From positions 1-64,000 of the forward strand of contig NZ_QPHL01000016.1 in NCBI RefSeq assembly GCF_003335675.1: 64,000 nucleotides of DNA, read 5' to 3'. Each line of letters starts with the position of its first letter. Position 1 is the first letter of the stretch. The position numbers and the translations under genes were made by a program. Source of the DNA: Winogradskyella sp. KYW1333. Its GTDB lineage: Bacteria; Bacteroidota; Bacteroidia; Flavobacteriales; Flavobacteriaceae. This document shows, one piece after another, positions 1-64,000 of this stretch. The notes beneath the pieces were generated by a model that worked only from the letters and a program-made list of their open reading frames with translations, was not told the origin of the DNA and made no database searches.

Positions 1-2223
1 CCAGTCATTTAATTGATCGGTATTTATGCTGGAGTTACATTGAACAGTCAAATCATAGGCTTCTGAATCAAATACAGGAGCCTCAGAGTCCATTATGGTT
101 ATTAATTGAATATCACTTGTTGTGTTTCCACAATTATCAGTAACAAAAAATGTTCTTTCTATTGTAATTGGACAGGAATCAATTTGAATGTCTGAATATG
201 TTATAGAATAAAGACCACTATCATCACTAACACTGCTATTTCCTCCAGATAAATTAAGAAAATCAATTTCTGAAATATTAGAAATTAATTCAGAATAAAT
301 AGGGTTATTTATTACTCCGGTATTACAACCATTTAGATTAATATCGTTTGGAGCTACAATAATTGGACTTTCGTTGTCATTAGCCAATATTTCAATAACA
401 TTATTGGAATAAATGTTATTGCCTGCGTTATCTTCTATATTTAGTTCATACGTTCCAGCTGAAAGATTATTTAAATCTTCTGAATTAGAACTATAATTAT
501 TTGGTCCGGTCCATTGAATAAAATATGGGTCCACAGCTGTTGATATTGTTATATCTATAGAGCCATTATTCATATTTGAACACTCTGAATTATTGGTTTG
601 AATATCAACAAATGCGTTTGGTTCTAATTGAAATACTCCAATATATTTGGTCTCAATTGGTGCTTGACAACTGGAGTTCGAGGTAAACTGTACTGTAAAT
701 ATTATTTTAAATGTAGTTGTTTCCGTTACAAGCGGTAACTGTATTGTTGGATCTTCAATATTAGCATCAGAAAATAATATATTAACCGTGTCACCGCTTA
801 TTACTTCTGATTCCCATGAATAGCTTAAGACTCCATTATTGGGTACTCCGGTTACAGTGGCATCAATATTAACTGTAGAGTCTTGGACTAAACCTGAAAA
901 TGTGCTATCTAAATTTAAAATTTCAATTTGAGGTTTATTTTCGATTGCTGTTAACAACAAAAAATTTGCGAATAATCTGGCTTCTCCTACCCATTGCGAA
1001 TTTGTACCGTCATTTTTTGAACTAATGTGTGATCCTGTGTAAAGAATATTTCCATTTGATTCGTCTCCAAAGGCTGGTCCGAAAGCAACAATTGCACTTC
1101 GTCCTGTAGCTCTATTATCAGTTGGTCCACTATCATACATCGGAACATTTGTCTCTTGGTTCCAACCACCTGAAAAAGGAATATATATGCGCTCTGAATT
1201 ACCGTTTAAAGCAGGTTCGATATTTCCTTGAAATTGCATGATAGGATGGCTAGCAAAATTACTATCATAATAGATGTCATTATTGTTAAAGGAATTATTA
1301 TGTTTTTTTATTTTATTATCAGTATTCCCATCCAGTGCATCATATTGACTTAACCACGGATATTGAACGGTAGATATATCTTTATACGGAACGAGCCCAC
1401 TTTGCGATAAAAAATTTAAATTATTTCCAGAACTAGTTCTAAGCTTATTTTCAGTTAAACTCACATCATGACATCCCATCCATATGTTACCACCATTCGT
1501 AACAAAATCATATAACTTATTGGTATCATCAATTGTCCATGGCAGCTTATCAGGATCCGTGTGGTGACTTAGCACATAAAACTGATCACAATCAGTTACA
1601 TCCTGGGGGGTTCCCATTCTATAACCAGAAGTAATACCTGCTCTGTCATAAAAACCAGTGGCTACATCTGTATGCCTACCATTATCAAAAACGACTACAT
1701 TCGGGAAAGAGTTTAAAACACCGTACACCGGTACATTGTTTAATGCATTTAAATTCCAATATACTGTTAACCCAGGGTTATTATTTATCCAAGTTTCAAG
1801 TATAGGTTTTGCTTGATCTATGTATTCCTTAGAAATAAGAAAAGCTCCAGTCTTACAAGGGTAATTAACAATACTTTGGCTATTAATGTTAGATGATAAG
1901 GTTCCGGAAATTAAAATATCATAGTCATCTAATTTATTTGATAGATCGTTTTGACCAAAACTCTTATTAGGCTTTATCACCCAATTAACAGGTATCTCTG
2001 AATTTACCAGTTCAGCAATTAAACCATAAGGTTTTAAGGCATTATTTTCTGTTTGAGGAACAATTCCCATATCAATAATTGAAGCTCCTGCTTCAAAGTT
2101 TTTATAGGTAGTTGGATTGATTTTACCCTGAGCATTAAACGTTTGTACAAACCAACAAAATATTATTGTAAGAACAATTTGTATGAACTTATATCGATGT
2201 ACACGATGGTAGGTATTTCTCAT
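1..2223 (-). CDS. Large secreted repeat/adhesin-like protein, N-terminal part (runs off left edge)
   Basis: An uninterrupted minus-strand frame of 741 codons runs from an ATG at 2223 to the window edge with no stop, so the C-terminus is missing. Residues 1 to about 32 form a basic and hydrophobic signal peptide ending near TFNAQ. Residues of about 35-440 form a globular region, perhaps Rossmann-like (ILISGTLSSN, GGNIWMGCHDVS), that I cannot assign. From about residue 450 there are Ig-like and SprB/HYR-like modules: Asn/Asp-rich strands, LSAGTYELNIEDNAGN, and paired cysteines around FVTDNCGN. Such proteins in Flavobacteriaceae are usually exported by the type IX system and act in adhesion or gliding. 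That role is inferred because the C-terminal sorting domain is not in view. Confidence 0.8.
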   Translation of the reverse strand, partial: MRNTYHRVHRYKFIQIVLTIIFCWFVQTFNAQGKINPTTYKNFEAGASIIDMGIVPQTENNALKPYGLIAELVNSEIPVNWVIKPNKSFGQNDLSNKLDDYDILISGTLSSNINSQSIVNYPCKTGAFLISKEYIDQAKPILETWINNNPGLTVYWNLNALNNVPVYGVLNSFPNVVVFDNGRHTDVATGFYDRAGITSGYRMGTPQDVTDCDQFYVLSHHTDPDKLPWTIDDTNKLYDFVTNGGNIWMGCHDVSLTENKLRTSSGNNLNFLSQSGLVPYKDISTVQYPWLSQYDALDGNTDNKIKKHNNSFNNNDIYYDSNFASHPIMQFQGNIEPALNGNSERIYIPFSGGWNQETNVPMYDSGPTDNRATGRSAIVAFGPAFGDESNGNILYTGSHISSKNDGTNSQWVGEARLFANFLLLTAIENKPQIEILNLDSTFSGLVQDSTVNIDATVTGVPNNGVLSYSWESEVISGDTVNILFSDANIEDPTIQLPLVTETTTFKIIFTVQFTSNSSCQAPIETKYIGVFQLEPNAFVDIQTNNSECSNMNNGSIDITISTAVDPYFIQWTGPNNYSSNSEDLNNLSAGTYELNIEDNAGNNIYSNNVIEILANDNESPIIVAPNDINLNGCNTGVINNPIYSELISNISEIDFLNLSGGNSSVSDDSGLYSITYSDIQIDSCPITIERTFFVTDNCGNTTSDIQLITIMDSEAPVFDSEAYDLTVQCNSSINTDQLNDW

Positions 2224-2539
2224 ATTACACATAATAACTTCTAAATGTCATATTGCGCTAAAAGACGAAACATTACTGCATAAAAAGTTAGCAGATTGTT
2301 ACTCTTTTAACATCATCTGTTTTTGTTCAACTTGAAATACTGAGGGAAGTATCAAAAATGCAAATGCGTCCAAGGCTGAATTAATATATTTTTGATTTGG
2401 GGTCATTTACATTAATTTTACAAACAAAATAACTTATATCTAAGGTTTCTTACAAACATTAGAGTTTAAGCGGCAAAATAATCGTTAAAACGGACATACA
2501 CAACATTTTATCGAAAAAATACGCATTTAAACGATTAAT
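2224..2539. other. Divergent intergenic region, about 316 bp
   Basis: This gap separates the minus-strand adhesin gene from the plus-strand polyphosphate operon and must hold both promoters. A TAnnTTTG-type box (TATTTTTG, 2387-2394) reads toward sixA, but it lies about 145 nt from the start and has no clear -33 partner. No ORF, RNA or strong hairpin was seen. Confidence 0.4.
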
Positions 2540-3025
2540 ATGAAGACAATTATTATTATGAGACATGGTAAATCATCATGGAAATATGACGTCGGTGACC
2601 GGTTAAGGCCCTTGAAAACAAGAGGTTTAAATGATGCTAAGCTTGTATCAGAACAGTTTTTAAGAATTAGCGAATTACCTGATAAAATTTTTTCAAGTCC
2701 TGCGAAAAGAGCCTTTGAAACCAGTAAAATATTTCTAAAAACGTCCGACAAAAGTGAAAATGAGGTGACGATTATCGAAGAATTATATGATTTCAACGGT
2801 AGAAATGTCATTGATTTTCTAAAAAATCTCGATAATAATCTCGATTCTGTTATGATATTTGGTCATAATCATGCTTTCACATCTATTTCTAATATCTTTG
2901 GCGACAATTTCATTGAAAATTTACCAACTAGTGGTTTAGTAAAAATCAGTTTTAATATTGATAATTGGAAATCACTAGAAAAAGGTAAAACTGAATTAAT
3001 AATCTTCCCAAAGGATTTACGATAA
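2540..3025 (+). CDS. sixA: SixA-type histidine phosphatase
   Basis: 161 aa histidine phosphatase (phosphoglycerate mutase-like) fold. The catalytic RHG is at residues 8-10 (MRHGKSSWK), and a second conserved histidine lies in GHNHAF. The length and motifs fit the SixA group of phosphohistidine phosphatases, which are cytosolic and have no signal peptide. The stop overlaps the ATG of ppk1 (TAATG), so the two are translationally coupled. The link to polyphosphate kinase, whose intermediate is a phosphohistidine, is suggestive, but the substrate here is not known. Assignment to the family is firm; SixA in the strict sense is less so. Confidence 0.85.
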   Translation: MKTIIIMRHGKSSWKYDVGDRLRPLKTRGLNDAKLVSEQFLRISELPDKIFSSPAKRAFETSKIFLKTSDKSENEVTIIEELYDFNGRNVIDFLKNLDNNLDSVMIFGHNHAFTSISNIFGDNFIENLPTSGLVKISFNIDNWKSLEKGKTELIIFPKDLR

Positions 3026-5079
3026 TGCTTAAACAAAAGAACAGGTATATAAATAGAGAGCTTAGCTGGTTGCATTTTAATGCGAGAGTCTTACAAGAAG
3101 CGGCAGACAATAATGTGCCATTAATAGAGCGATTGAGATTCTTAGGTATTTTTTCGAATAACTTAGATGAATTTTTTAAAGTGAGGTATGCTACGGTAAA
3201 ACGTATTTATGAAGCAGGTAAAGAGGGGAAGAGCCAATTAGGAGGTTTAAAAGCTGAGGAATTGTTGGAAGCAATTACAAAAATTGTTATCGATCAACAA
3301 AGTGAAAGTTTAAAAATCCTATCTTCAATAGAAGTTGAATTAGAGTACCAAAACATTCATATTCTCAATGAATCTGATATAACCGAGATCCATCATGATT
3401 TTATAAAGAATTATTTCTTACAAGTTATTAGTCCAGCTTTGGTGATTATTATTTTAAATGAAGAAGTAGCCTTACCAGAATTAAAAGATAGTGCGGCTTA
3501 TCTTACGGTTAAAATGTCAAATACTAATGGAAATGATAGATTCGCTTTAATTGAGATATCTAAGGCAATGGATCGCTTCATAGTTTTACCTAGTGTTGGT
3601 GATTCTCAATACATCATAATGGTGGATAATATTTTAAGATATTGTCTAGATGACATCTTTAATATTTTTGATTACGATAGTATATCTGCTCATATGATAA
3701 AAATCACTAGAGATGGTGAACTCGATTTTGATAGTGATTTAAGTAAGAGTTTCGTTGAAAAACTTTCTGCTAGTGTAAAGGATAGAAATAGTGGTGAACC
3801 AGTTCGTTTTGTTTATGATAAAAAAATTGACCAAGACACTTTAGATTTTCTACTCAATATTATGGGTATTGATTCTCAAGATAGTATAATTCCTGGTGGT
3901 CGTTATCATAATAGACGTGATTATATGGATTTTCCTAGTTTAGGTAGAACAGATTTACTTTACGATAAAATAAAGCCTTTACCAGTAAAAGGACTAAGTC
4001 TTCAAAAAAGTATTTTTAATACGATTGCAAATAAGGATTATTTGGTATATACTCCTTATCATACGTTCTCTTATATCGTAAAGTTTTTAAGGGAAGCGGC
4101 ACTTGATCCAAATGTAAAAACAATTAAAATCACCATTTATAGATTAGCTCAAATTTCTCATGTTGCCAGTTCCTTAATAAATGCTGCCAAGAATGGAAAG
4201 GAAGTTACAGTATCCATTGAATTAAGGGCACGATTTGATGAAGCGGCAAATATTAATTATGCTGAGCAGATGCAGGGTGCTGGTGTTAAAATGTTTTTTG
4301 GTGTAACAGGTTTAAAAGTACATTGTAAAATGTGTGTTGTTGAGCGCGAAGAGGAAGGTAAGTTGAAGCGGTATGGTTTTATCAGCACAGGTAATTTCAA
4401 TGAGTCTACCGCAAAGGTTTACACAGATTTTACTTTATTAACTGCAAATTCTAAAATTCTAAAGGATATTAATAAGGTTTTTGACTTTTTCAGGGTCAAC
4501 TATAAGGTATATCGGTATAAGCATATTATTACCTCACCACACTATACAAAAACTAAACTTTTCAATCTAATTGACAACGAAATTTTAAATGCTAATTCTG
4601 GAAAACCTGCTTATATTAAATTAAAAATGAATAGCATATCGAATAATGATATGATAAAAAAATTGTATGAAGCGAGCAGAGCAGGAGTACAAATACAAAT
4701 GATAGTAAGAGGAATATGTTGTTTAATTCCGGGCGTAAATGGTATGAGCGAAAACATTGAGGTGATAAGTATTGTAGATAAATTCTTAGAGCATACTAGG
4801 TTATTTGTATTTGCCAATAATGATGATCCTAAGATCTATATCTCATCAGCTGACTGGATGACAAGAAACATCCACACTAGAGTTGAGGTGACTTGCCCTA
4901 TATATGATGAAAATATTAAAAAGGAGCTCCTAGATTTATTTGACATTTGTTGGAATGATAATGTAAAGGCTAGAGTTATTAATGAAACTCAGGATAATAA
5001 TTATCTTAAAAATGATAAAAAGAAAATAAGGGCACAATTTGAAACATATAATTATTATCTAAAAAAACTAGAGAGTTAA
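3025..5079 (+). CDS. ppk1: Polyphosphate kinase 1
   Basis: 684 aa, normal for PPK1, which makes polyphosphate reversibly from ATP through a phosphohistidine. The N-terminal domain opens with RELSWLHFNARVLQEA, the head domain follows, and the C-terminal phospholipase D-like halves carry the two expected histidines: H433 in GLKVHCKMCVVE (the autophosphorylated residue by family alignment) and H590 in FLEHTRLFVF. It starts with an ATG sharing one base with the sixA stop and ends in TAATG shared with ppx, so all three proteins are probably made from one mRNA by coupled translation. Confidence 0.97.
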   Translation: MLKQKNRYINRELSWLHFNARVLQEAADNNVPLIERLRFLGIFSNNLDEFFKVRYATVKRIYEAGKEGKSQLGGLKAEELLEAITKIVIDQQSESLKILSSIEVELEYQNIHILNESDITEIHHDFIKNYFLQVISPALVIIILNEEVALPELKDSAAYLTVKMSNTNGNDRFALIEISKAMDRFIVLPSVGDSQYIIMVDNILRYCLDDIFNIFDYDSISAHMIKITRDGELDFDSDLSKSFVEKLSASVKDRNSGEPVRFVYDKKIDQDTLDFLLNIMGIDSQDSIIPGGRYHNRRDYMDFPSLGRTDLLYDKIKPLPVKGLSLQKSIFNTIANKDYLVYTPYHTFSYIVKFLREAALDPNVKTIKITIYRLAQISHVASSLINAAKNGKEVTVSIELRARFDEAANINYAEQMQGAGVKMFFGVTGLKVHCKMCVVEREEEGKLKRYGFISTGNFNESTAKVYTDFTLLTANSKILKDINKVFDFFRVNYKVYRYKHIITSPHYTKTKLFNLIDNEILNANSGKPAYIKLKMNSISNNDMIKKLYEASRAGVQIQMIVRGICCLIPGVNGMSENIEVISIVDKFLEHTRLFVFANNDDPKIYISSADWMTRNIHTRVEVTCPIYDENIKKELLDLFDICWNDNVKARVINETQDNNYLKNDKKKIRAQFETYNYYLKKLES

Positions 5080-5984
5080 TGCTGAAAATACAGAAATACG
5101 CAGCTATAGATATAGGGTCTAATGCAGTAAGGTTGTTGATCTCTAATATTATAGAACAAAATAATAAATCTGTAGTATTTAAGAAAAACTCACTGGTTCG
5201 GGTTCCCATTAGGTTAGGTGCAGATGTATTTATTAATGGTAAAATTTCAGAATTTAATCAACAACGGATGTTAGATACCATGACGGCATTTAGCCTTTTG
5301 ATGAAATCTCATGGTGTTTCGCGTTATAAAGCTTGTGCTACTTCGGCGATGCGAGAAGCAAGTAATAGTGCTGATTTAACAAAAAGGATTTTTAATGTCT
5401 GTGGTATTAGTATTGATATTATTGGTGGTGAAGAGGAGGCAGCCATTATTGCAGCAACAGATTTAAATACTTACATAGATCCTAATAAAACATACCTATT
5501 TGTAGATGTTGGTGGTGGAAGTACTGAGTTTTCAATTATTCACAATGGAGAAAAAGTGCAATCAAAATCTTTTAGAATAGGGACGGTAAGATTGTTAAAT
5601 GATATTGTTAAAAAAGAAGTTTGGGACCAATTAGAGCATTGGATAAAAGAAAACACCCAGAATTATTATAAAATAGAACTTATTGGATCTGGAGGAAATA
5701 TTAATAAGATTTTCAAGATTTCTGGTAAGGATTTAGGTAAACCTTTAACATACTTTTATTTAACGACCTACTATAAGATGCTACAGAATTATTCTTATGA
5801 AGAACGGATAACTGAATTAAATTTAAATCAAGATAGGGCTGATGTAATTATTCCTGCAACCAGAATTTATCTTTCAGCGATGAAATGGAGTGGCGCCAAG
5901 CATATCTATGTTCCAAAAATAGGTTTATCTGATGGAATTATTAAAAGCGTCTATTATGAAACTGTTACTAGTGTATCAGTTTAA
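5079..5984 (+). CDS. ppx: Ppx/GppA family exopolyphosphatase
   Basis: 301 aa, the short form of the Ppx/GppA family with only the actin-like ASKHA domains and no C-terminal HD-like domain. The phosphate-binding motifs are clear: DIGSNAVRLLI near the N-terminus and VDVGGGSTEFS near residue 143. It either releases phosphate from polyphosphate or hydrolyses pppGpp; pairing with ppk1 favours polyphosphate. It is the third gene of the coupled operon, overlapping ppk1 by one base. No terminator is obvious after its stop. Confidence 0.93.
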   Translation: MLKIQKYAAIDIGSNAVRLLISNIIEQNNKSVVFKKNSLVRVPIRLGADVFINGKISEFNQQRMLDTMTAFSLLMKSHGVSRYKACATSAMREASNSADLTKRIFNVCGISIDIIGGEEEAAIIAATDLNTYIDPNKTYLFVDVGGGSTEFSIIHNGEKVQSKSFRIGTVRLLNDIVKKEVWDQLEHWIKENTQNYYKIELIGSGGNINKIFKISGKDLGKPLTYFYLTTYYKMLQNYSYEERITELNLNQDRADVIIPATRIYLSAMKWSGAKHIYVPKIGLSDGIIKSVYYETVTSVSV

Positions 5985-6092
5985 ACACAAATTCTAATAA
6001 ATGTTCTTCGTCTGAATTATTTGTCCTTAAATCATTTCAATTATTATTAGTTTAATTTTTTCATTTATATTGGCAATCTCAAATTTATTATT

Positions 6093-6623
6093 ATGAAAAA
6101 TTATTTATTAGCCATTTTATTAGTTTGTTTTACAACTTTTGCAATGGCTCAAGACGTAAGTTATGGTGTAAGAGGCGCATTAAATATATCGAATTTAGAC
6201 TTTGATCCAGATGCAGATTTTGAAAATAAACACCGTAATGGTTTTTCATTCGGTGGTTTTGTAGAATTTGGATTTTCCGATACTGTTTCATTATTAACTG
6301 AGCTTCAATGGTCTGCCGAAGGCGGTAAAGATGAAAATCTTAGGGCTGACTATATTCAATTGCCTATTCAGCTTAGACTCTCAGCATCTGACCGTTTATC
6401 TTTTGGAGTAGGACCTCAAGTTGCATTAAAAACTTGGAAGAATGAAGATGCTTTTTCAACTTTTGTATTTTCAGGTGTATTAGGTACAGAATATATGATT
6501 ACTTCTGATCTGTTTGTTGACGCGAGATTTTCTTTTGGGTTAACCAACATATTAGACGAGGATATGACTAATAGTTCAGCAAAGAATAATGTTATTCAAT
6601 TTGGTTTAGGAATCAAAATATAA
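6093..6623 (+). CDS. Outer-membrane beta-barrel protein (porin-like)
   Basis: 176 aa. A signal peptide (about residues 1-19, ending FAMAQ) is followed by alternating hydrophobic and aromatic beta strands: YGVRGALNISNLDF, FGGFVEFGFS, LLTELQWS, LSFGVGPQVALK, and a last strand VIQFGLGIKI that ends in a hydrophobic residue as outer-membrane barrels do. It resembles the small eight-stranded PorT/OmpX-like barrels common in Bacteroidota. It is monocistronic, with its own promoter region after ppx and a strong terminator just downstream. The specific role is unknown. Confidence 0.85.
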   Translation: MKNYLLAILLVCFTTFAMAQDVSYGVRGALNISNLDFDPDADFENKHRNGFSFGGFVEFGFSDTVSLLTELQWSAEGGKDENLRADYIQLPIQLRLSASDRLSFGVGPQVALKTWKNEDAFSTFVFSGVLGTEYMITSDLFVDARFSFGLTNILDEDMTNSSAKNNVIQFGLGIKI

Positions 6624-6649
6624 TTTTAGAAGATGACATTAGTGAATAG

Positions 6650-6676
6650 GCTTCGGTATTACCGAAGCTTTTTTAT
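6650..6676 (+). terminator. Rho-independent terminator after the beta-barrel gene
   Basis: A perfect 8-bp stem (GCTTCGGT, 6650-6657, with ACCGAAGC, 6661-6668), a 3-nt loop and a following run of T. It lies between the barrel gene and the convergent miaE; the T run is on the plus strand. Confidence 0.88.
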
Positions 6677-7257
6677 TATCCGTGAATGGTTTCTTTTTTA
6701 CCGAGGTTTTTCATTATTTCTGCCTCGTAATCTAATAACTGCTGCCATTTCTCATCTACTTCCTTTCTATCTCCATATTTTCTTGCAAAGTTGAGAAACA
6801 TTGTGTAGTGCCCAGCCTCACTAATCATTAATTTTCTGTAAAATATCGCTAATTTTTTATCTTCTAACTCCTCTGAAAGAAGTCTGAACCGTTCGCAACT
6901 CCTTGCTTCAATTAGGGCAGCGTACAGTAACCTATGCACTAATTGCGTAGTTCTACTTCCTCCTTTAGGAAAAAACTTCATTAATTGAATAACATATTCG
7001 TCCTTACGATCTCTACCTAACGCCCAACCTTTTTCGATTATTCTATCATGAACCATTTTAAAATGGCTTATTTCTTCATTAACCAGCTCTGTCATTTCTT
7101 GTACAAGCTCAGTATATTCAGGAAAACTTACTATTAAAGAAATTGCTGTGCTTGCGGCTTTTTGTTCACAATAGGCATGATCGGTTAAAATTTCTTGAAT
7201 ATTTTTCTCTACAATATTTACCCATCTTGGGTCCGTTGGTAATTTTAGTCCTAACAT
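6676..7257 (-). CDS. miaE: tRNA-(ms2io6A)-hydroxylase
   Basis: 193 aa, matching MiaE, a ferritin-like diiron enzyme that hydroxylates the isopentenyl group of ms2i6A37 in tRNA. Carboxylate and histidine ligands of a four-helix diiron bundle are visible: DHAYCEQKAAS, EEISHFKMVHDR, EARSCERFRLLSEEL and SEAGHYTMFLNFA. It lies 10 nt downstream of dnaX on the same strand and is probably cotranscribed with it. Confidence 0.93.
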   Translation of the reverse strand: MLGLKLPTDPRWVNIVEKNIQEILTDHAYCEQKAASTAISLIVSFPEYTELVQEMTELVNEEISHFKMVHDRIIEKGWALGRDRKDEYVIQLMKFFPKGGSRTTQLVHRLLYAALIEARSCERFRLLSEELEDKKLAIFYRKLMISEAGHYTMFLNFARKYGDRKEVDEKWQQLLDYEAEIMKNLGKKETIHG

Positions 7258-7267
7258 GATATCAGTA

Positions 7268-8992
7268 TTAAATATCTAATCCAAAAGTTTTTCTAAGTAC
7301 TTCTATATTTGGATTTTTCTCTTTTAGCTTTTTGTACTTCTCCTGTGGTGTAAATGCATATTTCTTAGCAACCTCCTCGTTTACTAATATATCTAAATAA
7401 AGATCATAGTTTTTTAAGGTTTTTTTCAAATATACCATTAACGGATATTGTGCACGTTCTAATTCAATCTTATTAGTATTATTTGAATAAGTAAGGCAAA
7501 TTGCAGTATCCTTTAATTTTGGTACTTCCATCTCGAAAATAGAGGCTAATATTTTTTCACCCTTTCTGTGAAGAGATTCGGTATATTCATTCCAAGCCTT
7601 AATTAGATCTTCTTGATTAACAGGTTCTTTAGGGAGTAGTTCTTCATCAATTATAACATCTAACTGTTTTATTTGGTGCTCTTTCTTTTCCTTAATACTT
7701 TTTAGAGAAAGACCAGATGTAACGTTAGCAGGTTTTTTTATTGAAAGTTTAGGTATGACTGGCTCTGTTACAATGTTGTCGGATATTTCCTCTCTTACTA
7801 ATTCTTTTTCCTTAATAAGGGGTTTTTCTTCAACAGGTTTCTCAATTTGTGTAATCTGAACAGGGACTGGTTTTATTCCTTTTGCTTTAAAATACGAAGG
7901 CGGTATTATAAAGTGTTTATTGTTTTTTTTTTCTCCATCAAAAGTGATAGAGGCTAATTGCATTAATGTTAATTCTACAAGCAATCGCTGATTTTTACTT
8001 GTTTTGTATTTTAAATCGCAATCATTTGCAAGATTAATGCCTTGCATTAAAAAGGTGTTTGAGGTCTTTTTACTTTGATCAATATACTTTTGTTTCGTGT
8101 CTTCGCCAACTTCTAGAAGTTCAATAGTCTCAGGGTTTTTACAAACCATTAAATCCCTAAAATGGGAGGCAAGACCAGCAATGTAGTGATGACCATCAAA
8201 ACCTTTGGCCAAAACTGAATTGAATTGTAGCAACAAATCTGGAATTTTATTTTCTAAAATTAAATCCGTGCTTGTAAAATAAGTTTCGTAATCAAGGACA
8301 TTTAAATTCTCAGTTACAGCCTGTCTAGTTAGGTTTTTCCCAGAAAAACTCACAACTCGGTCAAAGATCGAAAGTGCATCACGCATGGCGCCATCTGCTT
8401 TTTGAGCAATAATATGCAATGCATCATCTTCAGCTTGTACGCCTTGTTCTCCTGCTATAAACTTTAAATAATTTTTTGCATCTGTAACAGTAATTCGTTT
8501 AAAATCAAATATTTGACAACGCGATAGTATTGTTGGTATAATCTTATGTTTCTCAGTTGTTGCGAGAATAAAGATGCAGTGCTTTGGAGGTTCTTCTAAT
8601 GTCTTTAGAAAAGCATTAAATGCTGCTTGAGATAGCATATGTACCTCATCTATAATATATACTTTATATTTTCCAATTTGTGGTGGGATTCTTACCTGAT
8701 CTGTAAGATTTCTGATATCATCTACAGAATTGTTAGATGCAGCATCTAATTCAAAAATATTAAAAGCAAAATCCTCATCTTCACTAGTATTACCATCACT
8801 ATTTATCATTTTTGCTAAAATCCGTGCGCATGTGGTTTTACCAACACCACGAGGACCAGTAAATAATAATGCTTGAGCTAGATGATTGTTCTCAATAGCA
8901 TTTAGTAAAGTATTTGTAATAGCCTGTTGCCCAACAACATCTTTAAATGTTTGGGGTCTGTATTTTCGTGCTGATACTACAAAATGTTCCAT
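7268..8992 (-). CDS. dnaX: DNA polymerase III subunit gamma/tau
   Basis: 574 aa clamp-loader ATPase. The Walker A motif GPRGVGKT is at residues 46-53, a Walker B/DEVH motif follows in VYIIDEVHMLS, and the SRC arginine-finger motif is in ILSRCQIFDF. After about residue 360 comes a charged linker, then a C-terminal domain of the kind that contacts the polymerase. The usual four-cysteine zinc module between Walker A and DAAS is absent and replaced by an acidic stretch (about residues 64-78). The gene is divergent from rnpB and leads an operon with miaE. A TAnnTTTG box lies just upstream. Confidence 0.96.
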   Translation of the reverse strand: MEHFVVSARKYRPQTFKDVVGQQAITNTLLNAIENNHLAQALLFTGPRGVGKTTCARILAKMINSDGNTSEDEDFAFNIFELDAASNNSVDDIRNLTDQVRIPPQIGKYKVYIIDEVHMLSQAAFNAFLKTLEEPPKHCIFILATTEKHKIIPTILSRCQIFDFKRITVTDAKNYLKFIAGEQGVQAEDDALHIIAQKADGAMRDALSIFDRVVSFSGKNLTRQAVTENLNVLDYETYFTSTDLILENKIPDLLLQFNSVLAKGFDGHHYIAGLASHFRDLMVCKNPETIELLEVGEDTKQKYIDQSKKTSNTFLMQGINLANDCDLKYKTSKNQRLLVELTLMQLASITFDGEKKNNKHFIIPPSYFKAKGIKPVPVQITQIEKPVEEKPLIKEKELVREEISDNIVTEPVIPKLSIKKPANVTSGLSLKSIKEKKEHQIKQLDVIIDEELLPKEPVNQEDLIKAWNEYTESLHRKGEKILASIFEMEVPKLKDTAICLTYSNNTNKIELERAQYPLMVYLKKTLKNYDLYLDILVNEEVAKKYAFTPQEKYKKLKEKNPNIEVLRKTFGLDI

Positions 8993-9010
8993 TAATAACT
9001 AACTGAATTA

Positions 9011-9018
9011 CAAATTTA
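9011..9018 (-). promoter_or_regulatory. Predicted -7 box for dnaX
   Basis: Read on the minus strand, the sequence TAAATTTG matches the Bacteroidota -7 consensus TAnnTTTG and ends about 18 nt before the dnaX ATG, giving a short leader. No convincing -33 element was seen. Confidence 0.5.
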
Positions 9019-9093
9019 ATAATAACCAATAAATAGCCATTTTTAGAGTCTTAAAATTAATAGTAGTTATTAACAATTTAAGTACCTTTACAG

Positions 9094-9393
9094 TGGTAAA
9101 TTGTCTTATCGCTGTTTCATTTATGAAATGGAGGAAAGTCCGAACACCCTAGTGCATCGTAGTGGTTAACAGCCATCGACCGAGAGGTTAGGAAAAGTGC
9201 AACAGAAAGTATGTACAGGTAATGCTGTAGTGAAATCAGGTAAACTCTATGTGGTGCAATGTCATGTAAACCAACGTTTGAGGGTTGCACGCCCAATGTT
9301 GGAGGGTAGACAGCTAAAGTCTATTGGTGACGATAGACTCAGATAAATGATAAGAACTCTTTGGAGTACAGAATTCGGCTTATAGATTTACCT
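9094..9393 (+). ncRNA. rnpB: RNase P RNA (bacterial class A)
   Basis: The signature GAGGAAAGTCCG (from about 9131) is the conserved CR-I/P4 strand, and ACAGAAT with flanks (about 9369-9375) is the CR-V/P4 partner near the 3' end. The ends pair as helix P1: GGTAAAT (9095-9101) with ATTTACC (9386-9392). The central AGGGTAGACAGC region also fits. A -7-like box (TACCTTTA, 9083-9090) sits just upstream of the inferred 5' end and a strong terminator follows. The RNA is the catalytic part of the enzyme that trims the 5' leader of pre-tRNAs. Exact ends are estimated from P1. Confidence 0.96.
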
Positions 9394-9400
9394 ATTAAAA

Positions 9401-9428
9401 AACCTTCTTTTTCAAGAAGGTTTTTTTA
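9401..9428 (+). terminator. Rho-independent terminator of rnpB
   Basis: A 9-bp perfect stem, AACCTTCTT (9401-9409) with AAGAAGGTT (9414-9422), a TTTC loop and a run of T to 9427. It lies directly after the RNase P RNA. Confidence 0.9.
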
Positions 9429-9497
9429 TAAACATTGAAATTAGGTTTTATTCATGTTTAGATTCCAATTCGTTTTTAGACTCAGCCTGTATCGCAC

Positions 9498-9869
9498 TCA
9501 TGCAGCGTTCCTTTCTTGAGAATGATTTATAACATCGCATAAGAAATGATACTCTCTATGATTCTTCCCTACAGTAATATATTCTTCTGGTAGGTGTGAC
9601 AGATTTGACATGTAATGCAATACTGAATCGCTATGCGAGTCATAGCATTCATCCATTTTATCAAGAAGTTTAGCTAACTCTTCTTCACCCATTTTCACAG
9701 CGAAATTTTCCTTTGTGTTTTTGTCAAGATCCACCATACTTTTAACTGGTGTTACATAAACATATCTGCCGTCTTCAACACTAATAACCGTCCAGTTGGC
9801 ACCTTCTACATTGTGCTTGTCACAATGAGCTTTTAGTTCCTTGACCAGTTCTTCATAATGGGTCATCAT
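9498..9869 (-). CDS. Hypothetical protein, probably the central piece of a decayed secreted-protein gene
   Basis: 123 codons from ATG 9869, family not recognised. It contains ANWTVISVEDGRYVYVTPV and MGEEELAKLLDKMDECYDS, compatible with a small alpha/beta fold. Several things suggest it is not intact. Just upstream, in another frame, is a textbook signal peptide (9890-9991) that ends in a stop. The frame of this ORF is open back across that junction (NNNVFNITDNLKFG before the ATG). Beyond its stop, a third frame continues to 9451 with a charged tail (SAIQAESKNELESKHE). I infer an ancestral single gene interrupted by two frameshifts. As an alternative, it may be a real cytosolic protein. Confidence 0.5.
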   Translation of the reverse strand: MMTHYEELVKELKAHCDKHNVEGANWTVISVEDGRYVYVTPVKSMVDLDKNTKENFAVKMGEEELAKLLDKMDECYDSHSDSVLHYMSNLSHLPEEYITVGKNHREYHFLCDVINHSQERNAA

Positions 9870-9889
9870 TCCGAATTTAAGATTGTCCG

Positions 9890-9991
9890 TTATATTAAAA
9901 ACATTGTTGTTAGGTAGTCTTGTGTATTTGAAAAGTTAAATGCAAAGATTAAAGTCAATAAGATTAGCACTCCTGCTTTAAAAATTTTCAT
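9890..9991 (-). pseudogene. Detached signal peptide fragment (33 codons)
   Basis: ATG 9991 opens a 33-codon frame starting MKIFKAGVLILLTLIFAF, with a basic N-terminus and hydrophobic core as in a Sec signal peptide, then a few more residues before TAA at 9890-9892. It sits where a signal peptide would belong for the 9498-9869 frame, but it is out of frame with it. It is read here as the 5' end of the same gene, separated by a frameshift. Confidence 0.45.
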
Positions 9992-10129
9992 GATTGTTGT
10001 GAATTTAGTTAATAGCTATTTAACCATGTATAAGGGAATAGATTCACAGAAGAATTGTTTTGTATTTTTATGCGAAGGCTATTAAAATTAATGAAAAATT
10101 AAATAGGAAAACACCTATATAATTGAAAA

Positions 10130-10669
10130 TCAGTGTTTTTCGAAAAAACTAAAGGCATTCCCACCATAATTTTTGGATTGTGAATAGTGTTCTAATCTAC
10201 TTAAATCGGTGTGCTTAGAATGCTCTACAATTAGAAGTCCCTCGTCTTCTAACAACTTATTTTTAAATACTAATTCAGGTATTTTTGAAAAGGTATCCAA
10301 ATCAAAATCATAAGGAGGATCTGCAAATATTATTGTATGTTTTTTCTTAGTTTGGTTTAAGAATTTATACACATCACTTTTTATTGTATTTATAGGCATT
10401 TCAAAAGATTCTGCAGTTTCATTTATAAATTTTATACAACCGAAATTATCATCTACAGCTAAAATCTGTTCTGTGCCTCGTGATGCAAATTCATAGCATA
10501 TGTTACCTGTGCCAGAGAATAAATCTAAAACGGAAATACCATCAAAATAATATCTATTATTTAAGATATTAAATAATGCCTCTTTGGCCATATCTGTTGT
10601 AGGCCTTACAGGTAATTTTTTCGGTGCAGTAATGCGTCGTCCTTTATATAATCCAGAGATAATTCTCAC
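10130..10669 (-). CDS. rsmD: 16S rRNA (guanine(966)-N(2))-methyltransferase
   Basis: 179 aa Rossmann-fold methyltransferase. The N-terminus MRIISGLYKGRRI and RPTTDMAKEALFNIL are typical of RsmD. The SAM site is in VLDLFSGTGN and the catalytic DPPY is in FADPPYDFD. It methylates N2 of G966 of 16S rRNA in the small subunit. The start is GTG at 10669, sharing a base with the TAG of the upstream DUF3822 gene (TAGTG), so translation is probably coupled. It is the last gene of a three-gene minus-strand operon. Confidence 0.95.
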   Translation of the reverse strand: MRIISGLYKGRRITAPKKLPVRPTTDMAKEALFNILNNRYYFDGISVLDLFSGTGNICYEFASRGTEQILAVDDNFGCIKFINETAESFEMPINTIKSDVYKFLNQTKKKHTIIFADPPYDFDLDTFSKIPELVFKNKLLEDEGLLIVEHSKHTDLSRLEHYSQSKNYGGNAFSFFEKH

Positions 10670-11475
10670 TAAAATGAATTTAAGACTAGAAAGTAATTAT
10701 GTAGGTAGTTCTCATTTAAATCTTCGGTGAAATTGAATGAGTATTTTGATTTATTTATATCTACATGCCTAACGTATGTATAAAGGGTTTTAAATAACTC
10801 TCCGTCAATTTGTAAGTTACCACTTAGTTCTATTGGTGTTGTTTCAGTATCTAGCTTTAATTGATCAAAAACAAAAAGAATATAATAGATAAAATCTTCC
10901 TTGCTATGATATTCAAATACATTAAATAATAAAAGCTCTTTATTATGAAATACTAGCATTTCAATAGTATTTGAATTCACGTTAATAAAAACCTGAGGTA
11001 ATTCAGTAGTTTCTTCTCTTTGTAAGATAGAATCAATAATTATTGTAGACGAATGTTTATAGATAAAGGTACCGAAGGTGTCAAAGACAAAATTATTTAT
11101 ATTGACAAATGGCACATATACGTTAATACTTTCATTTATTGCCAGATCATCCGTTGCAATAAAATCTGTTTTTAAAATTTTAGAATTGAATTTTAAATAG
11201 TCTGCTTTATGGTTTTCACTATATAGCTCTTTTGGTACAAGTGATGCCAATTCATTTTGATGTATAACTTGTACCTCGTTGAACTCATCTGCAAATACAG
11301 TATTTGAGCTCAGTTCTGTTTTTAATCTATTTAAAAGACCAAAGGGTGTTAGTTTAGTATCAAAACTTAAACAGTTTAGATATTCTATTGTATTAGAGGT
11401 TCTATTTAAAATGCAAAAAGAAAGCCCATTCAAATTAACTTGAATGGACAGTTCTTTAATATTATTTTTAGTCAA
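10669..11475 (-). CDS. DUF3822 family protein
   Basis: 268 aa, recognised as the Bacteroidota-specific DUF3822 family, which is commonly next to rsmD. It starts with a strand-rich half (KELSIQVNLNGLSFCIL) and has a second half suggesting an actin-like (ASKHA) duplicated fold, for example PQVFINVNSNTIEMLVFHN. No signal peptide or membrane segment is present. It overlaps rsmD by one base and follows the membrane protein gene by 2 nt. Function unknown; constant linkage hints at a part in ribosome or cofactor metabolism, but that is only inference. Confidence 0.85.
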   Translation of the reverse strand: MTKNNIKELSIQVNLNGLSFCILNRTSNTIEYLNCLSFDTKLTPFGLLNRLKTELSSNTVFADEFNEVQVIHQNELASLVPKELYSENHKADYLKFNSKILKTDFIATDDLAINESINVYVPFVNINNFVFDTFGTFIYKHSSTIIIDSILQREETTELPQVFINVNSNTIEMLVFHNKELLLFNVFEYHSKEDFIYYILFVFDQLKLDTETTPIELSGNLQIDGELFKTLYTYVRHVDINKSKYSFNFTEDLNENYLHNYFLVLNSF

Positions 11476-11477
11476 AA

Positions 11478-12206
11478 CTACTGCTTTTTAGAATAGTTTT
11501 TAGGCCAGTTACCTGTAGTATTAACTTCTTCCATAGAACCAACAGTCAATGCTGAACCGTTGACACCGTCAACAGAAACAACCTGGTTTTCTTTTTCAAC
11601 TAAATATTTTTCTTGATCGTCTAAAATAACAGACTTCTCTACGCTAGCTTGGAAAACTGGTATATCCTCTAATTTTCCAGCTTTCAGCTTAAACTTAGCG
11701 CCTTCTTTCCCAATACCAACGTCAGCCATACTTTTATATCTATTATTTCCTTTAAAAATAGAGTCCTTCACAAACCAATGATCTAGTGTGTCAATTAGTG
11801 TAATGGTTTTCATAGTCTCAACACCACCAAATGCACGTGTTCTTTCTTCATCTAAAACCAGTGTGTCTCTTCTTTGAGTAATTGGTACACTATCTGTATC
11901 TATAAAGTTTATCAATTTATCAAATGTATCAGCATATTCTCCTTTAACTTCCTTATATGCCAATTGAGAATCTCTAATATCAATTAATCTATCAATTACA
12001 ACTGCATAGCGCTTTACTTTTAATTGGTTGAATTGGATTTCTTTATATACCGACATGAACGTAATATATCCCAAGTAAATTATTAAACCCCAAAGAAGGA
12101 TGTTAATTACAGGTTTAATTTTACTTGGTACAAATTTATCAATCAACCATACTATACCAATGGTCAATAGAATAATAACTATAATTGCTATGATTACGTT
12201 TAACAT
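11478..12206 (-). CDS. Conserved membrane-anchored protein of unknown function
   Basis: 242 aa. Two hydrophobic helices lie at the N-terminus (about residues 3-24 and 33-53), followed by a long soluble part with an amphipathic stretch (IQFNQLKVKRYAVVIDRLID). The motif RLIDIRDSQLAYKEVKGEYA is typical of a Bacteroidota family often found beside DUF3822 and rsmD. First gene of the operon with DUF3822 and rsmD; 2 nt separate it from the next. I do not know its role. Confidence 0.75.
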   Translation of the reverse strand: MLNVIIAIIVIILLTIGIVWLIDKFVPSKIKPVINILLWGLIIYLGYITFMSVYKEIQFNQLKVKRYAVVIDRLIDIRDSQLAYKEVKGEYADTFDKLINFIDTDSVPITQRRDTLVLDEERTRAFGGVETMKTITLIDTLDHWFVKDSIFKGNNRYKSMADVGIGKEGAKFKLKAGKLEDIPVFQASVEKSVILDDQEKYLVEKENQVVSVDGVNGSALTVGSMEEVNTTGNWPKNYSKKQ

Positions 12207-12347
12207 ATTCTTATTACTTAATTAGGTCTATCGCAAATCTACAATTTTTTTTTGTTCGTAAAAACTATCTAAATAAAAATCATTCAAAATAGCGTACTAA
12301 CTCAAATAACCCTTTTTTAAATGTAGAATAGTACTATCTTGCTTCTA

Positions 12348-12355
12348 TATTTTTG
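12348..12355 (+). promoter_or_regulatory. -7 box giving a leaderless helicase mRNA
   Basis: TATTTTTG matches TAnnTTTG exactly and ends only 4 nt before the ATG at 12360, so the expected transcription start coincides with the start codon. Confidence 0.55.
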
Positions 12356-12359
12356 ATGT

Positions 12360-13802
12360 ATGATTTCCAATGCCTCTGCATTCTATACTTTGATAAAATC
12401 CAAGTTTCCTTTTGCACCTACATCCAAGCAAGATATGGTGTTGATGCAGTTATCGCAATTTATTTTTGATAAGTCATTCAACGACATTTATTTGTTAAAA
12501 GGATATGCTGGTACTGGTAAAACAAGTATAATAGGAGTTTTGGTTTCAAACTTATGGCAAGCTAAAAAAAGTGCCGTTTTGTTGGCACCGACAGGTAGAG
12601 CGGCTAAAGTAATATCCAATTATTCTAAAAAAGAAGCTTTTACCATTCACAAGAAAATTTATTTTCCGAAAAAGGAAAAAAGTGGTGGTATAAAATTTGT
12701 AATGCAACCCAATAAGCATAGAAATACAATTTTTATTGTTGATGAAGCTTCTATGATCCCAGATATCCCTTCGGATTCAAAACTATTTGAAAACGGATCA
12801 TTATTAGATGACTTAATGCAATATGTCTATTCTGGCCACCAATGCAAATTACTACTAATTGGAGACAAGGCACAATTGCCACCGATAAAATCAGATTTAA
12901 GTCCTGCTTTAGATGGAGACAAATTGAGCCTTAATTACAACAAGGAAGTTACAAGTATTGAATTGGATGAAGTCGTTAGGCAAGAACAAGATTCTGGTAT
13001 TTTAAAGAACGCTACCGAATTAAGGGCTGTATTAGAATCTAACTTTTATGAAAGTTTTAAATTTTATGTAAACCCTTTTGAGGATATAGTTCGTCTTATA
13101 GATGGTCATGAAATCATGGATGCTATTAATGATGCCTACAGTAATTATGGATATGAGGAAACAGCGATAATTGTAAGAAGCAACAAAAGGGCAAACCTAT
13201 ATAACAAGCAAATAAGAGAACGGATCTTATTTAATGAAAGTGAATTGTCTGCTGGTGATTATTTAATGGTGGTGAAAAATAATTATTTCTGGATAAAACC
13301 AACCACAGAAGCTGGATTTATTGCTAATGGAGATATTGTAGAGGTACTTGAGATTTTCAGCATTAAAGAGTTATATGGATTTAGATTCGCCGAAGTAAAA
13401 GTAAAAATGGTAGATTACCCAAGGATGCGACCGTTTGAAACTGTACTATTACTGGATACAATTGACGCTGAGAGTGCATCCTTAAGTTACGAGGAGTCAA
13501 ATCGGTTATATCAAGAGGTTACTAAAGATTATGCTCACGAAAAATCTAACTACAAACGATTTTTGGGTGTAAAAAATAATAAATACTTCAATGCGCTACA
13601 GGTGAAATTTTCTTATGCAATAACATGCCATAAATCTCAAGGTGGTCAATGGAATACCATTTTTATTGAGCAGTCTTACTTGCCTAATGGAATGGATAAA
13701 GACTATATAAGATGGTTATACACTGCCGTAACAAGAGCTAAGGAGAAATTATATCTTATTGGGTTTAAAAATGAAATGTTCGTTGATAATGATTTAAGTT
13801 AA
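12360..13802 (+). CDS. RecD-like (superfamily 1B) ATP-dependent DNA helicase
   Basis: 480 aa. Walker A is in LKGYAGTGKTSII, Walker B is in IFIVDEASMI, motif III-like is in LLIGDKAQLPP, and the C-terminal UvrD_C_2/RecD motif is in YAITCHKSQGGQWNTIFIEQ, followed by YTAVTRAKEKLYLIG. This is a single-subunit RecD/Pif1-like helicase, shorter than RecD2 because the long N-terminal domain is missing. It probably acts in DNA repair. The start at 12360 is supported by the promoter 4 nt upstream; the next Met is 26 residues inside. Confidence 0.9.
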   Translation: MISNASAFYTLIKSKFPFAPTSKQDMVLMQLSQFIFDKSFNDIYLLKGYAGTGKTSIIGVLVSNLWQAKKSAVLLAPTGRAAKVISNYSKKEAFTIHKKIYFPKKEKSGGIKFVMQPNKHRNTIFIVDEASMIPDIPSDSKLFENGSLLDDLMQYVYSGHQCKLLLIGDKAQLPPIKSDLSPALDGDKLSLNYNKEVTSIELDEVVRQEQDSGILKNATELRAVLESNFYESFKFYVNPFEDIVRLIDGHEIMDAINDAYSNYGYEETAIIVRSNKRANLYNKQIRERILFNESELSAGDYLMVVKNNYFWIKPTTEAGFIANGDIVEVLEIFSIKELYGFRFAEVKVKMVDYPRMRPFETVLLLDTIDAESASLSYEESNRLYQEVTKDYAHEKSNYKRFLGVKNNKYFNALQVKFSYAITCHKSQGGQWNTIFIEQSYLPNGMDKDYIRWLYTAVTRAKEKLYLIGFKNEMFVDNDLS

Positions 13803-13806
13803 AAGT

Positions 13807-13983
13807 ATGACAACCTTAACAGTTTTAAGTATATTTTTTGGCATTTGTCTTGTTGCATCCGTAGTTATGTCCATTGTTTCTATATTTTTACCAATATTGG
13901 TAATTATTTTAGTTTTATTTATTTTTTACTTGGTTTTTAAAGAGTACAAAAAGTTAAAATCTAAGAGAGAAAAATCAACCTAA
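13807..13983 (+). CDS. Small membrane protein (58 aa)
   Basis: An ATG 4 nt after the helicase stop opens a 58-residue frame ending in TAA at 13981-13983. It is almost wholly hydrophobic (two helices, about residues 3-24 and 25-44, the second including ILVLFIFYLVF), followed by a lysine-rich cytosolic tail KEYKKLKSKREKST. Composition and position suggest a real small protein translated from the helicase transcript or reinitiated after it. The kdsB promoter starts just past its stop. Function unknown. Confidence 0.6.
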   Translation: MTTLTVLSIFFGICLVASVVMSIVSIFLPILVIILVLFIFYLVFKEYKKLKSKREKST

Positions 13984-13988
13984 ACCCG

Positions 13989-13996
13989 TATTTTTG
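13989..13996 (+). promoter_or_regulatory. -7 box for kdsB
   Basis: TATTTTTG, an exact TAnnTTTG match, ends 19 nt before the kdsB ATG. It begins a likely transcript kdsB-HAD-kdnB-acyltransferase. Confidence 0.55.
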
Positions 13997-14015
13997 ATTT
14001 CGTTAAAATAGATAC

Positions 14016-14744
14016 ATGAAGATTATATCCATGATACCTGCACGCTATAGTGCTTCTAGATTTCCAGGTAAGTTAATGCAGAATTTAGCTGGTAAATCCG
14101 TCATTCTTCGTACTTATGAAGCAACAGTGGAGACGGAGCTTTTTAGTGAGGTATATGTTGTTACTGATAGTTCTATTATATATGATGAAATTGTGAATAA
14201 TGGCGGCAAAGCTATAATGAGTATTAAGGAACATGAGTCTGGTAGTGATAGGATAGCTGAAGCTGTAGAATCAGTAGATTGTGATATAGTTGTAAATGTT
14301 CAAGGAGACGAACCATTTACAGAACGTGAAAGTTTAAGAAAAGTATTAGAAGTTTTTAAGGGTGATTCCAAAAAGGAGATAGATTTAGCATCCTTAATGG
14401 TAGAGATAACCGATTGGGATGAAATCAATAACCCAAATACGGTTAAGGTGATTGTTGATCAAGATAATTTCGCTTTGTACTTTTCTAGAAGCGCTATACC
14501 ATATCCAAGAGATAAGGGTGCAGGTGCAAGTTATTTTAAGCACAAGGGTATATATGCATTTAGAAAACAAGCACTTTTAGATTTTACAGTATTGCCTATG
14601 CAATTTCTAGAAGTAACTGAAAAGATTGAGTGCATCAGATACCTAGAATATGGTAAGCGCATAAAAATGGTTGAAACCGAAATACAAGGTGTAGAAATAG
14701 ATACACCTGAAGATTTAGAACGTGCAAAACGACTGTGGAAATAG
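14016..14744 (+). CDS. kdsB: 3-deoxy-manno-octulosonate cytidylyltransferase (CMP-Kdo or CMP-Kdo8N synthetase)
   Basis: 242 aa. The nucleotide-binding N-terminus [16 protein letters not shown] and the motif NVQGDEPF are characteristic of KdsB, which activates Kdo with CTP for LPS inner-core assembly. Because an 8-oxidase (kdnB) lies three genes on, this enzyme may activate 8-amino-Kdo, as described for the Shewanella homologue. It begins a four-gene plus-strand cluster. Its end overlaps the next gene by 10 nt. Confidence 0.95.
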
Positions 14745-15448
14745 ATTTTGAACATATAAAAGTAATTGGTTTTGATGCCGACGATACGCTTTGGGTTAAC
14801 GAAACATATTTTCGTGAAGCTGAAGAACGTGTAGGAATTTTATTGTCTCATTTTGAAACACCTAATAAGATAGACCAAGAATTATTTAAGATGGAAATGA
14901 AAAACCTTGGCACCTACGGTTATGGTGTTAAAGGATTTGTTCTGTCTATGGTAGAATTGGCTATTGAACTTTCTAATAGAACTGTTGCAAATTCTATAAT
15001 TAGTCAGATTTTAGATATTGGTAAAGAGATGATTAATAAACCAATTGAACTATTAGATGGCGTAGAGGATGTTTTAAAAACGCTTTCAACAGAATACAGA
15101 TTAATATTGGCAACAAAAGGTGATCTTTTAGATCAAGAACGAAAACTGGAAAAATCTGGACTGTTAGATTACTTCCATCATATTGAAGTATTGAGCGAAA
15201 AACAAGAAAGCAATTATTCAAAGCTATTAATGCACTTAGATATAAAACCCTCTGAGTTTTTAATGGTAGGTAACTCATTAAAGTCAGATATTTTACCATT
15301 AGTTAATATCGGTGCACAAGCAATTCATGTGCCTTTTCATACAACATGGCAACATGAAGAAGTAACTGATAAGGAAACTAATGGAAAGTCTTATAAAACA
15401 GTAGAAAGTTTAACTGAAATTTTAAAATATTTCAAAGTAAAGAATTAA
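14735..15448 (+). CDS. HAD family hydrolase (YjjG-like)
   Basis: 237 aa haloacid dehalogenase-type phosphatase with an inserted helical cap. Motif I is GFDADDTLW (the two catalytic Asp), motif II is in LATKGD and motif IV is in [10 protein letters not shown]. No ATG fits; the start is a GTG at 14735 inside the end of kdsB, indicating coupling. The substrate is not known. Its place between kdsB and kdnB raises the possibility that it acts on a sugar phosphate in the Kdo pathway (for example in place of KdsC), but it resembles nucleotidase-type HADs more than KdsC. Confidence 0.85.
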
Positions 15449-15482
15449 ACTAAGTTTTATTTTTGTTTAAGAAATTAAGTAA

Positions 15483-16565
15483 ATGTTATATAAAAATTAT
15501 CCAATGGTGTCTAGAGTAATATTTGGACGCGGAAGTTTAAATCAATTAGATGAAATTTTGGCGCCAAAACGCAAAGGACGTAATGCACCATTCATATTTT
15601 ATGTTGATGATGTTTTTAAAGGAAACCACTGGTTGACTTCTAGAATTTCTTTGTCATACAAGGATAAGATCATTTACATTCCCACTGAAGAGGAGCCTAA
15701 AACTTCTCAGATCGATAAACTAGTTGAAGATATTATACTTGAGTTCAGTGAGTTGCCCTCTGGAATTATTGGAATTGGTGGTGGTATTGTAATGGATATT
15801 ACCAAGGCAGTCTCATTGATGTTAACAAACCCAGGGGAATCCAAGGATTACCAAGGTTGGGATTTAATTAAAAATCCAGCAATTTATCATGTTGGCGTAC
15901 CAACTATATCTGGAACTGGAGCGGAGGTTTCTAGAACTACTATATTAACTGGTCCTGATAGAAAATTAGGTATTAATAGTGATTATACTCCGTTTGATCA
16001 AGTTTTGCTAGACCCAGAATTAACTAAGGGTGTACCGAAGGATCAATGGTTTTACACAGGTATGGATTGTTTTGTTCACTGTGTAGAGTCTTTAGATGGA
16101 ACGTTTCTTAACGCATTTAGCCAGAGCTATGGCGAAAAGGCGTTTGAACTGTGTATAGAAATATTTCTAAGTGATACTTTGACTGAAGAAGAGTCTCAAG
16201 ATAAATTAATGATGGCCTCATGGCATGGAGGTATGAGCATTGCATATTCTCAAGTAGGTGTTGCTCATGCAATGAGTTATGGATTAAGTTATCTTTTAGG
16301 CATAAAACATGGAATTGGCAACTGTATCGTTTTTGATCATCTTGAGGAGTATTATCCAGAAGGTGTGGCCATTTTTAAGCAAATGAAAGAAAAGCATAAT
16401 ATCGAATTACCACAATGTATTTGCGCGGACTTGCATGACGATCAAATAAATATTATGGTGAATGTGGCTTTTAGCCTGGAACCGCTTTGGGAAAATGCTT
16501 TAGGTAAGAACTGGAAAACCAAAATTACCAGAGAAAAATTGACGACGCTATACAAAAAGATGTAG
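15483..16565 (+). CDS. kdnB: Iron-containing alcohol dehydrogenase, probable Kdo 8-oxidase
   Basis: 360 aa group III metal-dependent alcohol dehydrogenase. The dinucleotide site is in GIIGIGGGIVMDITKAV, and metal ligands are expected in YTGMDCFVHCVES, VGVAHAMSYG and GIKHGIGNC. The signature regions (FGRGSLNQLDEIL, DYQGWDLIKNPAIYHVGVP, GTGAEVSRT) resemble KdnB, which oxidises C8 of Kdo before transamination to 8-amino-Kdo. Linkage to kdsB supports this over a generic alcohol dehydrogenase. The partner aminotransferase KdnA is not in the window. Confidence 0.8.
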   Translation: MLYKNYPMVSRVIFGRGSLNQLDEILAPKRKGRNAPFIFYVDDVFKGNHWLTSRISLSYKDKIIYIPTEEEPKTSQIDKLVEDIILEFSELPSGIIGIGGGIVMDITKAVSLMLTNPGESKDYQGWDLIKNPAIYHVGVPTISGTGAEVSRTTILTGPDRKLGINSDYTPFDQVLLDPELTKGVPKDQWFYTGMDCFVHCVESLDGTFLNAFSQSYGEKAFELCIEIFLSDTLTEEESQDKLMMASWHGGMSIAYSQVGVAHAMSYGLSYLLGIKHGIGNCIVFDHLEEYYPEGVAIFKQMKEKHNIELPQCICADLHDDQINIMVNVAFSLEPLWENALGKNWKTKITREKLTTLYKKM

Positions 16566-16566
16566 A

Positions 16567-17115
16567 ATGCGTTGGTTAGCAAAATTTATTTACTATAAAA
16601 TTTTTGACTGGAAAATTGTTGGAAACACAACCTTTTCTAAAGAAACCATCAAAAAAGCGGTAATTATCGCTGCACCCCATACTAGTTGGCACGACTTTTA
16701 TATAGGACTTTTACTGAGACAGATTGTAAACATTAAAACCAATTTTATTGGCAAAAAGGAGCTCTTTAAATGGCCTTTTAATTATTATTTTGAAGCCATT
16801 GGAGGACGACCAATAGATAGAACTCCTGGTCAAAATAAGGTAGAGGCTATTGCAAAGCTTTTTGAAAATGAAGATGAGTTTAGATTGGCCTTGGCGCCAG
16901 AAGGTACTCGTAAAAAAGTAGAAGAGTGGAGGACAGGCTTTTATTATATAGCTAAAGCTGCCAATGTGCCTATAATAATGTTCACTTTAGATTTTGAAAA
17001 TAAACAGAATAAAGTTTCTGAACCTTTTTACCCAACTGATGATATAGAAGCTGATTTTGAAGGCATAAAGTCATTTTATAATGGTGTAGTGGGTAAGGTA
17101 AAGGCCTACAGTTAA
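16567..17115 (+). CDS. 1-acyl-sn-glycerol-3-phosphate acyltransferase-like protein (PlsC domain)
   Basis: 182 aa. The HX4D catalytic motif is H38-D43 (PHTSWHD), the glycine-rich block is in FEAIGGRPIDR, and APEGTRKK is the substrate-binding motif. This is a short PlsC-type acyltransferase without an obvious membrane segment. It starts 2 nt after kdnB, so it shares that transcript. It may acylate lysophospholipid or an LPS precursor; the context with Kdo genes makes an envelope role likely, but the acceptor is unknown. Confidence 0.87.
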   Translation: MRWLAKFIYYKIFDWKIVGNTTFSKETIKKAVIIAAPHTSWHDFYIGLLLRQIVNIKTNFIGKKELFKWPFNYYFEAIGGRPIDRTPGQNKVEAIAKLFENEDEFRLALAPEGTRKKVEEWRTGFYYIAKAANVPIIMFTLDFENKQNKVSEPFYPTDDIEADFEGIKSFYNGVVGKVKAYS

Positions 17116-17303
17116 TCGATAAAAACAACTTCCGCTTTTATTTTATCCAATTTATGTTCCGTTTCCCTCGAAATAGAGGATTCTAGTACCAATCTGTTAA
17201 CTTTAAGTAACAAATTTTTGGTATAAGATTTGAGTATTCTAATATGTAATGAAACATAAAGTAAACTTATAAAGTCCCTAAAAAGAAACATTGCTATTAA
17301 AAT

Positions 17304-17337
17304 AAGCTATCTAGGTCCTAACGAGGTAGCTTTTTTT
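17304..17337 (+). terminator. Probable terminator of the kdsB-kdnB-plsC transcript
   Basis: AAGCTATCT (17304-17312) pairs with AGGTAGCTT (17324-17332), one G-T pair, with an 11-nt loop, then seven T. It lies about 190 nt after the acyltransferase stop and overlaps the end of a minus-strand gene remnant. Confidence 0.65.
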
Positions 17338-17527
17338 CATTCATATACTTTTCTAATAGATGATTAGAATGTTGATTCAATTTACTTTTAAAGAAAGAAA
17401 ACCCACCTAATAGTAAGTCTTTCAAGCCCATTGCTTGCCTTACCCATTTATGTAAATTAAATATATAAGTATGCTTTATTATTAATCCATCTTTAAACTT
17501 AAAGCTCGCATCAATTTTATTGTGCAC
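17318..17527 (-). pseudogene. C-terminal remnant of an NTF2/SnoaL-like protein
   Basis: A 69-codon frame with only a GTG to start it. It resembles the last half of small NTF2-like (nuclear transport factor 2 family) proteins: NKIDASFKFKDGLIIKH followed by FNLHKWVRQAMGLK and a polar tail. Full-length relatives have about 70-80 more N-terminal residues, and here the frame is closed by a stop three codons before the GTG. The 5' end overlaps the last 11 nt of the upstream acyltransferase gene. This suggests a deletion that removed the front half. Confidence 0.6.
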
Positions 17528-18614
17528 GACGCTTTATCTTATCTATTAATATTCTGATTTTGGAATATACAAAGGCATTGGTCTTGGTATAATGAAATGA
17601 TATGAAGCAAACTACGGTTAAGAATAATAAAGCACCTAAAATAGCTTGCCAAGGCACTAAGGTTTTACCAATAATTTGATGCAATCCGGTACCTGTAAAA
17701 CTTCCCCAGATTATAATAAAGTGAATGATGTAAATGGATAGTGTCTTCTGACCAATTTTTAATATTAGTGGTTGTTTTACAATAGATTCAAACAAATAAA
17801 AAATTGCGAATAGAATAAGTACATTTCCTAACCTGGTGTATAGATAATTAAAATAAGCCACCTCTTTTAGTAACACAAAATCACTCCAGTAATAGAGTTT
17901 CATCAACGTATAAGATGAGGTATTTATTAAAAACAATCCAACGATAAAAAAACTAGCTATAATACTTGGTTTAAACTTTGGTCTGTCAACATAACCATAA
18001 AACAAGGTGGCAATAAAAGCACCAAAGGCTATATATCCAAACCATGGTAAAATGGTAAAAACAGAACCGTTTGATTTGGTCATATAGTTTGCCAAAAACT
18101 CTGGTATATTGGGCAGAACTAAGTCGCGATATAAAGGCTCTGTTGTGAAAATTAATATCCCAATCTGTAACATTAAAACCGAAAAGACCAAGGTGTTTTT
18201 AAGTGTTAGTTTATATAGGAGGACAACACCAATTAGCGATAAACCTATACATTGCAAAACATCAATAACCAAAAAGTAGCTGTTAAACTCACCAACCAGC
18301 CACTCAAAAATTGGTACGCGCAAAAGGTAACCGATACCTATTAGCATTAATCCTCGTATCAAACCTTTTCGCATTCGTTGTTTTAATGTGCCTTTTTGCT
18401 TTGCTCTGATAAGTAGATAGGTAAAAATAAGCCCAGAAATGGTGAAGAACGTGGGTGCAGTTATCCCTCTAAAGTAGGTCCAAATTTGAAACGCAGTATT
18501 GTTCTCGTCTCTAAAGTTAACGTCTAGCAAGGTATCAATAAAGTGCCCTTGCAACATCATTAAGATGGCAAATGCACGCACCGCATCAATAAAATATAAC
18601 CTATTAGAACTCAA
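17517..18614 (-). CDS. Multispanning membrane acyltransferase-like protein (DUF1624/HGSNAT type)
   Basis: 365 aa with about ten hydrophobic helices. The N-terminus RLYFIDAVRAFAILMMLQGHF is typical of the DUF1624 / heparan-alpha-glucosaminide N-acetyltransferase-like group, where the H in QGHF is conserved. The C-terminus is basic. It probably moves an acyl group onto an envelope glycan or similar acceptor across the inner membrane; the substrate is unknown. Monocistronic, with a -7 box 20 nt upstream. Confidence 0.8.
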   Translation of the reverse strand: MSSNRLYFIDAVRAFAILMMLQGHFIDTLLDVNFRDENNTAFQIWTYFRGITAPTFFTISGLIFTYLLIRAKQKGTLKQRMRKGLIRGLMLIGIGYLLRVPIFEWLVGEFNSYFLVIDVLQCIGLSLIGVVLLYKLTLKNTLVFSVLMLQIGILIFTTEPLYRDLVLPNIPEFLANYMTKSNGSVFTILPWFGYIAFGAFIATLFYGYVDRPKFKPSIIASFFIVGLFLINTSSYTLMKLYYWSDFVLLKEVAYFNYLYTRLGNVLILFAIFYLFESIVKQPLILKIGQKTLSIYIIHFIIIWGSFTGTGLHQIIGKTLVPWQAILGALLFLTVVCFISFHYTKTNAFVYSKIRILIDKIKRRAQ

Positions 18615-18926
18615 TTAATTATTTGTTTGATACCAAATATAAGATTTAGATTATTAAACCCTTTATAGGTTTCAGTTGATTTTTCTTACATTTTAAAAGA
18701 CAAAATTTGCTAGTAATATTTTGTGTAAAACCATTGTTTGACGTATAGAAACTTACTTTTAACGAAGATTTCAGGATAATTGAACATTTTTAATTAAATA
18801 GAAGCCCGTTTTAGAACCAATATCGAAAAAGCCCCTAAGTAAGTTATTGATTAAAACATTATTAGCGCACTACACTCAGGCTTTTGCACTTATTTAAGTA
18901 TTATCGATGTTATAAATTCATAAACT
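18615..18926. other. Divergent intergenic region, about 312 bp
   Basis: It lies between the minus-strand membrane acyltransferase and the plus-strand sulfotransferase. Apart from the minus-strand -7 box there is no ORF, RNA or strong hairpin. A plus-strand promoter must lie here but no clear TAnnTTTG was found. Confidence 0.35.
18634..18641 (-). promoter_or_regulatory. -7 box for the DUF1624-type gene
   Basis: On the minus strand the sequence TATATTTG matches TAnnTTTG and ends about 20 nt before the ATG at 18614. Confidence 0.5.
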
Positions 18927-19766
18927 ATGAAAACCTTCGATAAATTTAAGTTTTTTTTGCTGAAAACTCCTTTAGCGAAATTTTTTCGAGGAATAGAATT
19001 TGCTATTGTGTCAATTAAGCTTAGTCATAAAAGACCCCTTCGATTAATACCAAATACTTTAATTTGTATTTCACCATATAAAACCGGAACAACATTCTTA
19101 TCGAGTACATTTGGTTCAGAGGTGTCTAAGCACGAACCACTTCACTATACAACTTATAAAATACTAGATAAAGATTTTAATAAATACTTCCCTAAACGGT
19201 TGAGGTATTTAAATTTAAAATTCGAATGTTCAGGATATTGGAGTGCTTATGTCGATGAATTGGCGACAAATGAAATTGCAAAGAAACTAAATTATTTATG
19301 TGTTTTAAGACCTCCATCTTCATGGATAACATCAGTAATTAATTATTGGAATAGACCTAATATGTCCGCACTAAATTTTTGTGTTTCTTATGATTTATTT
19401 TGGAAAGATAAAATAGGAGTTGACCTAAGACAGTTTGATTTTGAAAATGATACTGAAAAGAATGAAATCATTATAAATAAACTTATAAAGTTTTACTTCG
19501 ATTTCACGAAGAAAACGAGTAGTCTTAACAACATTACCTATATTCGATTAGAGGAAATAGATAAGAGTATTCCACTCATAGAAAAGATTATAAATGAAAA
19601 GGCAGATAAAAAGGACCAGTGGAAACGTGAAAATATAAAAAAGGCTTTCATTTACAGGAATGAATTTATTGATCAAGAGTACACACTGTTAACTAATAAA
19701 CTCATTAAAAAAAGAAAATATACAACCAAAGCAGAGCTTAAAAATCACTTCGTATTAGCAAGTTAA
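18927..19766 (+). CDS. Sulfotransferase family protein
   Basis: 279 aa. The motif ISPYKTGTTFLSSTF (about residues 49-63) matches the 5'-phosphosulfate-binding loop of PAPS-dependent sulfotransferases, and LRPPSSWITSVINYW (about 126-140) fits the 3'-phosphate-binding Arg/Ser region. No signal peptide is present, so it is cytosolic or membrane-peripheral. The codons are AT-rich and it stands alone between long intergenic regions, without PAPS synthesis genes, which suggests horizontal acquisition. It probably sulfates a surface glycan or lipid; the acceptor is not known. Confidence 0.75.
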   Translation: MKTFDKFKFFLLKTPLAKFFRGIEFAIVSIKLSHKRPLRLIPNTLICISPYKTGTTFLSSTFGSEVSKHEPLHYTTYKILDKDFNKYFPKRLRYLNLKFECSGYWSAYVDELATNEIAKKLNYLCVLRPPSSWITSVINYWNRPNMSALNFCVSYDLFWKDKIGVDLRQFDFENDTEKNEIIINKLIKFYFDFTKKTSSLNNITYIRLEEIDKSIPLIEKIINEKADKKDQWKRENIKKAFIYRNEFIDQEYTLLTNKLIKKRKYTTKAELKNHFVLAS

Positions 19767-20173
19767 TAAATTGAAAATAAGATAGGGGGGGTATGCAATT
19801 ATTTTATGAATCATGAATATATTAGGATTTTAAAATATTATAATCCTTAGGTGTTCAGGATTAAATAGGATTCTCAAAAAGCTTTTCGTAATTATTTTTG
19901 TAAGTAATTGTTTTACAAATTAAATTAAATAAAAAACAATGACTCTATTGATCCAAATCAACAAATATTTTGAAGTGGATAATATTCATTCTTTTCAGAG
20001 GTGATATTAATCATTTTTGCAAAGAATTTAATTTGGTTGTCAACAGTTTGATAAATCCAGCTTTAATTAATTTTATTGGGTGATAAGCCATGTAAAAGGT
20101 TTCAAAATCGGAAAATAATAGATTGGCTATGCAATTCTAAGAAATTACAAACAGTCCTTTAGATTCCTTATTT
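19767..20173 (+). other. Intergenic region, about 407 bp
   Basis: Long AT-rich gap with no credible ORF or RNA. It holds a tract of seven G (19785-19791), out of keeping with the local composition, and a TAnnTTTG box (TATTTTTG, 20169-20176) directly at the start of the next gene. Confidence 0.4.
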
Positions 20174-21556
20174 TTGACAGCAGTGAATACATTCAATTAT
20201 CTTTTAGAGCAATTTTCGGACTTGGCTTGGGGTTTGCCATTGCTCATACTACTTATTGGTGGTGGTTTATACCTTCTTATTCGCTCTAAGTTTTTACCAT
20301 TTCGTTATTTAGGACATGCCATTAGTATTTTACATGGTAAGTATGATGATCAGAATGATACTGGTCATATATCGCATTTTCAAGCCTTAACGACAGCACT
20401 GTCCTCAACCATCGGTATGGGAAATATTGCTGGTGTGGCCCTGGCCATTTCCGTTGGAGGACCTGGTGCTATGTTTTGGATGTGGGTAAGTGCCATTGTT
20501 GGGATGTCTACCAAATTCTTTACATCTACGCTCGCCATTTTATATAGAGGGAGGGATAGTGCTGGTGTGGTACAAGGTGGTCCTATGTACTTTATCATGG
20601 AAGGCTTGGGTAAGCATTGGAAACCTATTGCAGTGATGTTTAGTTTCTTTGGTATGTTGGGTGCTCTTCCAGTAGTTAACGTTAACCAGCTAAAGCAAGC
20701 AATAAACGATATAATATTGATACCAAACGGTGTAGAGGTATCTTTTCAATCTAATCTAGTCATTGCCTTGGTATTAGTACTTTTTACAAGTATTGTAATA
20801 CTAGGTGGTCTAAAACGTATTAGTATTTTGGCATCTCGCTTGGTGCCTTCTATGGTTGTGCTATACTTTATTTTAGTGATGATAATTCTTTCAATGCATT
20901 ACACGGAAGTTCCTAAATATTTGGCACTAATAGTTACAGATGCCTTTAATGCAGATTATTATCCAAAAGATGAGTCGTTTCTTGGTGGTGTTCTAGGTGG
21001 ATTGATATTACATGGTATAAAACGAGGTGCATTTTCTAACGAAGCAGGTTTAGGTACTGCACCTTTAGCACATGGTGCTGCAAAAACCGATGAACCGGTT
21101 AGGGAAGGCTTGGTGGCGATGCTTGGCCCAGCAATAGATACCCTGGTGGTATGTACTTTAACGGCATTAGCGATTTTAGTAACGGGTGTTTGGGAGACCA
21201 CAGGTAGCAGTGGTGTAAGCCTTACAGCTGAAGCATTTCAGAATGCAATGCCATATGGCCAATACCTTTTGATGCTATGCGTTTTCTTTTTTAGTGTGTC
21301 CTCCTTGTTTTCTTATGCGTATTATGGTACCAAATGCTTGTCTTTCTTGATAGGAGCAGATAAAAAGCATTATTATAATTACTTGTATATAGCGAGTATA
21401 GTATTAGCAGCGACGACGGAGTTTGAGGCTATGATTAATCTTATTGACGGTGTTTTTGCTTTAATGGCTATACCTACAATGCTTTCTACCATAATTCTTG
21501 CGCCTAAGGTCTTAGAAGTATCAAAATTTTATTTTTCAAAATTAAAATCAAACTGA
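20174..21556 (+). CDS. Alanine/glycine:cation symporter (AgcS family)
   Basis: 460 aa, about eleven transmembrane helices. The family signature is in TALSSTIGMGNIAGVALA (about residues 75-92), with GAMFWMWVSAIVGMSTKF next. It imports alanine or glycine with sodium. The frame opens at TTG 20174, but a -7 box (TATTTTTG, 20169-20176) overlaps it, so the GTG at 20183 is the likely start, on a leaderless or very short-leader mRNA. It is followed after 2 nt by DUF4212 and the SSS transporter gene. Confidence 0.92.
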   Translation: MTAVNTFNYLLEQFSDLAWGLPLLILLIGGGLYLLIRSKFLPFRYLGHAISILHGKYDDQNDTGHISHFQALTTALSSTIGMGNIAGVALAISVGGPGAMFWMWVSAIVGMSTKFFTSTLAILYRGRDSAGVVQGGPMYFIMEGLGKHWKPIAVMFSFFGMLGALPVVNVNQLKQAINDIILIPNGVEVSFQSNLVIALVLVLFTSIVILGGLKRISILASRLVPSMVVLYFILVMIILSMHYTEVPKYLALIVTDAFNADYYPKDESFLGGVLGGLILHGIKRGAFSNEAGLGTAPLAHGAAKTDEPVREGLVAMLGPAIDTLVVCTLTALAILVTGVWETTGSSGVSLTAEAFQNAMPYGQYLLMLCVFFFSVSSLFSYAYYGTKCLSFLIGADKKHYYNYLYIASIVLAATTEFEAMINLIDGVFALMAIPTMLSTIILAPKVLEVSKFYFSKLKSN

Positions 21557-21558
21557 TA

Positions 21559-21816
21559 ATGAAGGTAACAGATAATGCAAAAGCCTATTGGCGTGAAAAT
21601 ATTAAATATGTTATCATTTTGCTAGTAATATGGTTTATTGTGTCTTATTGTGCTGGGATTTTGTTTAAAGATGAATTGAATCAAATTAAGATTGGTGGAT
21701 TCAAACTCGGATTCTGGTTTGCTCAACAAGGCTCAATGTACGTTTTTGTGATATTGATTTTTATATATGTAAGGATGATGAATAAACTTGATGAAAAATA
21801 CGGTTATGATAAATAA
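21559..21816 (+). CDS. DUF4212 small subunit of a sodium/solute symporter
   Basis: 85 aa with two transmembrane helices (about residues 17-36 and 50-72). YWRENIKYVIILLVIW and FWFAQQGSMYVFVILIFIY match DUF4212, which always accompanies a VC_2705-type SSS transporter. It starts 2 nt after agcS and its 3' end overlaps the transporter gene by 26 nt in another frame. Likely the partner subunit of the next gene product. Confidence 0.92.
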   Translation: MKVTDNAKAYWRENIKYVIILLVIWFIVSYCAGILFKDELNQIKIGGFKLGFWFAQQGSMYVFVILIFIYVRMMNKLDEKYGYDK

Positions 21817-23536
21817 ACTTCTACTTATAGCCGAATTAGATGTTCAAAATTGGACATACATTTTAGTTGGAACCACATTCGCGCTCTATATTGGAATTGC
21901 CATTTGGTCTAGAGCAGGCTCAACCAAAGAATTTTATGTTGCAGGAGGTGGAGTGTCACCACTTGCAAATGGTATGGCAACGGCAGCTGATTGGATGAGT
22001 GCTGCTTCTTTTATTTCTATGGCTGGTATTATTTCTTTTGCAGGTTTTGATGGAGCGGTATATTTAATGGGTTGGACAGGTGGCTACGTCTTGCTTGCAT
22101 TGTTGCTAGCGCCTTACCTTCGTAAGTTTGGGAAATTTACAGTTCCAGATTTTATTGGTGATCGGTACTATTCTAAAACAGCACGAATTGTTGCTGTGAT
22201 GTGTGCTTTGTTAGTTTCATTTACATATGTGGCAGGACAAATGCGTGGAGTCGGTATTGTATTTTCAAGATTTCTTGAAGTAGATATTAATACTGGCGTC
22301 ATCATAGGAATGCTCATTGTTTTGTTTTATGCAGTGCTTGGCGGTATGAAAGGTATCACATACACACAAGTAGCACAATACTGTGTATTAATATTTGCTT
22401 TCATGGTGCCTGCAATTTTTATCTCCATTCAAGTGACTGGTAACCCAATTCCACAATTAGGATTTGGCTCAGAATTAAGTGATGGTTCAGGAACTTATTT
22501 GTTAGATAAGTTAGATGACTTAAGTAACCAACTTGGTTTTGCTGAATATACAGAGGGTTCAAAATCGACTATAGATATTTTTGCAATCACATTAGCTTTG
22601 ATGATAGGTACAGCTGGTTTACCTCATGTCATTGTTAGATTTTTTACCGTAAAGCGTGTTAAAGATGCTCGTAAATCAGCAGGTATAGCATTATTGTTAA
22701 TTGTTATTTTATACTCTACAGCGCCAGCAGTTGCAGCATTTGCAAGAACAAATATGATTGAAACGGTTTCCAATCAACCTTATGCTGAAGTGCCTGTATG
22801 GTTTAAGAAATGGGAGACTACAGGGCTAATTTCATTTGATGATAAAAATAAAGATGGATTAATTTCTTATGTTGCTAATACTTCAAAAAATGAGTTAACA
22901 ATCGATAGAGATATCATGGTTTTGGCAAACCCTGAAATTGCCAAACTGCCTAATTGGGTTGTTGCTTTAGTGGCGGCAGGAGGTTTAGCTGCTGCACTAT
23001 CTACTGCTGCAGGATTATTACTAGTGATTTCATCTTCTATATCTCATGATTTAATTAAGAAAATTATAAAACCTTCAATCTCTGAAAAAGAAGAACTTGT
23101 TGTAGCGCGTTTATCTGCTGTTGGTGCTGTGTGTATTGCTGGTTATTTTGGCATAAACCCTCCAGGTTTCGTAGCTGCCGTTGTTGCTTTAGCATTTGGC
23201 TTGGCAGCGGCATCTTTCTTTCCTGCTATAATATTGGGTATTTTTTACAAACGAATGAATAAGGAAGGTGCTATTGCAGGTATGTTGGTAGGTATTATAA
23301 GTATGTTGCTTTACATGATCAAATACAAACTCGGTTGGTTTGACTCACAATTACCTGATAAGAGCGAATGGTGGTTTGGAATTTCACCAGAAGGTTTTGG
23401 TACTATTGCGATGATGCTTAATTTTATAATATCAATTATAATAATGAAGCTCACTAAAGCACCACCTGAAGAGGTTCAAAAAATTGTTGAAGATATAAGA
23501 ATCCCAAGCGGTGCCAAAGAAGCTATTCAACATTAG
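21791..23536 (+). CDS. Sodium:solute symporter, acetate/short-chain acid type (VC_2705/ActP-like)
   Basis: About 581 aa, thirteen or so helices of the LeuT-fold SSS family. FYVAGGGVSPLANGMATAADWMS and the later ALSTAAGLLLVISSSISHDL are signatures of the ActP/VC_2705 group. The hydrophilic insertion around residues 330-370 is also usual. Next to acs and DUF4212 the likely substrate is acetate or a related monocarboxylate. The ATG at 21791 (or at 21806) is preferred over the TTG at 21788. It overlaps the DUF4212 gene, suggesting coupled translation of the two subunits. Confidence 0.92.
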   Translation: MKNTVMINKLLLIAELDVQNWTYILVGTTFALYIGIAIWSRAGSTKEFYVAGGGVSPLANGMATAADWMSAASFISMAGIISFAGFDGAVYLMGWTGGYVLLALLLAPYLRKFGKFTVPDFIGDRYYSKTARIVAVMCALLVSFTYVAGQMRGVGIVFSRFLEVDINTGVIIGMLIVLFYAVLGGMKGITYTQVAQYCVLIFAFMVPAIFISIQVTGNPIPQLGFGSELSDGSGTYLLDKLDDLSNQLGFAEYTEGSKSTIDIFAITLALMIGTAGLPHVIVRFFTVKRVKDARKSAGIALLLIVILYSTAPAVAAFARTNMIETVSNQPYAEVPVWFKKWETTGLISFDDKNKDGLISYVANTSKNELTIDRDIMVLANPEIAKLPNWVVALVAAGGLAAALSTAAGLLLVISSSISHDLIKKIIKPSISEKEELVVARLSAVGAVCIAGYFGINPPGFVAAVVALAFGLAAASFFPAIILGIFYKRMNKEGAIAGMLVGIISMLLYMIKYKLGWFDSQLPDKSEWWFGISPEGFGTIAMMLNFIISIIIMKLTKAPPEEVQKIVEDIRIPSGAKEAIQH

Positions 23537-23543
23537 ATTTATT

Positions 23544-25451
23544 ATGAGTAATTACCACATTAAGAATTTTGAAGAGTATTTTCAGGTTTATAGAAAATCA
23601 GTAAGAAACCCTGAAGAATTCTGGGAAGAAATTGCTGAAGAACATTTTGTTTGGCGCAAAAAATGGGAAAACGTCCTCAGCTGGGATTTTAGTAAACCAG
23701 AAATAAAATGGTTTGAAGGCGCAAAGCTTAATATAACCGAAAATTGTATAGATAGACATTTACATACAAGAGGTGATAAAACAGCTATATTGTTTGAGCC
23801 TAACGACCCAAATGAGTCAGCTGAGCACATTACATATAAAGACCTGCATCAACGTGTTTGTAAATTTGCCAATGTGCTTCATGATAAGGGTATAAGAAAG
23901 GGTGATCGTGTTTGTATCTACTTACCAATGATACCAGAACTTGCCGTTTCAGTGCTGGCTTGTGCTAGAATTGGCGCTATACATTCAGTGGTCTTTGCTG
24001 GTTTTTCTTCAACAGCACTATCAACTCGAATTAATGATTGTGATGCTAAAATGGTTATCACTTCAGATGGTTCTTATCGCGGTGCTAAAACTATTGATTT
24101 AAAGGGTATTGTAGATGAGGCTTTAGAAGATTGCTTAGGAGTTAAAACCGTTCTAGTTGCAAAACGTATAGATTCTGACATACATATGAAAGAGGGGAGG
24201 GACTATTGGCTACAAAAACTTTTAGATAATGCTTTTCAGGAATATTCTGCTGTTGAAATGGATGCTGAAGACCCATTATTTATTCTTTACACGTCGGGTT
24301 CCACTGGTATGCCAAAAGGTATGATGCACACAACAGCTGGTTACATGGTGTATGCGGCATATACCTTTAAAAATGTATTCCAATATAGAGAGGAAGATGT
24401 GTATTGGTGTACCGCTGATATAGGTTGGATTACTGGACATAGTTATATAGTTTATGGTCCACTGGCTAATGGTGCAACCACAGTAATGTTTGAAGGTGTA
24501 CCTAGCTATCCTGATTTTGGACGTTTTTGGGAAATAGTACAAAAACATAAAATTAATCAGTTCTATACGGCACCAACGGCTATTAGAGCATTAGCGAAGC
24601 ATGGTACGGAATTAGTTGATAAATATGATTTATCATCTTTAAAAGTACTTGGTTCAGTAGGTGAACCGATAAATGAAGAGGCATGGCATTGGTATAATGA
24701 TAATGTAGGAAAGAAGAAGAGTCCAATAGTAGACACCTGGTGGCAGACGGAAACAGGAGGAATTATGATAACACCTATTCCTTTTTCTACACCAACAAAA
24801 CCAACATATGCAACATTGCCATTTATTGGTATTCAGCCAGCTCTTATGGATGAAAATGGACAAGAGATAAAAGGCAATCAAGTAGACGGTAGATTGTGTA
24901 TAAAATTTCCTTGGCCATCAATGGCGAGAACTATTTGGGGAAATCATGAGCGTTATAAAGACACCTATTTTTCTGCTTTTGAAAACATGTATTTTACTGG
25001 AGATGGTGCCTTGCGAGATGAGGTTGGTTACTATAGAATAACAGGTAGAGTTGATGATGTAATTATTGTTTCCGGTCATAATTTAGGAACTGCACCAATC
25101 GAAGATGCCATCAATGAGCATAATGCTGTTGCCGAATCTGCAATTGTCGGATTCCCTCATCATGTTAAGGGTAATGCGCTTTATGGTTACATTACTTTGA
25201 AAGATACAGGAGAAGGACGTTCTCATGAAAATGTTCGAAAAGAAATAAACCAACTGATTTCCGATCGTATTGGCCCTATTGCAAAGCTTGATAAAATTCA
25301 GTTTACTTCTGGCTTGCCTAAAACAAGATCTGGTAAAATCATGAGAAGGATATTAAGAAAAATAGCGTCAAATGACACAAGCAAATTAGGGGATACGAGT
25401 ACTTTGTTGAATCCTGAGGTGGTTCAAGATATTATGGACAATGTTGTTTAG
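23544..25451 (+). CDS. acs: Acetate--CoA ligase
   Basis: 635 aa from ATG 23544 (MSNYHIKNFEEY). A longer frame opens at 23511 inside the symporter gene, but its extra residues are not conserved in Acs. Motifs: YTSGSTGMPKG (AMP-binding P-loop), DTWWQTETGG, GRVDDVIIVSGH, and the C-terminal PKTRSGKIMRR with the catalytic lysine that is acetylated in other bacteria. It converts acetate, ATP and CoA to acetyl-CoA. It lies 7 nt after the symporter in a transport-plus-activation operon. A strong terminator follows. Confidence 0.97.
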   Translation: MSNYHIKNFEEYFQVYRKSVRNPEEFWEEIAEEHFVWRKKWENVLSWDFSKPEIKWFEGAKLNITENCIDRHLHTRGDKTAILFEPNDPNESAEHITYKDLHQRVCKFANVLHDKGIRKGDRVCIYLPMIPELAVSVLACARIGAIHSVVFAGFSSTALSTRINDCDAKMVITSDGSYRGAKTIDLKGIVDEALEDCLGVKTVLVAKRIDSDIHMKEGRDYWLQKLLDNAFQEYSAVEMDAEDPLFILYTSGSTGMPKGMMHTTAGYMVYAAYTFKNVFQYREEDVYWCTADIGWITGHSYIVYGPLANGATTVMFEGVPSYPDFGRFWEIVQKHKINQFYTAPTAIRALAKHGTELVDKYDLSSLKVLGSVGEPINEEAWHWYNDNVGKKKSPIVDTWWQTETGGIMITPIPFSTPTKPTYATLPFIGIQPALMDENGQEIKGNQVDGRLCIKFPWPSMARTIWGNHERYKDTYFSAFENMYFTGDGALRDEVGYYRITGRVDDVIIVSGHNLGTAPIEDAINEHNAVAESAIVGFPHHVKGNALYGYITLKDTGEGRSHENVRKEINQLISDRIGPIAKLDKIQFTSGLPKTRSGKIMRRILRKIASNDTSKLGDTSTLLNPEVVQDIMDNVV

Positions 25452-25480
25452 ACCTATCTAATATTCTAAACCTTTAAATT

Positions 25481-25515
25481 AAGCATCAAATCAAATTGTG
25501 GTTTGATGCTTTTTT
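25481..25515 (+). terminator. Rho-independent terminator of the acs operon
   Basis: A 10-bp perfect stem, AAGCATCAAA (25481-25490) with TTTGATGCTT (25502-25511), an 11-nt loop and a T run to 25515. Confidence 0.9.
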
Positions 25516-25554
25516 CATATTTAAGTTTTTATATTCGCCGCAAATCAGAAACCT

Positions 25555-26217
25555 ATGCTTAAAGCTGTTCTTTTTGATATGGATGGTGTTATTGTAGATA
25601 CTGAACCTTTACACTATAAGGCCTATCATAAGATGTTTGGAGATGTTAATATTAATGTTGATGAAGATTTGTATGAATCATTCACTGGGCAATCTACAAT
25701 TGATATTTGCAGACGATTGGTCGATCATTTCAATTTAGACTTTGCACCTGAATATTTAGTTGAACTTAAACGTCAGCATTTTAAATATTTATTTGAACAT
25801 GATAAGGACTTAAAGCTAATCGATGGTGTATTGCAATTAATCCAAGATTATTACAATAATAACATTAAGTTAGTGGTTGCATCTTCTGCTTCAATGCCTA
25901 ATATTGAAAGGGTTTTTAAAAGGTTTGATTTAAACCAATATTTCACTGGAAAATTTAGTGGTGCTGATTTAAAGAAATCAAAGCCACATCCTGAGATATT
26001 TATAAAAGCATCTGCATTTACAGGTTTCTTAAAGACTGAATGTATAGTTATTGAAGATTCCACAAATGGCATTAAAGCAGCTAATGATGCTGATATTTAC
26101 TGTATTGGCTTTAAAAGCTCTCACTCATCTGGGCAGGATTATTCGAATGCAGATTTAGTTATTTCAGATTTTAATGACATAAGGTTTGACAATCTAAACA
26201 CTTTTTTAAGTGATTAA
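25555..26217 (+). CDS. HAD family phosphatase / beta-phosphoglucomutase-like
   Basis: 220 aa HAD with a four-helix cap. Motif I is FDMDGVIVDTEP, motif II is in VVASSAS, motif III is the lysine in KSKPHPEIF, and motif IV is in IVIEDSTNGIKAA. This is the beta-phosphoglucomutase/CbbY-like subgroup; whether it is a mutase or a phosphatase cannot be read from sequence. It is monocistronic after the acs terminator and converges on a gene remnant whose stop overlaps its own. Confidence 0.88.
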   Translation: MLKAVLFDMDGVIVDTEPLHYKAYHKMFGDVNINVDEDLYESFTGQSTIDICRRLVDHFNLDFAPEYLVELKRQHFKYLFEHDKDLKLIDGVLQLIQDYYNNNIKLVVASSASMPNIERVFKRFDLNQYFTGKFSGADLKKSKPHPEIFIKASAFTGFLKTECIVIEDSTNGIKAANDADIYCIGFKSSHSSGQDYSNADLVISDFNDIRFDNLNTFLSD

Positions 26218-26412
26218 CTGTAGCGTTCAGTAATCTGTTTAATTACAGCAGTAGTTGTAGCTTCTTTTTCTTTAGACACTAACTGAGTTGCTGGAACTTG
26301 TCTCACCTCACAATTTTTAATGCTACATTGTTCACAGGTAACACCAACGTCAATTCTTTTTAAGGATTTGTGATCTAGGAAATTTACTTTTCGCTGTAGC
26401 TGAGTATTTAAA
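26214..26412 (-). pseudogene. C-terminal remnant of an XRE/ScfR-like regulator
   Basis: An open minus-strand frame of about 65 codons without a start ends at TAA 26214-26216. Its text reads LDHKSLKRIDVGVTCEQC, then NCEVRQVP, then a helical end TTTAVIKQITERYS. This Cys-containing VGVTCEQC...NCEVR ending resembles the C-terminus of large XRE-type (IrrE/ScfR-like) transcription regulators of Flavobacteriia. Nothing else of such a gene (HTH, central domain) is here, and the unrelated 26414-26878 gene abuts it. I read it as a deletion remnant. Family assignment is from memory and uncertain. Confidence 0.5.
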
Positions 26413-26413
26413 C

Positions 26414-26878
26414 TTAACCCTTTTTCTTCTTTTTCGTCTTCTTCTTTTTCTTTTTCTTCTCTTTCTTTACAGCCTTTTCATCAAAATCGCCCTCAATCAT
26501 GTCTTGAATTTTATTCATGTCACCTTCTGAAATCAAAGTCTTCAATTCTTCAAAATGAGTGTTTTCAAGATGTTTAATGGCATTTGCTCTATCAAAACTG
26601 CGTTCAAAAGGTGTTTTAAGTATAGATAATTTTGCATCATAATAAGAATTGAGGTGCTGTCTTATTATTACCTGTTGGAATTCATCTGCTTCAAGTGTTG
26701 TTAAAAAATTAGAAATATATTCTTGTTTTCGTTGTTCGATTTCGCGTTCTCGTTTAGCAATTTCTTGCTCGGTAGGTTCTCTATTAACTTGTGGGTTTCC
26801 CATTCGGTCTCTTCTGGTTTGACTTAGAACATTAAGACTTAAAAAAAGGAATACTATAGCTACAACTGTTTTATTCAT
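26414..26878 (-). CDS. Secreted hypothetical protein with lysine-rich tail
   Basis: 154 aa. A signal peptide (about residues 1-19, ending LNVLSQ) is followed by a charged, probably helical region (EQEIAKREREIEQRKQEYI, then a LEADEFQQVIIRQHLNSYYD segment) and a C-terminal run of lysines. The helical core with a Leu-Glu-x-Asp-Glu-Phe-Gln motif resembles small periplasmic Spy/CpxP-like or related Flavobacteriia proteins, but I do not recognise the family. First of a run of minus-strand genes from prfB downstream, 10 nt after arsC. The poly-lysine tail is a simple-repeat region (A-rich on the coding strand). Confidence 0.72.
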   Translation of the reverse strand: MNKTVVAIVFLFLSLNVLSQTRRDRMGNPQVNREPTEQEIAKREREIEQRKQEYISNFLTTLEADEFQQVIIRQHLNSYYDAKLSILKTPFERSFDRANAIKHLENTHFEELKTLISEGDMNKIQDMIEGDFDEKAVKKEKKKKKKKTKKKKKG

Positions 26879-26888
26879 TTTAATTAGA

Positions 26889-27230
26889 TTATATAATTCT
26901 ATTAATACATTCTGGTGGTCTACCTATTACGGCATTATCACCATTTACAACGATTGGTCGCTCAATTAACTTTGGATTAGCAATCATTATTTCAATTAAT
27001 TCATCATTAGATAAAGATTTCCCCTTAAATTCTGATTTCCAAATTGCTTCATTCTTCCTAATTAATTCAATTGGTGAAATATCAAGTTTCTTAAGAATAT
27101 CTTTTAACTCAGACTTACGTATTTTATTGTCTAAATATTTAACAATGTCAAAAGGTTTACCTGATGCTTCGATAATTGAAACACCTTCTCTAGATTTTCT
27201 ACATCGTGGGTTGTGATAAATAGTTATCAT
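26889..27230 (-). CDS. arsC: ArsC/Spx family protein (arsenate reductase-like)
   Basis: 113 aa thioredoxin-fold protein of the glutaredoxin-dependent ArsC family. The N-terminus has ITIYHNPRCRKSREG with the catalytic Cys10, and IERPIVV carries the conserved arginine. No second redox cysteine follows in a CxxC pattern (Cys10 is in RCRKS). It reduces arsenate in the cytoplasm, or is a Spx/ArsC-like redox protein. It lies one base before the HAD gene (start 27230, HAD stop 27232), within a housekeeping run. Confidence 0.88.
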   Translation of the reverse strand: MITIYHNPRCRKSREGVSIIEASGKPFDIVKYLDNKIRKSELKDILKKLDISPIELIRKNEAIWKSEFKGKSLSNDELIEIMIANPKLIERPIVVNGDNAVIGRPPECINRII

Positions 27231-27231
27231 T

Positions 27232-27849
27232 TTAAATGTTGATTGCGTAGTTACTTAATTCTTTAATCAATGCTTTAGGGTTTTCAAAATGTATGCCATT
27301 TATACCTAATTCTTTCGCAGCATCAATATTTCTTAGATTGTCATCAATAAAAATTGAATTTTGTGCCGTAATATTAAACCTATTCAAGGTTATTTCATAG
27401 ATATCTTTAAAAGGTTTTCTTGTTTTTTCTTCACCAGAAACAACAATGCCTTCAAACCAATGTAAAAAATCAAAACGGTCCAATGCTATTGGAAAAGTTT
27501 CATGACTCCAATTAGTTAATGCAACTACTTTGTAATTTGGATTATCTATTAACGCCCTTAATATTTTTACAGATCCTTCAATTGAATCTCCAAGCATTTC
27601 AACCCATCTGCCGTAATACATTCTAATTATTTCTTCGTGTTCTGGAAACATGGCTACTCTCTCTTCAGTTGCTAGTTGTAGAGGATAGCCTGCGTCTTGA
27701 TTTTCATTCCAATCGTTGGTACAGATGTTATCAAAGAACCATTTCATTTTCTGGTGATTTCCTTTGAATACATCCAAATAGACATACTCTGGATTCCAAT
27801 CGATTAGAACACCTCCTAAATCAAAAATAACGGTATCTATCTTGTTCAT
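27232..27849 (-). CDS. HAD family phosphatase (YihX-like)
   Basis: 205 aa. Motif I FDLGGVLIDWNP, motif II in VVALTNWSHE, motif III Lys in EEKTRKPFKDIYE and motif IV in IFIDDNLRNIDAAKELG. The FDLGGV version of motif I belongs to the YihX group (alpha-D-glucose-1-phosphate phosphatase in E. coli). Substrate here unknown. Its stop lies one base upstream of arsC, and prfB ends one base before its start, so all are likely cotranscribed. Confidence 0.88.
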   Translation of the reverse strand: MNKIDTVIFDLGGVLIDWNPEYVYLDVFKGNHQKMKWFFDNICTNDWNENQDAGYPLQLATEERVAMFPEHEEIIRMYYGRWVEMLGDSIEGSVKILRALIDNPNYKVVALTNWSHETFPIALDRFDFLHWFEGIVVSGEEKTRKPFKDIYEITLNRFNITAQNSIFIDDNLRNIDAAKELGINGIHFENPKALIKELSNYAINI

Positions 27850-28960
27850 TTATATAGTGTTATTATCTTCTTCTTTTTGTCCCATCATCATAAGATAAGA
27901 TTTTAAAAACGGCTCAATATTACCGTCCATTACAGTATCAATATTACCGGTTTCGTGACCAGATCTGACGTCTTTCACCAATTTATATGGATGCATCACA
28001 TAGTTTCTAATTTGGCTTCCCCATTCAATTTTCATCTTGCCAGCTTCAATATCATCTCTTTGCGCCATTTGTTTCTGTAGTTCAATCTCGTACAACTGAG
28101 ATTTTAACATTTGTAAAGCTCGTGCGCGATTATCGTGTTGAGATCTGGTTTCTGAACACTGAATCTGAATTCCGGTTGGCTTATGCAAAAGTTGAACCTT
28201 TGTTTCAACCTTATTTACATTTTGTCCTCCCGCCCCACTTGAACGAGCTGTTGTAATTTCAATATCAGCTGGATTTATTTCAACCTCAATAGAATCATCA
28301 ACCATAGGATAAACGTATACTGAAGCAAAACTTGTATGACGTTTAGCATTACTATCGAAAGGGGAAATTCTTACCAAGCGATGAACTCCATTTTCTCCTT
28401 TTAACCAACCAAAAGCGTAGTCGCCTTCTATTTCCAATGTTACTGTTTTTATACCAGCAACATCTCCTTCTTGATGGTTTAATTCTTTTATTTTATATCC
28501 ATTTTTCTCTGCATACATCAAGTACATACGCATTAACATACTGGCCCAGTCACAGCTTTCCGTCCCACCTGCGCCTGCTGTAATTTGCAAAACCGCACTA
28601 AGACTATCACCTTCTTCTGAAAGCATGTTTTTAAATTCGAGCTTTTCAATGGCTTCTATCGCCTTGCTAAATCGAGCTTCAACGTTTTCCATTGGAGCCT
28701 CATCTTCCTTGTAGAATTCGTAAATGACCTCAAGGTCTTCACACAACGTATTTGCAGTTTCAAAATCCTTAACCCAGCTTTTCTTTTCTCTTAAAGAACG
28801 CATCACTTGCTCAGCTATTTTTGAATCGTTCCAAAAATTTGGATCGAAGGTTTGTTCTTCCTCGTTGGTAATTTCTATTAACTTAGCATCTAAGTCAAAG
28901 ATATTGCCTTAGCTTAGCTAGGCGCGTATTTAGATCTTTAATGTGATCTGATGTTATCAT
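27850..28960 (-). CDS. prfB: Peptide chain release factor 2 (programmed +1 frameshift)
   Basis: ATG 28960 opens a 21-codon leader frame ([14 protein letters not shown]...) that ends at TGA 28897-28895. After a +1 shift on CTT-TGA-C, translation continues in the frame used by the rest, giving about 369 aa, the usual RF2 size. Key motifs: the SPF tripeptide for UAA/UGA in [11 protein letters not shown] and GGQ in [14 protein letters not shown] simple ORF call would begin at an internal Met near 28806 and miss about 50 residues. RF2 terminates at UAA and UGA, and the in-frame UGA makes its level self-adjusting. Confidence 0.96.
28894..28914 (-). promoter_or_regulatory. prfB programmed +1 frameshift site
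   Basis: On the minus strand the slip codon CTT is at 28900-28898 and the UGA at 28897-28895, followed by C. Upstream is only AAGG plus a spacer, a weaker Shine-Dalgarno-like element than the AGGGGG of E. coli. Confidence 0.9.
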
Positions 28961-29127
28961 TTTTTGTTTTTTTGTAAAATTAATATATTCATGATTAATC
29001 AGTATTGACTTTATTTATGAATTTTAATTGGAATTAAATTAATTATTAAGATTCTAAATACTTTTTTACTAAACTTTAAATATTGTTGGTAGTTTAGTAA
29101 CTGATAAAAAGCTATCATTTACATATC

Positions 29128-30225
29128 ATGTATTACCATATAAAAAACAAAATTATAAAGCCTTTTAATTCAATTAAAAAGAATTTAATTATCTACAATT
29201 CAAAAAAAAATTGGATTATTTTTTTAAAAAACTTAATAGCTCTGACAAAAGCAAAAAAATTGTCAAATGGAAATAAAATAAAAGCAATAAGATTCTACAA
29301 TTTTTATGGTATTAAATTAAAAAACACATACGCTCATCAATATTATACATCAATAACAGGACAATTTTATGAAAATTATATACCCGATGATATATTTCAC
29401 TCTGTAATTTTACCTAAATTTAATAATTCAGTACAATGGCCGGCATTGTTGGATAAAAATTTATATGATAGATTGTTTGAAAACTTTTCACAACCAAAAT
29501 ATATCATTAAAAATATTAATGGATATTTTTATTCAAATAATCAATTAATAAGTCTTAATCAGGCAATAAGTATATTAAATAATCAAAAAGAAGAGCTTAT
29601 AATAAAGCCGAGTATCAGGTCTGGAGGTGGTAAAATGATTAATTTTTTTAAAGTAAAAAAGTCTACTACAAACTATAAAAATTTAAAAATTAATGATCTT
29701 TTTGAATTATACAAAAAAGACTTTATAATTCAAGAAATATTAGATCAATGTAAAATATTAAAGGAATTAAATCCTACTTCTTTAAATACTTTAAGAGTTC
29801 TTTCTTTTTTTCGTAACAATGATGTGGTTATTCTATCTACAGTTTTAAGAATGGGAGGTAAAGACTCTAGAATTGATAATTATGGTAAAGGAGGATCGAT
29901 TTGTGGTGTGGAAGACACGGGTTATCTGAAATCTAATAGCTACAAAGAGAATGGAGAAATAACAAATACATCACCATCAGGCTTAAAATTAGATGGAATT
30001 TTAATACCAAATTTTCCTAAAGTTACGAATATGGTAAAAGCACTCCATTCTAAAATACCCTATTTTAAAATTGTATCTTGGGATATAGCACTAGATATCA
30101 ATGACGCTCCTGTTTTTATTGAATATAACACCTATGCACAAGGTATTGACATTCATCAGATTACTAATGGACCTCTTTTTGGAAAATTTCAAGATGAAAT
30201 ACTTAGAAGTATATTTTTAAACTAA
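29128..30225 (+). CDS. Sugar-transfer-associated ATP-grasp protein
   Basis: 365 aa. The central part is an ATP-grasp fold: IIKPSIRSGGGKMINFF (ATP-binding loop), DFIIQEILDQCK (adenine hinge), LRMGGKDSRIDNYGKGGS and a metal-binding PVFIEYNTYAQGIDIHQI with acidic ligands. It matches the ATPgrasp_ST type found in capsule and exopolysaccharide clusters, which are thought to ligate a carboxylate to an amine or similar. The coding region is very AT-rich and lysine/asparagine-heavy, unlike its neighbours. It starts an accessory block that continues to 36836. Confidence 0.82.
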   Translation: MYYHIKNKIIKPFNSIKKNLIIYNSKKNWIIFLKNLIALTKAKKLSNGNKIKAIRFYNFYGIKLKNTYAHQYYTSITGQFYENYIPDDIFHSVILPKFNNSVQWPALLDKNLYDRLFENFSQPKYIIKNINGYFYSNNQLISLNQAISILNNQKEELIIKPSIRSGGGKMINFFKVKKSTTNYKNLKINDLFELYKKDFIIQEILDQCKILKELNPTSLNTLRVLSFFRNNDVVILSTVLRMGGKDSRIDNYGKGGSICGVEDTGYLKSNSYKENGEITNTSPSGLKLDGILIPNFPKVTNMVKALHSKIPYFKIVSWDIALDINDAPVFIEYNTYAQGIDIHQITNGPLFGKFQDEILRSIFLN

Positions 30226-30266
30226 AAATAGTTTTACAGATTAAATCATATTATAAATTAACTATT

Positions 30267-32666
30267 ATGAAAAATGTTCTTATTCTTCTCTTCATAGTTT
30301 CGGATTTAGTGAATGCTCAAATTTTAAACAAAAAGAATTTACAAGCATTCGATGGCTATTTTGATTTTTATTATGAAGAAAGTACGGATAAGATTTATTT
30401 AAAAGTTGAAAATTTAAATAAAGAATTTCTCTATGTAAATTCTCTTGCCTCTGGTATTGGTAGCAATGACATAGGGTTAGATCGTGGTCAACTAGGTAAT
30501 GAGCGACTGGTTTATTTTCAAAAAGCCGGCCATAAATTGTTACTGATTCAACCAAATTTAAAGTATCGTGCCAACACTGAGAATGAGTTAGAACGGAAAA
30601 GTATTGAACAAGCTTTTGCCAAATCTGTCTTGTTTGGTTTTAAAATACTTTCCGATACTGATGGTTATATTGTTGATTTTACACCATTTCTAATGCAGGA
30701 TACCCATGGTGTTATAAACAGATTAAAAAGTAAAAAGGAAGGTAATTTTAAGTTAGATAAGACGAGAAGTGCTATAGAATTGAATACTACCAAAGCCTTT
30801 CCTGAAAATGTGGAATTTGAAGCTCTGATAACCTATACGGGGCAACCAATAGGGAAAAACCTGAAAACTGTAACACCTACGCCTTCAATTGTTTCTGTTA
30901 TTCAACACCATTCATTTATTAAGTTACCAGATAATAACTATAAGCCAAGGGCTTTTGACACAAGAAGTGGAGCCATATCAATTTCTTATATGGATTATGC
31001 AACACCTATTCAAGAAAATATCAAAAAGCGCTTTATTATTCGTCATAGGTTAGAGAAGAAATTTCCAGATTTGGCAAAAAGTGAAGCGAAAGAGCCAATT
31101 GTTTATTATTTAGATCCAGGAACACCAGAGCCTATTAGGTCCGCGCTTTTAGAAGGCGGTAGATGGTGGAATGAAGCATTTGAATTAGCAGGCTTTAAAA
31201 ATGCTTTTCGAGTGAAGATGTTGCCTGAAGGCGCTGATCCAATGGATTGTAGATACAATGTTATACAGTGGGTACATAGGAGTACCAGAGGCTGGAGTTA
31301 TGGGGCAAGTGTAGTTGATCCTCGTACAGGCGAGATTATAAAAGGTCATGTTAGCTTAGGAAGTTTGCGTATTCGTCAAGATTTTATGATCGCCCAGGCT
31401 TTAATGAATAATCCGTATGCTCTAAGTGATGATAATTATGAACCAATGTTAGAATTAGCATTGGCAAGAATACGACAATTGAGTGCTCATGAAATTGGAC
31501 ATACCCTAGGGTTTACTCATAATTTTGCCTCGAGCACTAATGATAGGGCTTCTGTAATGGATTATCCACACCCAAATGTTGTTGTAAAGCACAATATTAT
31601 TGATTTTAGCCATGCTTATGATAAAGGGATAGGAGAGTGGGATAAAATAACGACTGCTTATAGTTATTCTGAATTTGATAAAACAATAAATGAAACTGAG
31701 GCTTTGAATGATATTTTAGAAAAAGCCAAGAATGATGGTTTACGTTTTATCTCCGATAGCGATGCGCGAGCTATTGGTGGGGCTCATGCATTTGCCCATT
31801 TATGGGATAATGGTAAATTCCCACATCAAGAGCTATCAGAAGTGATGAAAGTGCGGGAATTAGCAATACGTAATTTTTCTAGTAACAATATTAAAAGTTT
31901 TGAGCCATATTCTGTTTTAGAAGATGTGTTTGTTCCTTTATATTTTTATCACAGATATCAAGTTGAAGCGGCGACGAAAGTTATTGGTGGATTAGATTAT
32001 AATTATGCTGTGAAAAGCGATGGGCAATTCACTACAAAAAGTGTTGATAAAAAATTACAAGAACAGACTTTAAATGCTATAATTAATACTTTAAGAGTTG
32101 AAACGCTTGCCATTCCTAAGAATAAACTTTCTATGTTTCCGCCGAGAGCATATGGTTTTAATCGAACACGTGAATCGTTTCAAAGTCAAACTGGAGTGGC
32201 ATTTGATCCATTTAGCGCAGTAAATACTGCAAGTGATATGACTTTGAAATTACTTTTACATCCAGAACGCGCAAATAGGCTAGTTATTCAAAATAGTTTA
32301 GATGAAAATCAACTCTCATTACACAATGTTTTGAATGCGTTAATTCAATCTACATTTGGTATCAAACATGAGGACAGTTATTTTTCTGAAGTGCAGCACC
32401 AAATAAACATTAATGTGTTGAAATACATTATGAATCTAGCAGTGAATAATAACTCATTTTTTCAGGTTCAAGCTAAATCTAATGAAGTGATTAATAATCT
32501 CAGTTCGTTTCTTAATGACAAGAAAAAGCTTGTTCCTTATGCTAATCAATATTTGAAATTGATTATTGAATTTAAATCACATCCAGAAAAGTTCAAAATA
32601 ATACCTTCACCGAAAATACCAGACGGTTCACCCATTGGAAGTGGTATTTGTACTTATAATCATTAG
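30267..32666 (+). CDS. Secreted zinc-dependent metalloprotease (DUF5117/DUF4953 type)
   Basis: 799 aa. A signal peptide (about residues 1-17, ending DLVNA) is followed by an N-terminal domain (DUF5117-like) and a metzincin-type catalytic core HEIGHTLGFTHNF (about residues 406-418) with three zinc-binding histidines and the catalytic Glu. The C-terminal helical region (DUF4953-like) is long. Its relatives are common in Bacteroidota and are presumably periplasmic or surface proteases. It is flanked on both sides by glycan-type genes, which may be coincidental. Base composition is closer to the core genome than its neighbours. Confidence 0.88.
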   Translation: MKNVLILLFIVSDLVNAQILNKKNLQAFDGYFDFYYEESTDKIYLKVENLNKEFLYVNSLASGIGSNDIGLDRGQLGNERLVYFQKAGHKLLLIQPNLKYRANTENELERKSIEQAFAKSVLFGFKILSDTDGYIVDFTPFLMQDTHGVINRLKSKKEGNFKLDKTRSAIELNTTKAFPENVEFEALITYTGQPIGKNLKTVTPTPSIVSVIQHHSFIKLPDNNYKPRAFDTRSGAISISYMDYATPIQENIKKRFIIRHRLEKKFPDLAKSEAKEPIVYYLDPGTPEPIRSALLEGGRWWNEAFELAGFKNAFRVKMLPEGADPMDCRYNVIQWVHRSTRGWSYGASVVDPRTGEIIKGHVSLGSLRIRQDFMIAQALMNNPYALSDDNYEPMLELALARIRQLSAHEIGHTLGFTHNFASSTNDRASVMDYPHPNVVVKHNIIDFSHAYDKGIGEWDKITTAYSYSEFDKTINETEALNDILEKAKNDGLRFISDSDARAIGGAHAFAHLWDNGKFPHQELSEVMKVRELAIRNFSSNNIKSFEPYSVLEDVFVPLYFYHRYQVEAATKVIGGLDYNYAVKSDGQFTTKSVDKKLQEQTLNAIINTLRVETLAIPKNKLSMFPPRAYGFNRTRESFQSQTGVAFDPFSAVNTASDMTLKLLLHPERANRLVIQNSLDENQLSLHNVLNALIQSTFGIKHEDSYFSEVQHQININVLKYIMNLAVNNNSFFQVQAKSNEVINNLSSFLNDKKKLVPYANQYLKLIIEFKSHPEKFKIIPSPKIPDGSPIGSGICTYNH

Positions 32667-32760
32667 TTTTATCCTTTCTGTTATTTATAATTCTTATTTC
32701 TCCAATTAATTTTTTACAACACAAAACTAAATCAAACAAAAAGTAAATTTATACCATATT

Positions 32761-33414
32761 TTGAAAATTATTTATAGAAATTTCATAAAGGATGTTTTAG
32801 ATTTCATTCTTGCTTTTATGTGTTTAATGATTTTATTACCACTAATACTTTTATTAATTATTATTCTTCTATTAGATAATAATGGAAAAGTATTTTTTAT
32901 TCAAAAAAGACCGGGTAAAAATGAAAAAATATTTAAAATAATAAAATTCAAAACTATGACAGACAAAAAAGACTCAAAAGGGCTTTTGTTGCCAAATAGC
33001 CATAGAGTTACTCGAGTTGGATTAATTTTAAGAAAATATTCATTAGATGAAATACCTCAGTTAATTAATGTTCTCAAGCGGGATATGAGTTTTGTTGGCC
33101 CCAGACCTTTAAGAGTAAGATATCTTCCTTTTTACACCTTAGAAGAATCTATAAGACACAGTGTAAAGCCTGGCATTACGGGATTAGCTCAGATTTCAGG
33201 TAGAAATAGTTTAGATTGGGATGATAAATTTTCATTAGATATTCAATATGTTAATAATATATCATTTAAGAATGATTTAATTATAATTCTTAAAACAATT
33301 AATAAAATCTTTTCTAATCAAGATGTTGATTTTGAGACTTCGAATGTCATAGATGATTTAGACGTATCAAGACGAAATTGTAAAAAGCATAATTCAAAAG
33401 TTGATGAGATTTAA
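32761..33414 (+). CDS. PglC-type phosphoglycosyl transferase (sugar transferase)
   Basis: 217 aa. One N-terminal hydrophobic hairpin (about residues 12-37), then the bacterial sugar transferase core with KVFFIQKRPGKNEKIFKIIKF, KFKTMTD, RKYSLDEIPQLINVL (catalytic Asp-Glu) and SFVGPRPL. It is a small monotopic phosphoglycosyl transferase that starts glycan assembly by placing a phospho-sugar on undecaprenyl phosphate. The start is TTG. The last 30 or so residues (polar, VIDDLDVS) extend beyond the usual core. It overlaps the following ATP-grasp gene by 11 nt. It is the only priming enzyme in the block. Confidence 0.88.
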   Translation: MKIIYRNFIKDVLDFILAFMCLMILLPLILLLIIILLLDNNGKVFFIQKRPGKNEKIFKIIKFKTMTDKKDSKGLLLPNSHRVTRVGLILRKYSLDEIPQLINVLKRDMSFVGPRPLRVRYLPFYTLEESIRHSVKPGITGLAQISGRNSLDWDDKFSLDIQYVNNISFKNDLIIILKTINKIFSNQDVDFETSNVIDDLDVSRRNCKKHNSKVDEI

Positions 33415-34432
33415 TATATTAATTACTTCTGCAGGACGGCGTAACTACCTAATCAATTATTTCAAAGTTGCATTAAAAGATAGGGGAATGATAATTGTTG
33501 CCGATTCAAATAAATTTGCCACAGCATTTTCAGATGCTGATGTGTCTATTTGTGTATCAAGCTTCAATCAACAAGAATATATTGAAGATATTGTAGAAAT
33601 CATCAAAAAATATTCGGTAAAAGTAATTATATCATTGAATGATTATGAGCTATTGGTTTTATCTAAAAACAAAAAATATCTTGAAAGTTTAGGAACTAAA
33701 GTTATTGTACCAACTGAAGAAATAGTTTCTATCGTTTTTGATAAATGGAAATGTCATAACTTTATTAATAGAATTGGTCTTAATTCACCAAAGTCTTATC
33801 TTAAGTTAGAAGATGCACTGAATGATATAGATAACAATATTTTAAACTTCCCAGTAGTAATCAAACCTACGATTGGAAGTGGATCTGAAGGTGTTGAGTT
33901 AGCTGAAACAGTTGAAGAGTTAAAACTTTTTTATAAAATAAAATGCATTCAAATAAAAAAAGCTAATTCAATTAATGATAGTACAGCTTTATCCTTTAAA
34001 AATAATGTTTTAATCCAAGAAAAAGTTGAGGGTAAAGAATTTGGGCTAGACATAGTTAATAATTTTAATTCTAAATTTTTCGCCTGTTTTGCTAGAGAAA
34101 AACTATCTATGCGAAATGGCGAGACTGATATGGCAATTTCTGTAATTGATAAGTCACTAATTGATGTTGGGAAACAAATATCTAAAAACTTGATGCATCT
34201 TGGTCTTGCTGATGTTGATGTAATAGTTCAAGATAAAAAGATTTTTATTTTAGATATAAACTTGAGATTTGGAGGAGGTTACCCATTTTCGCATTTAGCA
34301 GGGGCTAATATTACAGCCGTTTATGTTGACTGGATTATAGATAATTATGATTTGGATACTAAAAAACACATTAATTATAAATCTGGAATTATTCATTCAA
34401 AATATGATAAACTCACCAGGATTTTTGTTTAA
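33404..34432 (+). CDS. ATP-grasp domain protein, carbamoyl-phosphate-synthase-like
   Basis: 342 aa from ATG 33404; the TTG at 33401 is less likely. The N-terminus NILITSAGRRNYLINYFK has the pre-ATP-grasp Rossmann fold with TSAGRR, the middle holds VVIKPTIGSGSEGVELAE and VLIQEKVEGKEFGLDIV, and the end has IFILDINLRFGGGYPFSHLAGAN with the metal-binding Asp/Asn. This is the CarB-like ATP-grasp group frequent in polysaccharide loci. Such enzymes form amide or similar bonds through acyl phosphates. Start overlaps the sugar transferase, end overlaps the next ligase (TAATG), so the three form a coupled unit. Confidence 0.85.
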   Translation: MRFNILITSAGRRNYLINYFKVALKDRGMIIVADSNKFATAFSDADVSICVSSFNQQEYIEDIVEIIKKYSVKVIISLNDYELLVLSKNKKYLESLGTKVIVPTEEIVSIVFDKWKCHNFINRIGLNSPKSYLKLEDALNDIDNNILNFPVVIKPTIGSGSEGVELAETVEELKLFYKIKCIQIKKANSINDSTALSFKNNVLIQEKVEGKEFGLDIVNNFNSKFFACFAREKLSMRNGETDMAISVIDKSLIDVGKQISKNLMHLGLADVDVIVQDKKIFILDINLRFGGGYPFSHLAGANITAVYVDWIIDNYDLDTKKHINYKSGIIHSKYDKLTRIFV

Positions 34433-35604
34433 TGACTAATTGCATGAAATCAAAGTCAAAATCAATTTCTGTGCTTATTCCTGATGGAGAATCATCTTTT
34501 TTACAGATTGTAGTTAATTGTTTAAGCTTAGTTAAAAATATTAAGATTTTTGTAATCTCGAGCAATAAATCAGATTTCATGAAGTATTCTTTTTTTGTAG
34601 AGGAATATATTTTTTTCACTGATTCTAGTGATGAGGAATGGCTTAACAGAATAAATCATGAGGTTGAAAAAAATAATATAGATATTATTATCCCAATTTT
34701 TCAAAATGGATTTAAAAGAATAATAAAACATCAAAAGTTATTAAAAAATAAGGATAAACTTTGTGTTTTGCCAGCATTAAGTGATTTCAATACAGCTAAT
34801 GATAAGGGGCTTTTATATTATCACATGAAAGCCAATAGTATACCATGTCCTAATAGCCAAGTAGTTAAACAAAATAAATTACCGAATTTTTCTGAAATTG
34901 AATACCCAGTAATTGTCAAACCAGTAGAAAACTTAGGCGATGGAAGGGGGATACAGTTATTTCAAGATGGAGAAGGTTTGAAAAACTATTATAATTGTTC
35001 TAAACCTGCTGGAAAAACTATTATCCAAGAGTTTATTCGTGGTTACGATATAGGATGTAACGTGCTATGTCTAAATGGAGATATTTTGACTTATACTATT
35101 CAAAAAGGCAATCTATTTAGTAATAAAAAGTTTTCTGCGCAAATAGGTCTAGATATTGTTGAAGAAGATCTAATTATTGATGCGACCAGAAAACTAATGA
35201 AAAGTATTAATTGGTCTGGAATTGCAAATATAGATTTGATGTTTGATGAGAAGGATTCTAAATTTAAGATACTTGAGATAAATCCTAGATTTTGGATGAC
35301 AACTGAGGCATCTGCATTAGCTGGAATTAACTTTCCATATTTGTATTGCTTGACTAGTCTTAAAATAGAATTTGAAAACCCTAAAGTCAAGTTTATTTCA
35401 TTTCTTACTTTACATGGTTTATTAAAAAAAATTAAAAATAATCCATTATTTGTCTTTAACATAAACTATATAATGAACAATACCGCTTTTAGATTTGTTT
35501 TAAAAGATCCAATTGCGAATTTTTATAAATTAATTTGTTATCGATTATTAAAATATTGTAAAAATTATTTTAAGGATAGTAACCAAAATAAGAGAGTTAA
35601 ATAA
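34432..35604 (+). CDS. ATP-grasp ligase-like protein, paralogue 1
   Basis: 390 aa (or 386 from the second Met at 34444). N-terminus ISVLIPDGESSFLQIVVNCL with a Rossmann fold, ATP-grasp segments VIVKPVENLGDGRGIQLF and IIQEFIRGYDIGCNVL, and metal ligands in KILEINPRFWMTTEASALAG. It is colinear with the next gene over its full length, so the two are tandem paralogues. It overlaps the previous gene by one base. A C-terminal extension follows the catalytic domain (about residues 315-390) with no recognised fold. Substrate unknown. Confidence 0.82.
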   Translation: MTNCMKSKSKSISVLIPDGESSFLQIVVNCLSLVKNIKIFVISSNKSDFMKYSFFVEEYIFFTDSSDEEWLNRINHEVEKNNIDIIIPIFQNGFKRIIKHQKLLKNKDKLCVLPALSDFNTANDKGLLYYHMKANSIPCPNSQVVKQNKLPNFSEIEYPVIVKPVENLGDGRGIQLFQDGEGLKNYYNCSKPAGKTIIQEFIRGYDIGCNVLCLNGDILTYTIQKGNLFSNKKFSAQIGLDIVEEDLIIDATRKLMKSINWSGIANIDLMFDEKDSKFKILEINPRFWMTTEASALAGINFPYLYCLTSLKIEFENPKVKFISFLTLHGLLKKIKNNPLFVFNINYIMNNTAFRFVLKDPIANFYKLICYRLLKYCKNYFKDSNQNKRVK

Positions 35605-35696
35605 AAGTTTTTCTGTATTTAGATTGTTAATTAGCAAGCTCTTAGTAATTCAATAAAATTATTATTCGAAATGTTGTATACTTAATTTGTTCTTAC

Positions 35697-36836
35697 ATGT
35701 ATTTGAATTTCAATAAAAAAATTACAGTATTGATTCCAGATGGGGAAAGCCCTAGATTATTATCTGTTATTAATTGTTTGTCACTTGTTGAAAATGTAGA
35801 AGTATATGTTATGTCATCAAGACGGCATTATTATATGAAATATTCTAGATACATCAAGAGCTATGTTTTTTATCCAGATTCAAACGATAGAGATTGGGTT
35901 AATAACATTAATTACGAAGTTGAGAAGAATGATATTGATGTTATCATGCCTGTATTTGAAGTTGGATTTAACAGAATTATTAAAAACAAGAACAAACTAA
36001 AAGAAAAAGATAAACTTTGCTCTTTGCCAACCTTTCCAAATTTTGAATCAGCAAGAAATAAGGATTCGTTATATCGTCATCTTAAAGCTAATGATTTGCC
36101 CTGTCCTCAAAGTGTAATCCTTGAACCAAATAAGCCAATAGAATTAGCGGAATTGACATTTCCCGTTGTTGCTAAGCCAGTTGAGGGTTTTGGAGCGGGT
36201 CAAGGAATAGAAGTATTAAGTGAAAATAAAGATATATTTGAATATATTAAATCACACACATTTAGTTGTAATACTATTTTTCAAAACTTTATTGAAGGTT
36301 ATGATATTTGTTGTAATGTTCTTTGTAAAAATGGAGATATAATAGCATACTCAATTCAGAAAGCGCATTTCAGCGAGAAAGGAAAATTAACGCCTCAATT
36401 AAGTTTTTCTTTTGTTGAAGAAGAAGCATTACTCCAAATAATAAAAAAATTAATGAAAAGCCTTAACTGGTCAGGTGTAGCAAATATTGATTGTAGGTAT
36501 GACATTGATATTAGCACATTTAAGATTATTGAAATAAACACGAGATTCTGGGAAAATATTGAAGCATCCGCAATGGCTGGTGTAAACTTTCCTTATCTAT
36601 ATTGTTTATCAACTTTAAATCATAATTTTAAAATTCAAAAGGCTGATAAAATAACTTATTTAAACCTAAAAGGTTTGATTAAACGTTTGAAAACGAACCC
36701 ATTTTTTATCATTAACACTAGTTACATTTGGAAAAATACGCCTATTAGTTTTGCTCTAAGAGATCCTATGCCTATGCTTTATAAATTTGTTTGGCGCACA
36801 AAGAACATATTAATTCAAAAGATATTTAGAAAGTAG
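35697..36836 (+). CDS. ATP-grasp ligase-like protein, paralogue 2
   Basis: 379 aa with the same plan as its neighbour: ITVLIPDGESPRLLSVINCL, VVAKPVEGFGAGQGIEVL, IFQNFIEGYDICCNVLCKNG, KIIEINTRFWENIEASAMAG and a matching C-terminal tail. The key ATP and metal ligands are kept, so both copies look active. It is separated from paralogue 1 by 92 nt, allowing a separate promoter. The pair differs in many surface positions, which fits substrate divergence after duplication. Its specific role in the glycan block is not known. Confidence 0.82.
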   Translation: MYLNFNKKITVLIPDGESPRLLSVINCLSLVENVEVYVMSSRRHYYMKYSRYIKSYVFYPDSNDRDWVNNINYEVEKNDIDVIMPVFEVGFNRIIKNKNKLKEKDKLCSLPTFPNFESARNKDSLYRHLKANDLPCPQSVILEPNKPIELAELTFPVVAKPVEGFGAGQGIEVLSENKDIFEYIKSHTFSCNTIFQNFIEGYDICCNVLCKNGDIIAYSIQKAHFSEKGKLTPQLSFSFVEEEALLQIIKKLMKSLNWSGVANIDCRYDIDISTFKIIEINTRFWENIEASAMAGVNFPYLYCLSTLNHNFKIQKADKITYLNLKGLIKRLKTNPFFIINTSYIWKNTPISFALRDPMPMLYKFVWRTKNILIQKIFRK

Positions 36837-37046
36837 GATGTAAAAATACTATTTAGGTGGAAAAGGAATTAATATATAAATTTCTTTTTTATTGGATAAA
36901 TAGTAATTGAAAAATTTAAAACTACTTGTACGGTATGAGCTTAATAATCAATATTGTCATGATTTTATGAATTATAAAACTTGGATGCAAATTGAATCTA
37001 TTTTATTATTCAAATTTGAAGTATTTTTGAAGAAACAATTATAAAA

Positions 37047-38072
37047 ATGACTATAGATTTACGTAGTGATACAGTTACCAAACCTACTAAAGGCATGTTA
37101 AATGCCATGATAAATGCAGAAGTTGGAGATGATGTATATAAAGAGGATCCTACGATTAATGCCTTGGAGGAAAAGCTAGCAAATATGTTTGGGATGGAGA
37201 AGGCTCTGTTTTTCCCTACTGGAAGTATGGCTAATCAGGCAGCACTTAAATTACATACAAACCCAGGAGAACAAGTCATATGTGATAAATATGCCCATAT
37301 ATATAATTATGAAGGTGGAGGGGCATCATTTAACAGTGGTATATCATGTAAATTAATAGACGGGGATAGAGGAATGTTTACAGCTCAACAAGCAGAAGCA
37401 TCTATAAACCCACCGGATTTTTATCATAGCCCGTTAACCTCGTTAATTGAGGTAGAAAACACAACCAATAAGGGTGGTGGTGCATGTTGGGATTTTGAAG
37501 AACTTAAGAAAATTAAGGCAGTAGCTCATAAACATAATCTTGGATATCACTTAGATGGTGCAAGACTTTGGAATGCGTTAGTAGCTTTAAATCATAAACC
37601 AAAACAATATGGTGAATTATTCGATACCATTTCAGTTTGTCTGAGCAAAGGTCTCGGTTGTCCTATTGGATCTGTTTTAATAGGAAATAAAGAGTTGATG
37701 CAACATGCCATTAGAATAAGAAAAATATTTGGTGGTGGTATGCGCCAAGTTGGCTATTTGGCGGCAGCAGGATTATATGCTCTAGATAACAACATTGAGC
37801 GTCTCAGGAAAGACCATATAAAAGCCAAAGAAATAGGTGAAGTTTTAGAATCATTAACCTTTGTTAAAAAGGTCGAACCTATTGAAACAAATATCATAAT
37901 TTTTGAACTAAATGATTCTGTAAGCGAAAAAGACTTTTTAATTACTTTAACTGAAAATAATATTCATATAATAGGTATGGGTAGCAACAAATTAAGGATG
38001 GTTACGCATTTAGATTATACAGATGACATGCACGATTCTCATTTAAAAATTTTAAAGAGTCTAAAATTTTAG
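37047..38072 (+). CDS. ltaE: Low-specificity L-threonine aldolase (PLP-dependent)
   Basis: 341 aa fold-type I PLP enzyme. N-terminus TIDLRSDTVTKPTKGMLNAM, GDDVYKEDPTINALEEKLA, DGARLWNALVAL (PLP-binding Asp) and the Schiff-base lysine in SVCLSKGLGCPIGSVL. It cleaves L-threonine/allo-threonine to glycine and acetaldehyde. No operon partner; it follows a gap of about 210 bp after the ATP-grasp block and ends convergent to ybaB. Confidence 0.94.
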   Translation: MTIDLRSDTVTKPTKGMLNAMINAEVGDDVYKEDPTINALEEKLANMFGMEKALFFPTGSMANQAALKLHTNPGEQVICDKYAHIYNYEGGGASFNSGISCKLIDGDRGMFTAQQAEASINPPDFYHSPLTSLIEVENTTNKGGGACWDFEELKKIKAVAHKHNLGYHLDGARLWNALVALNHKPKQYGELFDTISVCLSKGLGCPIGSVLIGNKELMQHAIRIRKIFGGGMRQVGYLAAAGLYALDNNIERLRKDHIKAKEIGEVLESLTFVKKVEPIETNIIIFELNDSVSEKDFLITLTENNIHIIGMGSNKLRMVTHLDYTDDMHDSHLKILKSLKF

Positions 38073-38079
38073 TCTCCTT

Positions 38080-38412
38080 TTATTTAAACATATCCATTCC
38101 TGGTATATTTGGCATGCCTTCTTTTGCAACAGCAGCTAATTCAGCTTCATTGACTTTTGAAGCCATTTCTATTGCTTTATTTAAAGTTAAGATTAAGTAA
38201 TCTTCAAGCATTTCTTTGTTTTCAAGTAGTTCATCGTCTATTCTTATTGATTTTATAGTACGGTTTGCAGTAATCGTAACAGAGAGTTTATTGTCATTGC
38301 TCGACTCATCAAGAAGTACTGTATTTAAACGCTCTTTTGTTTCTTCAACTTTCTTTTGGGCTTCTTTAAGTTTATTCATCATACCCATCATATCTCCAAA
38401 CATATTCTTCAA
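38080..38412 (-). CDS. YbaB/EbfC family nucleoid-associated protein
   Basis: 110 aa, typical for this DNA-binding dimer family. N-terminal helix with [22 protein letters not shown] and a central beta region [19 protein letters not shown]. In other bacteria it is next to dnaX and recR; here dnaX is far away. Divergent from the S9 peptidase. Confidence 0.93.
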
Positions 38413-38478
38413 TTTTATATTGTGGAGTACAAAATTAGTAAATTGCTCAACTTTTCTAGTCTAAATAATTTTAAAGCA

Positions 38479-40539
38479 ATGTTAAAGAAATCAAATTCAA
38501 TTTATCCAATAGCGAAAAAAAAGCCACAGAGATTAGAAATACATGGTGATGTGCGAATCGATAACTACTTTTGGATGAATGATAGAGAAAATAAAGAGGT
38601 AATTGATTACTTAAAGGCTGAAAATAATTATTGTGATGCGCAAATGTCTCATACAAAGGAATTTCAAGAAAGTTTATTCATAGAAATGAAGGCTAGAATA
38701 AAAGAAGATGATTCGTCTGTGCCTTATAAATACAATGGTTATTGGTATATTACAAAATTTGAGAAAGATAAAGATTATCCTATTTATACTCGAAAAAAAG
38801 ATTCTCTAGCTAACCCTGAGGAACTCCTTTTTGATTGCAATGAAATGGCAGAAGGACATAATTATTTCAAAATTGTTGGTATAAGTATTAGTCCAGACAA
38901 TAAATTGGTGTCCTATGGAATTGATCTAACGGGCAGACGTCAATATACTATTCATATAAAAAATTTAGTTACTGGAGAGATTCTTAAGGATTCAATGGAT
39001 AACACAACTGGTTCATCCAGTTGGGCAAATGATAATAAAACAATCTTCTTTACAAAGAAGGATCAAGTTACCTTAAGAGCACATCAAATCTGCAAGCACA
39101 AGCTTGGAGATAATCAGGATGACTTGTTATTTGAAGAAGGTGATACTACCTTTGGTGTTACAGTCTACAAGACCAAATCAAGAAGATATATCATCATTGC
39201 TTGTTACAGTACATTAACTAACGAATATCATTTTTTAGATACTGATAAACCAGAGGGTAAGTTTCAATTATTTCAGAAAAGAATAAGAGGTGTAGAATAC
39301 AGTATTTCTCATTACAAGGATCATTTTTTCGTCCTGACTAATAAAGACAATTCTACCAACTTCAAATTAATGAAAACTTCAATACATGATACTTCCATTG
39401 AAAAATGGAAAGATGTAGTATCTCACCGAAATGATGTTTTAATTGAAAACATAGATATTTTTAAGGATTATTTGGTAATTAGTGAACGGAGCAATGGCTT
39501 AAACCAAATAAGGATAAAACGTTGGGATAATCATGAGGACTATTATTTACCTTTTGATAATGAGACTTATACATGCTACACTACTACTAATATCGAATTT
39601 GATACTGATGTCTTAAGATATGGATACAATTCCTTAACAACCCCTGCCTCCATTATAGAATATAATCTAAAAACTAAATCAAAGAAAGTTTTAAAAGAAC
39701 AGGAAGTTTTAGGAGGTAAATTCAAAAAAGAAAATTATATATCAGAAAGAATCTGGGCCAAGGCAGAAGACGGAACTAAAATTCCAATTTCACTTGTATA
39801 TAAAAAAGGGATTAAAAAAAATGGAAAAAATCCATTATTGCAATATGCTTATGGAAGTTATGGTTCTACAGTAGACCCTTATTTTTCAACTATTAGACTA
39901 AGTTTATTAGATAGAGGATTTATTTATGCGATAGCTCATGTACGCGGTGGAGAATATCTAGGAAGGCCATGGTATGAAGATGGTAAGTTGCTTAATAAGA
40001 AAAATTCATTTTCAGATTTCATAAGTTGTTCAATTGAGCTAATAAAAAAAAGATTTACATCATCTAAACATTTATATGCAATGGGAGGTAGTGCAGGTGG
40101 ACTATTAATTGGTGCTGTTATCAATAAGGCACCAGAATTATATAATGGAGTAATTGCGGCTGTTCCTTTTGTAGATGTTATCACCACAATGCTAGATGAT
40201 GCTATACCTCTTACTACAGGTGAATATGATGAATGGGGAAACCCTAATGATAAGTTATATTATGACTATATGAAATCTTATTCTCCATACGACAATGTAG
40301 AAGCAAAAAAATACCCTCATATGCTTGTATCTTCAGGTTTGCATGATTCTCAAGTACAATATTGGGAACCAACAAAATGGGTTGCCAAATTAAGAGAGAT
40401 GAAAACAGATTCTAATCAGCTGTACCTAAGAACCAATATGGATGCAGGACATGGCGGTGCTTCTGGCCGATTTGAGAGTCTAAGAGAAGATGCAGAAGAA
40501 TTTGCTTTCCTATTAGATCTTGAAGGAATAAGGGGCTGA
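38479..40539 (+). CDS. Prolyl oligopeptidase family peptidase (oligopeptidase B-like)
   Basis: 686 aa from ATG 38479. A longer frame from 38356 crosses the ybaB promoter region and has no homology-like sequence, so it is rejected. The N-terminal beta-propeller is followed by the alpha/beta-hydrolase: nucleophile Ser in AMGGSAGGLLIGAVIN, Asp in GLHDSQVQYWEP, His in MDAGHGGASGRFE. It lacks a signal peptide, so it acts on cytosolic peptides, cutting after basic residues if it is a true oligopeptidase B. Divergent from ybaB and followed by the capA-like gene with its own promoter. Confidence 0.93.
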   Translation: MLKKSNSIYPIAKKKPQRLEIHGDVRIDNYFWMNDRENKEVIDYLKAENNYCDAQMSHTKEFQESLFIEMKARIKEDDSSVPYKYNGYWYITKFEKDKDYPIYTRKKDSLANPEELLFDCNEMAEGHNYFKIVGISISPDNKLVSYGIDLTGRRQYTIHIKNLVTGEILKDSMDNTTGSSSWANDNKTIFFTKKDQVTLRAHQICKHKLGDNQDDLLFEEGDTTFGVTVYKTKSRRYIIIACYSTLTNEYHFLDTDKPEGKFQLFQKRIRGVEYSISHYKDHFFVLTNKDNSTNFKLMKTSIHDTSIEKWKDVVSHRNDVLIENIDIFKDYLVISERSNGLNQIRIKRWDNHEDYYLPFDNETYTCYTTTNIEFDTDVLRYGYNSLTTPASIIEYNLKTKSKKVLKEQEVLGGKFKKENYISERIWAKAEDGTKIPISLVYKKGIKKNGKNPLLQYAYGSYGSTVDPYFSTIRLSLLDRGFIYAIAHVRGGEYLGRPWYEDGKLLNKKNSFSDFISCSIELIKKRFTSSKHLYAMGGSAGGLLIGAVINKAPELYNGVIAAVPFVDVITTMLDDAIPLTTGEYDEWGNPNDKLYYDYMKSYSPYDNVEAKKYPHMLVSSGLHDSQVQYWEPTKWVAKLREMKTDSNQLYLRTNMDAGHGGASGRFESLREDAEEFAFLLDLEGIRG

Positions 40540-40554
40540 TTTAAAAAAAAATGT

Positions 40555-40562
40555 TACTTTTG
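40555..40562 (+). promoter_or_regulatory. -7 box for the cysteate synthase-like gene
   Basis: TACTTTTG matches TAnnTTTG and lies 50 nt before the ATG at 40613, so this gene has its own promoter and a leader of about 45 nt. Confidence 0.5.
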
Positions 40563-40612
40563 CGAGGTTTAGGTCATCAATGTGTTAAATTGGTGAGCGA
40601 TAAATAGCATTT

Positions 40613-41650
40613 ATGAGTAAAAACAAAAATGTATTTGATAATGTACTACAGCTTATTGGCAGTACTCCCTTAATCAAATTAAACAAGATGACTGCCGATT
40701 TCGACGGTGATTTTTACGCGAAAGTAGAAGCTTTTAATCCAGGTCACTCCTCTAAAGATAGAATAGCACTACACATTATTGAAGAAGCAGAGCGCCAAGG
40801 AATTTTAACTCCTGGTGATACTATAATCGAAACTACTTCTGGTAATACAGGTTTTAGTATCGCTATGGTAAGCATAATTAAAGGATATGAATGTATTCTT
40901 GCGGTGAGTTCAAAGTCTTCTGCGGATAAAATTGACATGTTAAAATCAATGGGAGCAAAAGTATATGTTTGCCCTGCCCATGTTAATGCAGATGACCCTA
41001 GATCTTACTATCAAGTTGCAAAACGCCTTCATGAAGAAGTTAAAGGCTCTATTTATATAAATCAATATTTTAATGAATTGAATATTGATGCACACTACAA
41101 TACAACTGGTCCGGAAATTTGGGATCAGACCGAAGGTGAAATAACACATCTTGTGGCTTGTAGTGGTACTGGCGGAACTATCTCAGGAATTGCCAAATAT
41201 TTGAAAGAGCAAAACCCTAATATTAAGATAATCGGAGTTGATGCCTATGGTTCGGTATTGAAAAAATACCATGAGACCAGAGAATTTGATGACAAAGAGA
41301 TTTATCCATATCGAATTGAGGGATTAGGCAAAAATTTAATTCCAACTGCAACAGATTTTGATGCAATTGATAAGTTTGTCAAGGTAACAGATGAAGAAAG
41401 TGCACATACAGCAAGAGAAATTTCTAATACAGAAGGACTTTTTGTAGGATATACTAGTGGTGCCGCGATGCAGGCAATCAAACAATTAAATGAAGAAGGA
41501 GAATTCAAATCAACTGATAAGGTTGTTGTGGTTTTCCCAGATCATGGTTCAAGATATATGAGCAAGGTCTATAGCGATAAATGGATGGAAGATCAAGGAT
41601 TCTTTGATAGTAAGCATGAAGTACATACTACAATAGAGTATATAAAATAA
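40613..41650 (+). CDS. capA: PLP-dependent cysteine synthase-family protein, probable cysteate synthase
   Basis: 345 aa fold-type II PLP enzyme of the cysteine synthase/CBS family. The Schiff-base lysine is K48 in [12 protein letters not shown], the substrate loop is [13 protein letters not shown] and the phosphate-binding loop is SGTGGTISG. It is not an ordinary CysK: it has an acidic extended C-terminus and lacks typical CysK loops. Position just before a cysteate acyltransferase-like gene suggests the cysteate synthase of capnine (sulfonolipid) synthesis, which makes cysteate from phosphoserine and sulfite. That is an inference from context; a cystathionine beta-synthase-like enzyme is the alternative. 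Confidence 0.72.
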
Positions 41651-41672
41651 TTTTATTTTAATAATAGATAAA

Positions 41673-41706
41673 GCCTATCATGGTAATACTGTGATAGGTT
41701 TTTTTA
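41673..41706 (+). terminator. Rho-independent terminator after the capA-like gene
   Basis: CCTATCA (41674-41680) pairs with TGATAGG (41692-41698), followed by seven T. The next gene therefore has its own transcript. Confidence 0.75.
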
Positions 41707-41765
41707 TGTTGAAAACAGTGTGAATAGACAATAAAAATAAATTATGCTGTCATAATATTATTAAT

Positions 41766-41773
41766 TAATTTTG
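41766..41773 (+). promoter_or_regulatory. -7 box for the capB-like gene
   Basis: TAATTTTG matches TAnnTTTG and sits about 92 nt before the ATG, after the preceding terminator. The leader would be about 88 nt. Confidence 0.5.
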
Positions 41774-41865
41774 CACGAACTGACAAGATTAAATTAACTA
41801 AACTTTAAGAGTTTATTTATGTGATTGGAAAGCACTATTTAAACGATTAATGGCAAACGTAACTA

Positions 41866-43125
41866 ATGAAAGATTTATTTGAGAAAATTTATAGAGATAA
41901 GGGTCCTTTAGGTAAATGGGCGTCTCAGGCAGAAGGTTATTTTGTGTTTCCTAAATTAGAAGGTCAAATCTCTAATAGAATGAATTTTCAAGGTAAAGAA
42001 GTTATTACATGGAGTATTAACGATTACCTTGGTTTAGCCAATCACCCAGAAGTAAGAAAAGTTGATTCGGAAGCTGCCAAGCAATATGGCTCAGCCTATC
42101 CAATGGGTGCTAGAATGATGTCTGGTCATACTGACTTACATGAGCAATTACAAAATGAACTTGCAGGGTTTGTTAATAAAGAAGCAGCCTATCTTTTAAA
42201 TTTTGGTTACCAAGGTATCATGTCCACAATTGATGCATTAGTGGCTAAAGACGATATTATAGTGTATGATGTTGATGCTCATGCATGTATTATTGATGGT
42301 GTTCGTTTACACATGGGCAAAAGATTTACCTACAAGCACAATGATATTGCTAGTTTAGAAAAGAATCTTGAGAGAGCCACAAAGATGGCTGAGCAGACTG
42401 GAGGAGGAATTCTTGTAATTTCTGAAGGAGTATTTGGAATGAGAGGTGAGCAAGGTAGATTGAAGGAAATCGTTGAGCTTAAGAAAAAGTTTAATTTTAG
42501 GTTCCTTGTTGACGATGCACATGGTTTTGGTACATTAGGAGTCACAGGAGCTGGTGCAGGTGAAGAACAAGGTGTACAAGATGAGATTGATGTGTATTTT
42601 GCAACATTTGCAAAATCGATGGCCAGTACAGGAGCTTTTATAGCTGGTGATCAAGAAATAATAGATTATTTGAAATATAATCTGCGCTCTCAAATGTTTG
42701 CAAAATCATTACAAATGCAACTTGTGGTAGGTGCATTAAAGCGTCTAGAAATGCTAAAAACAATGCCAGAGTTAAAGCAAAACCTTTGGACTATTGTAGA
42801 CGCATTGCAATCAGGACTAAAAGAAAGAGGATTTGATATAGGTACAACTCAAAGTTGTGTTACCCCCGTTTATTTAAAGGGTAGTATACCAGAGGCAATG
42901 GCATTGGTAAGAGATTTAAGAGAGAATCATGGTATTTTCTGCTCCATTGTTGTTTATCCTGTTATTCCAAAGGGATTGATTCTATTGAGAATGATACCTA
43001 CAGCAACCCATACATTGGAAGATGTTAAACTAACTTTAGATGCGTTTGACGCAATAAGAGAACGTTTAACTAACGGAACTTATAAAAGAATGTCTGCAGC
43101 TCTAATCGCTGCAATGGGAGAGTAA
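41866..43125 (+). CDS. capB: Alpha-oxoamine synthase family: probable cysteate-fatty acyltransferase (capnine synthesis)
   Basis: 419 aa fold-type I PLP enzyme of the serine palmitoyltransferase/KBL group. Motifs: AYPMGARMMSGHTDLHEQLQ, VDDAHGFGTLGVTG, and the lysine in TFAKSMASTGAF. The N-terminal extension KDLFEKIYRDKGPLGKWASQ and the loop GSAYPMGA differ from Bacteroides SPT and resemble the Flavobacterium enzyme that condenses cysteate with acyl-CoA to form 3-ketocapnine. The adjacent cysteate synthase-like gene fits. It makes the base of sulfonolipids, which matter for gliding motility in Flavobacterium johnsoniae. Serine palmitoyltransferase is the alternative. Confidence 0.75.
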   Translation: MKDLFEKIYRDKGPLGKWASQAEGYFVFPKLEGQISNRMNFQGKEVITWSINDYLGLANHPEVRKVDSEAAKQYGSAYPMGARMMSGHTDLHEQLQNELAGFVNKEAAYLLNFGYQGIMSTIDALVAKDDIIVYDVDAHACIIDGVRLHMGKRFTYKHNDIASLEKNLERATKMAEQTGGGILVISEGVFGMRGEQGRLKEIVELKKKFNFRFLVDDAHGFGTLGVTGAGAGEEQGVQDEIDVYFATFAKSMASTGAFIAGDQEIIDYLKYNLRSQMFAKSLQMQLVVGALKRLEMLKTMPELKQNLWTIVDALQSGLKERGFDIGTTQSCVTPVYLKGSIPEAMALVRDLRENHGIFCSIVVYPVIPKGLILLRMIPTATHTLEDVKLTLDAFDAIRERLTNGTYKRMSAALIAAMGE

Positions 43126-43152
43126 TCATTATTTAATTATCATAAAAACAGA

Positions 43153-43177
43153 AGACCTTGTATTGCAAGGTCTTTTT
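43153..43177 (+). terminator. Rho-independent terminator between convergent genes
   Basis: AGACCTTG (43153-43160) pairs perfectly with CAAGGTCT (43166-43173), a 5-nt loop, then T5. It closes the capB-like gene and is just past the end of the convergent acyltransferase gene. Confidence 0.85.
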
Positions 43178-43181
43178 CATT

Positions 43182-44303
43182 TTAATATAAATATTTTTTA
43201 AAGGTTTTTCGTCGTTTATATACCATAGTGTCAAAATGTTTCCAAATTTTATGTATTGCCTCATTATCCTCTAACTCTGGCGTTCTGTAACAAAATTCAA
43301 TACCTTTTGCTTTAAACGTCTCATAATATTCATTGAAAATAACTGCATGAATACCCTTGTTTTGGTAATCAGGATGAATACCTATTAGGTAGAAAATAAC
43401 ATCTTTACTTTTCTTCTTAGCTTTTAATATATGTCGAAAGCCAAACGGAAATATTCTACCCTTAGCTTTTTGTAATGCTTCTGCAAATCGAGGCATAACA
43501 ATTGCAAACCCAATGAGATTGTCGTCAGCATCTACCACAAATTTTATGTATTCAGGATTCACAAAACTTATAAACTTTTTCTTGAAATACTCTTTTTGGA
43601 TATCTGTGATTTCAACAAATGACGAAAGTACCGCATAACTCTCGTTGAATAAATCAAACATTTTATCCGCATAAGGCATCACTTCCGAAGTTCTGGTGAA
43701 TTTAAGCGCTCTGAGTTTATAACGACGTTTAATAAGCTCCTGAGCCTTTACAAAGGCTTCGGGCGTAACATTCTTAAATGGAAATTTACTTTCAGAGTAT
43801 TCTTTTTCTATTTTGTAGCCGTGCTTAAAATAGTGATCAACATAATATGGATGGTTATACCAAGTAATCATAGTAGAAACACTATCAAATCCTTCAGTCA
43901 TAACACCTACCTTATCTAAATTAGAAAATCCTACAGGACCCTCTGCGTAGTCTAATTTATGTTCTCTACCAATGTTCTCAACAACTTCCAACAATGATTT
44001 GCTAACTTCTAAATCATCGATAAAGTCAAACCAACCGAAACGCATCTTCTTTTGCTTTTGGCCTTTAATCTCTAACCAATTTACTATTGCAGCGACTCGG
44101 CCAACAACTTGGTTTCCTTTGTAAGCCAAGAAAAACCTCGCGTCTGCATCTTTAAATACAGGATTTTTCTCCTTGTTAAAAGTTTTTACTTCTTCTGATA
44201 TAATTGGAGGTACCCAATATTTTGAGTCCTCATATAGTTTAAATGGAAATTTGACAAAGGTTCTAAGGCCCGATTTTGAAGAAACTTCTTTTACTGTAAT
44301 CAT
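43182..44303 (-). CDS. GNAT-fold N-acyltransferase, bacterial ceramide synthase-like
   Basis: 373 aa from ATG 44303 (MITVKEVSSKSGL). A start at 44342 would lie inside the preceding gene and is less likely. N-terminal region with LYEDSKYWVPPIISEEV and NKEKNPVFKDADARFFLAYK, typical of a widespread GNAT-like family that includes the bacterial ceramide synthase (bCerS) of Caulobacter sphingolipid synthesis, as I recall it. The C-terminal half holds the GNAT acyl-CoA site (LIGIHPDYQNKGIHAVIF). Convergent with the capB-like gene, it may add the second fatty acid to capnine. The family is likely; the substrate is inferred. Confidence 0.7.
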   Translation of the reverse strand: MITVKEVSSKSGLRTFVKFPFKLYEDSKYWVPPIISEEVKTFNKEKNPVFKDADARFFLAYKGNQVVGRVAAIVNWLEIKGQKQKKMRFGWFDFIDDLEVSKSLLEVVENIGREHKLDYAEGPVGFSNLDKVGVMTEGFDSVSTMITWYNHPYYVDHYFKHGYKIEKEYSESKFPFKNVTPEAFVKAQELIKRRYKLRALKFTRTSEVMPYADKMFDLFNESYAVLSSFVEITDIQKEYFKKKFISFVNPEYIKFVVDADDNLIGFAIVMPRFAEALQKAKGRIFPFGFRHILKAKKKSKDVIFYLIGIHPDYQNKGIHAVIFNEYYETFKAKGIEFCYRTPELEDNEAIHKIWKHFDTMVYKRRKTFKKYLY

Positions 44304-44325
44304 ATAGTTGGTTGAGATGATATGT

Positions 44326-45219
44326 CTAATATCCGTTATCAATTTTCTTGTCTTTATGAAAATCTAAACGGTACGAAGCACCAAATGCTATATTAAATAC
44401 TGATGGTGTATCTTTTGTATTAAATGCAATATTGGCATCTAATTGAAAATCTTTATCCCAAAGATAGGCACCACCAACTCTAAAAATGTTATCGGCATAA
44501 AAATCACTATTTATGCCTTGTGCCTCGCCAAAAATAACCCATTTAGGATTGAATGAATGGGTTAATGTCAGAACGTATTGAAAAATTGAATCATCTGATC
44601 CGATTCTGTCTTGAATTAAATTCATTACAAAAACCCAACCTCCATTAAAATTATTTTGAGTTGCTATCATTACTTTTGAGCTAAACCCTTCAACACTTGT
44701 TGCTGTGTATGGGTTTGGGTCACTATCATAATTTGCACCTACGTAAACTGCCACAGCAGGGATTAATGATTTCCATTTGAATTTTCTATTTGCATGATAG
44801 CTATACAGATTTGGTTTATCGTCTTCCGCATTTTTATAAGGATCATAAACCAAATATTTAGCGCCTAGTGTAAAATTTTTAAAATTAGATCTTTTGTTTT
44901 CTACAGGGATTGCGGCATTGTTAAATGTTATTTTATCATTCTGGTAAATGCCATCAAGTGAAAATTCAAGTTGTTCAAACAGAACACCATATCTAATTGA
45001 AAAATCAAGTCCAAATCCACCTACTTCATAGTTAAGGGGTGTATGCTCTTCCTTAACGGTAAATGCTCCAGCTTCAAATTGAAGAATACCTGTGCCAACA
45101 GAGAATGCACTTTCTGAGACACCTGGTCTGTTGGAATTTATGACTTCTGTATATTGACCAAAGGCTGTAAAAAAACTAAATGAAATAAGTAAGGTAAGTA
45201 GTGATCTGAGAATTTTCAT
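44326..45219 (-). CDS. Outer-membrane transporter, MetA-pathway-of-phenol-like barrel
   Basis: 297 aa with a signal peptide (about residues 1-21, ending FTAFG). NSNRPGVSESAFSVGTGILQFEAG is the conserved start of the transporter/MetA-pathway barrel family, and many amphipathic strands follow (LGAKYLVYD, AVAVYVGANYDSD, FGASYRLDFHKD). It probably forms an outer-membrane channel. Its stop overlaps the extended form of the acyltransferase gene and is 23 nt before that gene's likely ATG. The genes could form a small minus-strand operon, with the barrel gene first. Substrate unknown. Confidence 0.85.
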   Translation of the reverse strand: MKILRSLLTLLISFSFFTAFGQYTEVINSNRPGVSESAFSVGTGILQFEAGAFTVKEEHTPLNYEVGGFGLDFSIRYGVLFEQLEFSLDGIYQNDKITFNNAAIPVENKRSNFKNFTLGAKYLVYDPYKNAEDDKPNLYSYHANRKFKWKSLIPAVAVYVGANYDSDPNPYTATSVEGFSSKVMIATQNNFNGGWVFVMNLIQDRIGSDDSIFQYVLTLTHSFNPKWVIFGEAQGINSDFYADNIFRVGGAYLWDKDFQLDANIAFNTKDTPSVFNIAFGASYRLDFHKDKKIDNGY

Positions 45220-45343
45220 TGGTTTTTGTTTAAATTCAAATATATATATTTTATAGTTTTTTTAGGGAATTATAACGTATTATAAATTATGATAATTGTA
45301 TTTTTGATTAGAATTTGATAATATGATATATACGGCGTCGGTA

Positions 45344-45613
45344 ATGGGATTATTGAGAACTATATTAATTATTTTACTAATCTATTTTGGATTAAAGATA
45401 TTGTCACGAATTTTTGCTCCATTACTTTTGCGTTTTGTTGCTAAGAAGGCAGAGCGACGATTTGGTGATCAATTCGGTGGTTTTCAAAATCAAAACAATA
45501 GTCGGAATGACCACAGAAAAGAAGGTGAGACTGTAATAGATAAAATGCCGAATAAGTCTAAAAATTCAAATGATAAAGTAGGAGAATATATAGATTACGA
45601 GGAAATAGAGTAA
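45344..45613 (+). CDS. DUF4834 family small membrane protein
   Basis: 89 aa starting MGLLRTILIILLIYFGLKIL (ATG 45344), which matches DUF4834 with a single transmembrane helix and a charged cytosolic C-terminus (EYIDYEEIE). An upstream ATG at 45323 would add seven residues and cannot be excluded. A TATTTTTG box (45299-45306) lies upstream. It precedes the YfhO gene by 65 nt, a linkage common in Flavobacteriia. Function unknown. Confidence 0.85.
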   Translation: MGLLRTILIILLIYFGLKILSRIFAPLLLRFVAKKAERRFGDQFGGFQNQNNSRNDHRKEGETVIDKMPNKSKNSNDKVGEYIDYEEIE

Positions 45614-45677
45614 GTCATATCAAATTCTTTTCAAAAAAATAACTACTTTTCAGTATCATTCAAATCTTTCATAATTC

Positions 45678-48116
45678 ATGTCGTTTTCTTTGAAGAAATT
45701 TCTTCCGCATCTTTTTGTTTTACTAGGATTCGTTATTTTGTCGTTGGCTTATTTTAGCCCAGTATTGGAGGGTAAAAAGATCTTCCAAAGCGATATCATG
45801 CATTATATAGGCATGGCCCAACAGCAAAAAGAATTTGCAAAATCAACAGGAGAGGAAACCTACTGGACCAATAGTGCGTTTGGAGGAATGCCGACTTATC
45901 AATTAGGTGCAAAATACCCACATAACTATATAAAGAAACTAGACTTAACCTTACGCTTTTTGCCAAGACCTGCAGATTACCTTTTTTTGTATTTTATTGG
46001 TTTTTATATTTTATTATTAAGCTTGAAGGTTGAATTTAAATTGGCTGCTTTTGGTGCCTTAGCCTTTGGGTTTTCAACGTATATGATAATTATTCTTGGT
46101 GTAGGCCATAATTCTAAAGCACATGCTATTGCGTACATACCAATGGTTTTGGCAGGTATAATATTAACTTTTAGAAATAGGTATGTTTTAGGATTTCTAT
46201 TAACCACAATAGCACTAGGATTAGAAATTGTAGCCAATCATTTTCAAATGACCTACTACCTGTTATTGTTAGTCTTAGTAATAGGAATAACATATCTCAT
46301 TGATGCATATAGAAAAAAACTAGTGCCACACTTTTTTAAATCTGTTGGGATTTTAATTGTAGCTACCATAATTGCTGTTGGTTTAAATGCTACCAACTTT
46401 TTGGCCACTCAAGAATATGTTAAGGAAAGTACTCGCGGTAAAAGCGAACTGACTATTAATCCTGATGGTTCACCAAAGGAGGTCTCAACAGGTTTGTCTA
46501 ACGAATACATAACAGAATACAGCTATGGGATTTGGGAAACCTTTAATCTTTACATTCCTAAATTTATGGGTGGTGGAAATTCGGAAGATGTCGGAAAGGA
46601 AAGCGCAACTTACAAAGCTTATGTAAATCTTGGTGCATCGCCTATTGAAGCATTAGAAGCATCTAGAGAAGCACCTATGTATTGGGGAGATCAGCCAATA
46701 GTTGAAGCACCAGCTTACGTTGGCGCTGTAATTATTTTCTTATTTGTTCTTGGTCTGTTTTTAGTGAAAGGAAGATTAAAATGGTGGTTAGTTGGTGGTA
46801 CTATTTTTTCATTACTATTGTCCTACGGTAAGAATTTAGATTTCCTTACTAATCTCTTTATTGAATATGTGCCGTTGTACAATAAATTTAGGGCAGTGAG
46901 TTCAGTACAGGTCATTCTTGAATTATGTGTACCTATATTAGGTGTTTTTGCATTAGTACGTTTGTTTAATGACTTTCAAAATAATGAAGATAAATTAAGG
47001 TATTTAAAATACACAGTAATTATTACGGCAGGTCTTTGTGTTGTGTTTCTACTATTTAAATCCTCTCTTTTTGATTTTGAAGGATTACGCGATGACAGAT
47101 ATGCTCAGGCTTATGGTCAGCACTTCGTAGACGCATTAATTGAAGATAGAAAAGCATTGTTTACTACTGATACCCTAAGAACGCTGATTTTCGTTTTGCT
47201 GTCCGCAGGAACCGTATTTCTTTTTTTAAAGGAAAAGCTCTCAGAAAAAAAGGTTGTAATTGTGTTTGTAATTTTAGTTCTATTTGATTTGGTTTCGGTT
47301 GATCGAGAATACGTAAATAGTAGTAATTTTAAATCTGCACGAATTGTTGATATGCCATATCAGGCAAACACGGCAGATAAGGATATATTGAGGGATAAAA
47401 GTCATTTTAGAGTCTTGGACATGTCGTCCCAAGGTCAGAGTCAACCTGGAAAGGCTGCCTATTTCCATAATTCTTTATTGGGTTACCATGCCGCTAAACT
47501 TGGACGTTATAATGAACTACTAGATTTTCATGTTTATAGAAACAACATTAATGTCTTAAACATGCTTAATACAAAATATATTATCATTGAAGAGCAAGGC
47601 CAAGTACTGCCTTATACAAATAAAGAAACCAATGGTAATGCTTGGTTTATTAGGGAATTGGAAATTGTTGAAACTGCTAATGAAGAAATAAAAGCTCTCG
47701 ATAGTTTAGATACAAAATTGAAGGCAGTAATTCAAAAATCACTATTAAGTTCGAATATTTTAAAAGAAAGTTATTCACTAGATTCAATTGCCTCGATAGA
47801 GTTAATAGAATTTAAACCTAACTACTTAAAGTATGAAACCAACAATAGTAATAGCGCTTTTGCTGTATTTTCAGAGATATATTACCAGCCAGGTTGGATT
47901 TCGTTAATAGACGGTCAAGAAGTCCCACATCAACGAGTAAATTATGTTTTAAGAGGGATGTCAATACCAAAAGGTACTCATATAATCGAATTTAAATTTG
48001 AGCCTCAAGTGGTTAAAATAGGTAGTAAAATTGCATTGGCCAGTTCTGTAGTTTTAGGTATTTTGTTATTCTTAGGACTCTTCTTTGAGTTTAAACGTAA
48101 AAAAATTGATACTTAG
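45678..48116 (+). CDS. YfhO family membrane protein
   Basis: 812 aa with about 12 membrane helices in the first two-thirds (LPHLFVLLGFVILSLAYFS and following) and a soluble C-terminal beta domain before a last helix. The signature FQSDIMHYIGMAQQQKEF and TNSAFGGMPTYQLG in the first extracytoplasmic loop is characteristic of Bacteroidota YfhO. The family is a GT-C-fold group linked to lipoteichoic acid glycosylation in Bacillus; here it presumably transfers a lipid-linked sugar. It starts a transcript with a glycosyltransferase (9 nt on) and a flippase. Confidence 0.9.
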   Translation: MSFSLKKFLPHLFVLLGFVILSLAYFSPVLEGKKIFQSDIMHYIGMAQQQKEFAKSTGEETYWTNSAFGGMPTYQLGAKYPHNYIKKLDLTLRFLPRPADYLFLYFIGFYILLLSLKVEFKLAAFGALAFGFSTYMIIILGVGHNSKAHAIAYIPMVLAGIILTFRNRYVLGFLLTTIALGLEIVANHFQMTYYLLLLVLVIGITYLIDAYRKKLVPHFFKSVGILIVATIIAVGLNATNFLATQEYVKESTRGKSELTINPDGSPKEVSTGLSNEYITEYSYGIWETFNLYIPKFMGGGNSEDVGKESATYKAYVNLGASPIEALEASREAPMYWGDQPIVEAPAYVGAVIIFLFVLGLFLVKGRLKWWLVGGTIFSLLLSYGKNLDFLTNLFIEYVPLYNKFRAVSSVQVILELCVPILGVFALVRLFNDFQNNEDKLRYLKYTVIITAGLCVVFLLFKSSLFDFEGLRDDRYAQAYGQHFVDALIEDRKALFTTDTLRTLIFVLLSAGTVFLFLKEKLSEKKVVIVFVILVLFDLVSVDREYVNSSNFKSARIVDMPYQANTADKDILRDKSHFRVLDMSSQGQSQPGKAAYFHNSLLGYHAAKLGRYNELLDFHVYRNNINVLNMLNTKYIIIEEQGQVLPYTNKETNGNAWFIRELEIVETANEEIKALDSLDTKLKAVIQKSLLSSNILKESYSLDSIASIELIEFKPNYLKYETNNSNSAFAVFSEIYYQPGWISLIDGQEVPHQRVNYVLRGMSIPKGTHIIEFKFEPQVVKIGSKIALASSVVLGILLFLGLFFEFKRKKIDT

Positions 48117-48125
48117 TTTATAGTA

Positions 48126-49415
48126 ATGTCATCAAAGAAAGTCTTAGTGATTACCTATTACTGGCCACCAGCTGGTGGTCCTGGTGTGCAACGCTGGTTA
48201 AAATTCGTAAAGTATTTAGCAGATTTTAATGTAACACCATTTGTTTTTTGTCCTGAAAATCCAAGTTACCCAATAGTTGATGAGACTTTAGTTAATGAAA
48301 TACCAGAGGGTATAAAGATAGTTAAGCGTTCAATTAAAGAACCCTATCGATTTGCTAGTGCATTTTCAAGTAAAAGCACAAAAAACATAAGCTCAGGGAT
48401 AATACCGAAGTCAAAGAAACAATCTGTAATAGAAAAACTATTACTTTTTATAAGAGGCAACTTTTTCATTCCTGATGCACGTAAAAATTGGGTTAAACCA
48501 TCGGTGAAATTTCTTTCAAAGTTTATTACAGAAAATGATATTGATTCTATAATTACCACAGGTCCACCTCATAGTTTGCATTTAATAGGATTAGCTTTAA
48601 AAAACGCAATAGGAGTCAAGTGGATTGCAGATTTTAGAGATCCATGGACAACAATTGGGTATCACAAAGAATTGAAATTAACTTCTATATCTAAGAAAAA
48701 GCATAGAAATCTCGAATCAAGAGTACTGAACAATGCTGACGAGATAATTGTCACTAGTAAAAATACTAAAGCCGAGTTTTCATCTAAAACAAAACAGCCC
48801 ATTACGGTAATTACAAATGGTTATGATACTCATAATGTAATAATTGATATGAAGGATGAAAAGTTTACCTTCTCACATATTGGATCTTTATTATCTGAGA
48901 GAAATCCGCAGGTGTTGTGGGAAGTACTTTCAGAAATCATTTCTGAAAGTGAGGGTTTTGCCGAATACTTTCAATTGAATTTAATTGGAGTTGTCAGCGA
49001 GGAAGTAATTCAATCAATGAGGTACCATCAGCTTGATAAATACATGAATATAATGGGCTATGTTGAACATAAAGAAGCACTGGCTTATCAAATGAAATCT
49101 CAAGTATTATTGTTAATTGAAATAGATTCTGAGGATACAAAATCAATAATACCAGGTAAAGTTTTTGAATATTTGATTTCTGAAACTCCAATTTTAGCCA
49201 TTGGCCCATCTGATTCTGATGTGGAGAAAATAATAATATCAACAAATACTGGGTTTTATTTTACATATAATGACAAGGGTAATCTAAAGACTAAAATTTT
49301 ATCATTATTTGCGGATTATAAGTCTCAGAATATTGAAGTAAATGCAGTTGGCCTAGAACAATATAGCCGTAAATCTTTAACCGAAAAATTGAGCAAAATT
49401 ATTCATAGGGTTTAA
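48126..49415 (+). CDS. Glycosyltransferase (family 4-like)
   Basis: 429 aa. The N-terminal Rossmann domain starts VLVITYYWPPAGGPGVQRWL with the GGPGVQR donor loop, and the C-terminal half contains a GT-B domain with FTFSHIGSLLSERNPQVLW and KVFEYLISETPILAIGP, the E(x7)E-like position. It is a cytosolic GT-B enzyme with retaining chemistry expected. Starts 9 nt after yfhO and is followed by a flippase, so the three may act on one surface glycan. Confidence 0.9.
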   Translation: MSSKKVLVITYYWPPAGGPGVQRWLKFVKYLADFNVTPFVFCPENPSYPIVDETLVNEIPEGIKIVKRSIKEPYRFASAFSSKSTKNISSGIIPKSKKQSVIEKLLLFIRGNFFIPDARKNWVKPSVKFLSKFITENDIDSIITTGPPHSLHLIGLALKNAIGVKWIADFRDPWTTIGYHKELKLTSISKKKHRNLESRVLNNADEIIVTSKNTKAEFSSKTKQPITVITNGYDTHNVIIDMKDEKFTFSHIGSLLSERNPQVLWEVLSEIISESEGFAEYFQLNLIGVVSEEVIQSMRYHQLDKYMNIMGYVEHKEALAYQMKSQVLLLIEIDSEDTKSIIPGKVFEYLISETPILAIGPSDSDVEKIIISTNTGFYFTYNDKGNLKTKILSLFADYKSQNIEVNAVGLEQYSRKSLTEKLSKIIHRV

Positions 49416-49463
49416 TAATGAAGCTTTTATCATAAATAAAATTAAGTTGTAAATTGCCTAGCA

Positions 49464-50921
49464 ATGGGCATCATTTTAAAACAATCTTTCAAAAATACCA
49501 TTAGTACTTATCTAGGTTTTGGTATAGGTGCTATTAATACGCTTTTTCTTTATACCAATCTTTTAACTGATCAATATTATGGATTAGTCGCATTTTTGTT
49601 TTCTACAGCCAATATTATGATGCCATTTATGGCGTTTGGCGTTCATAATGCGATAATAAAATATTATTCTTCTTTTAAAACAAAAAATAGTATTAATGGA
49701 TTCCTAACATTGATGCTGTTCCTTCCATTAATCTTTATTATTCCAGTTGGGACTATAGGTTATTTCTCATATGAAACTATAGGTTCCTTTCTTTCTAGAG
49801 AAAATTCAATTGTAGAAAATTATACATGGTATATTTTTATTTTGGCCATTGCTATGGCCTATTTTGAGATCTTTTTTGCGTGGACAAAAGTGCAAATGCA
49901 AACTGTTTTTGGAAATATAATGAAAGAAGTTTTCCATAGAGTAGCCATAATGATTTTGTTATTCGCAGTTTATCTTAATTGGCTTAGCATAGATGAGTTT
50001 ATTATTGGATTGGTAGGAGTTTACGTTTTAAGAATGCTTATAATGAAATTATATGCCTATACTGTTAGATTTCCAAAACTTGTATTTCAATTACCAAATA
50101 ATTTATCATCTATATTTAAGTATGCTTTATTAATGATAATTGCTGGCTCTGTTGCAATGTTGATTTTGGATATAGACAAGTTTATGATAGGCATACTAAT
50201 AGAAGATATTGAACAAGTAGCATATTACAGTGTAGCAATATTTATAGCTACTGTTATAGCCGTGCCACAGCGAGCTATGCATCAAATTATGATGCCGTTA
50301 ACAGCGAAGTATTTAAATGATAATGATTTAACTGCGCTTGAAGATTTGTATAAACGTAGTTCCATGACTCTATTGGTAGTAAGTGGTTTTATTTTTTTAC
50401 TAATAGTTTTAAATATTAATCAGCTTTATCTTATCCTACCAAAAGAATTTACTGGTGGCCTATTTGTTGTTTTTATTGTCAGTCTAGCTAAACTCTATGA
50501 TAACAGTTTAGGAAATAATAATGCCATACTCTTTAATAGCGAATACTATAAGATGGTTCTATATTTTGGTGTTTTTCTTGCGATTACTGCTATAGTATTG
50601 AATATTATTTTTATTCCAAGGTATGGAATTGAAGGTTCTGCACTTGCCACTTTTTTAGCAATTGTATTTTATAATACGGTGAAAATCCTTTTTGTTAAAC
50701 GGAAATTTAATATGCAACCGTTTTCAGCTGAATCGTTGAAAATATGCCTTTTACTAGTAGTTTCGGTTCTAGTTATGTATTTCTGGGACTTTCCGTTTCA
50801 TCCAATTCTTAATATAGCATTAAAATCTACTTTAATTGGGATTTTATACTTTGTGAGTATTTATAAATTAAATGTTTCAGAAGACGTTAATGAGCAAATA
50901 AAAAGATATCTAAAGTTTTAA
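49464..50921 (+). CDS. Polysaccharide flippase (MATE/Wzx-like)
   Basis: 485 aa, 14 hydrophobic helices, in the multidrug/oligosaccharidyl-lipid/polysaccharide exporter superfamily. Start MGIILKQSFKNTISTYLGFGIGAIN is typical of flavobacterial flippases with a lysine after the first helix. It probably moves undecaprenyl-linked repeat units across the inner membrane. It follows the glycosyltransferase by 48 nt; no polymerase is nearby, so the glycan may be short. Confidence 0.88.
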   Translation: MGIILKQSFKNTISTYLGFGIGAINTLFLYTNLLTDQYYGLVAFLFSTANIMMPFMAFGVHNAIIKYYSSFKTKNSINGFLTLMLFLPLIFIIPVGTIGYFSYETIGSFLSRENSIVENYTWYIFILAIAMAYFEIFFAWTKVQMQTVFGNIMKEVFHRVAIMILLFAVYLNWLSIDEFIIGLVGVYVLRMLIMKLYAYTVRFPKLVFQLPNNLSSIFKYALLMIIAGSVAMLILDIDKFMIGILIEDIEQVAYYSVAIFIATVIAVPQRAMHQIMMPLTAKYLNDNDLTALEDLYKRSSMTLLVVSGFIFLLIVLNINQLYLILPKEFTGGLFVVFIVSLAKLYDNSLGNNNAILFNSEYYKMVLYFGVFLAITAIVLNIIFIPRYGIEGSALATFLAIVFYNTVKILFVKRKFNMQPFSAESLKICLLLVVSVLVMYFWDFPFHPILNIALKSTLIGILYFVSIYKLNVSEDVNEQIKRYLKF

Positions 50922-50937
50922 GTACCTATATAAATAA

Positions 50938-50981
50938 GAAGCCCCGCAAGGTACTCTGAGGCATACAGCACGCGGGACTTC
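50938..50981. terminator. Hairpin between convergent flippase and FGR-protein genes
   Basis: GAAGCCCCGC (50938-50947) pairs with GCGGGACTTC (50972-50981) with one mismatch and a long loop. It is GC-rich for this genome. There is no clean T run on the plus strand; on the minus strand the stem is followed by TTATTTATA. It may stop both transcripts. Confidence 0.6.
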
Positions 50982-51007
50982 TACTAACCAACCAAAAAAA
51001 TCATTTT

Positions 51008-52363
51008 TTATCTTCTTGCTCGTCTTGAACTTGATCTTGTAGAACTTTGGTTGCTTTTTCTACTGCTTTTAGATCTTGTCAATACCGACGATGACTTTCT
51101 CTTATTTTGTATTTTACTTCTTTGTCTACTGTTTTTCGATGTTGTTCTACTATAATTACGAGAACTAGCCAATTTTGGTTTTCTAACAGAAGTACTTTTT
51201 GTTCCTGTTCGTTCATTGGACACAGAAGATCTACTTCTGGTTACATTTTCTTTTAAATTTCTTGAACGTGTATTGTTATTTAATCTACTTGTTCTATTTT
51301 GAGATGTTACTCTTGAGTTAGATCGGGAACTAGTAGCGTTACTATTACTAAAACTTTGTGATCTACTTAAAGTATTTTCTCTAGAATTTGTTCTCGTGTT
51401 AACACCACGTTCAACATTCCTACTATTAGATCTAGTGTTTACACCGCGCTCAATATTTCTGCTATTGGATCTAGTACTCAGACTTCGTTCAGAGTTTCTA
51501 GATGAAGAGCGGGATGTTAATGATCCTGATGTATTAGTTGTTCCAGTGCGCATAGTACCAGAATTGCTTACAATACGCGTTGATCTAGACCTTGTAATTT
51601 CTGCATTTCTACGTTCTACTGATTTCTGAACATTTCGTTCCGTTCTATTTCGAGGAGTTTGAGCATATCTATTTGAGTTTCTGGTAGATGCATTACGTCT
51701 TCCATATTGTGGGTTACCACGACTTCCATTTTGAACATTATAATATCTTACATTGTTTCTGTATGGTCTATACCAAATATGTCGTACAGGCGTGTAAAAC
51801 TGTCTGTATGGATATGTGTTTATTACACAGAAACTTACCGGAGGAATTGCATAGTATCTATGCCATGGTCTCCAAACATAACCTCTGTTATAGACATTTA
51901 TAAACCCATCATATCTCCAGAAATTATTTCTGTAATAAATGTTTAATCCACCAATTCTATTAACTCTTCCAAACCCATTATAATTGATAAAGATGTTACC
52001 TATTTGGTTTACCCTACCATAATAATCATAGAAGATCGGTGTATTTTCTATTTGAATAATTGCCCCATAACCATCGTACTGTACGTATGCATTATAATCA
52101 AAACCCGTATTAAAGCTTAAAGTAAAGCCTGGTCTATTGATGCCAACGCTAACATTTGGTCCATATTGAGGCATGTAGAAATCGAACTGACCATCTGGGT
52201 ATACAGAGAATTCAATACCTGCTTCCATAAATATGAAAGAATTACCATAACCTCTCACATAATTATTAATTGAAGCATCAGCTTCCTTTGAACTTGTGTT
52301 GGTTGCAAATACTGTGGTGCTAGCTGTCACCAAAACTGCAAATAAATATAGTAATCGTTTCAT
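51008..52363 (-). CDS. Secreted FGR-motif protein with Ser/Arg-rich repeat tail
   Basis: 451 aa. A signal peptide (about 1-20) and a domain of about 190 residues with repeated short blocks (FINYNGFGRVNRIGG and YGRVNQIGNIF) are followed by a very basic Ser/Arg/Asn-rich tail (about residues 205-451) with near-identical units of SRNIERGVNTRSN type. The N-terminal part is paralogous to 52529-53215. It has no known enzymatic motif and is likely secreted, binding polyanions such as LPS, DNA or glycans. A sigma-54-type promoter (52401-52417) precedes it. Family not recognised. Confidence 0.82.
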   Translation of the reverse strand: MKRLLYLFAVLVTASTTVFATNTSSKEADASINNYVRGYGNSFIFMEAGIEFSVYPDGQFDFYMPQYGPNVSVGINRPGFTLSFNTGFDYNAYVQYDGYGAIIQIENTPIFYDYYGRVNQIGNIFINYNGFGRVNRIGGLNIYYRNNFWRYDGFINVYNRGYVWRPWHRYYAIPPVSFCVINTYPYRQFYTPVRHIWYRPYRNNVRYYNVQNGSRGNPQYGRRNASTRNSNRYAQTPRNRTERNVQKSVERRNAEITRSRSTRIVSNSGTMRTGTTNTSGSLTSRSSSRNSERSLSTRSNSRNIERGVNTRSNSRNVERGVNTRTNSRENTLSRSQSFSNSNATSSRSNSRVTSQNRTSRLNNNTRSRNLKENVTRSRSSVSNERTGTKSTSVRKPKLASSRNYSRTTSKNSRQRSKIQNKRKSSSVLTRSKSSRKSNQSSTRSSSRRARR

Positions 52364-52400
52364 AGTAAAAGGGTTTTAAAATTACACTCATTACCTATGA

Positions 52401-52417
52401 TACAAACAGCGTGCCAA
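52401..52417 (-). promoter_or_regulatory. Sigma-54-type promoter of the SR-tail FGR gene
   Basis: On the minus strand TTGGCACG (52417-52410), 4 nt, TTGTA (52405-52401). This matches TGGCACG-N4-TTGCW except at one base of the -12 part. The ATG is 38 nt downstream of the -12 element, giving a leader of roughly 25-30 nt. Confidence 0.72.
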
Positions 52418-52458
52418 AAAACTTAAAATCCTGATTGTTAGCGAGATATATTAAAAGA

Positions 52459-52495
52459 AAAACCCTGAATTATTTGGGGTAATATTCAGGGTTTT
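52459..52495 (-). terminator. Rho-independent terminator after the second FGR gene
   Basis: AAAACCCTGAAT (52459-52470) pairs perfectly with ATTCAGGGTTTT (52484-52495), 12 bp. Read on the minus strand, the stem is followed by TCTTTTAA, so it terminates the gene at 52529-53215. Confidence 0.85.
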
Positions 52496-52528
52496 GAAAC
52501 CACCAAGAAAATCTTAATGGACTATAAA

Positions 52529-53215
52529 TCAATCTGAAATTTTGCTTTTCAGCTTTTTCTGTTTTTTGACTTTTCCATCTTTTTTAAAATAGAAGTATCT
52601 GTCATCATCCCAGTCATCATTAACCCATCTATTGTTTCTTTGTCTTCTTCTATCATAATATCGATCTGATTCAAAATCATTAAAACCATATATACCATTA
52701 CCTGGATTTCTAAAGTTTATTTGTCCACGCGTACCGGTCATAATACCATGTCTGCTGTATAAAACTCTCAATCCTCCAATTTGATGCAGTAAACCACGTC
52801 TGTAATCCATATATACTGAACCTGCCCTGATAATTCTTCCAAATCTGTCGTAATTAATAAATACATTTCCAATACGCCTGACTCTTCCGAATCTATCATG
52901 TCTCACAAGTGTTCCTCGGTTAGATCTTCCGTAACCATGCCCTGGAGCTCCGTAAATTCTACTTCTTCTATTTCGTCTGTCTTTGTAATAGACATCTCGA
53001 GGTGAATCATAGAAAATCTCTGTATTAAAGTCAAAGCTTCCATCAGCAAAGATTAAGAATTCTACACCACGCTCTACAAACAAAATAGGTTGTGCATGAC
53101 GATAGCGTGATGTAATATCTAAATTGATACTTTTATTTTCAGAAAATTTTTCTGTTGCGGATACATTTGTTAATCCCATTAACAAACCTGTAAAAAGTAA
53201 AACTAATTTTTTCAT
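52529..53215 (-). CDS. Secreted FGR-motif protein, short paralogue
   Basis: 228 aa from ATG 53215 (MKKLVLLFTGLLMG); the frame opens 30 nt earlier, but that start lies before the signal peptide and is unlikely. Signal peptide about residues 1-21. Blocks HDRFGRVRRIGNVFINYDRFGRI and RRGLLHQIGGLRVLY echo those of its neighbour at 51008-52363, so the two are paralogues; this one lacks the Ser/Arg tail and ends in a short lysine-rich tail. Very arginine- and tyrosine-rich. A sigma-54-type promoter lies upstream (53283-53299). Function unknown. Confidence 0.82.
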   Translation of the reverse strand: MKKLVLLFTGLLMGLTNVSATEKFSENKSINLDITSRYRHAQPILFVERGVEFLIFADGSFDFNTEIFYDSPRDVYYKDRRNRRSRIYGAPGHGYGRSNRGTLVRHDRFGRVRRIGNVFINYDRFGRIIRAGSVYMDYRRGLLHQIGGLRVLYSRHGIMTGTRGQINFRNPGNGIYGFNDFESDRYYDRRRQRNNRWVNDDWDDDRYFYFKKDGKVKKQKKLKSKISD

Positions 53216-53282
53216 AGTTGTAAAATTTAGATTTTGCCTACTCATATCTAGCTTTTCGCCTTACGCTATTTGTTAAGCCGGT

Positions 53283-53299
53283 TTCAATTAGCGTGCCAT
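53283..53299 (-). promoter_or_regulatory. Sigma-54-type promoter of the short FGR gene
   Basis: On the minus strand ATGGCACG (53299-53292), 4 nt (CTAA), TTGAA (53287-53283). The -24 part TGGCACG is exact and the -12 part differs in two bases from TTGCW. Same spacing as the neighbouring paralogue's site, 68 nt before the ATG. Confidence 0.68.
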
Positions 53300-53436
53300 T
53301 ATTGTAAATACCATATATTCAGGTGATTAAATGAATTATTTATTACTGTGTTGTTACAATATTTATTTTCAATCTTCTATATTCTGAGTGAAGTGTATTA
53401 GAAATTTTACTAATTTTAAACAGACATTAACCAACC

Positions 53437-54519
53437 ATGAGTAACAAACAAGTCAATTGTCAAAATTGCGAACAACCTTATCAAGAAGGGTTTAGATTCT
53501 GTCCTCATTGTGGGCAAAAGACCAATGATGATCTCACAATTGGTATTTTGTTCTACAACACTATTAGTAACTACTTTTCTTTTGATGCTCGTTTTTTAAA
53601 GAGTTTTTTGCCATTAATGTTTAAACCAGGTCATTTGGCAAAAGAGTTTATTAAAGGAAAAAGACTGCTCTATTTACATCCTGCCCAGATGTATTTATTT
53701 ATCTCGGTGATTTTCTTTTTTGTTATTTCATTTAGTACAAGAGAGTTGGTGTCACAAGCAAATACTTTTAATGAAAAGGTAGTAAAAGGTGATATCGAAA
53801 CCAAAACGGTTAATACTGATAGTGTAGAAGCTGTTCTCGATTCAATACAGTTTGAGAAAGTATTGAAGCCATTAAAGGAAAATCAAGATAAGTTAGGTCT
53901 AAAGGAAGATGATTTTAAAATACCAGATTCTATAATTAAGAGTGCTAATAATGAACCAAATAATATAAAATCTTCATTTGATTTTAATAAGAAGAAAATT
54001 GACTCTATGATTAATGCTGGTTCTGATAAAGAGTTAATTTATAAGGAAATGGGAATGACAGATGACGCTAGTTTCTTAGAAAGACGATTTTTTGCTAATA
54101 TTCTAAATCTTATGGAAGGTAGAGGAGCGGGAGGAATGGTACAGGCCTTTTTTGATAGTATACCAATCGCGATGTTCTTTTTAATGCCGCTGTTTGCCTT
54201 TATATTGAAAATTTTCTATTACAATAAAGGGACATACGCGCACCACTTAGTTTTTAGTTTTTACTTTTTCTCATTTCTGTTTACAGTATTTGCAATTTTA
54301 TTTGCAGTCAACAGATTTGTTTATGATATTCCGGATGGGATTGATTGGCTAATTGCAATTTCAACCTATTTGTATTTTTTAATAGCACTGATAAAATTTT
54401 ATCGCCAGCACTGGTTGCTAACTTGGTTTAAAAGTGGAATAATCACATTTATTTTTACAATATTTATTATTCCAACTTCATTTTTGCTGTTGTTAGCATT
54501 CTCCTTTGTGTTTTATTAA
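53437..54519 (+). CDS. DUF3667 family zinc-ribbon membrane protein
   Basis: 360 aa. N-terminal zinc ribbon CQNCEQPYQEGFRFCPHCGQK (residues 7-27, four cysteines), the DUF3667 signature LPLMFKPGHLAKEFIKGKR, then four or five transmembrane helices with a long polar loop between the first and second (about residues 106-225). The cytosolic ribbon and membrane part suggest a small regulatory or transport protein; function unknown. Its stop overlaps the end of uvrA by 4 nt (convergent). Confidence 0.88.
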   Translation: MSNKQVNCQNCEQPYQEGFRFCPHCGQKTNDDLTIGILFYNTISNYFSFDARFLKSFLPLMFKPGHLAKEFIKGKRLLYLHPAQMYLFISVIFFFVISFSTRELVSQANTFNEKVVKGDIETKTVNTDSVEAVLDSIQFEKVLKPLKENQDKLGLKEDDFKIPDSIIKSANNEPNNIKSSFDFNKKKIDSMINAGSDKELIYKEMGMTDDASFLERRFFANILNLMEGRGAGGMVQAFFDSIPIAMFFLMPLFAFILKIFYYNKGTYAHHLVFSFYFFSFLFTVFAILFAVNRFVYDIPDGIDWLIAISTYLYFLIALIKFYRQHWLLTWFKSGIITFIFTIFIIPTSFLLLLAFSFVFY

Positions 54520-57308
54520 TGGAGCTTATCAGATAAGTATTTTCCTGTTATGGATTTCGAATTTTTTATAATTTCTTCAGGTGGTCCACTTGCTATTAGG
54601 TTACCACCTTCTTTGCCGCCTTCTGGCCCGAGATCTATGATATAATCAGCACATTTTATCAAATCAATATTGTGTTCAATTACTATAATTGAATGTCCTT
54701 TTTCAATTAGTGCTTGAAATGATTTAAGTAATTTCTGAATATCATGAAAATGTAGGCCTGTGGTAGGTTCATCAAAAATAAAGAGCGCATTATCACTTTT
54801 GCTTCCTTTGCCCAAAAATGTTGCAAGCTTTATACGTTGTGCTTCTCCACCAGATAGAGTAGAAGAGGACTGGCCAAGAGTAACATAACCTAATCCTACG
54901 TCTTGCAACGGCTGTAGTTTGTTTTTAATTTTAGTTTGACTAGTAGTTTCAAAAAAGTTAATTGCATTATCAATAGTCATATTTAAAATATTCTCTATTG
55001 TTTTACCTTCAAAGGTTACTTCGAGCACTTCTTTTTTGAATCGTTTTCCACCACACGTATCACAGGTTAAATGCACATCTGCCATAAATTGCATTTCTAT
55101 AGTAACTTCACCCTCACCTTTACATGTCTCACATCGACCACCATCTACATTAAAACTAAAATGTTTGGCTTGGTAATTTCGAATTTTACTTAATTTTTGA
55201 GATGCAAATAAAGCTCTAATATCATCATATGCCTTTACATATGTTACGGGATTAGACCTTGAAGAACGACCAATTGGATTTTGGTCTACAAATTCAACAT
55301 GTTGTACATTGCTATGGTTACCATTTATTTTGGTGAATTGACCAGCTTTATCACTAAAACCAGTTAACTTTTTCTGTATTGCAGGGTATAAGATTTTCTT
55401 AACCAAAGTACTCTTACCACTTCCAGAAACACCAGTAATTACGGTTAACATGCCTAATGGAAAAGTTACATCTATATTTTTCAGGTTATTTTCTCTGGCA
55501 CCTAAAACATCAATGTAATATTTAGTTTTTCTTCGTTTTTTGGGAACTTCAATTTGCAATTCTCCATTTAAGTATTTGGCAGTAAGTGTATCAGATTCTA
55601 ATATATGCTTAAAACCACCTGTAGCGACTACCTCACCACCAAATGTACCAGCCTCAGGTCCAATATCAATAATGGTATCAGCTGCTTTCATTATATCCTC
55701 GTCGTGTTCTACCACAACGACTGTATTTCCTAAATCACGAAGAGATTTTAGAACATTAATTAGCCGTTCCGTATCTTTAGGATGAAGCCCAATGCTTGGC
55801 TCATCTAATATATACATTGAACCAACTAAACTGCTACCCAATGAGGTTGCAAGATTTATACGTTGACTCTCTCCACCAGATAGTGAGTTTGATTTTCTAT
55901 TCAACGTTAAATAGCTTAAACCTACATTAGATAAAAATTCTAACCTAGTATTAATTTCAACTAAAAGACGCTTTGCAATTTTAGATTGGTACTTATCTAA
56001 TTTTAATTCGTTAAAGAATGAAATCAGTTCTTTGATTGGTAAATCAACCAAATCTGTGATGGTAGAATTATTGATTTTAACATTGTTAGCCTCTTCACGT
56101 AATCTTTTGCCTTTACATACATTGCATTTGGTTTTGCCACGATAACGAGATAACATCACACGATTTTGAATCTTGTAAGCTTTGGATTCTAATTCGGTAA
56201 AAAAGCTATCCAAGCCTTCAAAATATTCATTACCAGACCAGACTAAGGACTTTTGGCTCTCGGTTAATTCAAAAAACGGTTTGTGAATTGGGAAATCAAA
56301 CTTATGTGAATTAATGACTAGTTGATCTCTGTACCAGCTCATACTTTCACCACGCCATGGGAATATTGCGTTTTCATATACAGACAAAGCAGTATTAGGT
56401 ATTACCAAATCAACGTCAATACCAATGACATCACCATAACCTTCACATTTGTGACAAGCACCATAAGGATTGTTAAAACTGAAGAGATGTGCATTTGGTT
56501 CTAGAAATGTAATACCGTCTAGTTCAAATTTATTATTAAAGGTAGTTTGCTTGCCTTCATTAACGGTTTCTATTATACATGAACCAACACCTTCAAAAAA
56601 TGCGGTTTCAATAGCATCTGCCAACCTGTTTAAAAAATCTTCATCATGCTTAAATACTATTCTATCTACTACCAAGAAAAGATTTTCGCTGGATTTAATT
56701 CCATTTTTTAGTACCTCGTCAATTCTTATTACCTGATTATTAATTTTAACCCTAGAATAACCTTGTTTTTGAAGTGTATCTAACTTGTTTTCAATTGATC
56801 TGCCTTCCTCTAAAATTATAGGTGATAGGAGCAACAGTTTTGTTCCTTCATCAAAGGATGAAATAAAGTCAATAACGTCTGTTACCGTATGTTTCTTAAC
56901 CTGTTTACCTGAAATTGGTGAATATGTTTTTCCAATTCTAGCAAAAAGTAATTTTAAATAGTCATAAATTTCAGTTGTAGTACCCACAGTAGAACGTGGA
57001 TTTGTAGAATTCACCTTTTGTTCAATAGCAATTGCCGGTGCAATACCTTTTATGTAATCAACCTTGGGTTTGTTTAACCGACCCAAAAATTGACGAGCAT
57101 AACTTGAAAGACTCTCTACATATCGTCTTTGGCCCTCTGCATACAAGGTGTCAAAGGCCAGGCTTGATTTACCAGAACCCGATAATCCTGTGATAACTAC
57201 TAGTTCATTCCTAGGAATTACAACATCTATATTTTTAAGATTATGGAGCTGCGCACCCTTTATTATGATATTTTCTTTAGGGTTTACATCTGTGATAGCA
57301 GTATTCAT
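54516..57308 (-). CDS. uvrA: UvrABC system protein A
   Basis: 930 aa from ATG 57308; the frame opens at 57335, but there it would overlap the -7 box, so the inner start is preferred. Two ABC ATPase halves: Walker A motifs [13 protein letters not shown] and [13 protein letters not shown], signatures [12 protein letters not shown] and [12 protein letters not shown], and zinc modules with [19 protein letters not shown] and [10 protein letters not shown]...CDTCGGKRF. It is the damage-recognition subunit of nucleotide excision repair. A single gene, convergent with the DUF3667 gene. Confidence 0.97.
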
Positions 57309-57332
57309 AGGTAATCGAAGTGTATAATTTTG

Positions 57333-57340
57333 CAAAGATA
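57333..57340 (-). promoter_or_regulatory. -7 box for uvrA
   Basis: TATCTTTG on the minus strand matches TAnnTTTG and ends 25 nt before the ATG at 57308, which supports that start. A SOS-type box was not seen. Confidence 0.5.
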
Positions 57341-57507
57341 CTATAACTTATTTAGCTGATAAAACGCAATAATGTTAGATTAAATGTTAAAATTTAGTAG
57401 TAAATTTTGTTTTTTCGGAATGATTGTTGTTATATTTGAGACGTATTCAATTAAAAAAACAGCGTATAGCATAATATTACTTTAATTAAAAAGCTAGAAA
57501 CCCCAAG

Positions 57508-57528
57508 CCTAATAGCCTAGTTATTAGG
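57508..57528 (+). promoter_or_regulatory. Hairpin in the leader of the ECF sigma factor gene
   Basis: CCTAATA (57508-57514) pairs with TATTAGG (57522-57528), an 8-nt loop. It ends 16 nt before the sigma factor ATG and could affect its translation. No T run follows, so it is not a terminator. Confidence 0.35.
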
Positions 57529-57544
57529 TATTAAAGTAGATGTT

Positions 57545-58129
57545 ATGAATAAAGAACTTATCCAAGACGCTGAGTTGGTATCAAATTACATACAAGGCAA
57601 TGAGAATGCATTATCAATTTTGATAGAAAGGCATAAGCAAAGAATATATAGCTTTATATATTCTAAAGTTTACGATAGAGATATTACTGAAGATATATTT
57701 CAAGATACTTTTATTAAAGTAATTAGAACTTTAAAATTAGGAAAGTATAATGAAGAAGGTAAATTTTTACCTTGGGTAATGCGTATTGCCCATAATTTGG
57801 TTATTGATCATTTTAGAAAGAATAGCAGAATGCCCAAGTTTGACAACGCAGGCGAATTCAGTATTTTTTCGGTTTTAAGTGATTCTAGTCTGAACGCTGA
57901 AAAATCTATTATTAAGGAGCAAGTAGAAAAAGATGTAAGACGTATTATTGAAGAATTACCAGATGACCAGAAACAAGTATTAATGATGCGCATGTACCAG
58001 GACATGAGTTTTAAGGAAATTTCAGAAAGAACTGGTGTTAGTATTAATACAGCATTAGGACGTATGAGGTATGCATTAATCAATATGCGTAAGGTGATAG
58101 AACAAAAGAATATTGTTTTAACAAATTGA
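57545..58129 (+). CDS. ECF-type RNA polymerase sigma factor
   Basis: 194 aa. Region 2 has LVSNYIQGNENALSILIERH, RDITEDIFQDTFIKVI and GKFLPWVMRIAHNLVIDHFRK; region 4 has RIIEELPDDQKQVLMMRMYQDMSFKEISERTGVS, an HTH. Of the RpoE-like ECF class (sigma-24). No anti-sigma gene lies next to it; a small ORF of 47 codons follows. It probably controls an envelope or stress regulon; the trigger is unknown. A hairpin lies in the leader. Confidence 0.93.
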   Translation: MNKELIQDAELVSNYIQGNENALSILIERHKQRIYSFIYSKVYDRDITEDIFQDTFIKVIRTLKLGKYNEEGKFLPWVMRIAHNLVIDHFRKNSRMPKFDNAGEFSIFSVLSDSSLNAEKSIIKEQVEKDVRRIIEELPDDQKQVLMMRMYQDMSFKEISERTGVSINTALGRMRYALINMRKVIEQKNIVLTN

Positions 58130-58186
58130 TATAATAAAGTAGAATAGATTGCGTTATAGCCATATAATAAATCCTAAATTATTAAT

Positions 58187-58330
58187 ATGGCAAAAATTTA
58201 CTCTACTAAAACCCCAAAAAACATTAACCTAAAACCAAAAGATGAAACTGTAAGTTTCCTTTTGAATTATTCTAAGGCTTTAAGTGTTATAAATTATAAT
58301 AAATTGAAGTTTGAAGCACTTCTAAATTAA
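58187..58330 (+). CDS. Small protein downstream of the ECF sigma factor (47 aa)
   Basis: ATG 58187 to TAA 58330. Sequence MAKIYSTKTPKNINLKPKDE then a hydrophobic helix (VSFLLNYSKALSVIN) and a short tail. Lysine/proline-rich N-terminus suggests an unstructured part. It lies 57 nt after the sigma factor and ahead of a strong terminator, so it is probably cotranscribed. I believe similar small ORFs follow this sigma gene in other Flavobacteriia, but this is from memory. An anti-sigma-type or regulatory role is possible but unproven. Confidence 0.6.
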   Translation: MAKIYSTKTPKNINLKPKDETVSFLLNYSKALSVINYNKLKFEALLN

Positions 58331-58340
58331 GTTGGAAAGA

Positions 58341-58369
58341 AATCCTGATTTTACAATCAGGATTTTTTT
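58341..58369 (+). terminator. Rho-independent terminator after the sigma factor transcript
   Basis: AATCCTGATT (58341-58350) pairs perfectly with AATCAGGATT (58355-58364), a TTAC loop and seven T. It overlaps the last codons of the convergent lipoprotein gene. Confidence 0.9.
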
Positions 58370-58911
58370 GTGAATAATAACTCTTCGTAGTTGTGCGTAT
58401 CTAAATATTCTTTTTTTAATGATTTTAAATATTGAAGAATATCTTGTCTTTTAGAGTGCTTATTTAATAAGCAATTGCTAACCTTTTCATCATATACCGT
58501 TATAAGGATGTACCAGTGGCCTTTTCTACTATCATAATTCTCGTCAAAAACTCTAAACCCAGCTTTTTCGCTGAGAACAAGATCTACAGCTGCCAATCCT
58601 ATATTTAAAGTTCTGTCTTCCTTGCCCACTTCTTTGTAAGATAGATAGTAAGTCGCTCCATCCAGTTGAAAAGGGGAATTGTATCCCACGTCTTTGTGCT
58701 GTAGATTTAACTTGATATTTATGAATTGATAAAATTCATCTGCATCTTTAGGATCCTTGAAGATAAAGGAAGTCTCTCTGGGTAGTTTCCGCTCAAATTT
58801 TTTCGCTTGCATTACCTTATAATCTTCATTTTTAAACCGTGGTGCAATTTTAGTAGGAATGCAAGATGTGATAATAGCAGTTAAAAATATGAATAGAACA
58901 AATTTTTTCAT
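58357..58911 (-). CDS. Predicted lipoprotein of unknown function
   Basis: 184 aa. An N-terminal signal with lipobox TAIITSC (Cys17), so lipid-anchored. Then a soluble domain with KLNLQHKDVGYNSPFQLDG and YYLSYKEVGKEDRTLNI; charge is balanced. No family recognised. It is convergent with the sigma factor transcript and its stop lies inside the terminator stem. Confidence 0.78.
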   Translation of the reverse strand: MKKFVLFIFLTAIITSCIPTKIAPRFKNEDYKVMQAKKFERKLPRETSFIFKDPKDADEFYQFINIKLNLQHKDVGYNSPFQLDGATYYLSYKEVGKEDRTLNIGLAAVDLVLSEKAGFRVFDENYDSRKGHWYILITVYDEKVSNCLLNKHSKRQDILQYLKSLKKEYLDTHNYEELLFTKKS

Positions 58912-58957
58912 GGAAAGTTAGTTTGATGAAAAAGCATCAATAACTATACCACTGCCA

Positions 58958-59614
58958 CTACTTTTTATTTTTATAATAATCTTTAATTACGGACTGTCGG
59001 CCAATTGTTTTCGTAATAATGTCTTTTTCTAAATCCCAACCTCTAGCCGGAGAATATTCACGACCATACCATATTATTTGAAGGTGAAGGTCGTTCCATA
59101 GTTCCTTTGGGAATAAACGTTTTGCATCTTTCTCCGTCTGTACAACATTTTTACCATTGGTTAAATTCCAACGATACATCAATCTATGAATATGAGTATC
59201 AACAGGAAAAGCAGGTATGCCAAAGGCTTGTGAAAGTACAACAGCCGCCGTTTTGTGGCCTACAGCTGGCAATGCTTCAAGCTCTTCATAGGTTTTAGGT
59301 ACTTTACCATTGTGCTTATCAATTAGAATATGAGATAAGCCATATATTCCTTTACTTTTCATTGGAGATAGACCAACTGGTTTTATAATTTCGCGTATTT
59401 CCTCAATACTTAATTTAATCATATCATAGGGGTTGTCTGCACGTTCAAACAACAAGGGCGTGATTTGGTTAACACGTACATCTGTGCTTTGTGCTGACAT
59501 TAGTACTGCAATTAAAAGCGTATATGGGTCTTTGTGGTCTAAAGGAATAGGAATTTCTGGGTATAATTCATTTAACGTATTTATAACAAATTGTACCTTT
59601 TCTTGTTTATTCAT
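58958..59614 (-). CDS. nth: Endonuclease III (iron-sulfur cluster absent)
   Basis: 218 aa DNA glycosylase/AP lyase for oxidised pyrimidines. Motifs: LMSAQSTDVRVNQITP, the helix-hairpin-helix LEALPAVGHKTAAVVL (catalytic Lys in GHKTA) and the catalytic Asp in PVDTHIHRL. The C-terminal part, which in E. coli binds a 4Fe-4S cluster with C-X6-C-X2-C-X5-C, here has no cysteine; indeed the protein has none at all. This is a clusterless variant. The gene is monocistronic and its start is close to a divergent glycosyltransferase gene. Confidence 0.94.
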   Translation of the reverse strand: MNKQEKVQFVINTLNELYPEIPIPLDHKDPYTLLIAVLMSAQSTDVRVNQITPLLFERADNPYDMIKLSIEEIREIIKPVGLSPMKSKGIYGLSHILIDKHNGKVPKTYEELEALPAVGHKTAAVVLSQAFGIPAFPVDTHIHRLMYRWNLTNGKNVVQTEKDAKRLFPKELWNDLHLQIIWYGREYSPARGWDLEKDIITKTIGRQSVIKDYYKNKK

Positions 59615-59696
59615 GCTTTAAAACTATATTTTAATTTTTAGGACGGATTTATAAAGCCTTTAATCTAATAAATAATTTCGTAATAAATGATGGATA

Positions 59697-59704
59697 TATC
59701 TTTG
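59697..59704 (+). promoter_or_regulatory. -7 box for the glycosyltransferase gene
   Basis: TATCTTTG matches TAnnTTTG and ends 15 nt before the ATG at 59720, which argues for that start over upstream ATGs at 59687. Confidence 0.5.
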
Positions 59705-59719
59705 AAACCTATAGTTATT

Positions 59720-60826
59720 ATGAAATTAGCTTATATCATAAACACTTTAAATGGTACTTCAGGTATTATTAGAATGGTAACTCTACAAGCAAATTATTTT
59801 ATTAGTAATTATGGTTATGATATAGATTTTATATTATTACAACAAAGTCCTAAAGAAATTACTTTTTTTTATGATTTAAATTGCAAGGTTAATCTACATT
59901 TTATTAACAGAAAAAGAAATGGGGTTAAACACACTTTTCAAAAACTTAAACTTTTAAATAAAATACTTAATAAGATAAATCCAACTATAGTGATGCCTGT
60001 GGAGAGTAATTTCTTTAGTCTTTATTTACCTTATTTTACAAATTCAAGATTTAAATATATATATCAACGTCATGATACAAAAGAAAGAAATTTAAAAAGA
60101 CTTAGTGGTAATCTTAAAATAAGCTTTGGTAATACTTTAAAAATATTCTTACTCAATTTAGCAGGCCATAAGTATGACAAATTTGTGATACTTTCAGATG
60201 CACATAGGGCAGATTGGAAAAATCTAAATAATTTAATTGTAATCGAAAATCCATTGACGATTAATGATGACAGAAGAAAGGCTAGATTAGACAAAAAAAT
60301 TGTTTTAGCTATTGGAAGATCAGATCCGATTAAAGGTTTTGATATGTTGTTGAAAAGTTGGAGTATAGTTACTTTAAAATATCCAGATTGGCGACTTAAG
60401 ATAGTTGGTGTTAAAGCGACTGATAATGAGCTTAAAAAACAAATTGATAAGCTTGGAATAAATAACTCTGTTGAAGTTCAAATGCCCACTAAGAATATCG
60501 AAAGTATTTATTTAAATTCATCAATATATGTTTGTAGTTCACGACTAGAGGGTTTTCCACTAATACTTCTAGAGGCCATGTCTTTTGGAATTCCTGTAAT
60601 TTCATTCGATTGTAAATATGGACCTAGTGAAATAATAAGTGATGGTATTGATGGCCTATTGGTCCCTCCAAATGACACTAATGTTCTCGCTACGTCGATT
60701 ATAAGATTAATTGAGGATGATAAACTAAGGTCTGAATTTGGGGATATGGCATATAATAATATTCAAAGGTATTCAAAAGAGAATATAATGTTAAAATGGA
60801 AAGATTTATTCGAATCTATAGTATAA
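59720..60826 (+). CDS. Glycosyltransferase family 4
   Basis: 368 aa from ATG 59720 (MKLAYIINTLNGTSGIIRMV). GT-B fold: N-terminal domain with acceptor region, then IVLAIGRSDPIKGFDMLLKSW and the conserved E(x7)E region SSRLEGFPLILLEAMSFGIP. Retaining sugar transferase using a nucleotide sugar. It is a lone gene between nth and bcp with very AT-rich codons, so it may be an acquired gene. Acceptor and sugar unknown. Confidence 0.88.
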   Translation: MKLAYIINTLNGTSGIIRMVTLQANYFISNYGYDIDFILLQQSPKEITFFYDLNCKVNLHFINRKRNGVKHTFQKLKLLNKILNKINPTIVMPVESNFFSLYLPYFTNSRFKYIYQRHDTKERNLKRLSGNLKISFGNTLKIFLLNLAGHKYDKFVILSDAHRADWKNLNNLIVIENPLTINDDRRKARLDKKIVLAIGRSDPIKGFDMLLKSWSIVTLKYPDWRLKIVGVKATDNELKKQIDKLGINNSVEVQMPTKNIESIYLNSSIYVCSSRLEGFPLILLEAMSFGIPVISFDCKYGPSEIISDGIDGLLVPPNDTNVLATSIIRLIEDDKLRSEFGDMAYNNIQRYSKENIMLKWKDLFESIV

Positions 60827-60904
60827 TTTAACTTATTAATAACAAACCTAGGTTTTCAATATTTTGTTATGCATCGTATTTTTACAAAAATAAAATTAAG
60901 CATT

Positions 60905-61360
60905 ATGACGAACTTAAAAATAGGTGATAAGGCACCTAGTTTCAAGGCAAAAGACGAACAAGGAAATACAATATCACTAGCAGATTACCAAGGTAAAAAA
61001 CTTGTAGTTTTCTTTTATCCAAAGGCTAGTACACCAGGATGTACTGCCGAGGCCTGTAATCTTAACGATAATTACGATAGGTTTAAGGCGCAAGGCTATG
61101 AAATATTAGGTGTGAGTGCTGATAGTGCTAAGCGTCAATCTAACTTTAAAACTAAATATGGATTTCAATATCCTCTACTAGCAGACGAGGAAAAGGTAGT
61201 CATAAATGCTTTCGGTGTTTGGGGACCAAAAAAGTTCATGGGTAAGGAATATGATGGCATCCATAGAACTACTTTTGTCATAGATGAAAAGGGGATCATA
61301 GAAGATGTAATCACTAAAGTTAAAACCAAAGGTCATACAGCTCAAATTCTAGTCGACTAG
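60905..61360 (+). CDS. bcp: Thioredoxin-dependent thiol peroxidase (BCP)
   Basis: 151 aa from ATG 60905 (MTNLKIGDKAPSF); an upstream frame from 60869 lacks conservation. Peroxiredoxin motif TPGCTAEACNLND with peroxidatic Cys46 and the resolving Cys51, five residues apart as in alpha-helical BCP/PrxQ. It reduces hydroperoxides in the cytosol using thioredoxin. Not part of an operon. Confidence 0.95.
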   Translation: MTNLKIGDKAPSFKAKDEQGNTISLADYQGKKLVVFFYPKASTPGCTAEACNLNDNYDRFKAQGYEILGVSADSAKRQSNFKTKYGFQYPLLADEEKVVINAFGVWGPKKFMGKEYDGIHRTTFVIDEKGIIEDVITKVKTKGHTAQILVD

Positions 61361-61390
61361 AACATTGATGTAATATTAAATTTTAACAAG

Positions 61391-62950
61391 CTATTTTACC
61401 AATTGAGCTTCTAGTTCTTCTAAGGATTTACCTTTTGTTTCTGGAATTACTCTAATAATAAATATTAGACTAGCAAAGGCAAAAAGACCATAAATCAAAA
61501 AGGTCATTGAACTGCCTATGGTAGACAATTCCCATGGGAAAATAAATTGGACTCCTGCTGAAACAGCAGAATTTACGAATCCAACGAATGAAATTGCCAC
61601 ACCTCTGATTCTCAATGGGAATAACTCTGAAAAAAGCACCCACATAACAGGCCCAAGTGAAATTGCAAAGCATGCTACAAAGCCTAGGATACCTATAAGG
61701 ATAAGAGATGGGTTCATACTAATTGCGGCAGTAATTAATTCAGACTCATTTTGTTTTGCTCTTTCTGGTCCTAAAAGTGATTTTAGTTCATTTTTATAGG
61801 CGACATCATTTTTAAAGGATTTCCCAGCAAGAACAGATAATTCTTCTCTTAATTCTGTATTTGATAATTGGTTTATTTTTTCACTATCTAATGAATATGT
61901 TGCTGAATTAAACCCAAAGGCTAATAACACCATAAAAACACCAATTCCGGCAACGCCAAATGTAAGTAATGGTTTACGCCCAAGTTTATCAATTAATAGC
62001 ATTGCTAAAATTGTAAAGACCAAATTGCTTACTCCAACTAGTATGGCTTGTATGAATGACGCATCAGTGCCAATACCAGATTGTTCAAATATCATCGGTG
62101 CATAGAAAAAGACAGAATTTATACCTGTTATTTGCTGGAGAATACCTACAACTAAACCTATGGTGATAACTAGTCTCATGGCAGGTTTAAAGATTTCCAT
62201 TACTGATACTTTCTTTTTATTCTTATCAGTTTCTAATGAATCTTGTATAGCTACCATATCCTTTTCCGCTTGTTCATCTGTATAAAACTTTTGTAGTACG
62301 CCTTTTGCCTCAACTAAATGATTTTTCATAACCAACCATCTAGGGCTTCTAGGAACAGTTAATAGCCCAAAAAAGTAAAGAACTGCAGGAAGGGCTTCTA
62401 CACCTAACATCCAACGCCAATTATTTTCTGCTATCCCTAGAGATTGTACCCAACTTGCATCAGAATCACCAAGTGATAAAATATAGTAATTGCTAAAAAA
62501 CGCAATGGTTATACCAAGTACAATATTTAATTGATTGAAAGATACAAGTCTACCTCTTTGTGCTGGTGGTGCAATCTCAGCAATATACATTGGCGCTAAA
62601 ATTAATGATGCTCCAACGCCAAAACCACCAAGCATTCTAAAAATCAAGAAAAGTGAAAAATCTGACGCCAGGGCTGAACCAACGGCAGAAATTGTAAATA
62701 CTATTGCACAAACCTTTAGCATAATCCTTCTACCAAAACGATCGCTTAAAGGTCCTGAAATCATCATTGCTAAGGCAGCTATAATGGTTAATGAACTTAC
62801 GGAGAAACCTAGTTCAATATCTGTTAAATTGAAATCTATTTGAATGAATTTGTTAACACCAGAAATTACAGATGCATCAAAACCCATTAAGAAACCTCCT
62901 AATGCTACAATAAGAGCAATACGTATGGTATATAAAGATTGATTATTCAT
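61391..62950 (-). CDS. Sugar porter family MFS transporter
   Basis: 519 aa, 12 helices. GFDASVISGVNKFIQ, GPLSDRFGRRIML (loop 2-3), VPRSPRWLVM, QQITGINSVFFYAP and PETKGKSLEELE are the five sugar-porter signatures. A large cytosolic loop (about residues 350-405) is longer than in E. coli XylE. It imports a hexose or pentose with protons; a glucose-type substrate would fit the neighbouring GH16 fragment. It is 94 nt downstream of the mutarotase-like gene on the same strand. Confidence 0.93.
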   Translation of the reverse strand: MNNQSLYTIRIALIVALGGFLMGFDASVISGVNKFIQIDFNLTDIELGFSVSSLTIIAALAMMISGPLSDRFGRRIMLKVCAIVFTISAVGSALASDFSLFLIFRMLGGFGVGASLILAPMYIAEIAPPAQRGRLVSFNQLNIVLGITIAFFSNYYILSLGDSDASWVQSLGIAENNWRWMLGVEALPAVLYFFGLLTVPRSPRWLVMKNHLVEAKGVLQKFYTDEQAEKDMVAIQDSLETDKNKKKVSVMEIFKPAMRLVITIGLVVGILQQITGINSVFFYAPMIFEQSGIGTDASFIQAILVGVSNLVFTILAMLLIDKLGRKPLLTFGVAGIGVFMVLLAFGFNSATYSLDSEKINQLSNTELREELSVLAGKSFKNDVAYKNELKSLLGPERAKQNESELITAAISMNPSLILIGILGFVACFAISLGPVMWVLFSELFPLRIRGVAISFVGFVNSAVSAGVQFIFPWELSTIGSSMTFLIYGLFAFASLIFIIRVIPETKGKSLEELEAQLVK

Positions 62951-63044
62951 TTTAGTTGGTAAGAGTTAGTTAGTAATTTAAAATGGCTTACGCCAAAATA
63001 TCGTCTAAGGTAATAATCTATTATTAAACCAAAAATTATGAAGT

Positions 63045-63929
63045 TTAACTTAAATTATATAGTATATATGTTCTTGACCATTTCTTGGTATTATCTGGTT
63101 TAAGATTAATATCAATAAATAATTCTGGACTTATTACATGACGACAACCCCAGAGATTAATTGAGTTAGTTTCAAAATCACCTTTCTCCGATATGCAGAT
63201 CTTATTTCTTTTATTTACTAATTTCCACTGTGCTTTAACTCTTTTTCCTCCAGTCATATTACTGAAGAAAAAATCACTTTTGGGAGTGCTATTAAAAGAT
63301 ATTTGATTGTTGGAGACTTTGACTACATTTTCAGGATTAACAGTTTCATTGAAGGTGTCAGGATTGATATTGAAATTAAAAATCAAGTCATAATCTTCAT
63401 TAATCAAGGCTCTATTTATTGATATGAAGTTATGTGCATATTCATCTGTAATAATGGATTTTTCTCCAGTGTTTTTGAGAGTATAATTAATTTCAAATCC
63501 ACTTTTTAATAGTTTTATTTCTTTTTCGAGTATATACGCATAGCCATTATGTGATTGAGATTGGCATTTAATTTGAAGTGTTTCAGAATTAGCATTCAAC
63601 GAAAATCTTGCTGGTTTAATATTGTATTTTTTCATGAAAAAATAATCTGACTCCTCCTTTCTTAAAAGTCCAACTCCAATTTTATGAAACCAATCATTCA
63701 GTTCAAGGTTTTGATAACCTACAGGTTTATTTATTCCAAATTCATTGTAAAATCCTCTCCCATAATTTGGAATTTCCTTTGCGTCTGTCTTTTCATCACC
63801 TGTTACACAAGTACCTTTAAAAATTAGTTTTTTGATTTTACCGCTCCAGTCAAAACGAGAAAAATTATAATTTTCCGAAGGGTCATCAATATGGAGTTCA
63901 ATGGTTTTGTTTTTTAGAATATATGTCAT
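63045..63929 (-). CDS. Galactose-mutarotase-like protein of unknown function
   Basis: 294 aa with beta-rich architecture. LHIDDPSENYNFSRFDWSGKI at the N-terminus and EYAHNFISIN with a histidine resemble galactose mutarotase-fold proteins, and KEIKLLKSGFEINYTLKNTGEK is typical of their core. No signal peptide. It is not a clear GalM. It may bind or epimerise an oligosaccharide. It sits between a GH16-like gene end and a sugar transporter on the same strand, so a sugar-processing role is likely. Family assignment is tentative. Confidence 0.6.
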   Translation of the reverse strand: MTYILKNKTIELHIDDPSENYNFSRFDWSGKIKKLIFKGTCVTGDEKTDAKEIPNYGRGFYNEFGINKPVGYQNLELNDWFHKIGVGLLRKEESDYFFMKKYNIKPARFSLNANSETLQIKCQSQSHNGYAYILEKEIKLLKSGFEINYTLKNTGEKSIITDEYAHNFISINRALINEDYDLIFNFNINPDTFNETVNPENVVKVSNNQISFNSTPKSDFFFSNMTGGKRVKAQWKLVNKRNKICISEKGDFETNSINLWGCRHVISPELFIDINLKPDNTKKWSRTYILYNLS

Positions 63930-63958
63930 TGAGGTCAGTGAATTATAATAAACAGAGC

Positions 63959-64000
63959 TTAGCTACTTTGGTTATTTTGATAAACTTTTACCCAATCTAC
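63959..64000 (-). CDS. C-terminal end of a probable GH16 glycoside hydrolase (partial, right edge)
   Basis: The final 13 codons of a minus-strand gene entering from the right, VDWVKVYQNNQSS then TAA at 63959-63961. The ending VDWVKVYQ is characteristic of the last strand of GH16 beta-glucanases (laminarinases and agarases). Only these residues are visible, so the call relies on that motif alone. Confidence 0.55.
   Translation of the reverse strand, partial: VDWVKVYQNNQSS

Follow-up and report, generated by a model that had tools for sequence, protein, structure and literature searches.

The window that we analysed, a stretch of 64,000 nucleotides from Winogradskyella sp. KYW1333, carries between its presumed prfB and ltaE genes a block of six genes (29128-36836) in which a PglC-like monotopic phosphoglycosyl transferase (PGT) adjoins a PylC-like ATP-grasp ligase. 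This pairing recurs in other genomes, the prfB-ltaE interval is a recurrent site for the two-gene module, and the main glycan cluster of the same genome has no PGT of its own. The block does not look like a single pathway island, and the other ATP-grasps and the metalloprotease mainly look like accessory genes resident in the prfB-ltaE interval. By analogy with the PglB/PglB2 exchange in Neisseria, the functional core may be a split PglB2-like priming unit, in which the ligase (33404) would acylate an amino sugar and the PGT (32761) would load it on undecaprenyl phosphate, with partners acting elsewhere; we favour this proposal tentatively, giving it close to, if just short of, an even chance of being right.

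Gene content and composition of the block

ORFs, strands, Pfam and NCBIfam matches agree with the content that an earlier note had read from the sequence, namely four ATP-grasp proteins, one PglC-like PGT and one metalloprotease on one strand. The first gene (29128..30225, +) encodes an ATPgrasp_ST (sugar-transfer associated ATP-grasp) protein (Pfam PF14397, 137.4 bits against a cut-off of 31.4), and the second (30267..32666, +) a met-zincin metalloprotease (Pfam DUF4953, score 218, with DUF5117). The PGT (32761..33414, +; Pfam Bac_transf, PF02397, 201.4 bits) overlaps the PylC-like, or PRK12767-type, ligase (33404..34432, +; PylC-like_N, PF21360, score 87.8, plus ATP-grasp_3, and NF009404) by 11 nt (33404-33414), and a TAATG junction joins the ligase to the 34432 gene, labelled AG3 here (34432..35604, +). 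AG3 and the 35697 gene, labelled AG4 (35697..36836, +), are CPS-like ATP-grasps that match Pfam ATP-grasp_3/ATPgrasp_Ter. The overlap chain described earlier holds at these two junctions, but its 29-nt overlap was not seen and depends on the start chosen. All six frames are intact, and scans for sigma-70-type promoters and terminators did no better than chance. The flanks belong to a conserved backbone: on the left a gene that we take to be prfB (27850..28806, -; 87.5-90.1% identity at the same locus in five relatives), and on the right a threonine aldolase-like gene, presumably ltaE (37047..38072, +; 72-82% identity at the same locus in six relatives). As the earlier note had stated, no glycosyltransferase, Wzx or Wzy is found within 29128-36836 by ORF list and Pfam, and the block, being without glycosyltransferases, is not a complete Wzx/Wzy-type glycan cluster; a set of YfhO, GT4 and flippase-like genes lies elsewhere in the window.

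The GC contents of five block genes (0.246, 0.257, 0.282, 0.269 and 0.292) lie 1.0 to 2.4 sd under the average for 52 window genes (mean 0.324, sd 0.032), so the unusual AT-richness reported before applies to five of the six genes but not to the met-zincin gene (0.341). Since the genes of the main glycan cluster of this genome are AT-rich too (GC 0.276-0.334), composition alone is no proof of acquisition and distribution says more. A close homologue of 33404 occurs in one of 68 genus genomes, KYW1333 itself, and the sole other genus match at E 1e-25, in G006, is 35% identical. Because of this distribution, acquisition is likely, in line with what the earlier note had proposed from composition.

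The PGT/PylC-like pair in KYW1333 and in other genomes

PglC is the nearest relative of the PGT among solved chains (chain 8e37, E 1.9e-59) and aligns with its SLDE..PQL segment; family profile and conserved residues, with 53 of 53 near-invariant columns retained, place the protein among the monotopic (Bac_transf/PglC-like) PGTs. Its frame has no ATG before residue 20, and the start codon is likely the TTG at 32761. In the PGT tree, which omitted duplicates and rows that were longer than 300 aa, scored below 150 bits or had an alignment shorter than 150 residues, it shares a group of 10 rows with nine other PGTs, every one of them PylC-linked (fork 88/68). The ligase passes the cut-off of NF009404 (PRK12767.1-3; 338.4 against 316 bits), a model whose name, 'carbamoyl phosphate synthase-like protein', stands for no tested function. 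It shares the PF21360 N-terminal domain and ATP-grasp profile matches with PylC, the 3-methylornithine-lysine ligase, yet it is not a PylC, the PylC model (TIGR03909) being matched at 48.1 against a cut-off of 248.3 bits. In the PylC tree it groups with G221 and G191 (92/95), and its predicted structure (mean pLDDT 54.1) is too poor to use. Both the PGT and the ligase of KYW1333 sit on long branches in their trees.

Homologues of 33404 at E <= 1e-40 occur in 32 of 249 family genomes, KYW1333 included, and a PGT match is present in 23 of 29 fetched family loci, its own locus excluded. We further compared 80 named loci, which are the best of 511 and no random sample, and which overlap with the family-genome counts in that several genomes appear in both. 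Of the 79 loci used for an ORF-based count (L253 was dropped; best 80 of 511), 63 have a PGT no more than 2.5 kb from the PylC-like gene, and in 39 the two are neighbours on the same strand. Among the 62 of these named loci with full flanks, 51 have a glycosyltransferase match and 25 a DegT aminotransferase. The tblastn count, which uses all 80 loci (best of 511), places within 4 kb of the PylC-like gene a PGT in 65, DegT in 30, PaaK-like genes in 28, FemAB-like genes in 27, GNAT-like genes in 26 and a PLP amino-acid enzyme in 18. In several clusters PGT-PylC is followed by DegT(-PglF), directly or one to three genes later; three Capnocytophaga loci have the order PGT-PylC-PglD-DegT, and Acinetobacter terrestris (L295) also has the pair, as PGT-GNAT-PALP-PylC-DegT-PglF. 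The PLP enzymes tested near PylC-like genes are related to diaminopimelate decarboxylase and D-cysteine desulfhydrase and score below the cut-offs of those models, a hint of amino-acid donors in those relatives; beside the pair in KYW1333, ORF list and Pfam give no PLP, PaaK-like or FemAB gene. A role of the PylC-like ligase as a strict replacement of PglD was rejected, since a PglD-like gene stands no more than 4 kb from the PylC-like gene in 15 of the 80 loci (best of 511; three PglD queries). Among the matches listed in our literature search, a fraction of most results, none dealt with a PGT/ATP-grasp pair of Flavobacteriaceae.

The prfB-ltaE slot and its other residents

Three of the named loci (among the best 80 of 511) contain both prfB and ltaE, each with the PGT/PylC-like pair, and it is for this reason that we regard the interval as a recurrent site. 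The uncultured genome 2-872 (L230) has the best PylC match of the 80 (59%), Jejuia pallidilutea (L235) carries GT2-like, second PylC-type, PGT, PylC and PaaK-like genes with two AG genes, and Hyunsoonleella jejuensis (L244) has PGT-PylC-AG in the prfB-ltaE interval. The possibility raised in the earlier note that such genes always lie inside complete clusters agrees with the glycosyltransferase matches in most full-flank loci, but not with these three slots, two of which are without a glycosyltransferase match in the fetched stretch while one has such a match. Slot content varies among KYW1333, Hyunsoonleella, Jejuia and the uncultured genome; the set of four ATP-grasps occurs in none of the prfB-ltaE loci compared, and what recurs is the PGT/PylC-like pair.

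Among 36 same-genus genomes, six have a 35697-like ATP-grasp. In five contigs it occupies the prfB-ltaE interval with a lipoprotein-like gene next to it, and in the sixth genome (G023) it adjoins ltaE on a short contig; PGT is absent from these five intervals and from the short contig. One same-genus genome (G035) has a counterpart of the met-zincin, about 71% identical, in its prfB-ltaE interval, and the met-zincin is probably a slot resident outside the pathway. AG3 and AG4 are paralogues (49%), and in the AG tree they fall together with the same-genus copies, G191 and G304 (98/97), so this type of ATP-grasp seems, from the tree, to be of long standing at the prfB-ltaE locus. AG3 groups with the prfB-ltaE ATP-grasps and is not the sister of AG4, and tandem duplication is therefore unsupported as their origin. 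AG4 is the counterpart of the ATP-grasp near ltaE in relatives; its identity to the same-genus copies is 45-48%, whereas prfB, ltaE and the genes to the right reach 72-94%, so AG4 is either fast-evolving or replaced.

For the ATPgrasp_ST protein (29128), three paralogues with 42-45% identity were found in the same genome (G000:C8:337-341 kb) and no solved-structure relative at E 0.1; its predicted structure (mean pLDDT 32.6) is too poor to use, and its tie to the PGT pair is uncertain. No link of 29128, 34432 or 35697 to the PGT/PylC-like pair could be established. One alternative to our proposal holds that the slot serves no common pathway, only the PGT and the PylC-like ligase cooperating while ATPgrasp_ST, AG3, AG4 and the met-zincin do unrelated jobs. 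It agrees with the PGT-less same-genus loci, with the separate placing of AG3 and AG4 in the tree, with the met-zincin of G035 and with the differing slot contents, as well as with the 35697-like genes elsewhere in the family, which are mostly apart from PGT and PylC-like genes and near diverse genes. However, 13 of 249 family genomes contain both AG-type and PylC-type genes, where 3.2 would be expected (p 4e-7), the PGT-PylC-AG order repeats in G191/Hyunsoonleella, and in 2 of the 80 named loci (best of 511) the PylC-like gene has an ATPgrasp_ST match no more than 4 kb away. Seven of the 13 co-occurrence genomes belong to one AG clade, and the co-occurrence weakly suggests a functional tie, shared ancestry accounting for part of it. 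We regard separate jobs for these residents as a substantial possibility, somewhat below even.

Priming enzymes, the proposed reaction and its implications

The main glycan cluster (G000:C8:211-226 kb) contains a TupA-type ATP-grasp, an ST-type ATP-grasp, three GT4-like genes (one run in Pfam), an asparagine synthase-like gene, a DegT aminotransferase, a PglF-type dehydratase and a Wza-like gene; its Wza- and flippase-like genes were named by position or eye, and the flippase-like gene has no accepted family match. The PGT search of the genome gave no match within this cluster, and the 308 bases between the last GT4 gene and DegT hold no PGT frame. Since the cluster is without its own PGT, priming would come from elsewhere, by 32761, by a second orphan PGT (C8:101330) or by the PGT of another cluster; three more PGT genes lie in other glycan clusters of this genome (long, C9:193678 and C7:294894; short, C7:323754). 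We compared PGT-DegT distances in 36 same-genus genomes, of which eight were without a PglC-type PGT match at the level used (G001, G008, G012, G015, G016, G020, G021 and G026) and two were excluded with PGT and DegT on different contigs (G009 and G035). The remaining 26, which have both genes on one contig, all show them 257 to 4,882 bases apart; in KYW1333 the separation from DegT is 188 kb for 32761, which is as far from the PglF-like gene, and 120 kb for C8:101330. In G012, G016, G020 and G021 DegT is matched, but any PglC-type PGT match is no better than about 1e-33, so a DegT cluster lacking a small PGT is not unique to KYW1333. The PGT-DegT gap holds a PglD-type acetyltransferase in 6 of 60 relatives (G007, G024, G040, G042, G052 and G055); in 13 of 28 same-genus loci, what stands there is a second PylC-type ATP-grasp, encoded on the opposite strand (Pfam-confirmed in one). 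The PglD of G024 has a single match in KYW1333 at E 1e-8, covering 94 residues in a 149-residue frame.

The main cluster may be served by the second orphan PGT. This PGT groups 100/100 with PGTs of G029, G191 and G035, some of which are in or near glycan clusters: that of G029 lies 1.45 kb from DegT, and that of G191 (C4:378188), a genome that also has both PGT types, is near glycan genes. The window pair would then start a separate acylated lipid-linked glycan, perhaps extended by the YfhO protein, GT4 (PF13439; gene at 48126) and flippase-type Polysacc_synt (PF01943) encoded about 9 kb to the right of the block (45678-50921); a GT4 gene also lies at 59687. Yet C8:101330 is itself remote from DegT, the 19 kb around it contain an epimerase-like and a GT4 gene with no glycan cluster recognised, and the 45678-50921 set also occurs in G027 (64-77%), whose prfB-ltaE slot is without PGT, so the set is independent of the window pair. 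Two separate priming events are plausible, although we lean against them.

According to parts of two reports (PMC11130364; PMC6959607), Neisseria PglB2 is an ATP-grasp/phosphoglycosyl transferase whose product is the glyceramido sugar GATDH, and PglB carries an acetyltransferase where PglB2 carries an ATP-grasp; the view of the earlier note that its plan could not be matched to a described pathway did not hold against what these parts of PMC11130364 describe. PGT plus ATP-grasp is thus a known theme, present here in a split and displaced form. The likeness to PglB2 consists in a PGT and an ATP-grasp within a dehydratase/aminotransferase amino-sugar pathway, as an alternative to the acetyltransferase form PglB. 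The PF02397 and PglC matches of 32761 correspond to the PGT part of such an enzyme, and 33404 is likened to its ATP-grasp part by description, not by sequence. The Neisseria enzyme is one protein, whereas KYW1333 has two overlapping genes (32761-33414 and 33404-34432), far (188 kb) from the sugar-nucleotide genes. The bacillosamine pathway of Campylobacter includes PglC, PglD, PglE and PglF. It resembles the present case in that PglC is nearest to 32761 and the genome has DegT- and PglF-like genes, and differs in that an ATP-grasp stands here instead of, or besides, PglD and the genes are split over the contig.

For the split PglB2-like priming unit that we favour, we infer the reaction, substrate and partner genes as follows. 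At the expense of ATP, the ligase would couple a carboxylic acid, either an amino acid or a hydroxy acid, to an amino group of a UDP-amino sugar. The likeliest acceptor is N4 of UDP-QuiNAc4N, which the PglF-like dehydratase and DegT/PglE-like aminotransferase of the genome would supply. The PGT would then transfer the acylated sugar-1-phosphate to undecaprenyl phosphate, and glycosyltransferases and export would come from elsewhere, most likely from G000:C8:211-226 kb, or else from the GT4/flippase-like set at 45678-50921. An amino sugar decorated by an ATP-grasp is the best reading of the pair, which retains from the earlier note the lipid-linked, ligase-decorated sugar but not the use of several ligases in order. 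In favour of the split-PglB2 reading we counted the closeness of the PGT to PglC chains, the recurrent pairing, both trees, the DegT(-PglF) genes that follow the pair in several clusters, the contents of the PGT-DegT gap in relatives, the PLP enzymes near PylC-like genes, the PGT-DegT distances and the PglB2 precedent. We counted against it C8:101330, the three further PGT genes of the genome, the GT4/flippase-like set 9 kb away, the PglD-like genes in 15 of 80 loci (best 80 of 511), the seven departures of the ligase from near-invariant columns, E285D among them, the absence of PLP, PaaK-like and FemAB genes beside the pair in KYW1333 and the four DegT genomes without a small PGT match. A bolder version, in which the main cluster lost its own PGT and the prfB-ltaE island supplies PGT and acyl ligase in trans as a relocatable priming module, appears unlikely; if true, island exchange would alter the first, acylated sugar of the whole polymer while leaving the main cluster untouched.

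A decaying relic whose activity is altered or lost is improbable. The TTG start, the long branches and the ligase itself point that way: in a conservation test that left out seven distant PylC rows, 33404 keeps 69 of 76 near-invariant columns, its seven departures being the second most of 28 sequences and including E285D in a likely metal motif. Against this, all frames are intact and near-invariant columns are kept by the PGT, by AG4 (30 of 30) and by AG3 (28 of 30). Least probable of all is a peptide assembled on a lipid-linked sugar by the four ligases in succession, as the earlier note had suggested from four one-strand ATP-grasp genes with short gaps; we rejected it as the main reading, since AG-type genes occur mostly without PGT or PylC-like genes, also at this very slot, no prfB-ltaE locus compared repeats the fourfold set, and the commonest named-locus order (best 80 of 511) is a PGT with one PylC-like gene, a minority having a second PylC-like or an AG gene.

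PRK12767-type ATP-grasps go by a name, carbamoyl phosphate synthase-like, that says little about what they do. That they are often paired with PglC-like PGTs, and occupy the PGT-DegT gap where PglD lies elsewhere, suggests a testable function: they may acylate the priming amino sugar, possibly using amino acids. The O-polysaccharide of Flavobacterium psychrophilum contains a Qui2NAc4NR residue, according to part of one report (PMC6519341). Amino-sugar acylation of the proposed kind could account for unusual N-acyl groups, such as that of Qui2NAc4NR, on the surface glycans of Flavobacteriaceae.

Genes elsewhere in the window, and the met-zincin counterpart in G035

Outside the block, YfhO, GT4 and Polysacc_synt flippase-type genes lie in a row at window 45678-50921, a set also kept in a same-genus genome (G027, locus L084; 64-77%). 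A further GT4 gene was located at 59687-60826, and a sulfotransferase-like gene, recognized by eye and without a Pfam match, at 18927-19766. In G035, another genome of the genus, the counterpart of the block's met-zincin gene is broken into two reading frames (L086:8414-10813).

Related genes elsewhere in the genome

A second orphan PglC-type phosphoglycosyl transferase (PGT) gene was found at G000:C8:101330-101890 (L015:9289-9891) of the same genome, adjoined by a small gene (184 aa) without a Pfam match; by eye, a relative of this small gene also adjoins a related PGT in G035 (L198) and G191 (L196). At G000:C8:335-343 kb (L074), three ATPgrasp_ST genes alternate with two ~214-aa genes, the one tested being weakly GNAT-like with a score below the cut-off; one BKACE and one PaaK-like gene lie nearby, as does a PglD-like frame that is truncated. 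Divergent CPS-like (AG-type) ATP-grasps are encoded at G027:C1:475969-477084 (L084) and G000:C7:133329-134420 (L075), the latter abutted by an HTTM-domain membrane protein gene.

Recurrent neighbours of the ATP-grasp genes

A lipoprotein-like protein of 360-420 aa adjoins an AG-type ATP-grasp in 12 loci (L080-L083, L086, L204, L206, L209, L212, L214, L215, L218), with the two genes pointing away from each other in nine of these and towards each other in the remaining three. The member tested had no Pfam or NCBIfam match, and the block (29128-36836) lacks such a gene. This protein could be a substrate or partner of the ATP-grasp. PaaK-like AMP-forming ligase-type genes (L122:11608-12924, L230:11060-12376 and similar ones), of which the three tested gave no Pfam match above the cut-off, occur within 4 kb of the PylC-like ATP-grasp gene in 28 of the 80 named loci (the best 80 of 511), where they may supply acyl groups.
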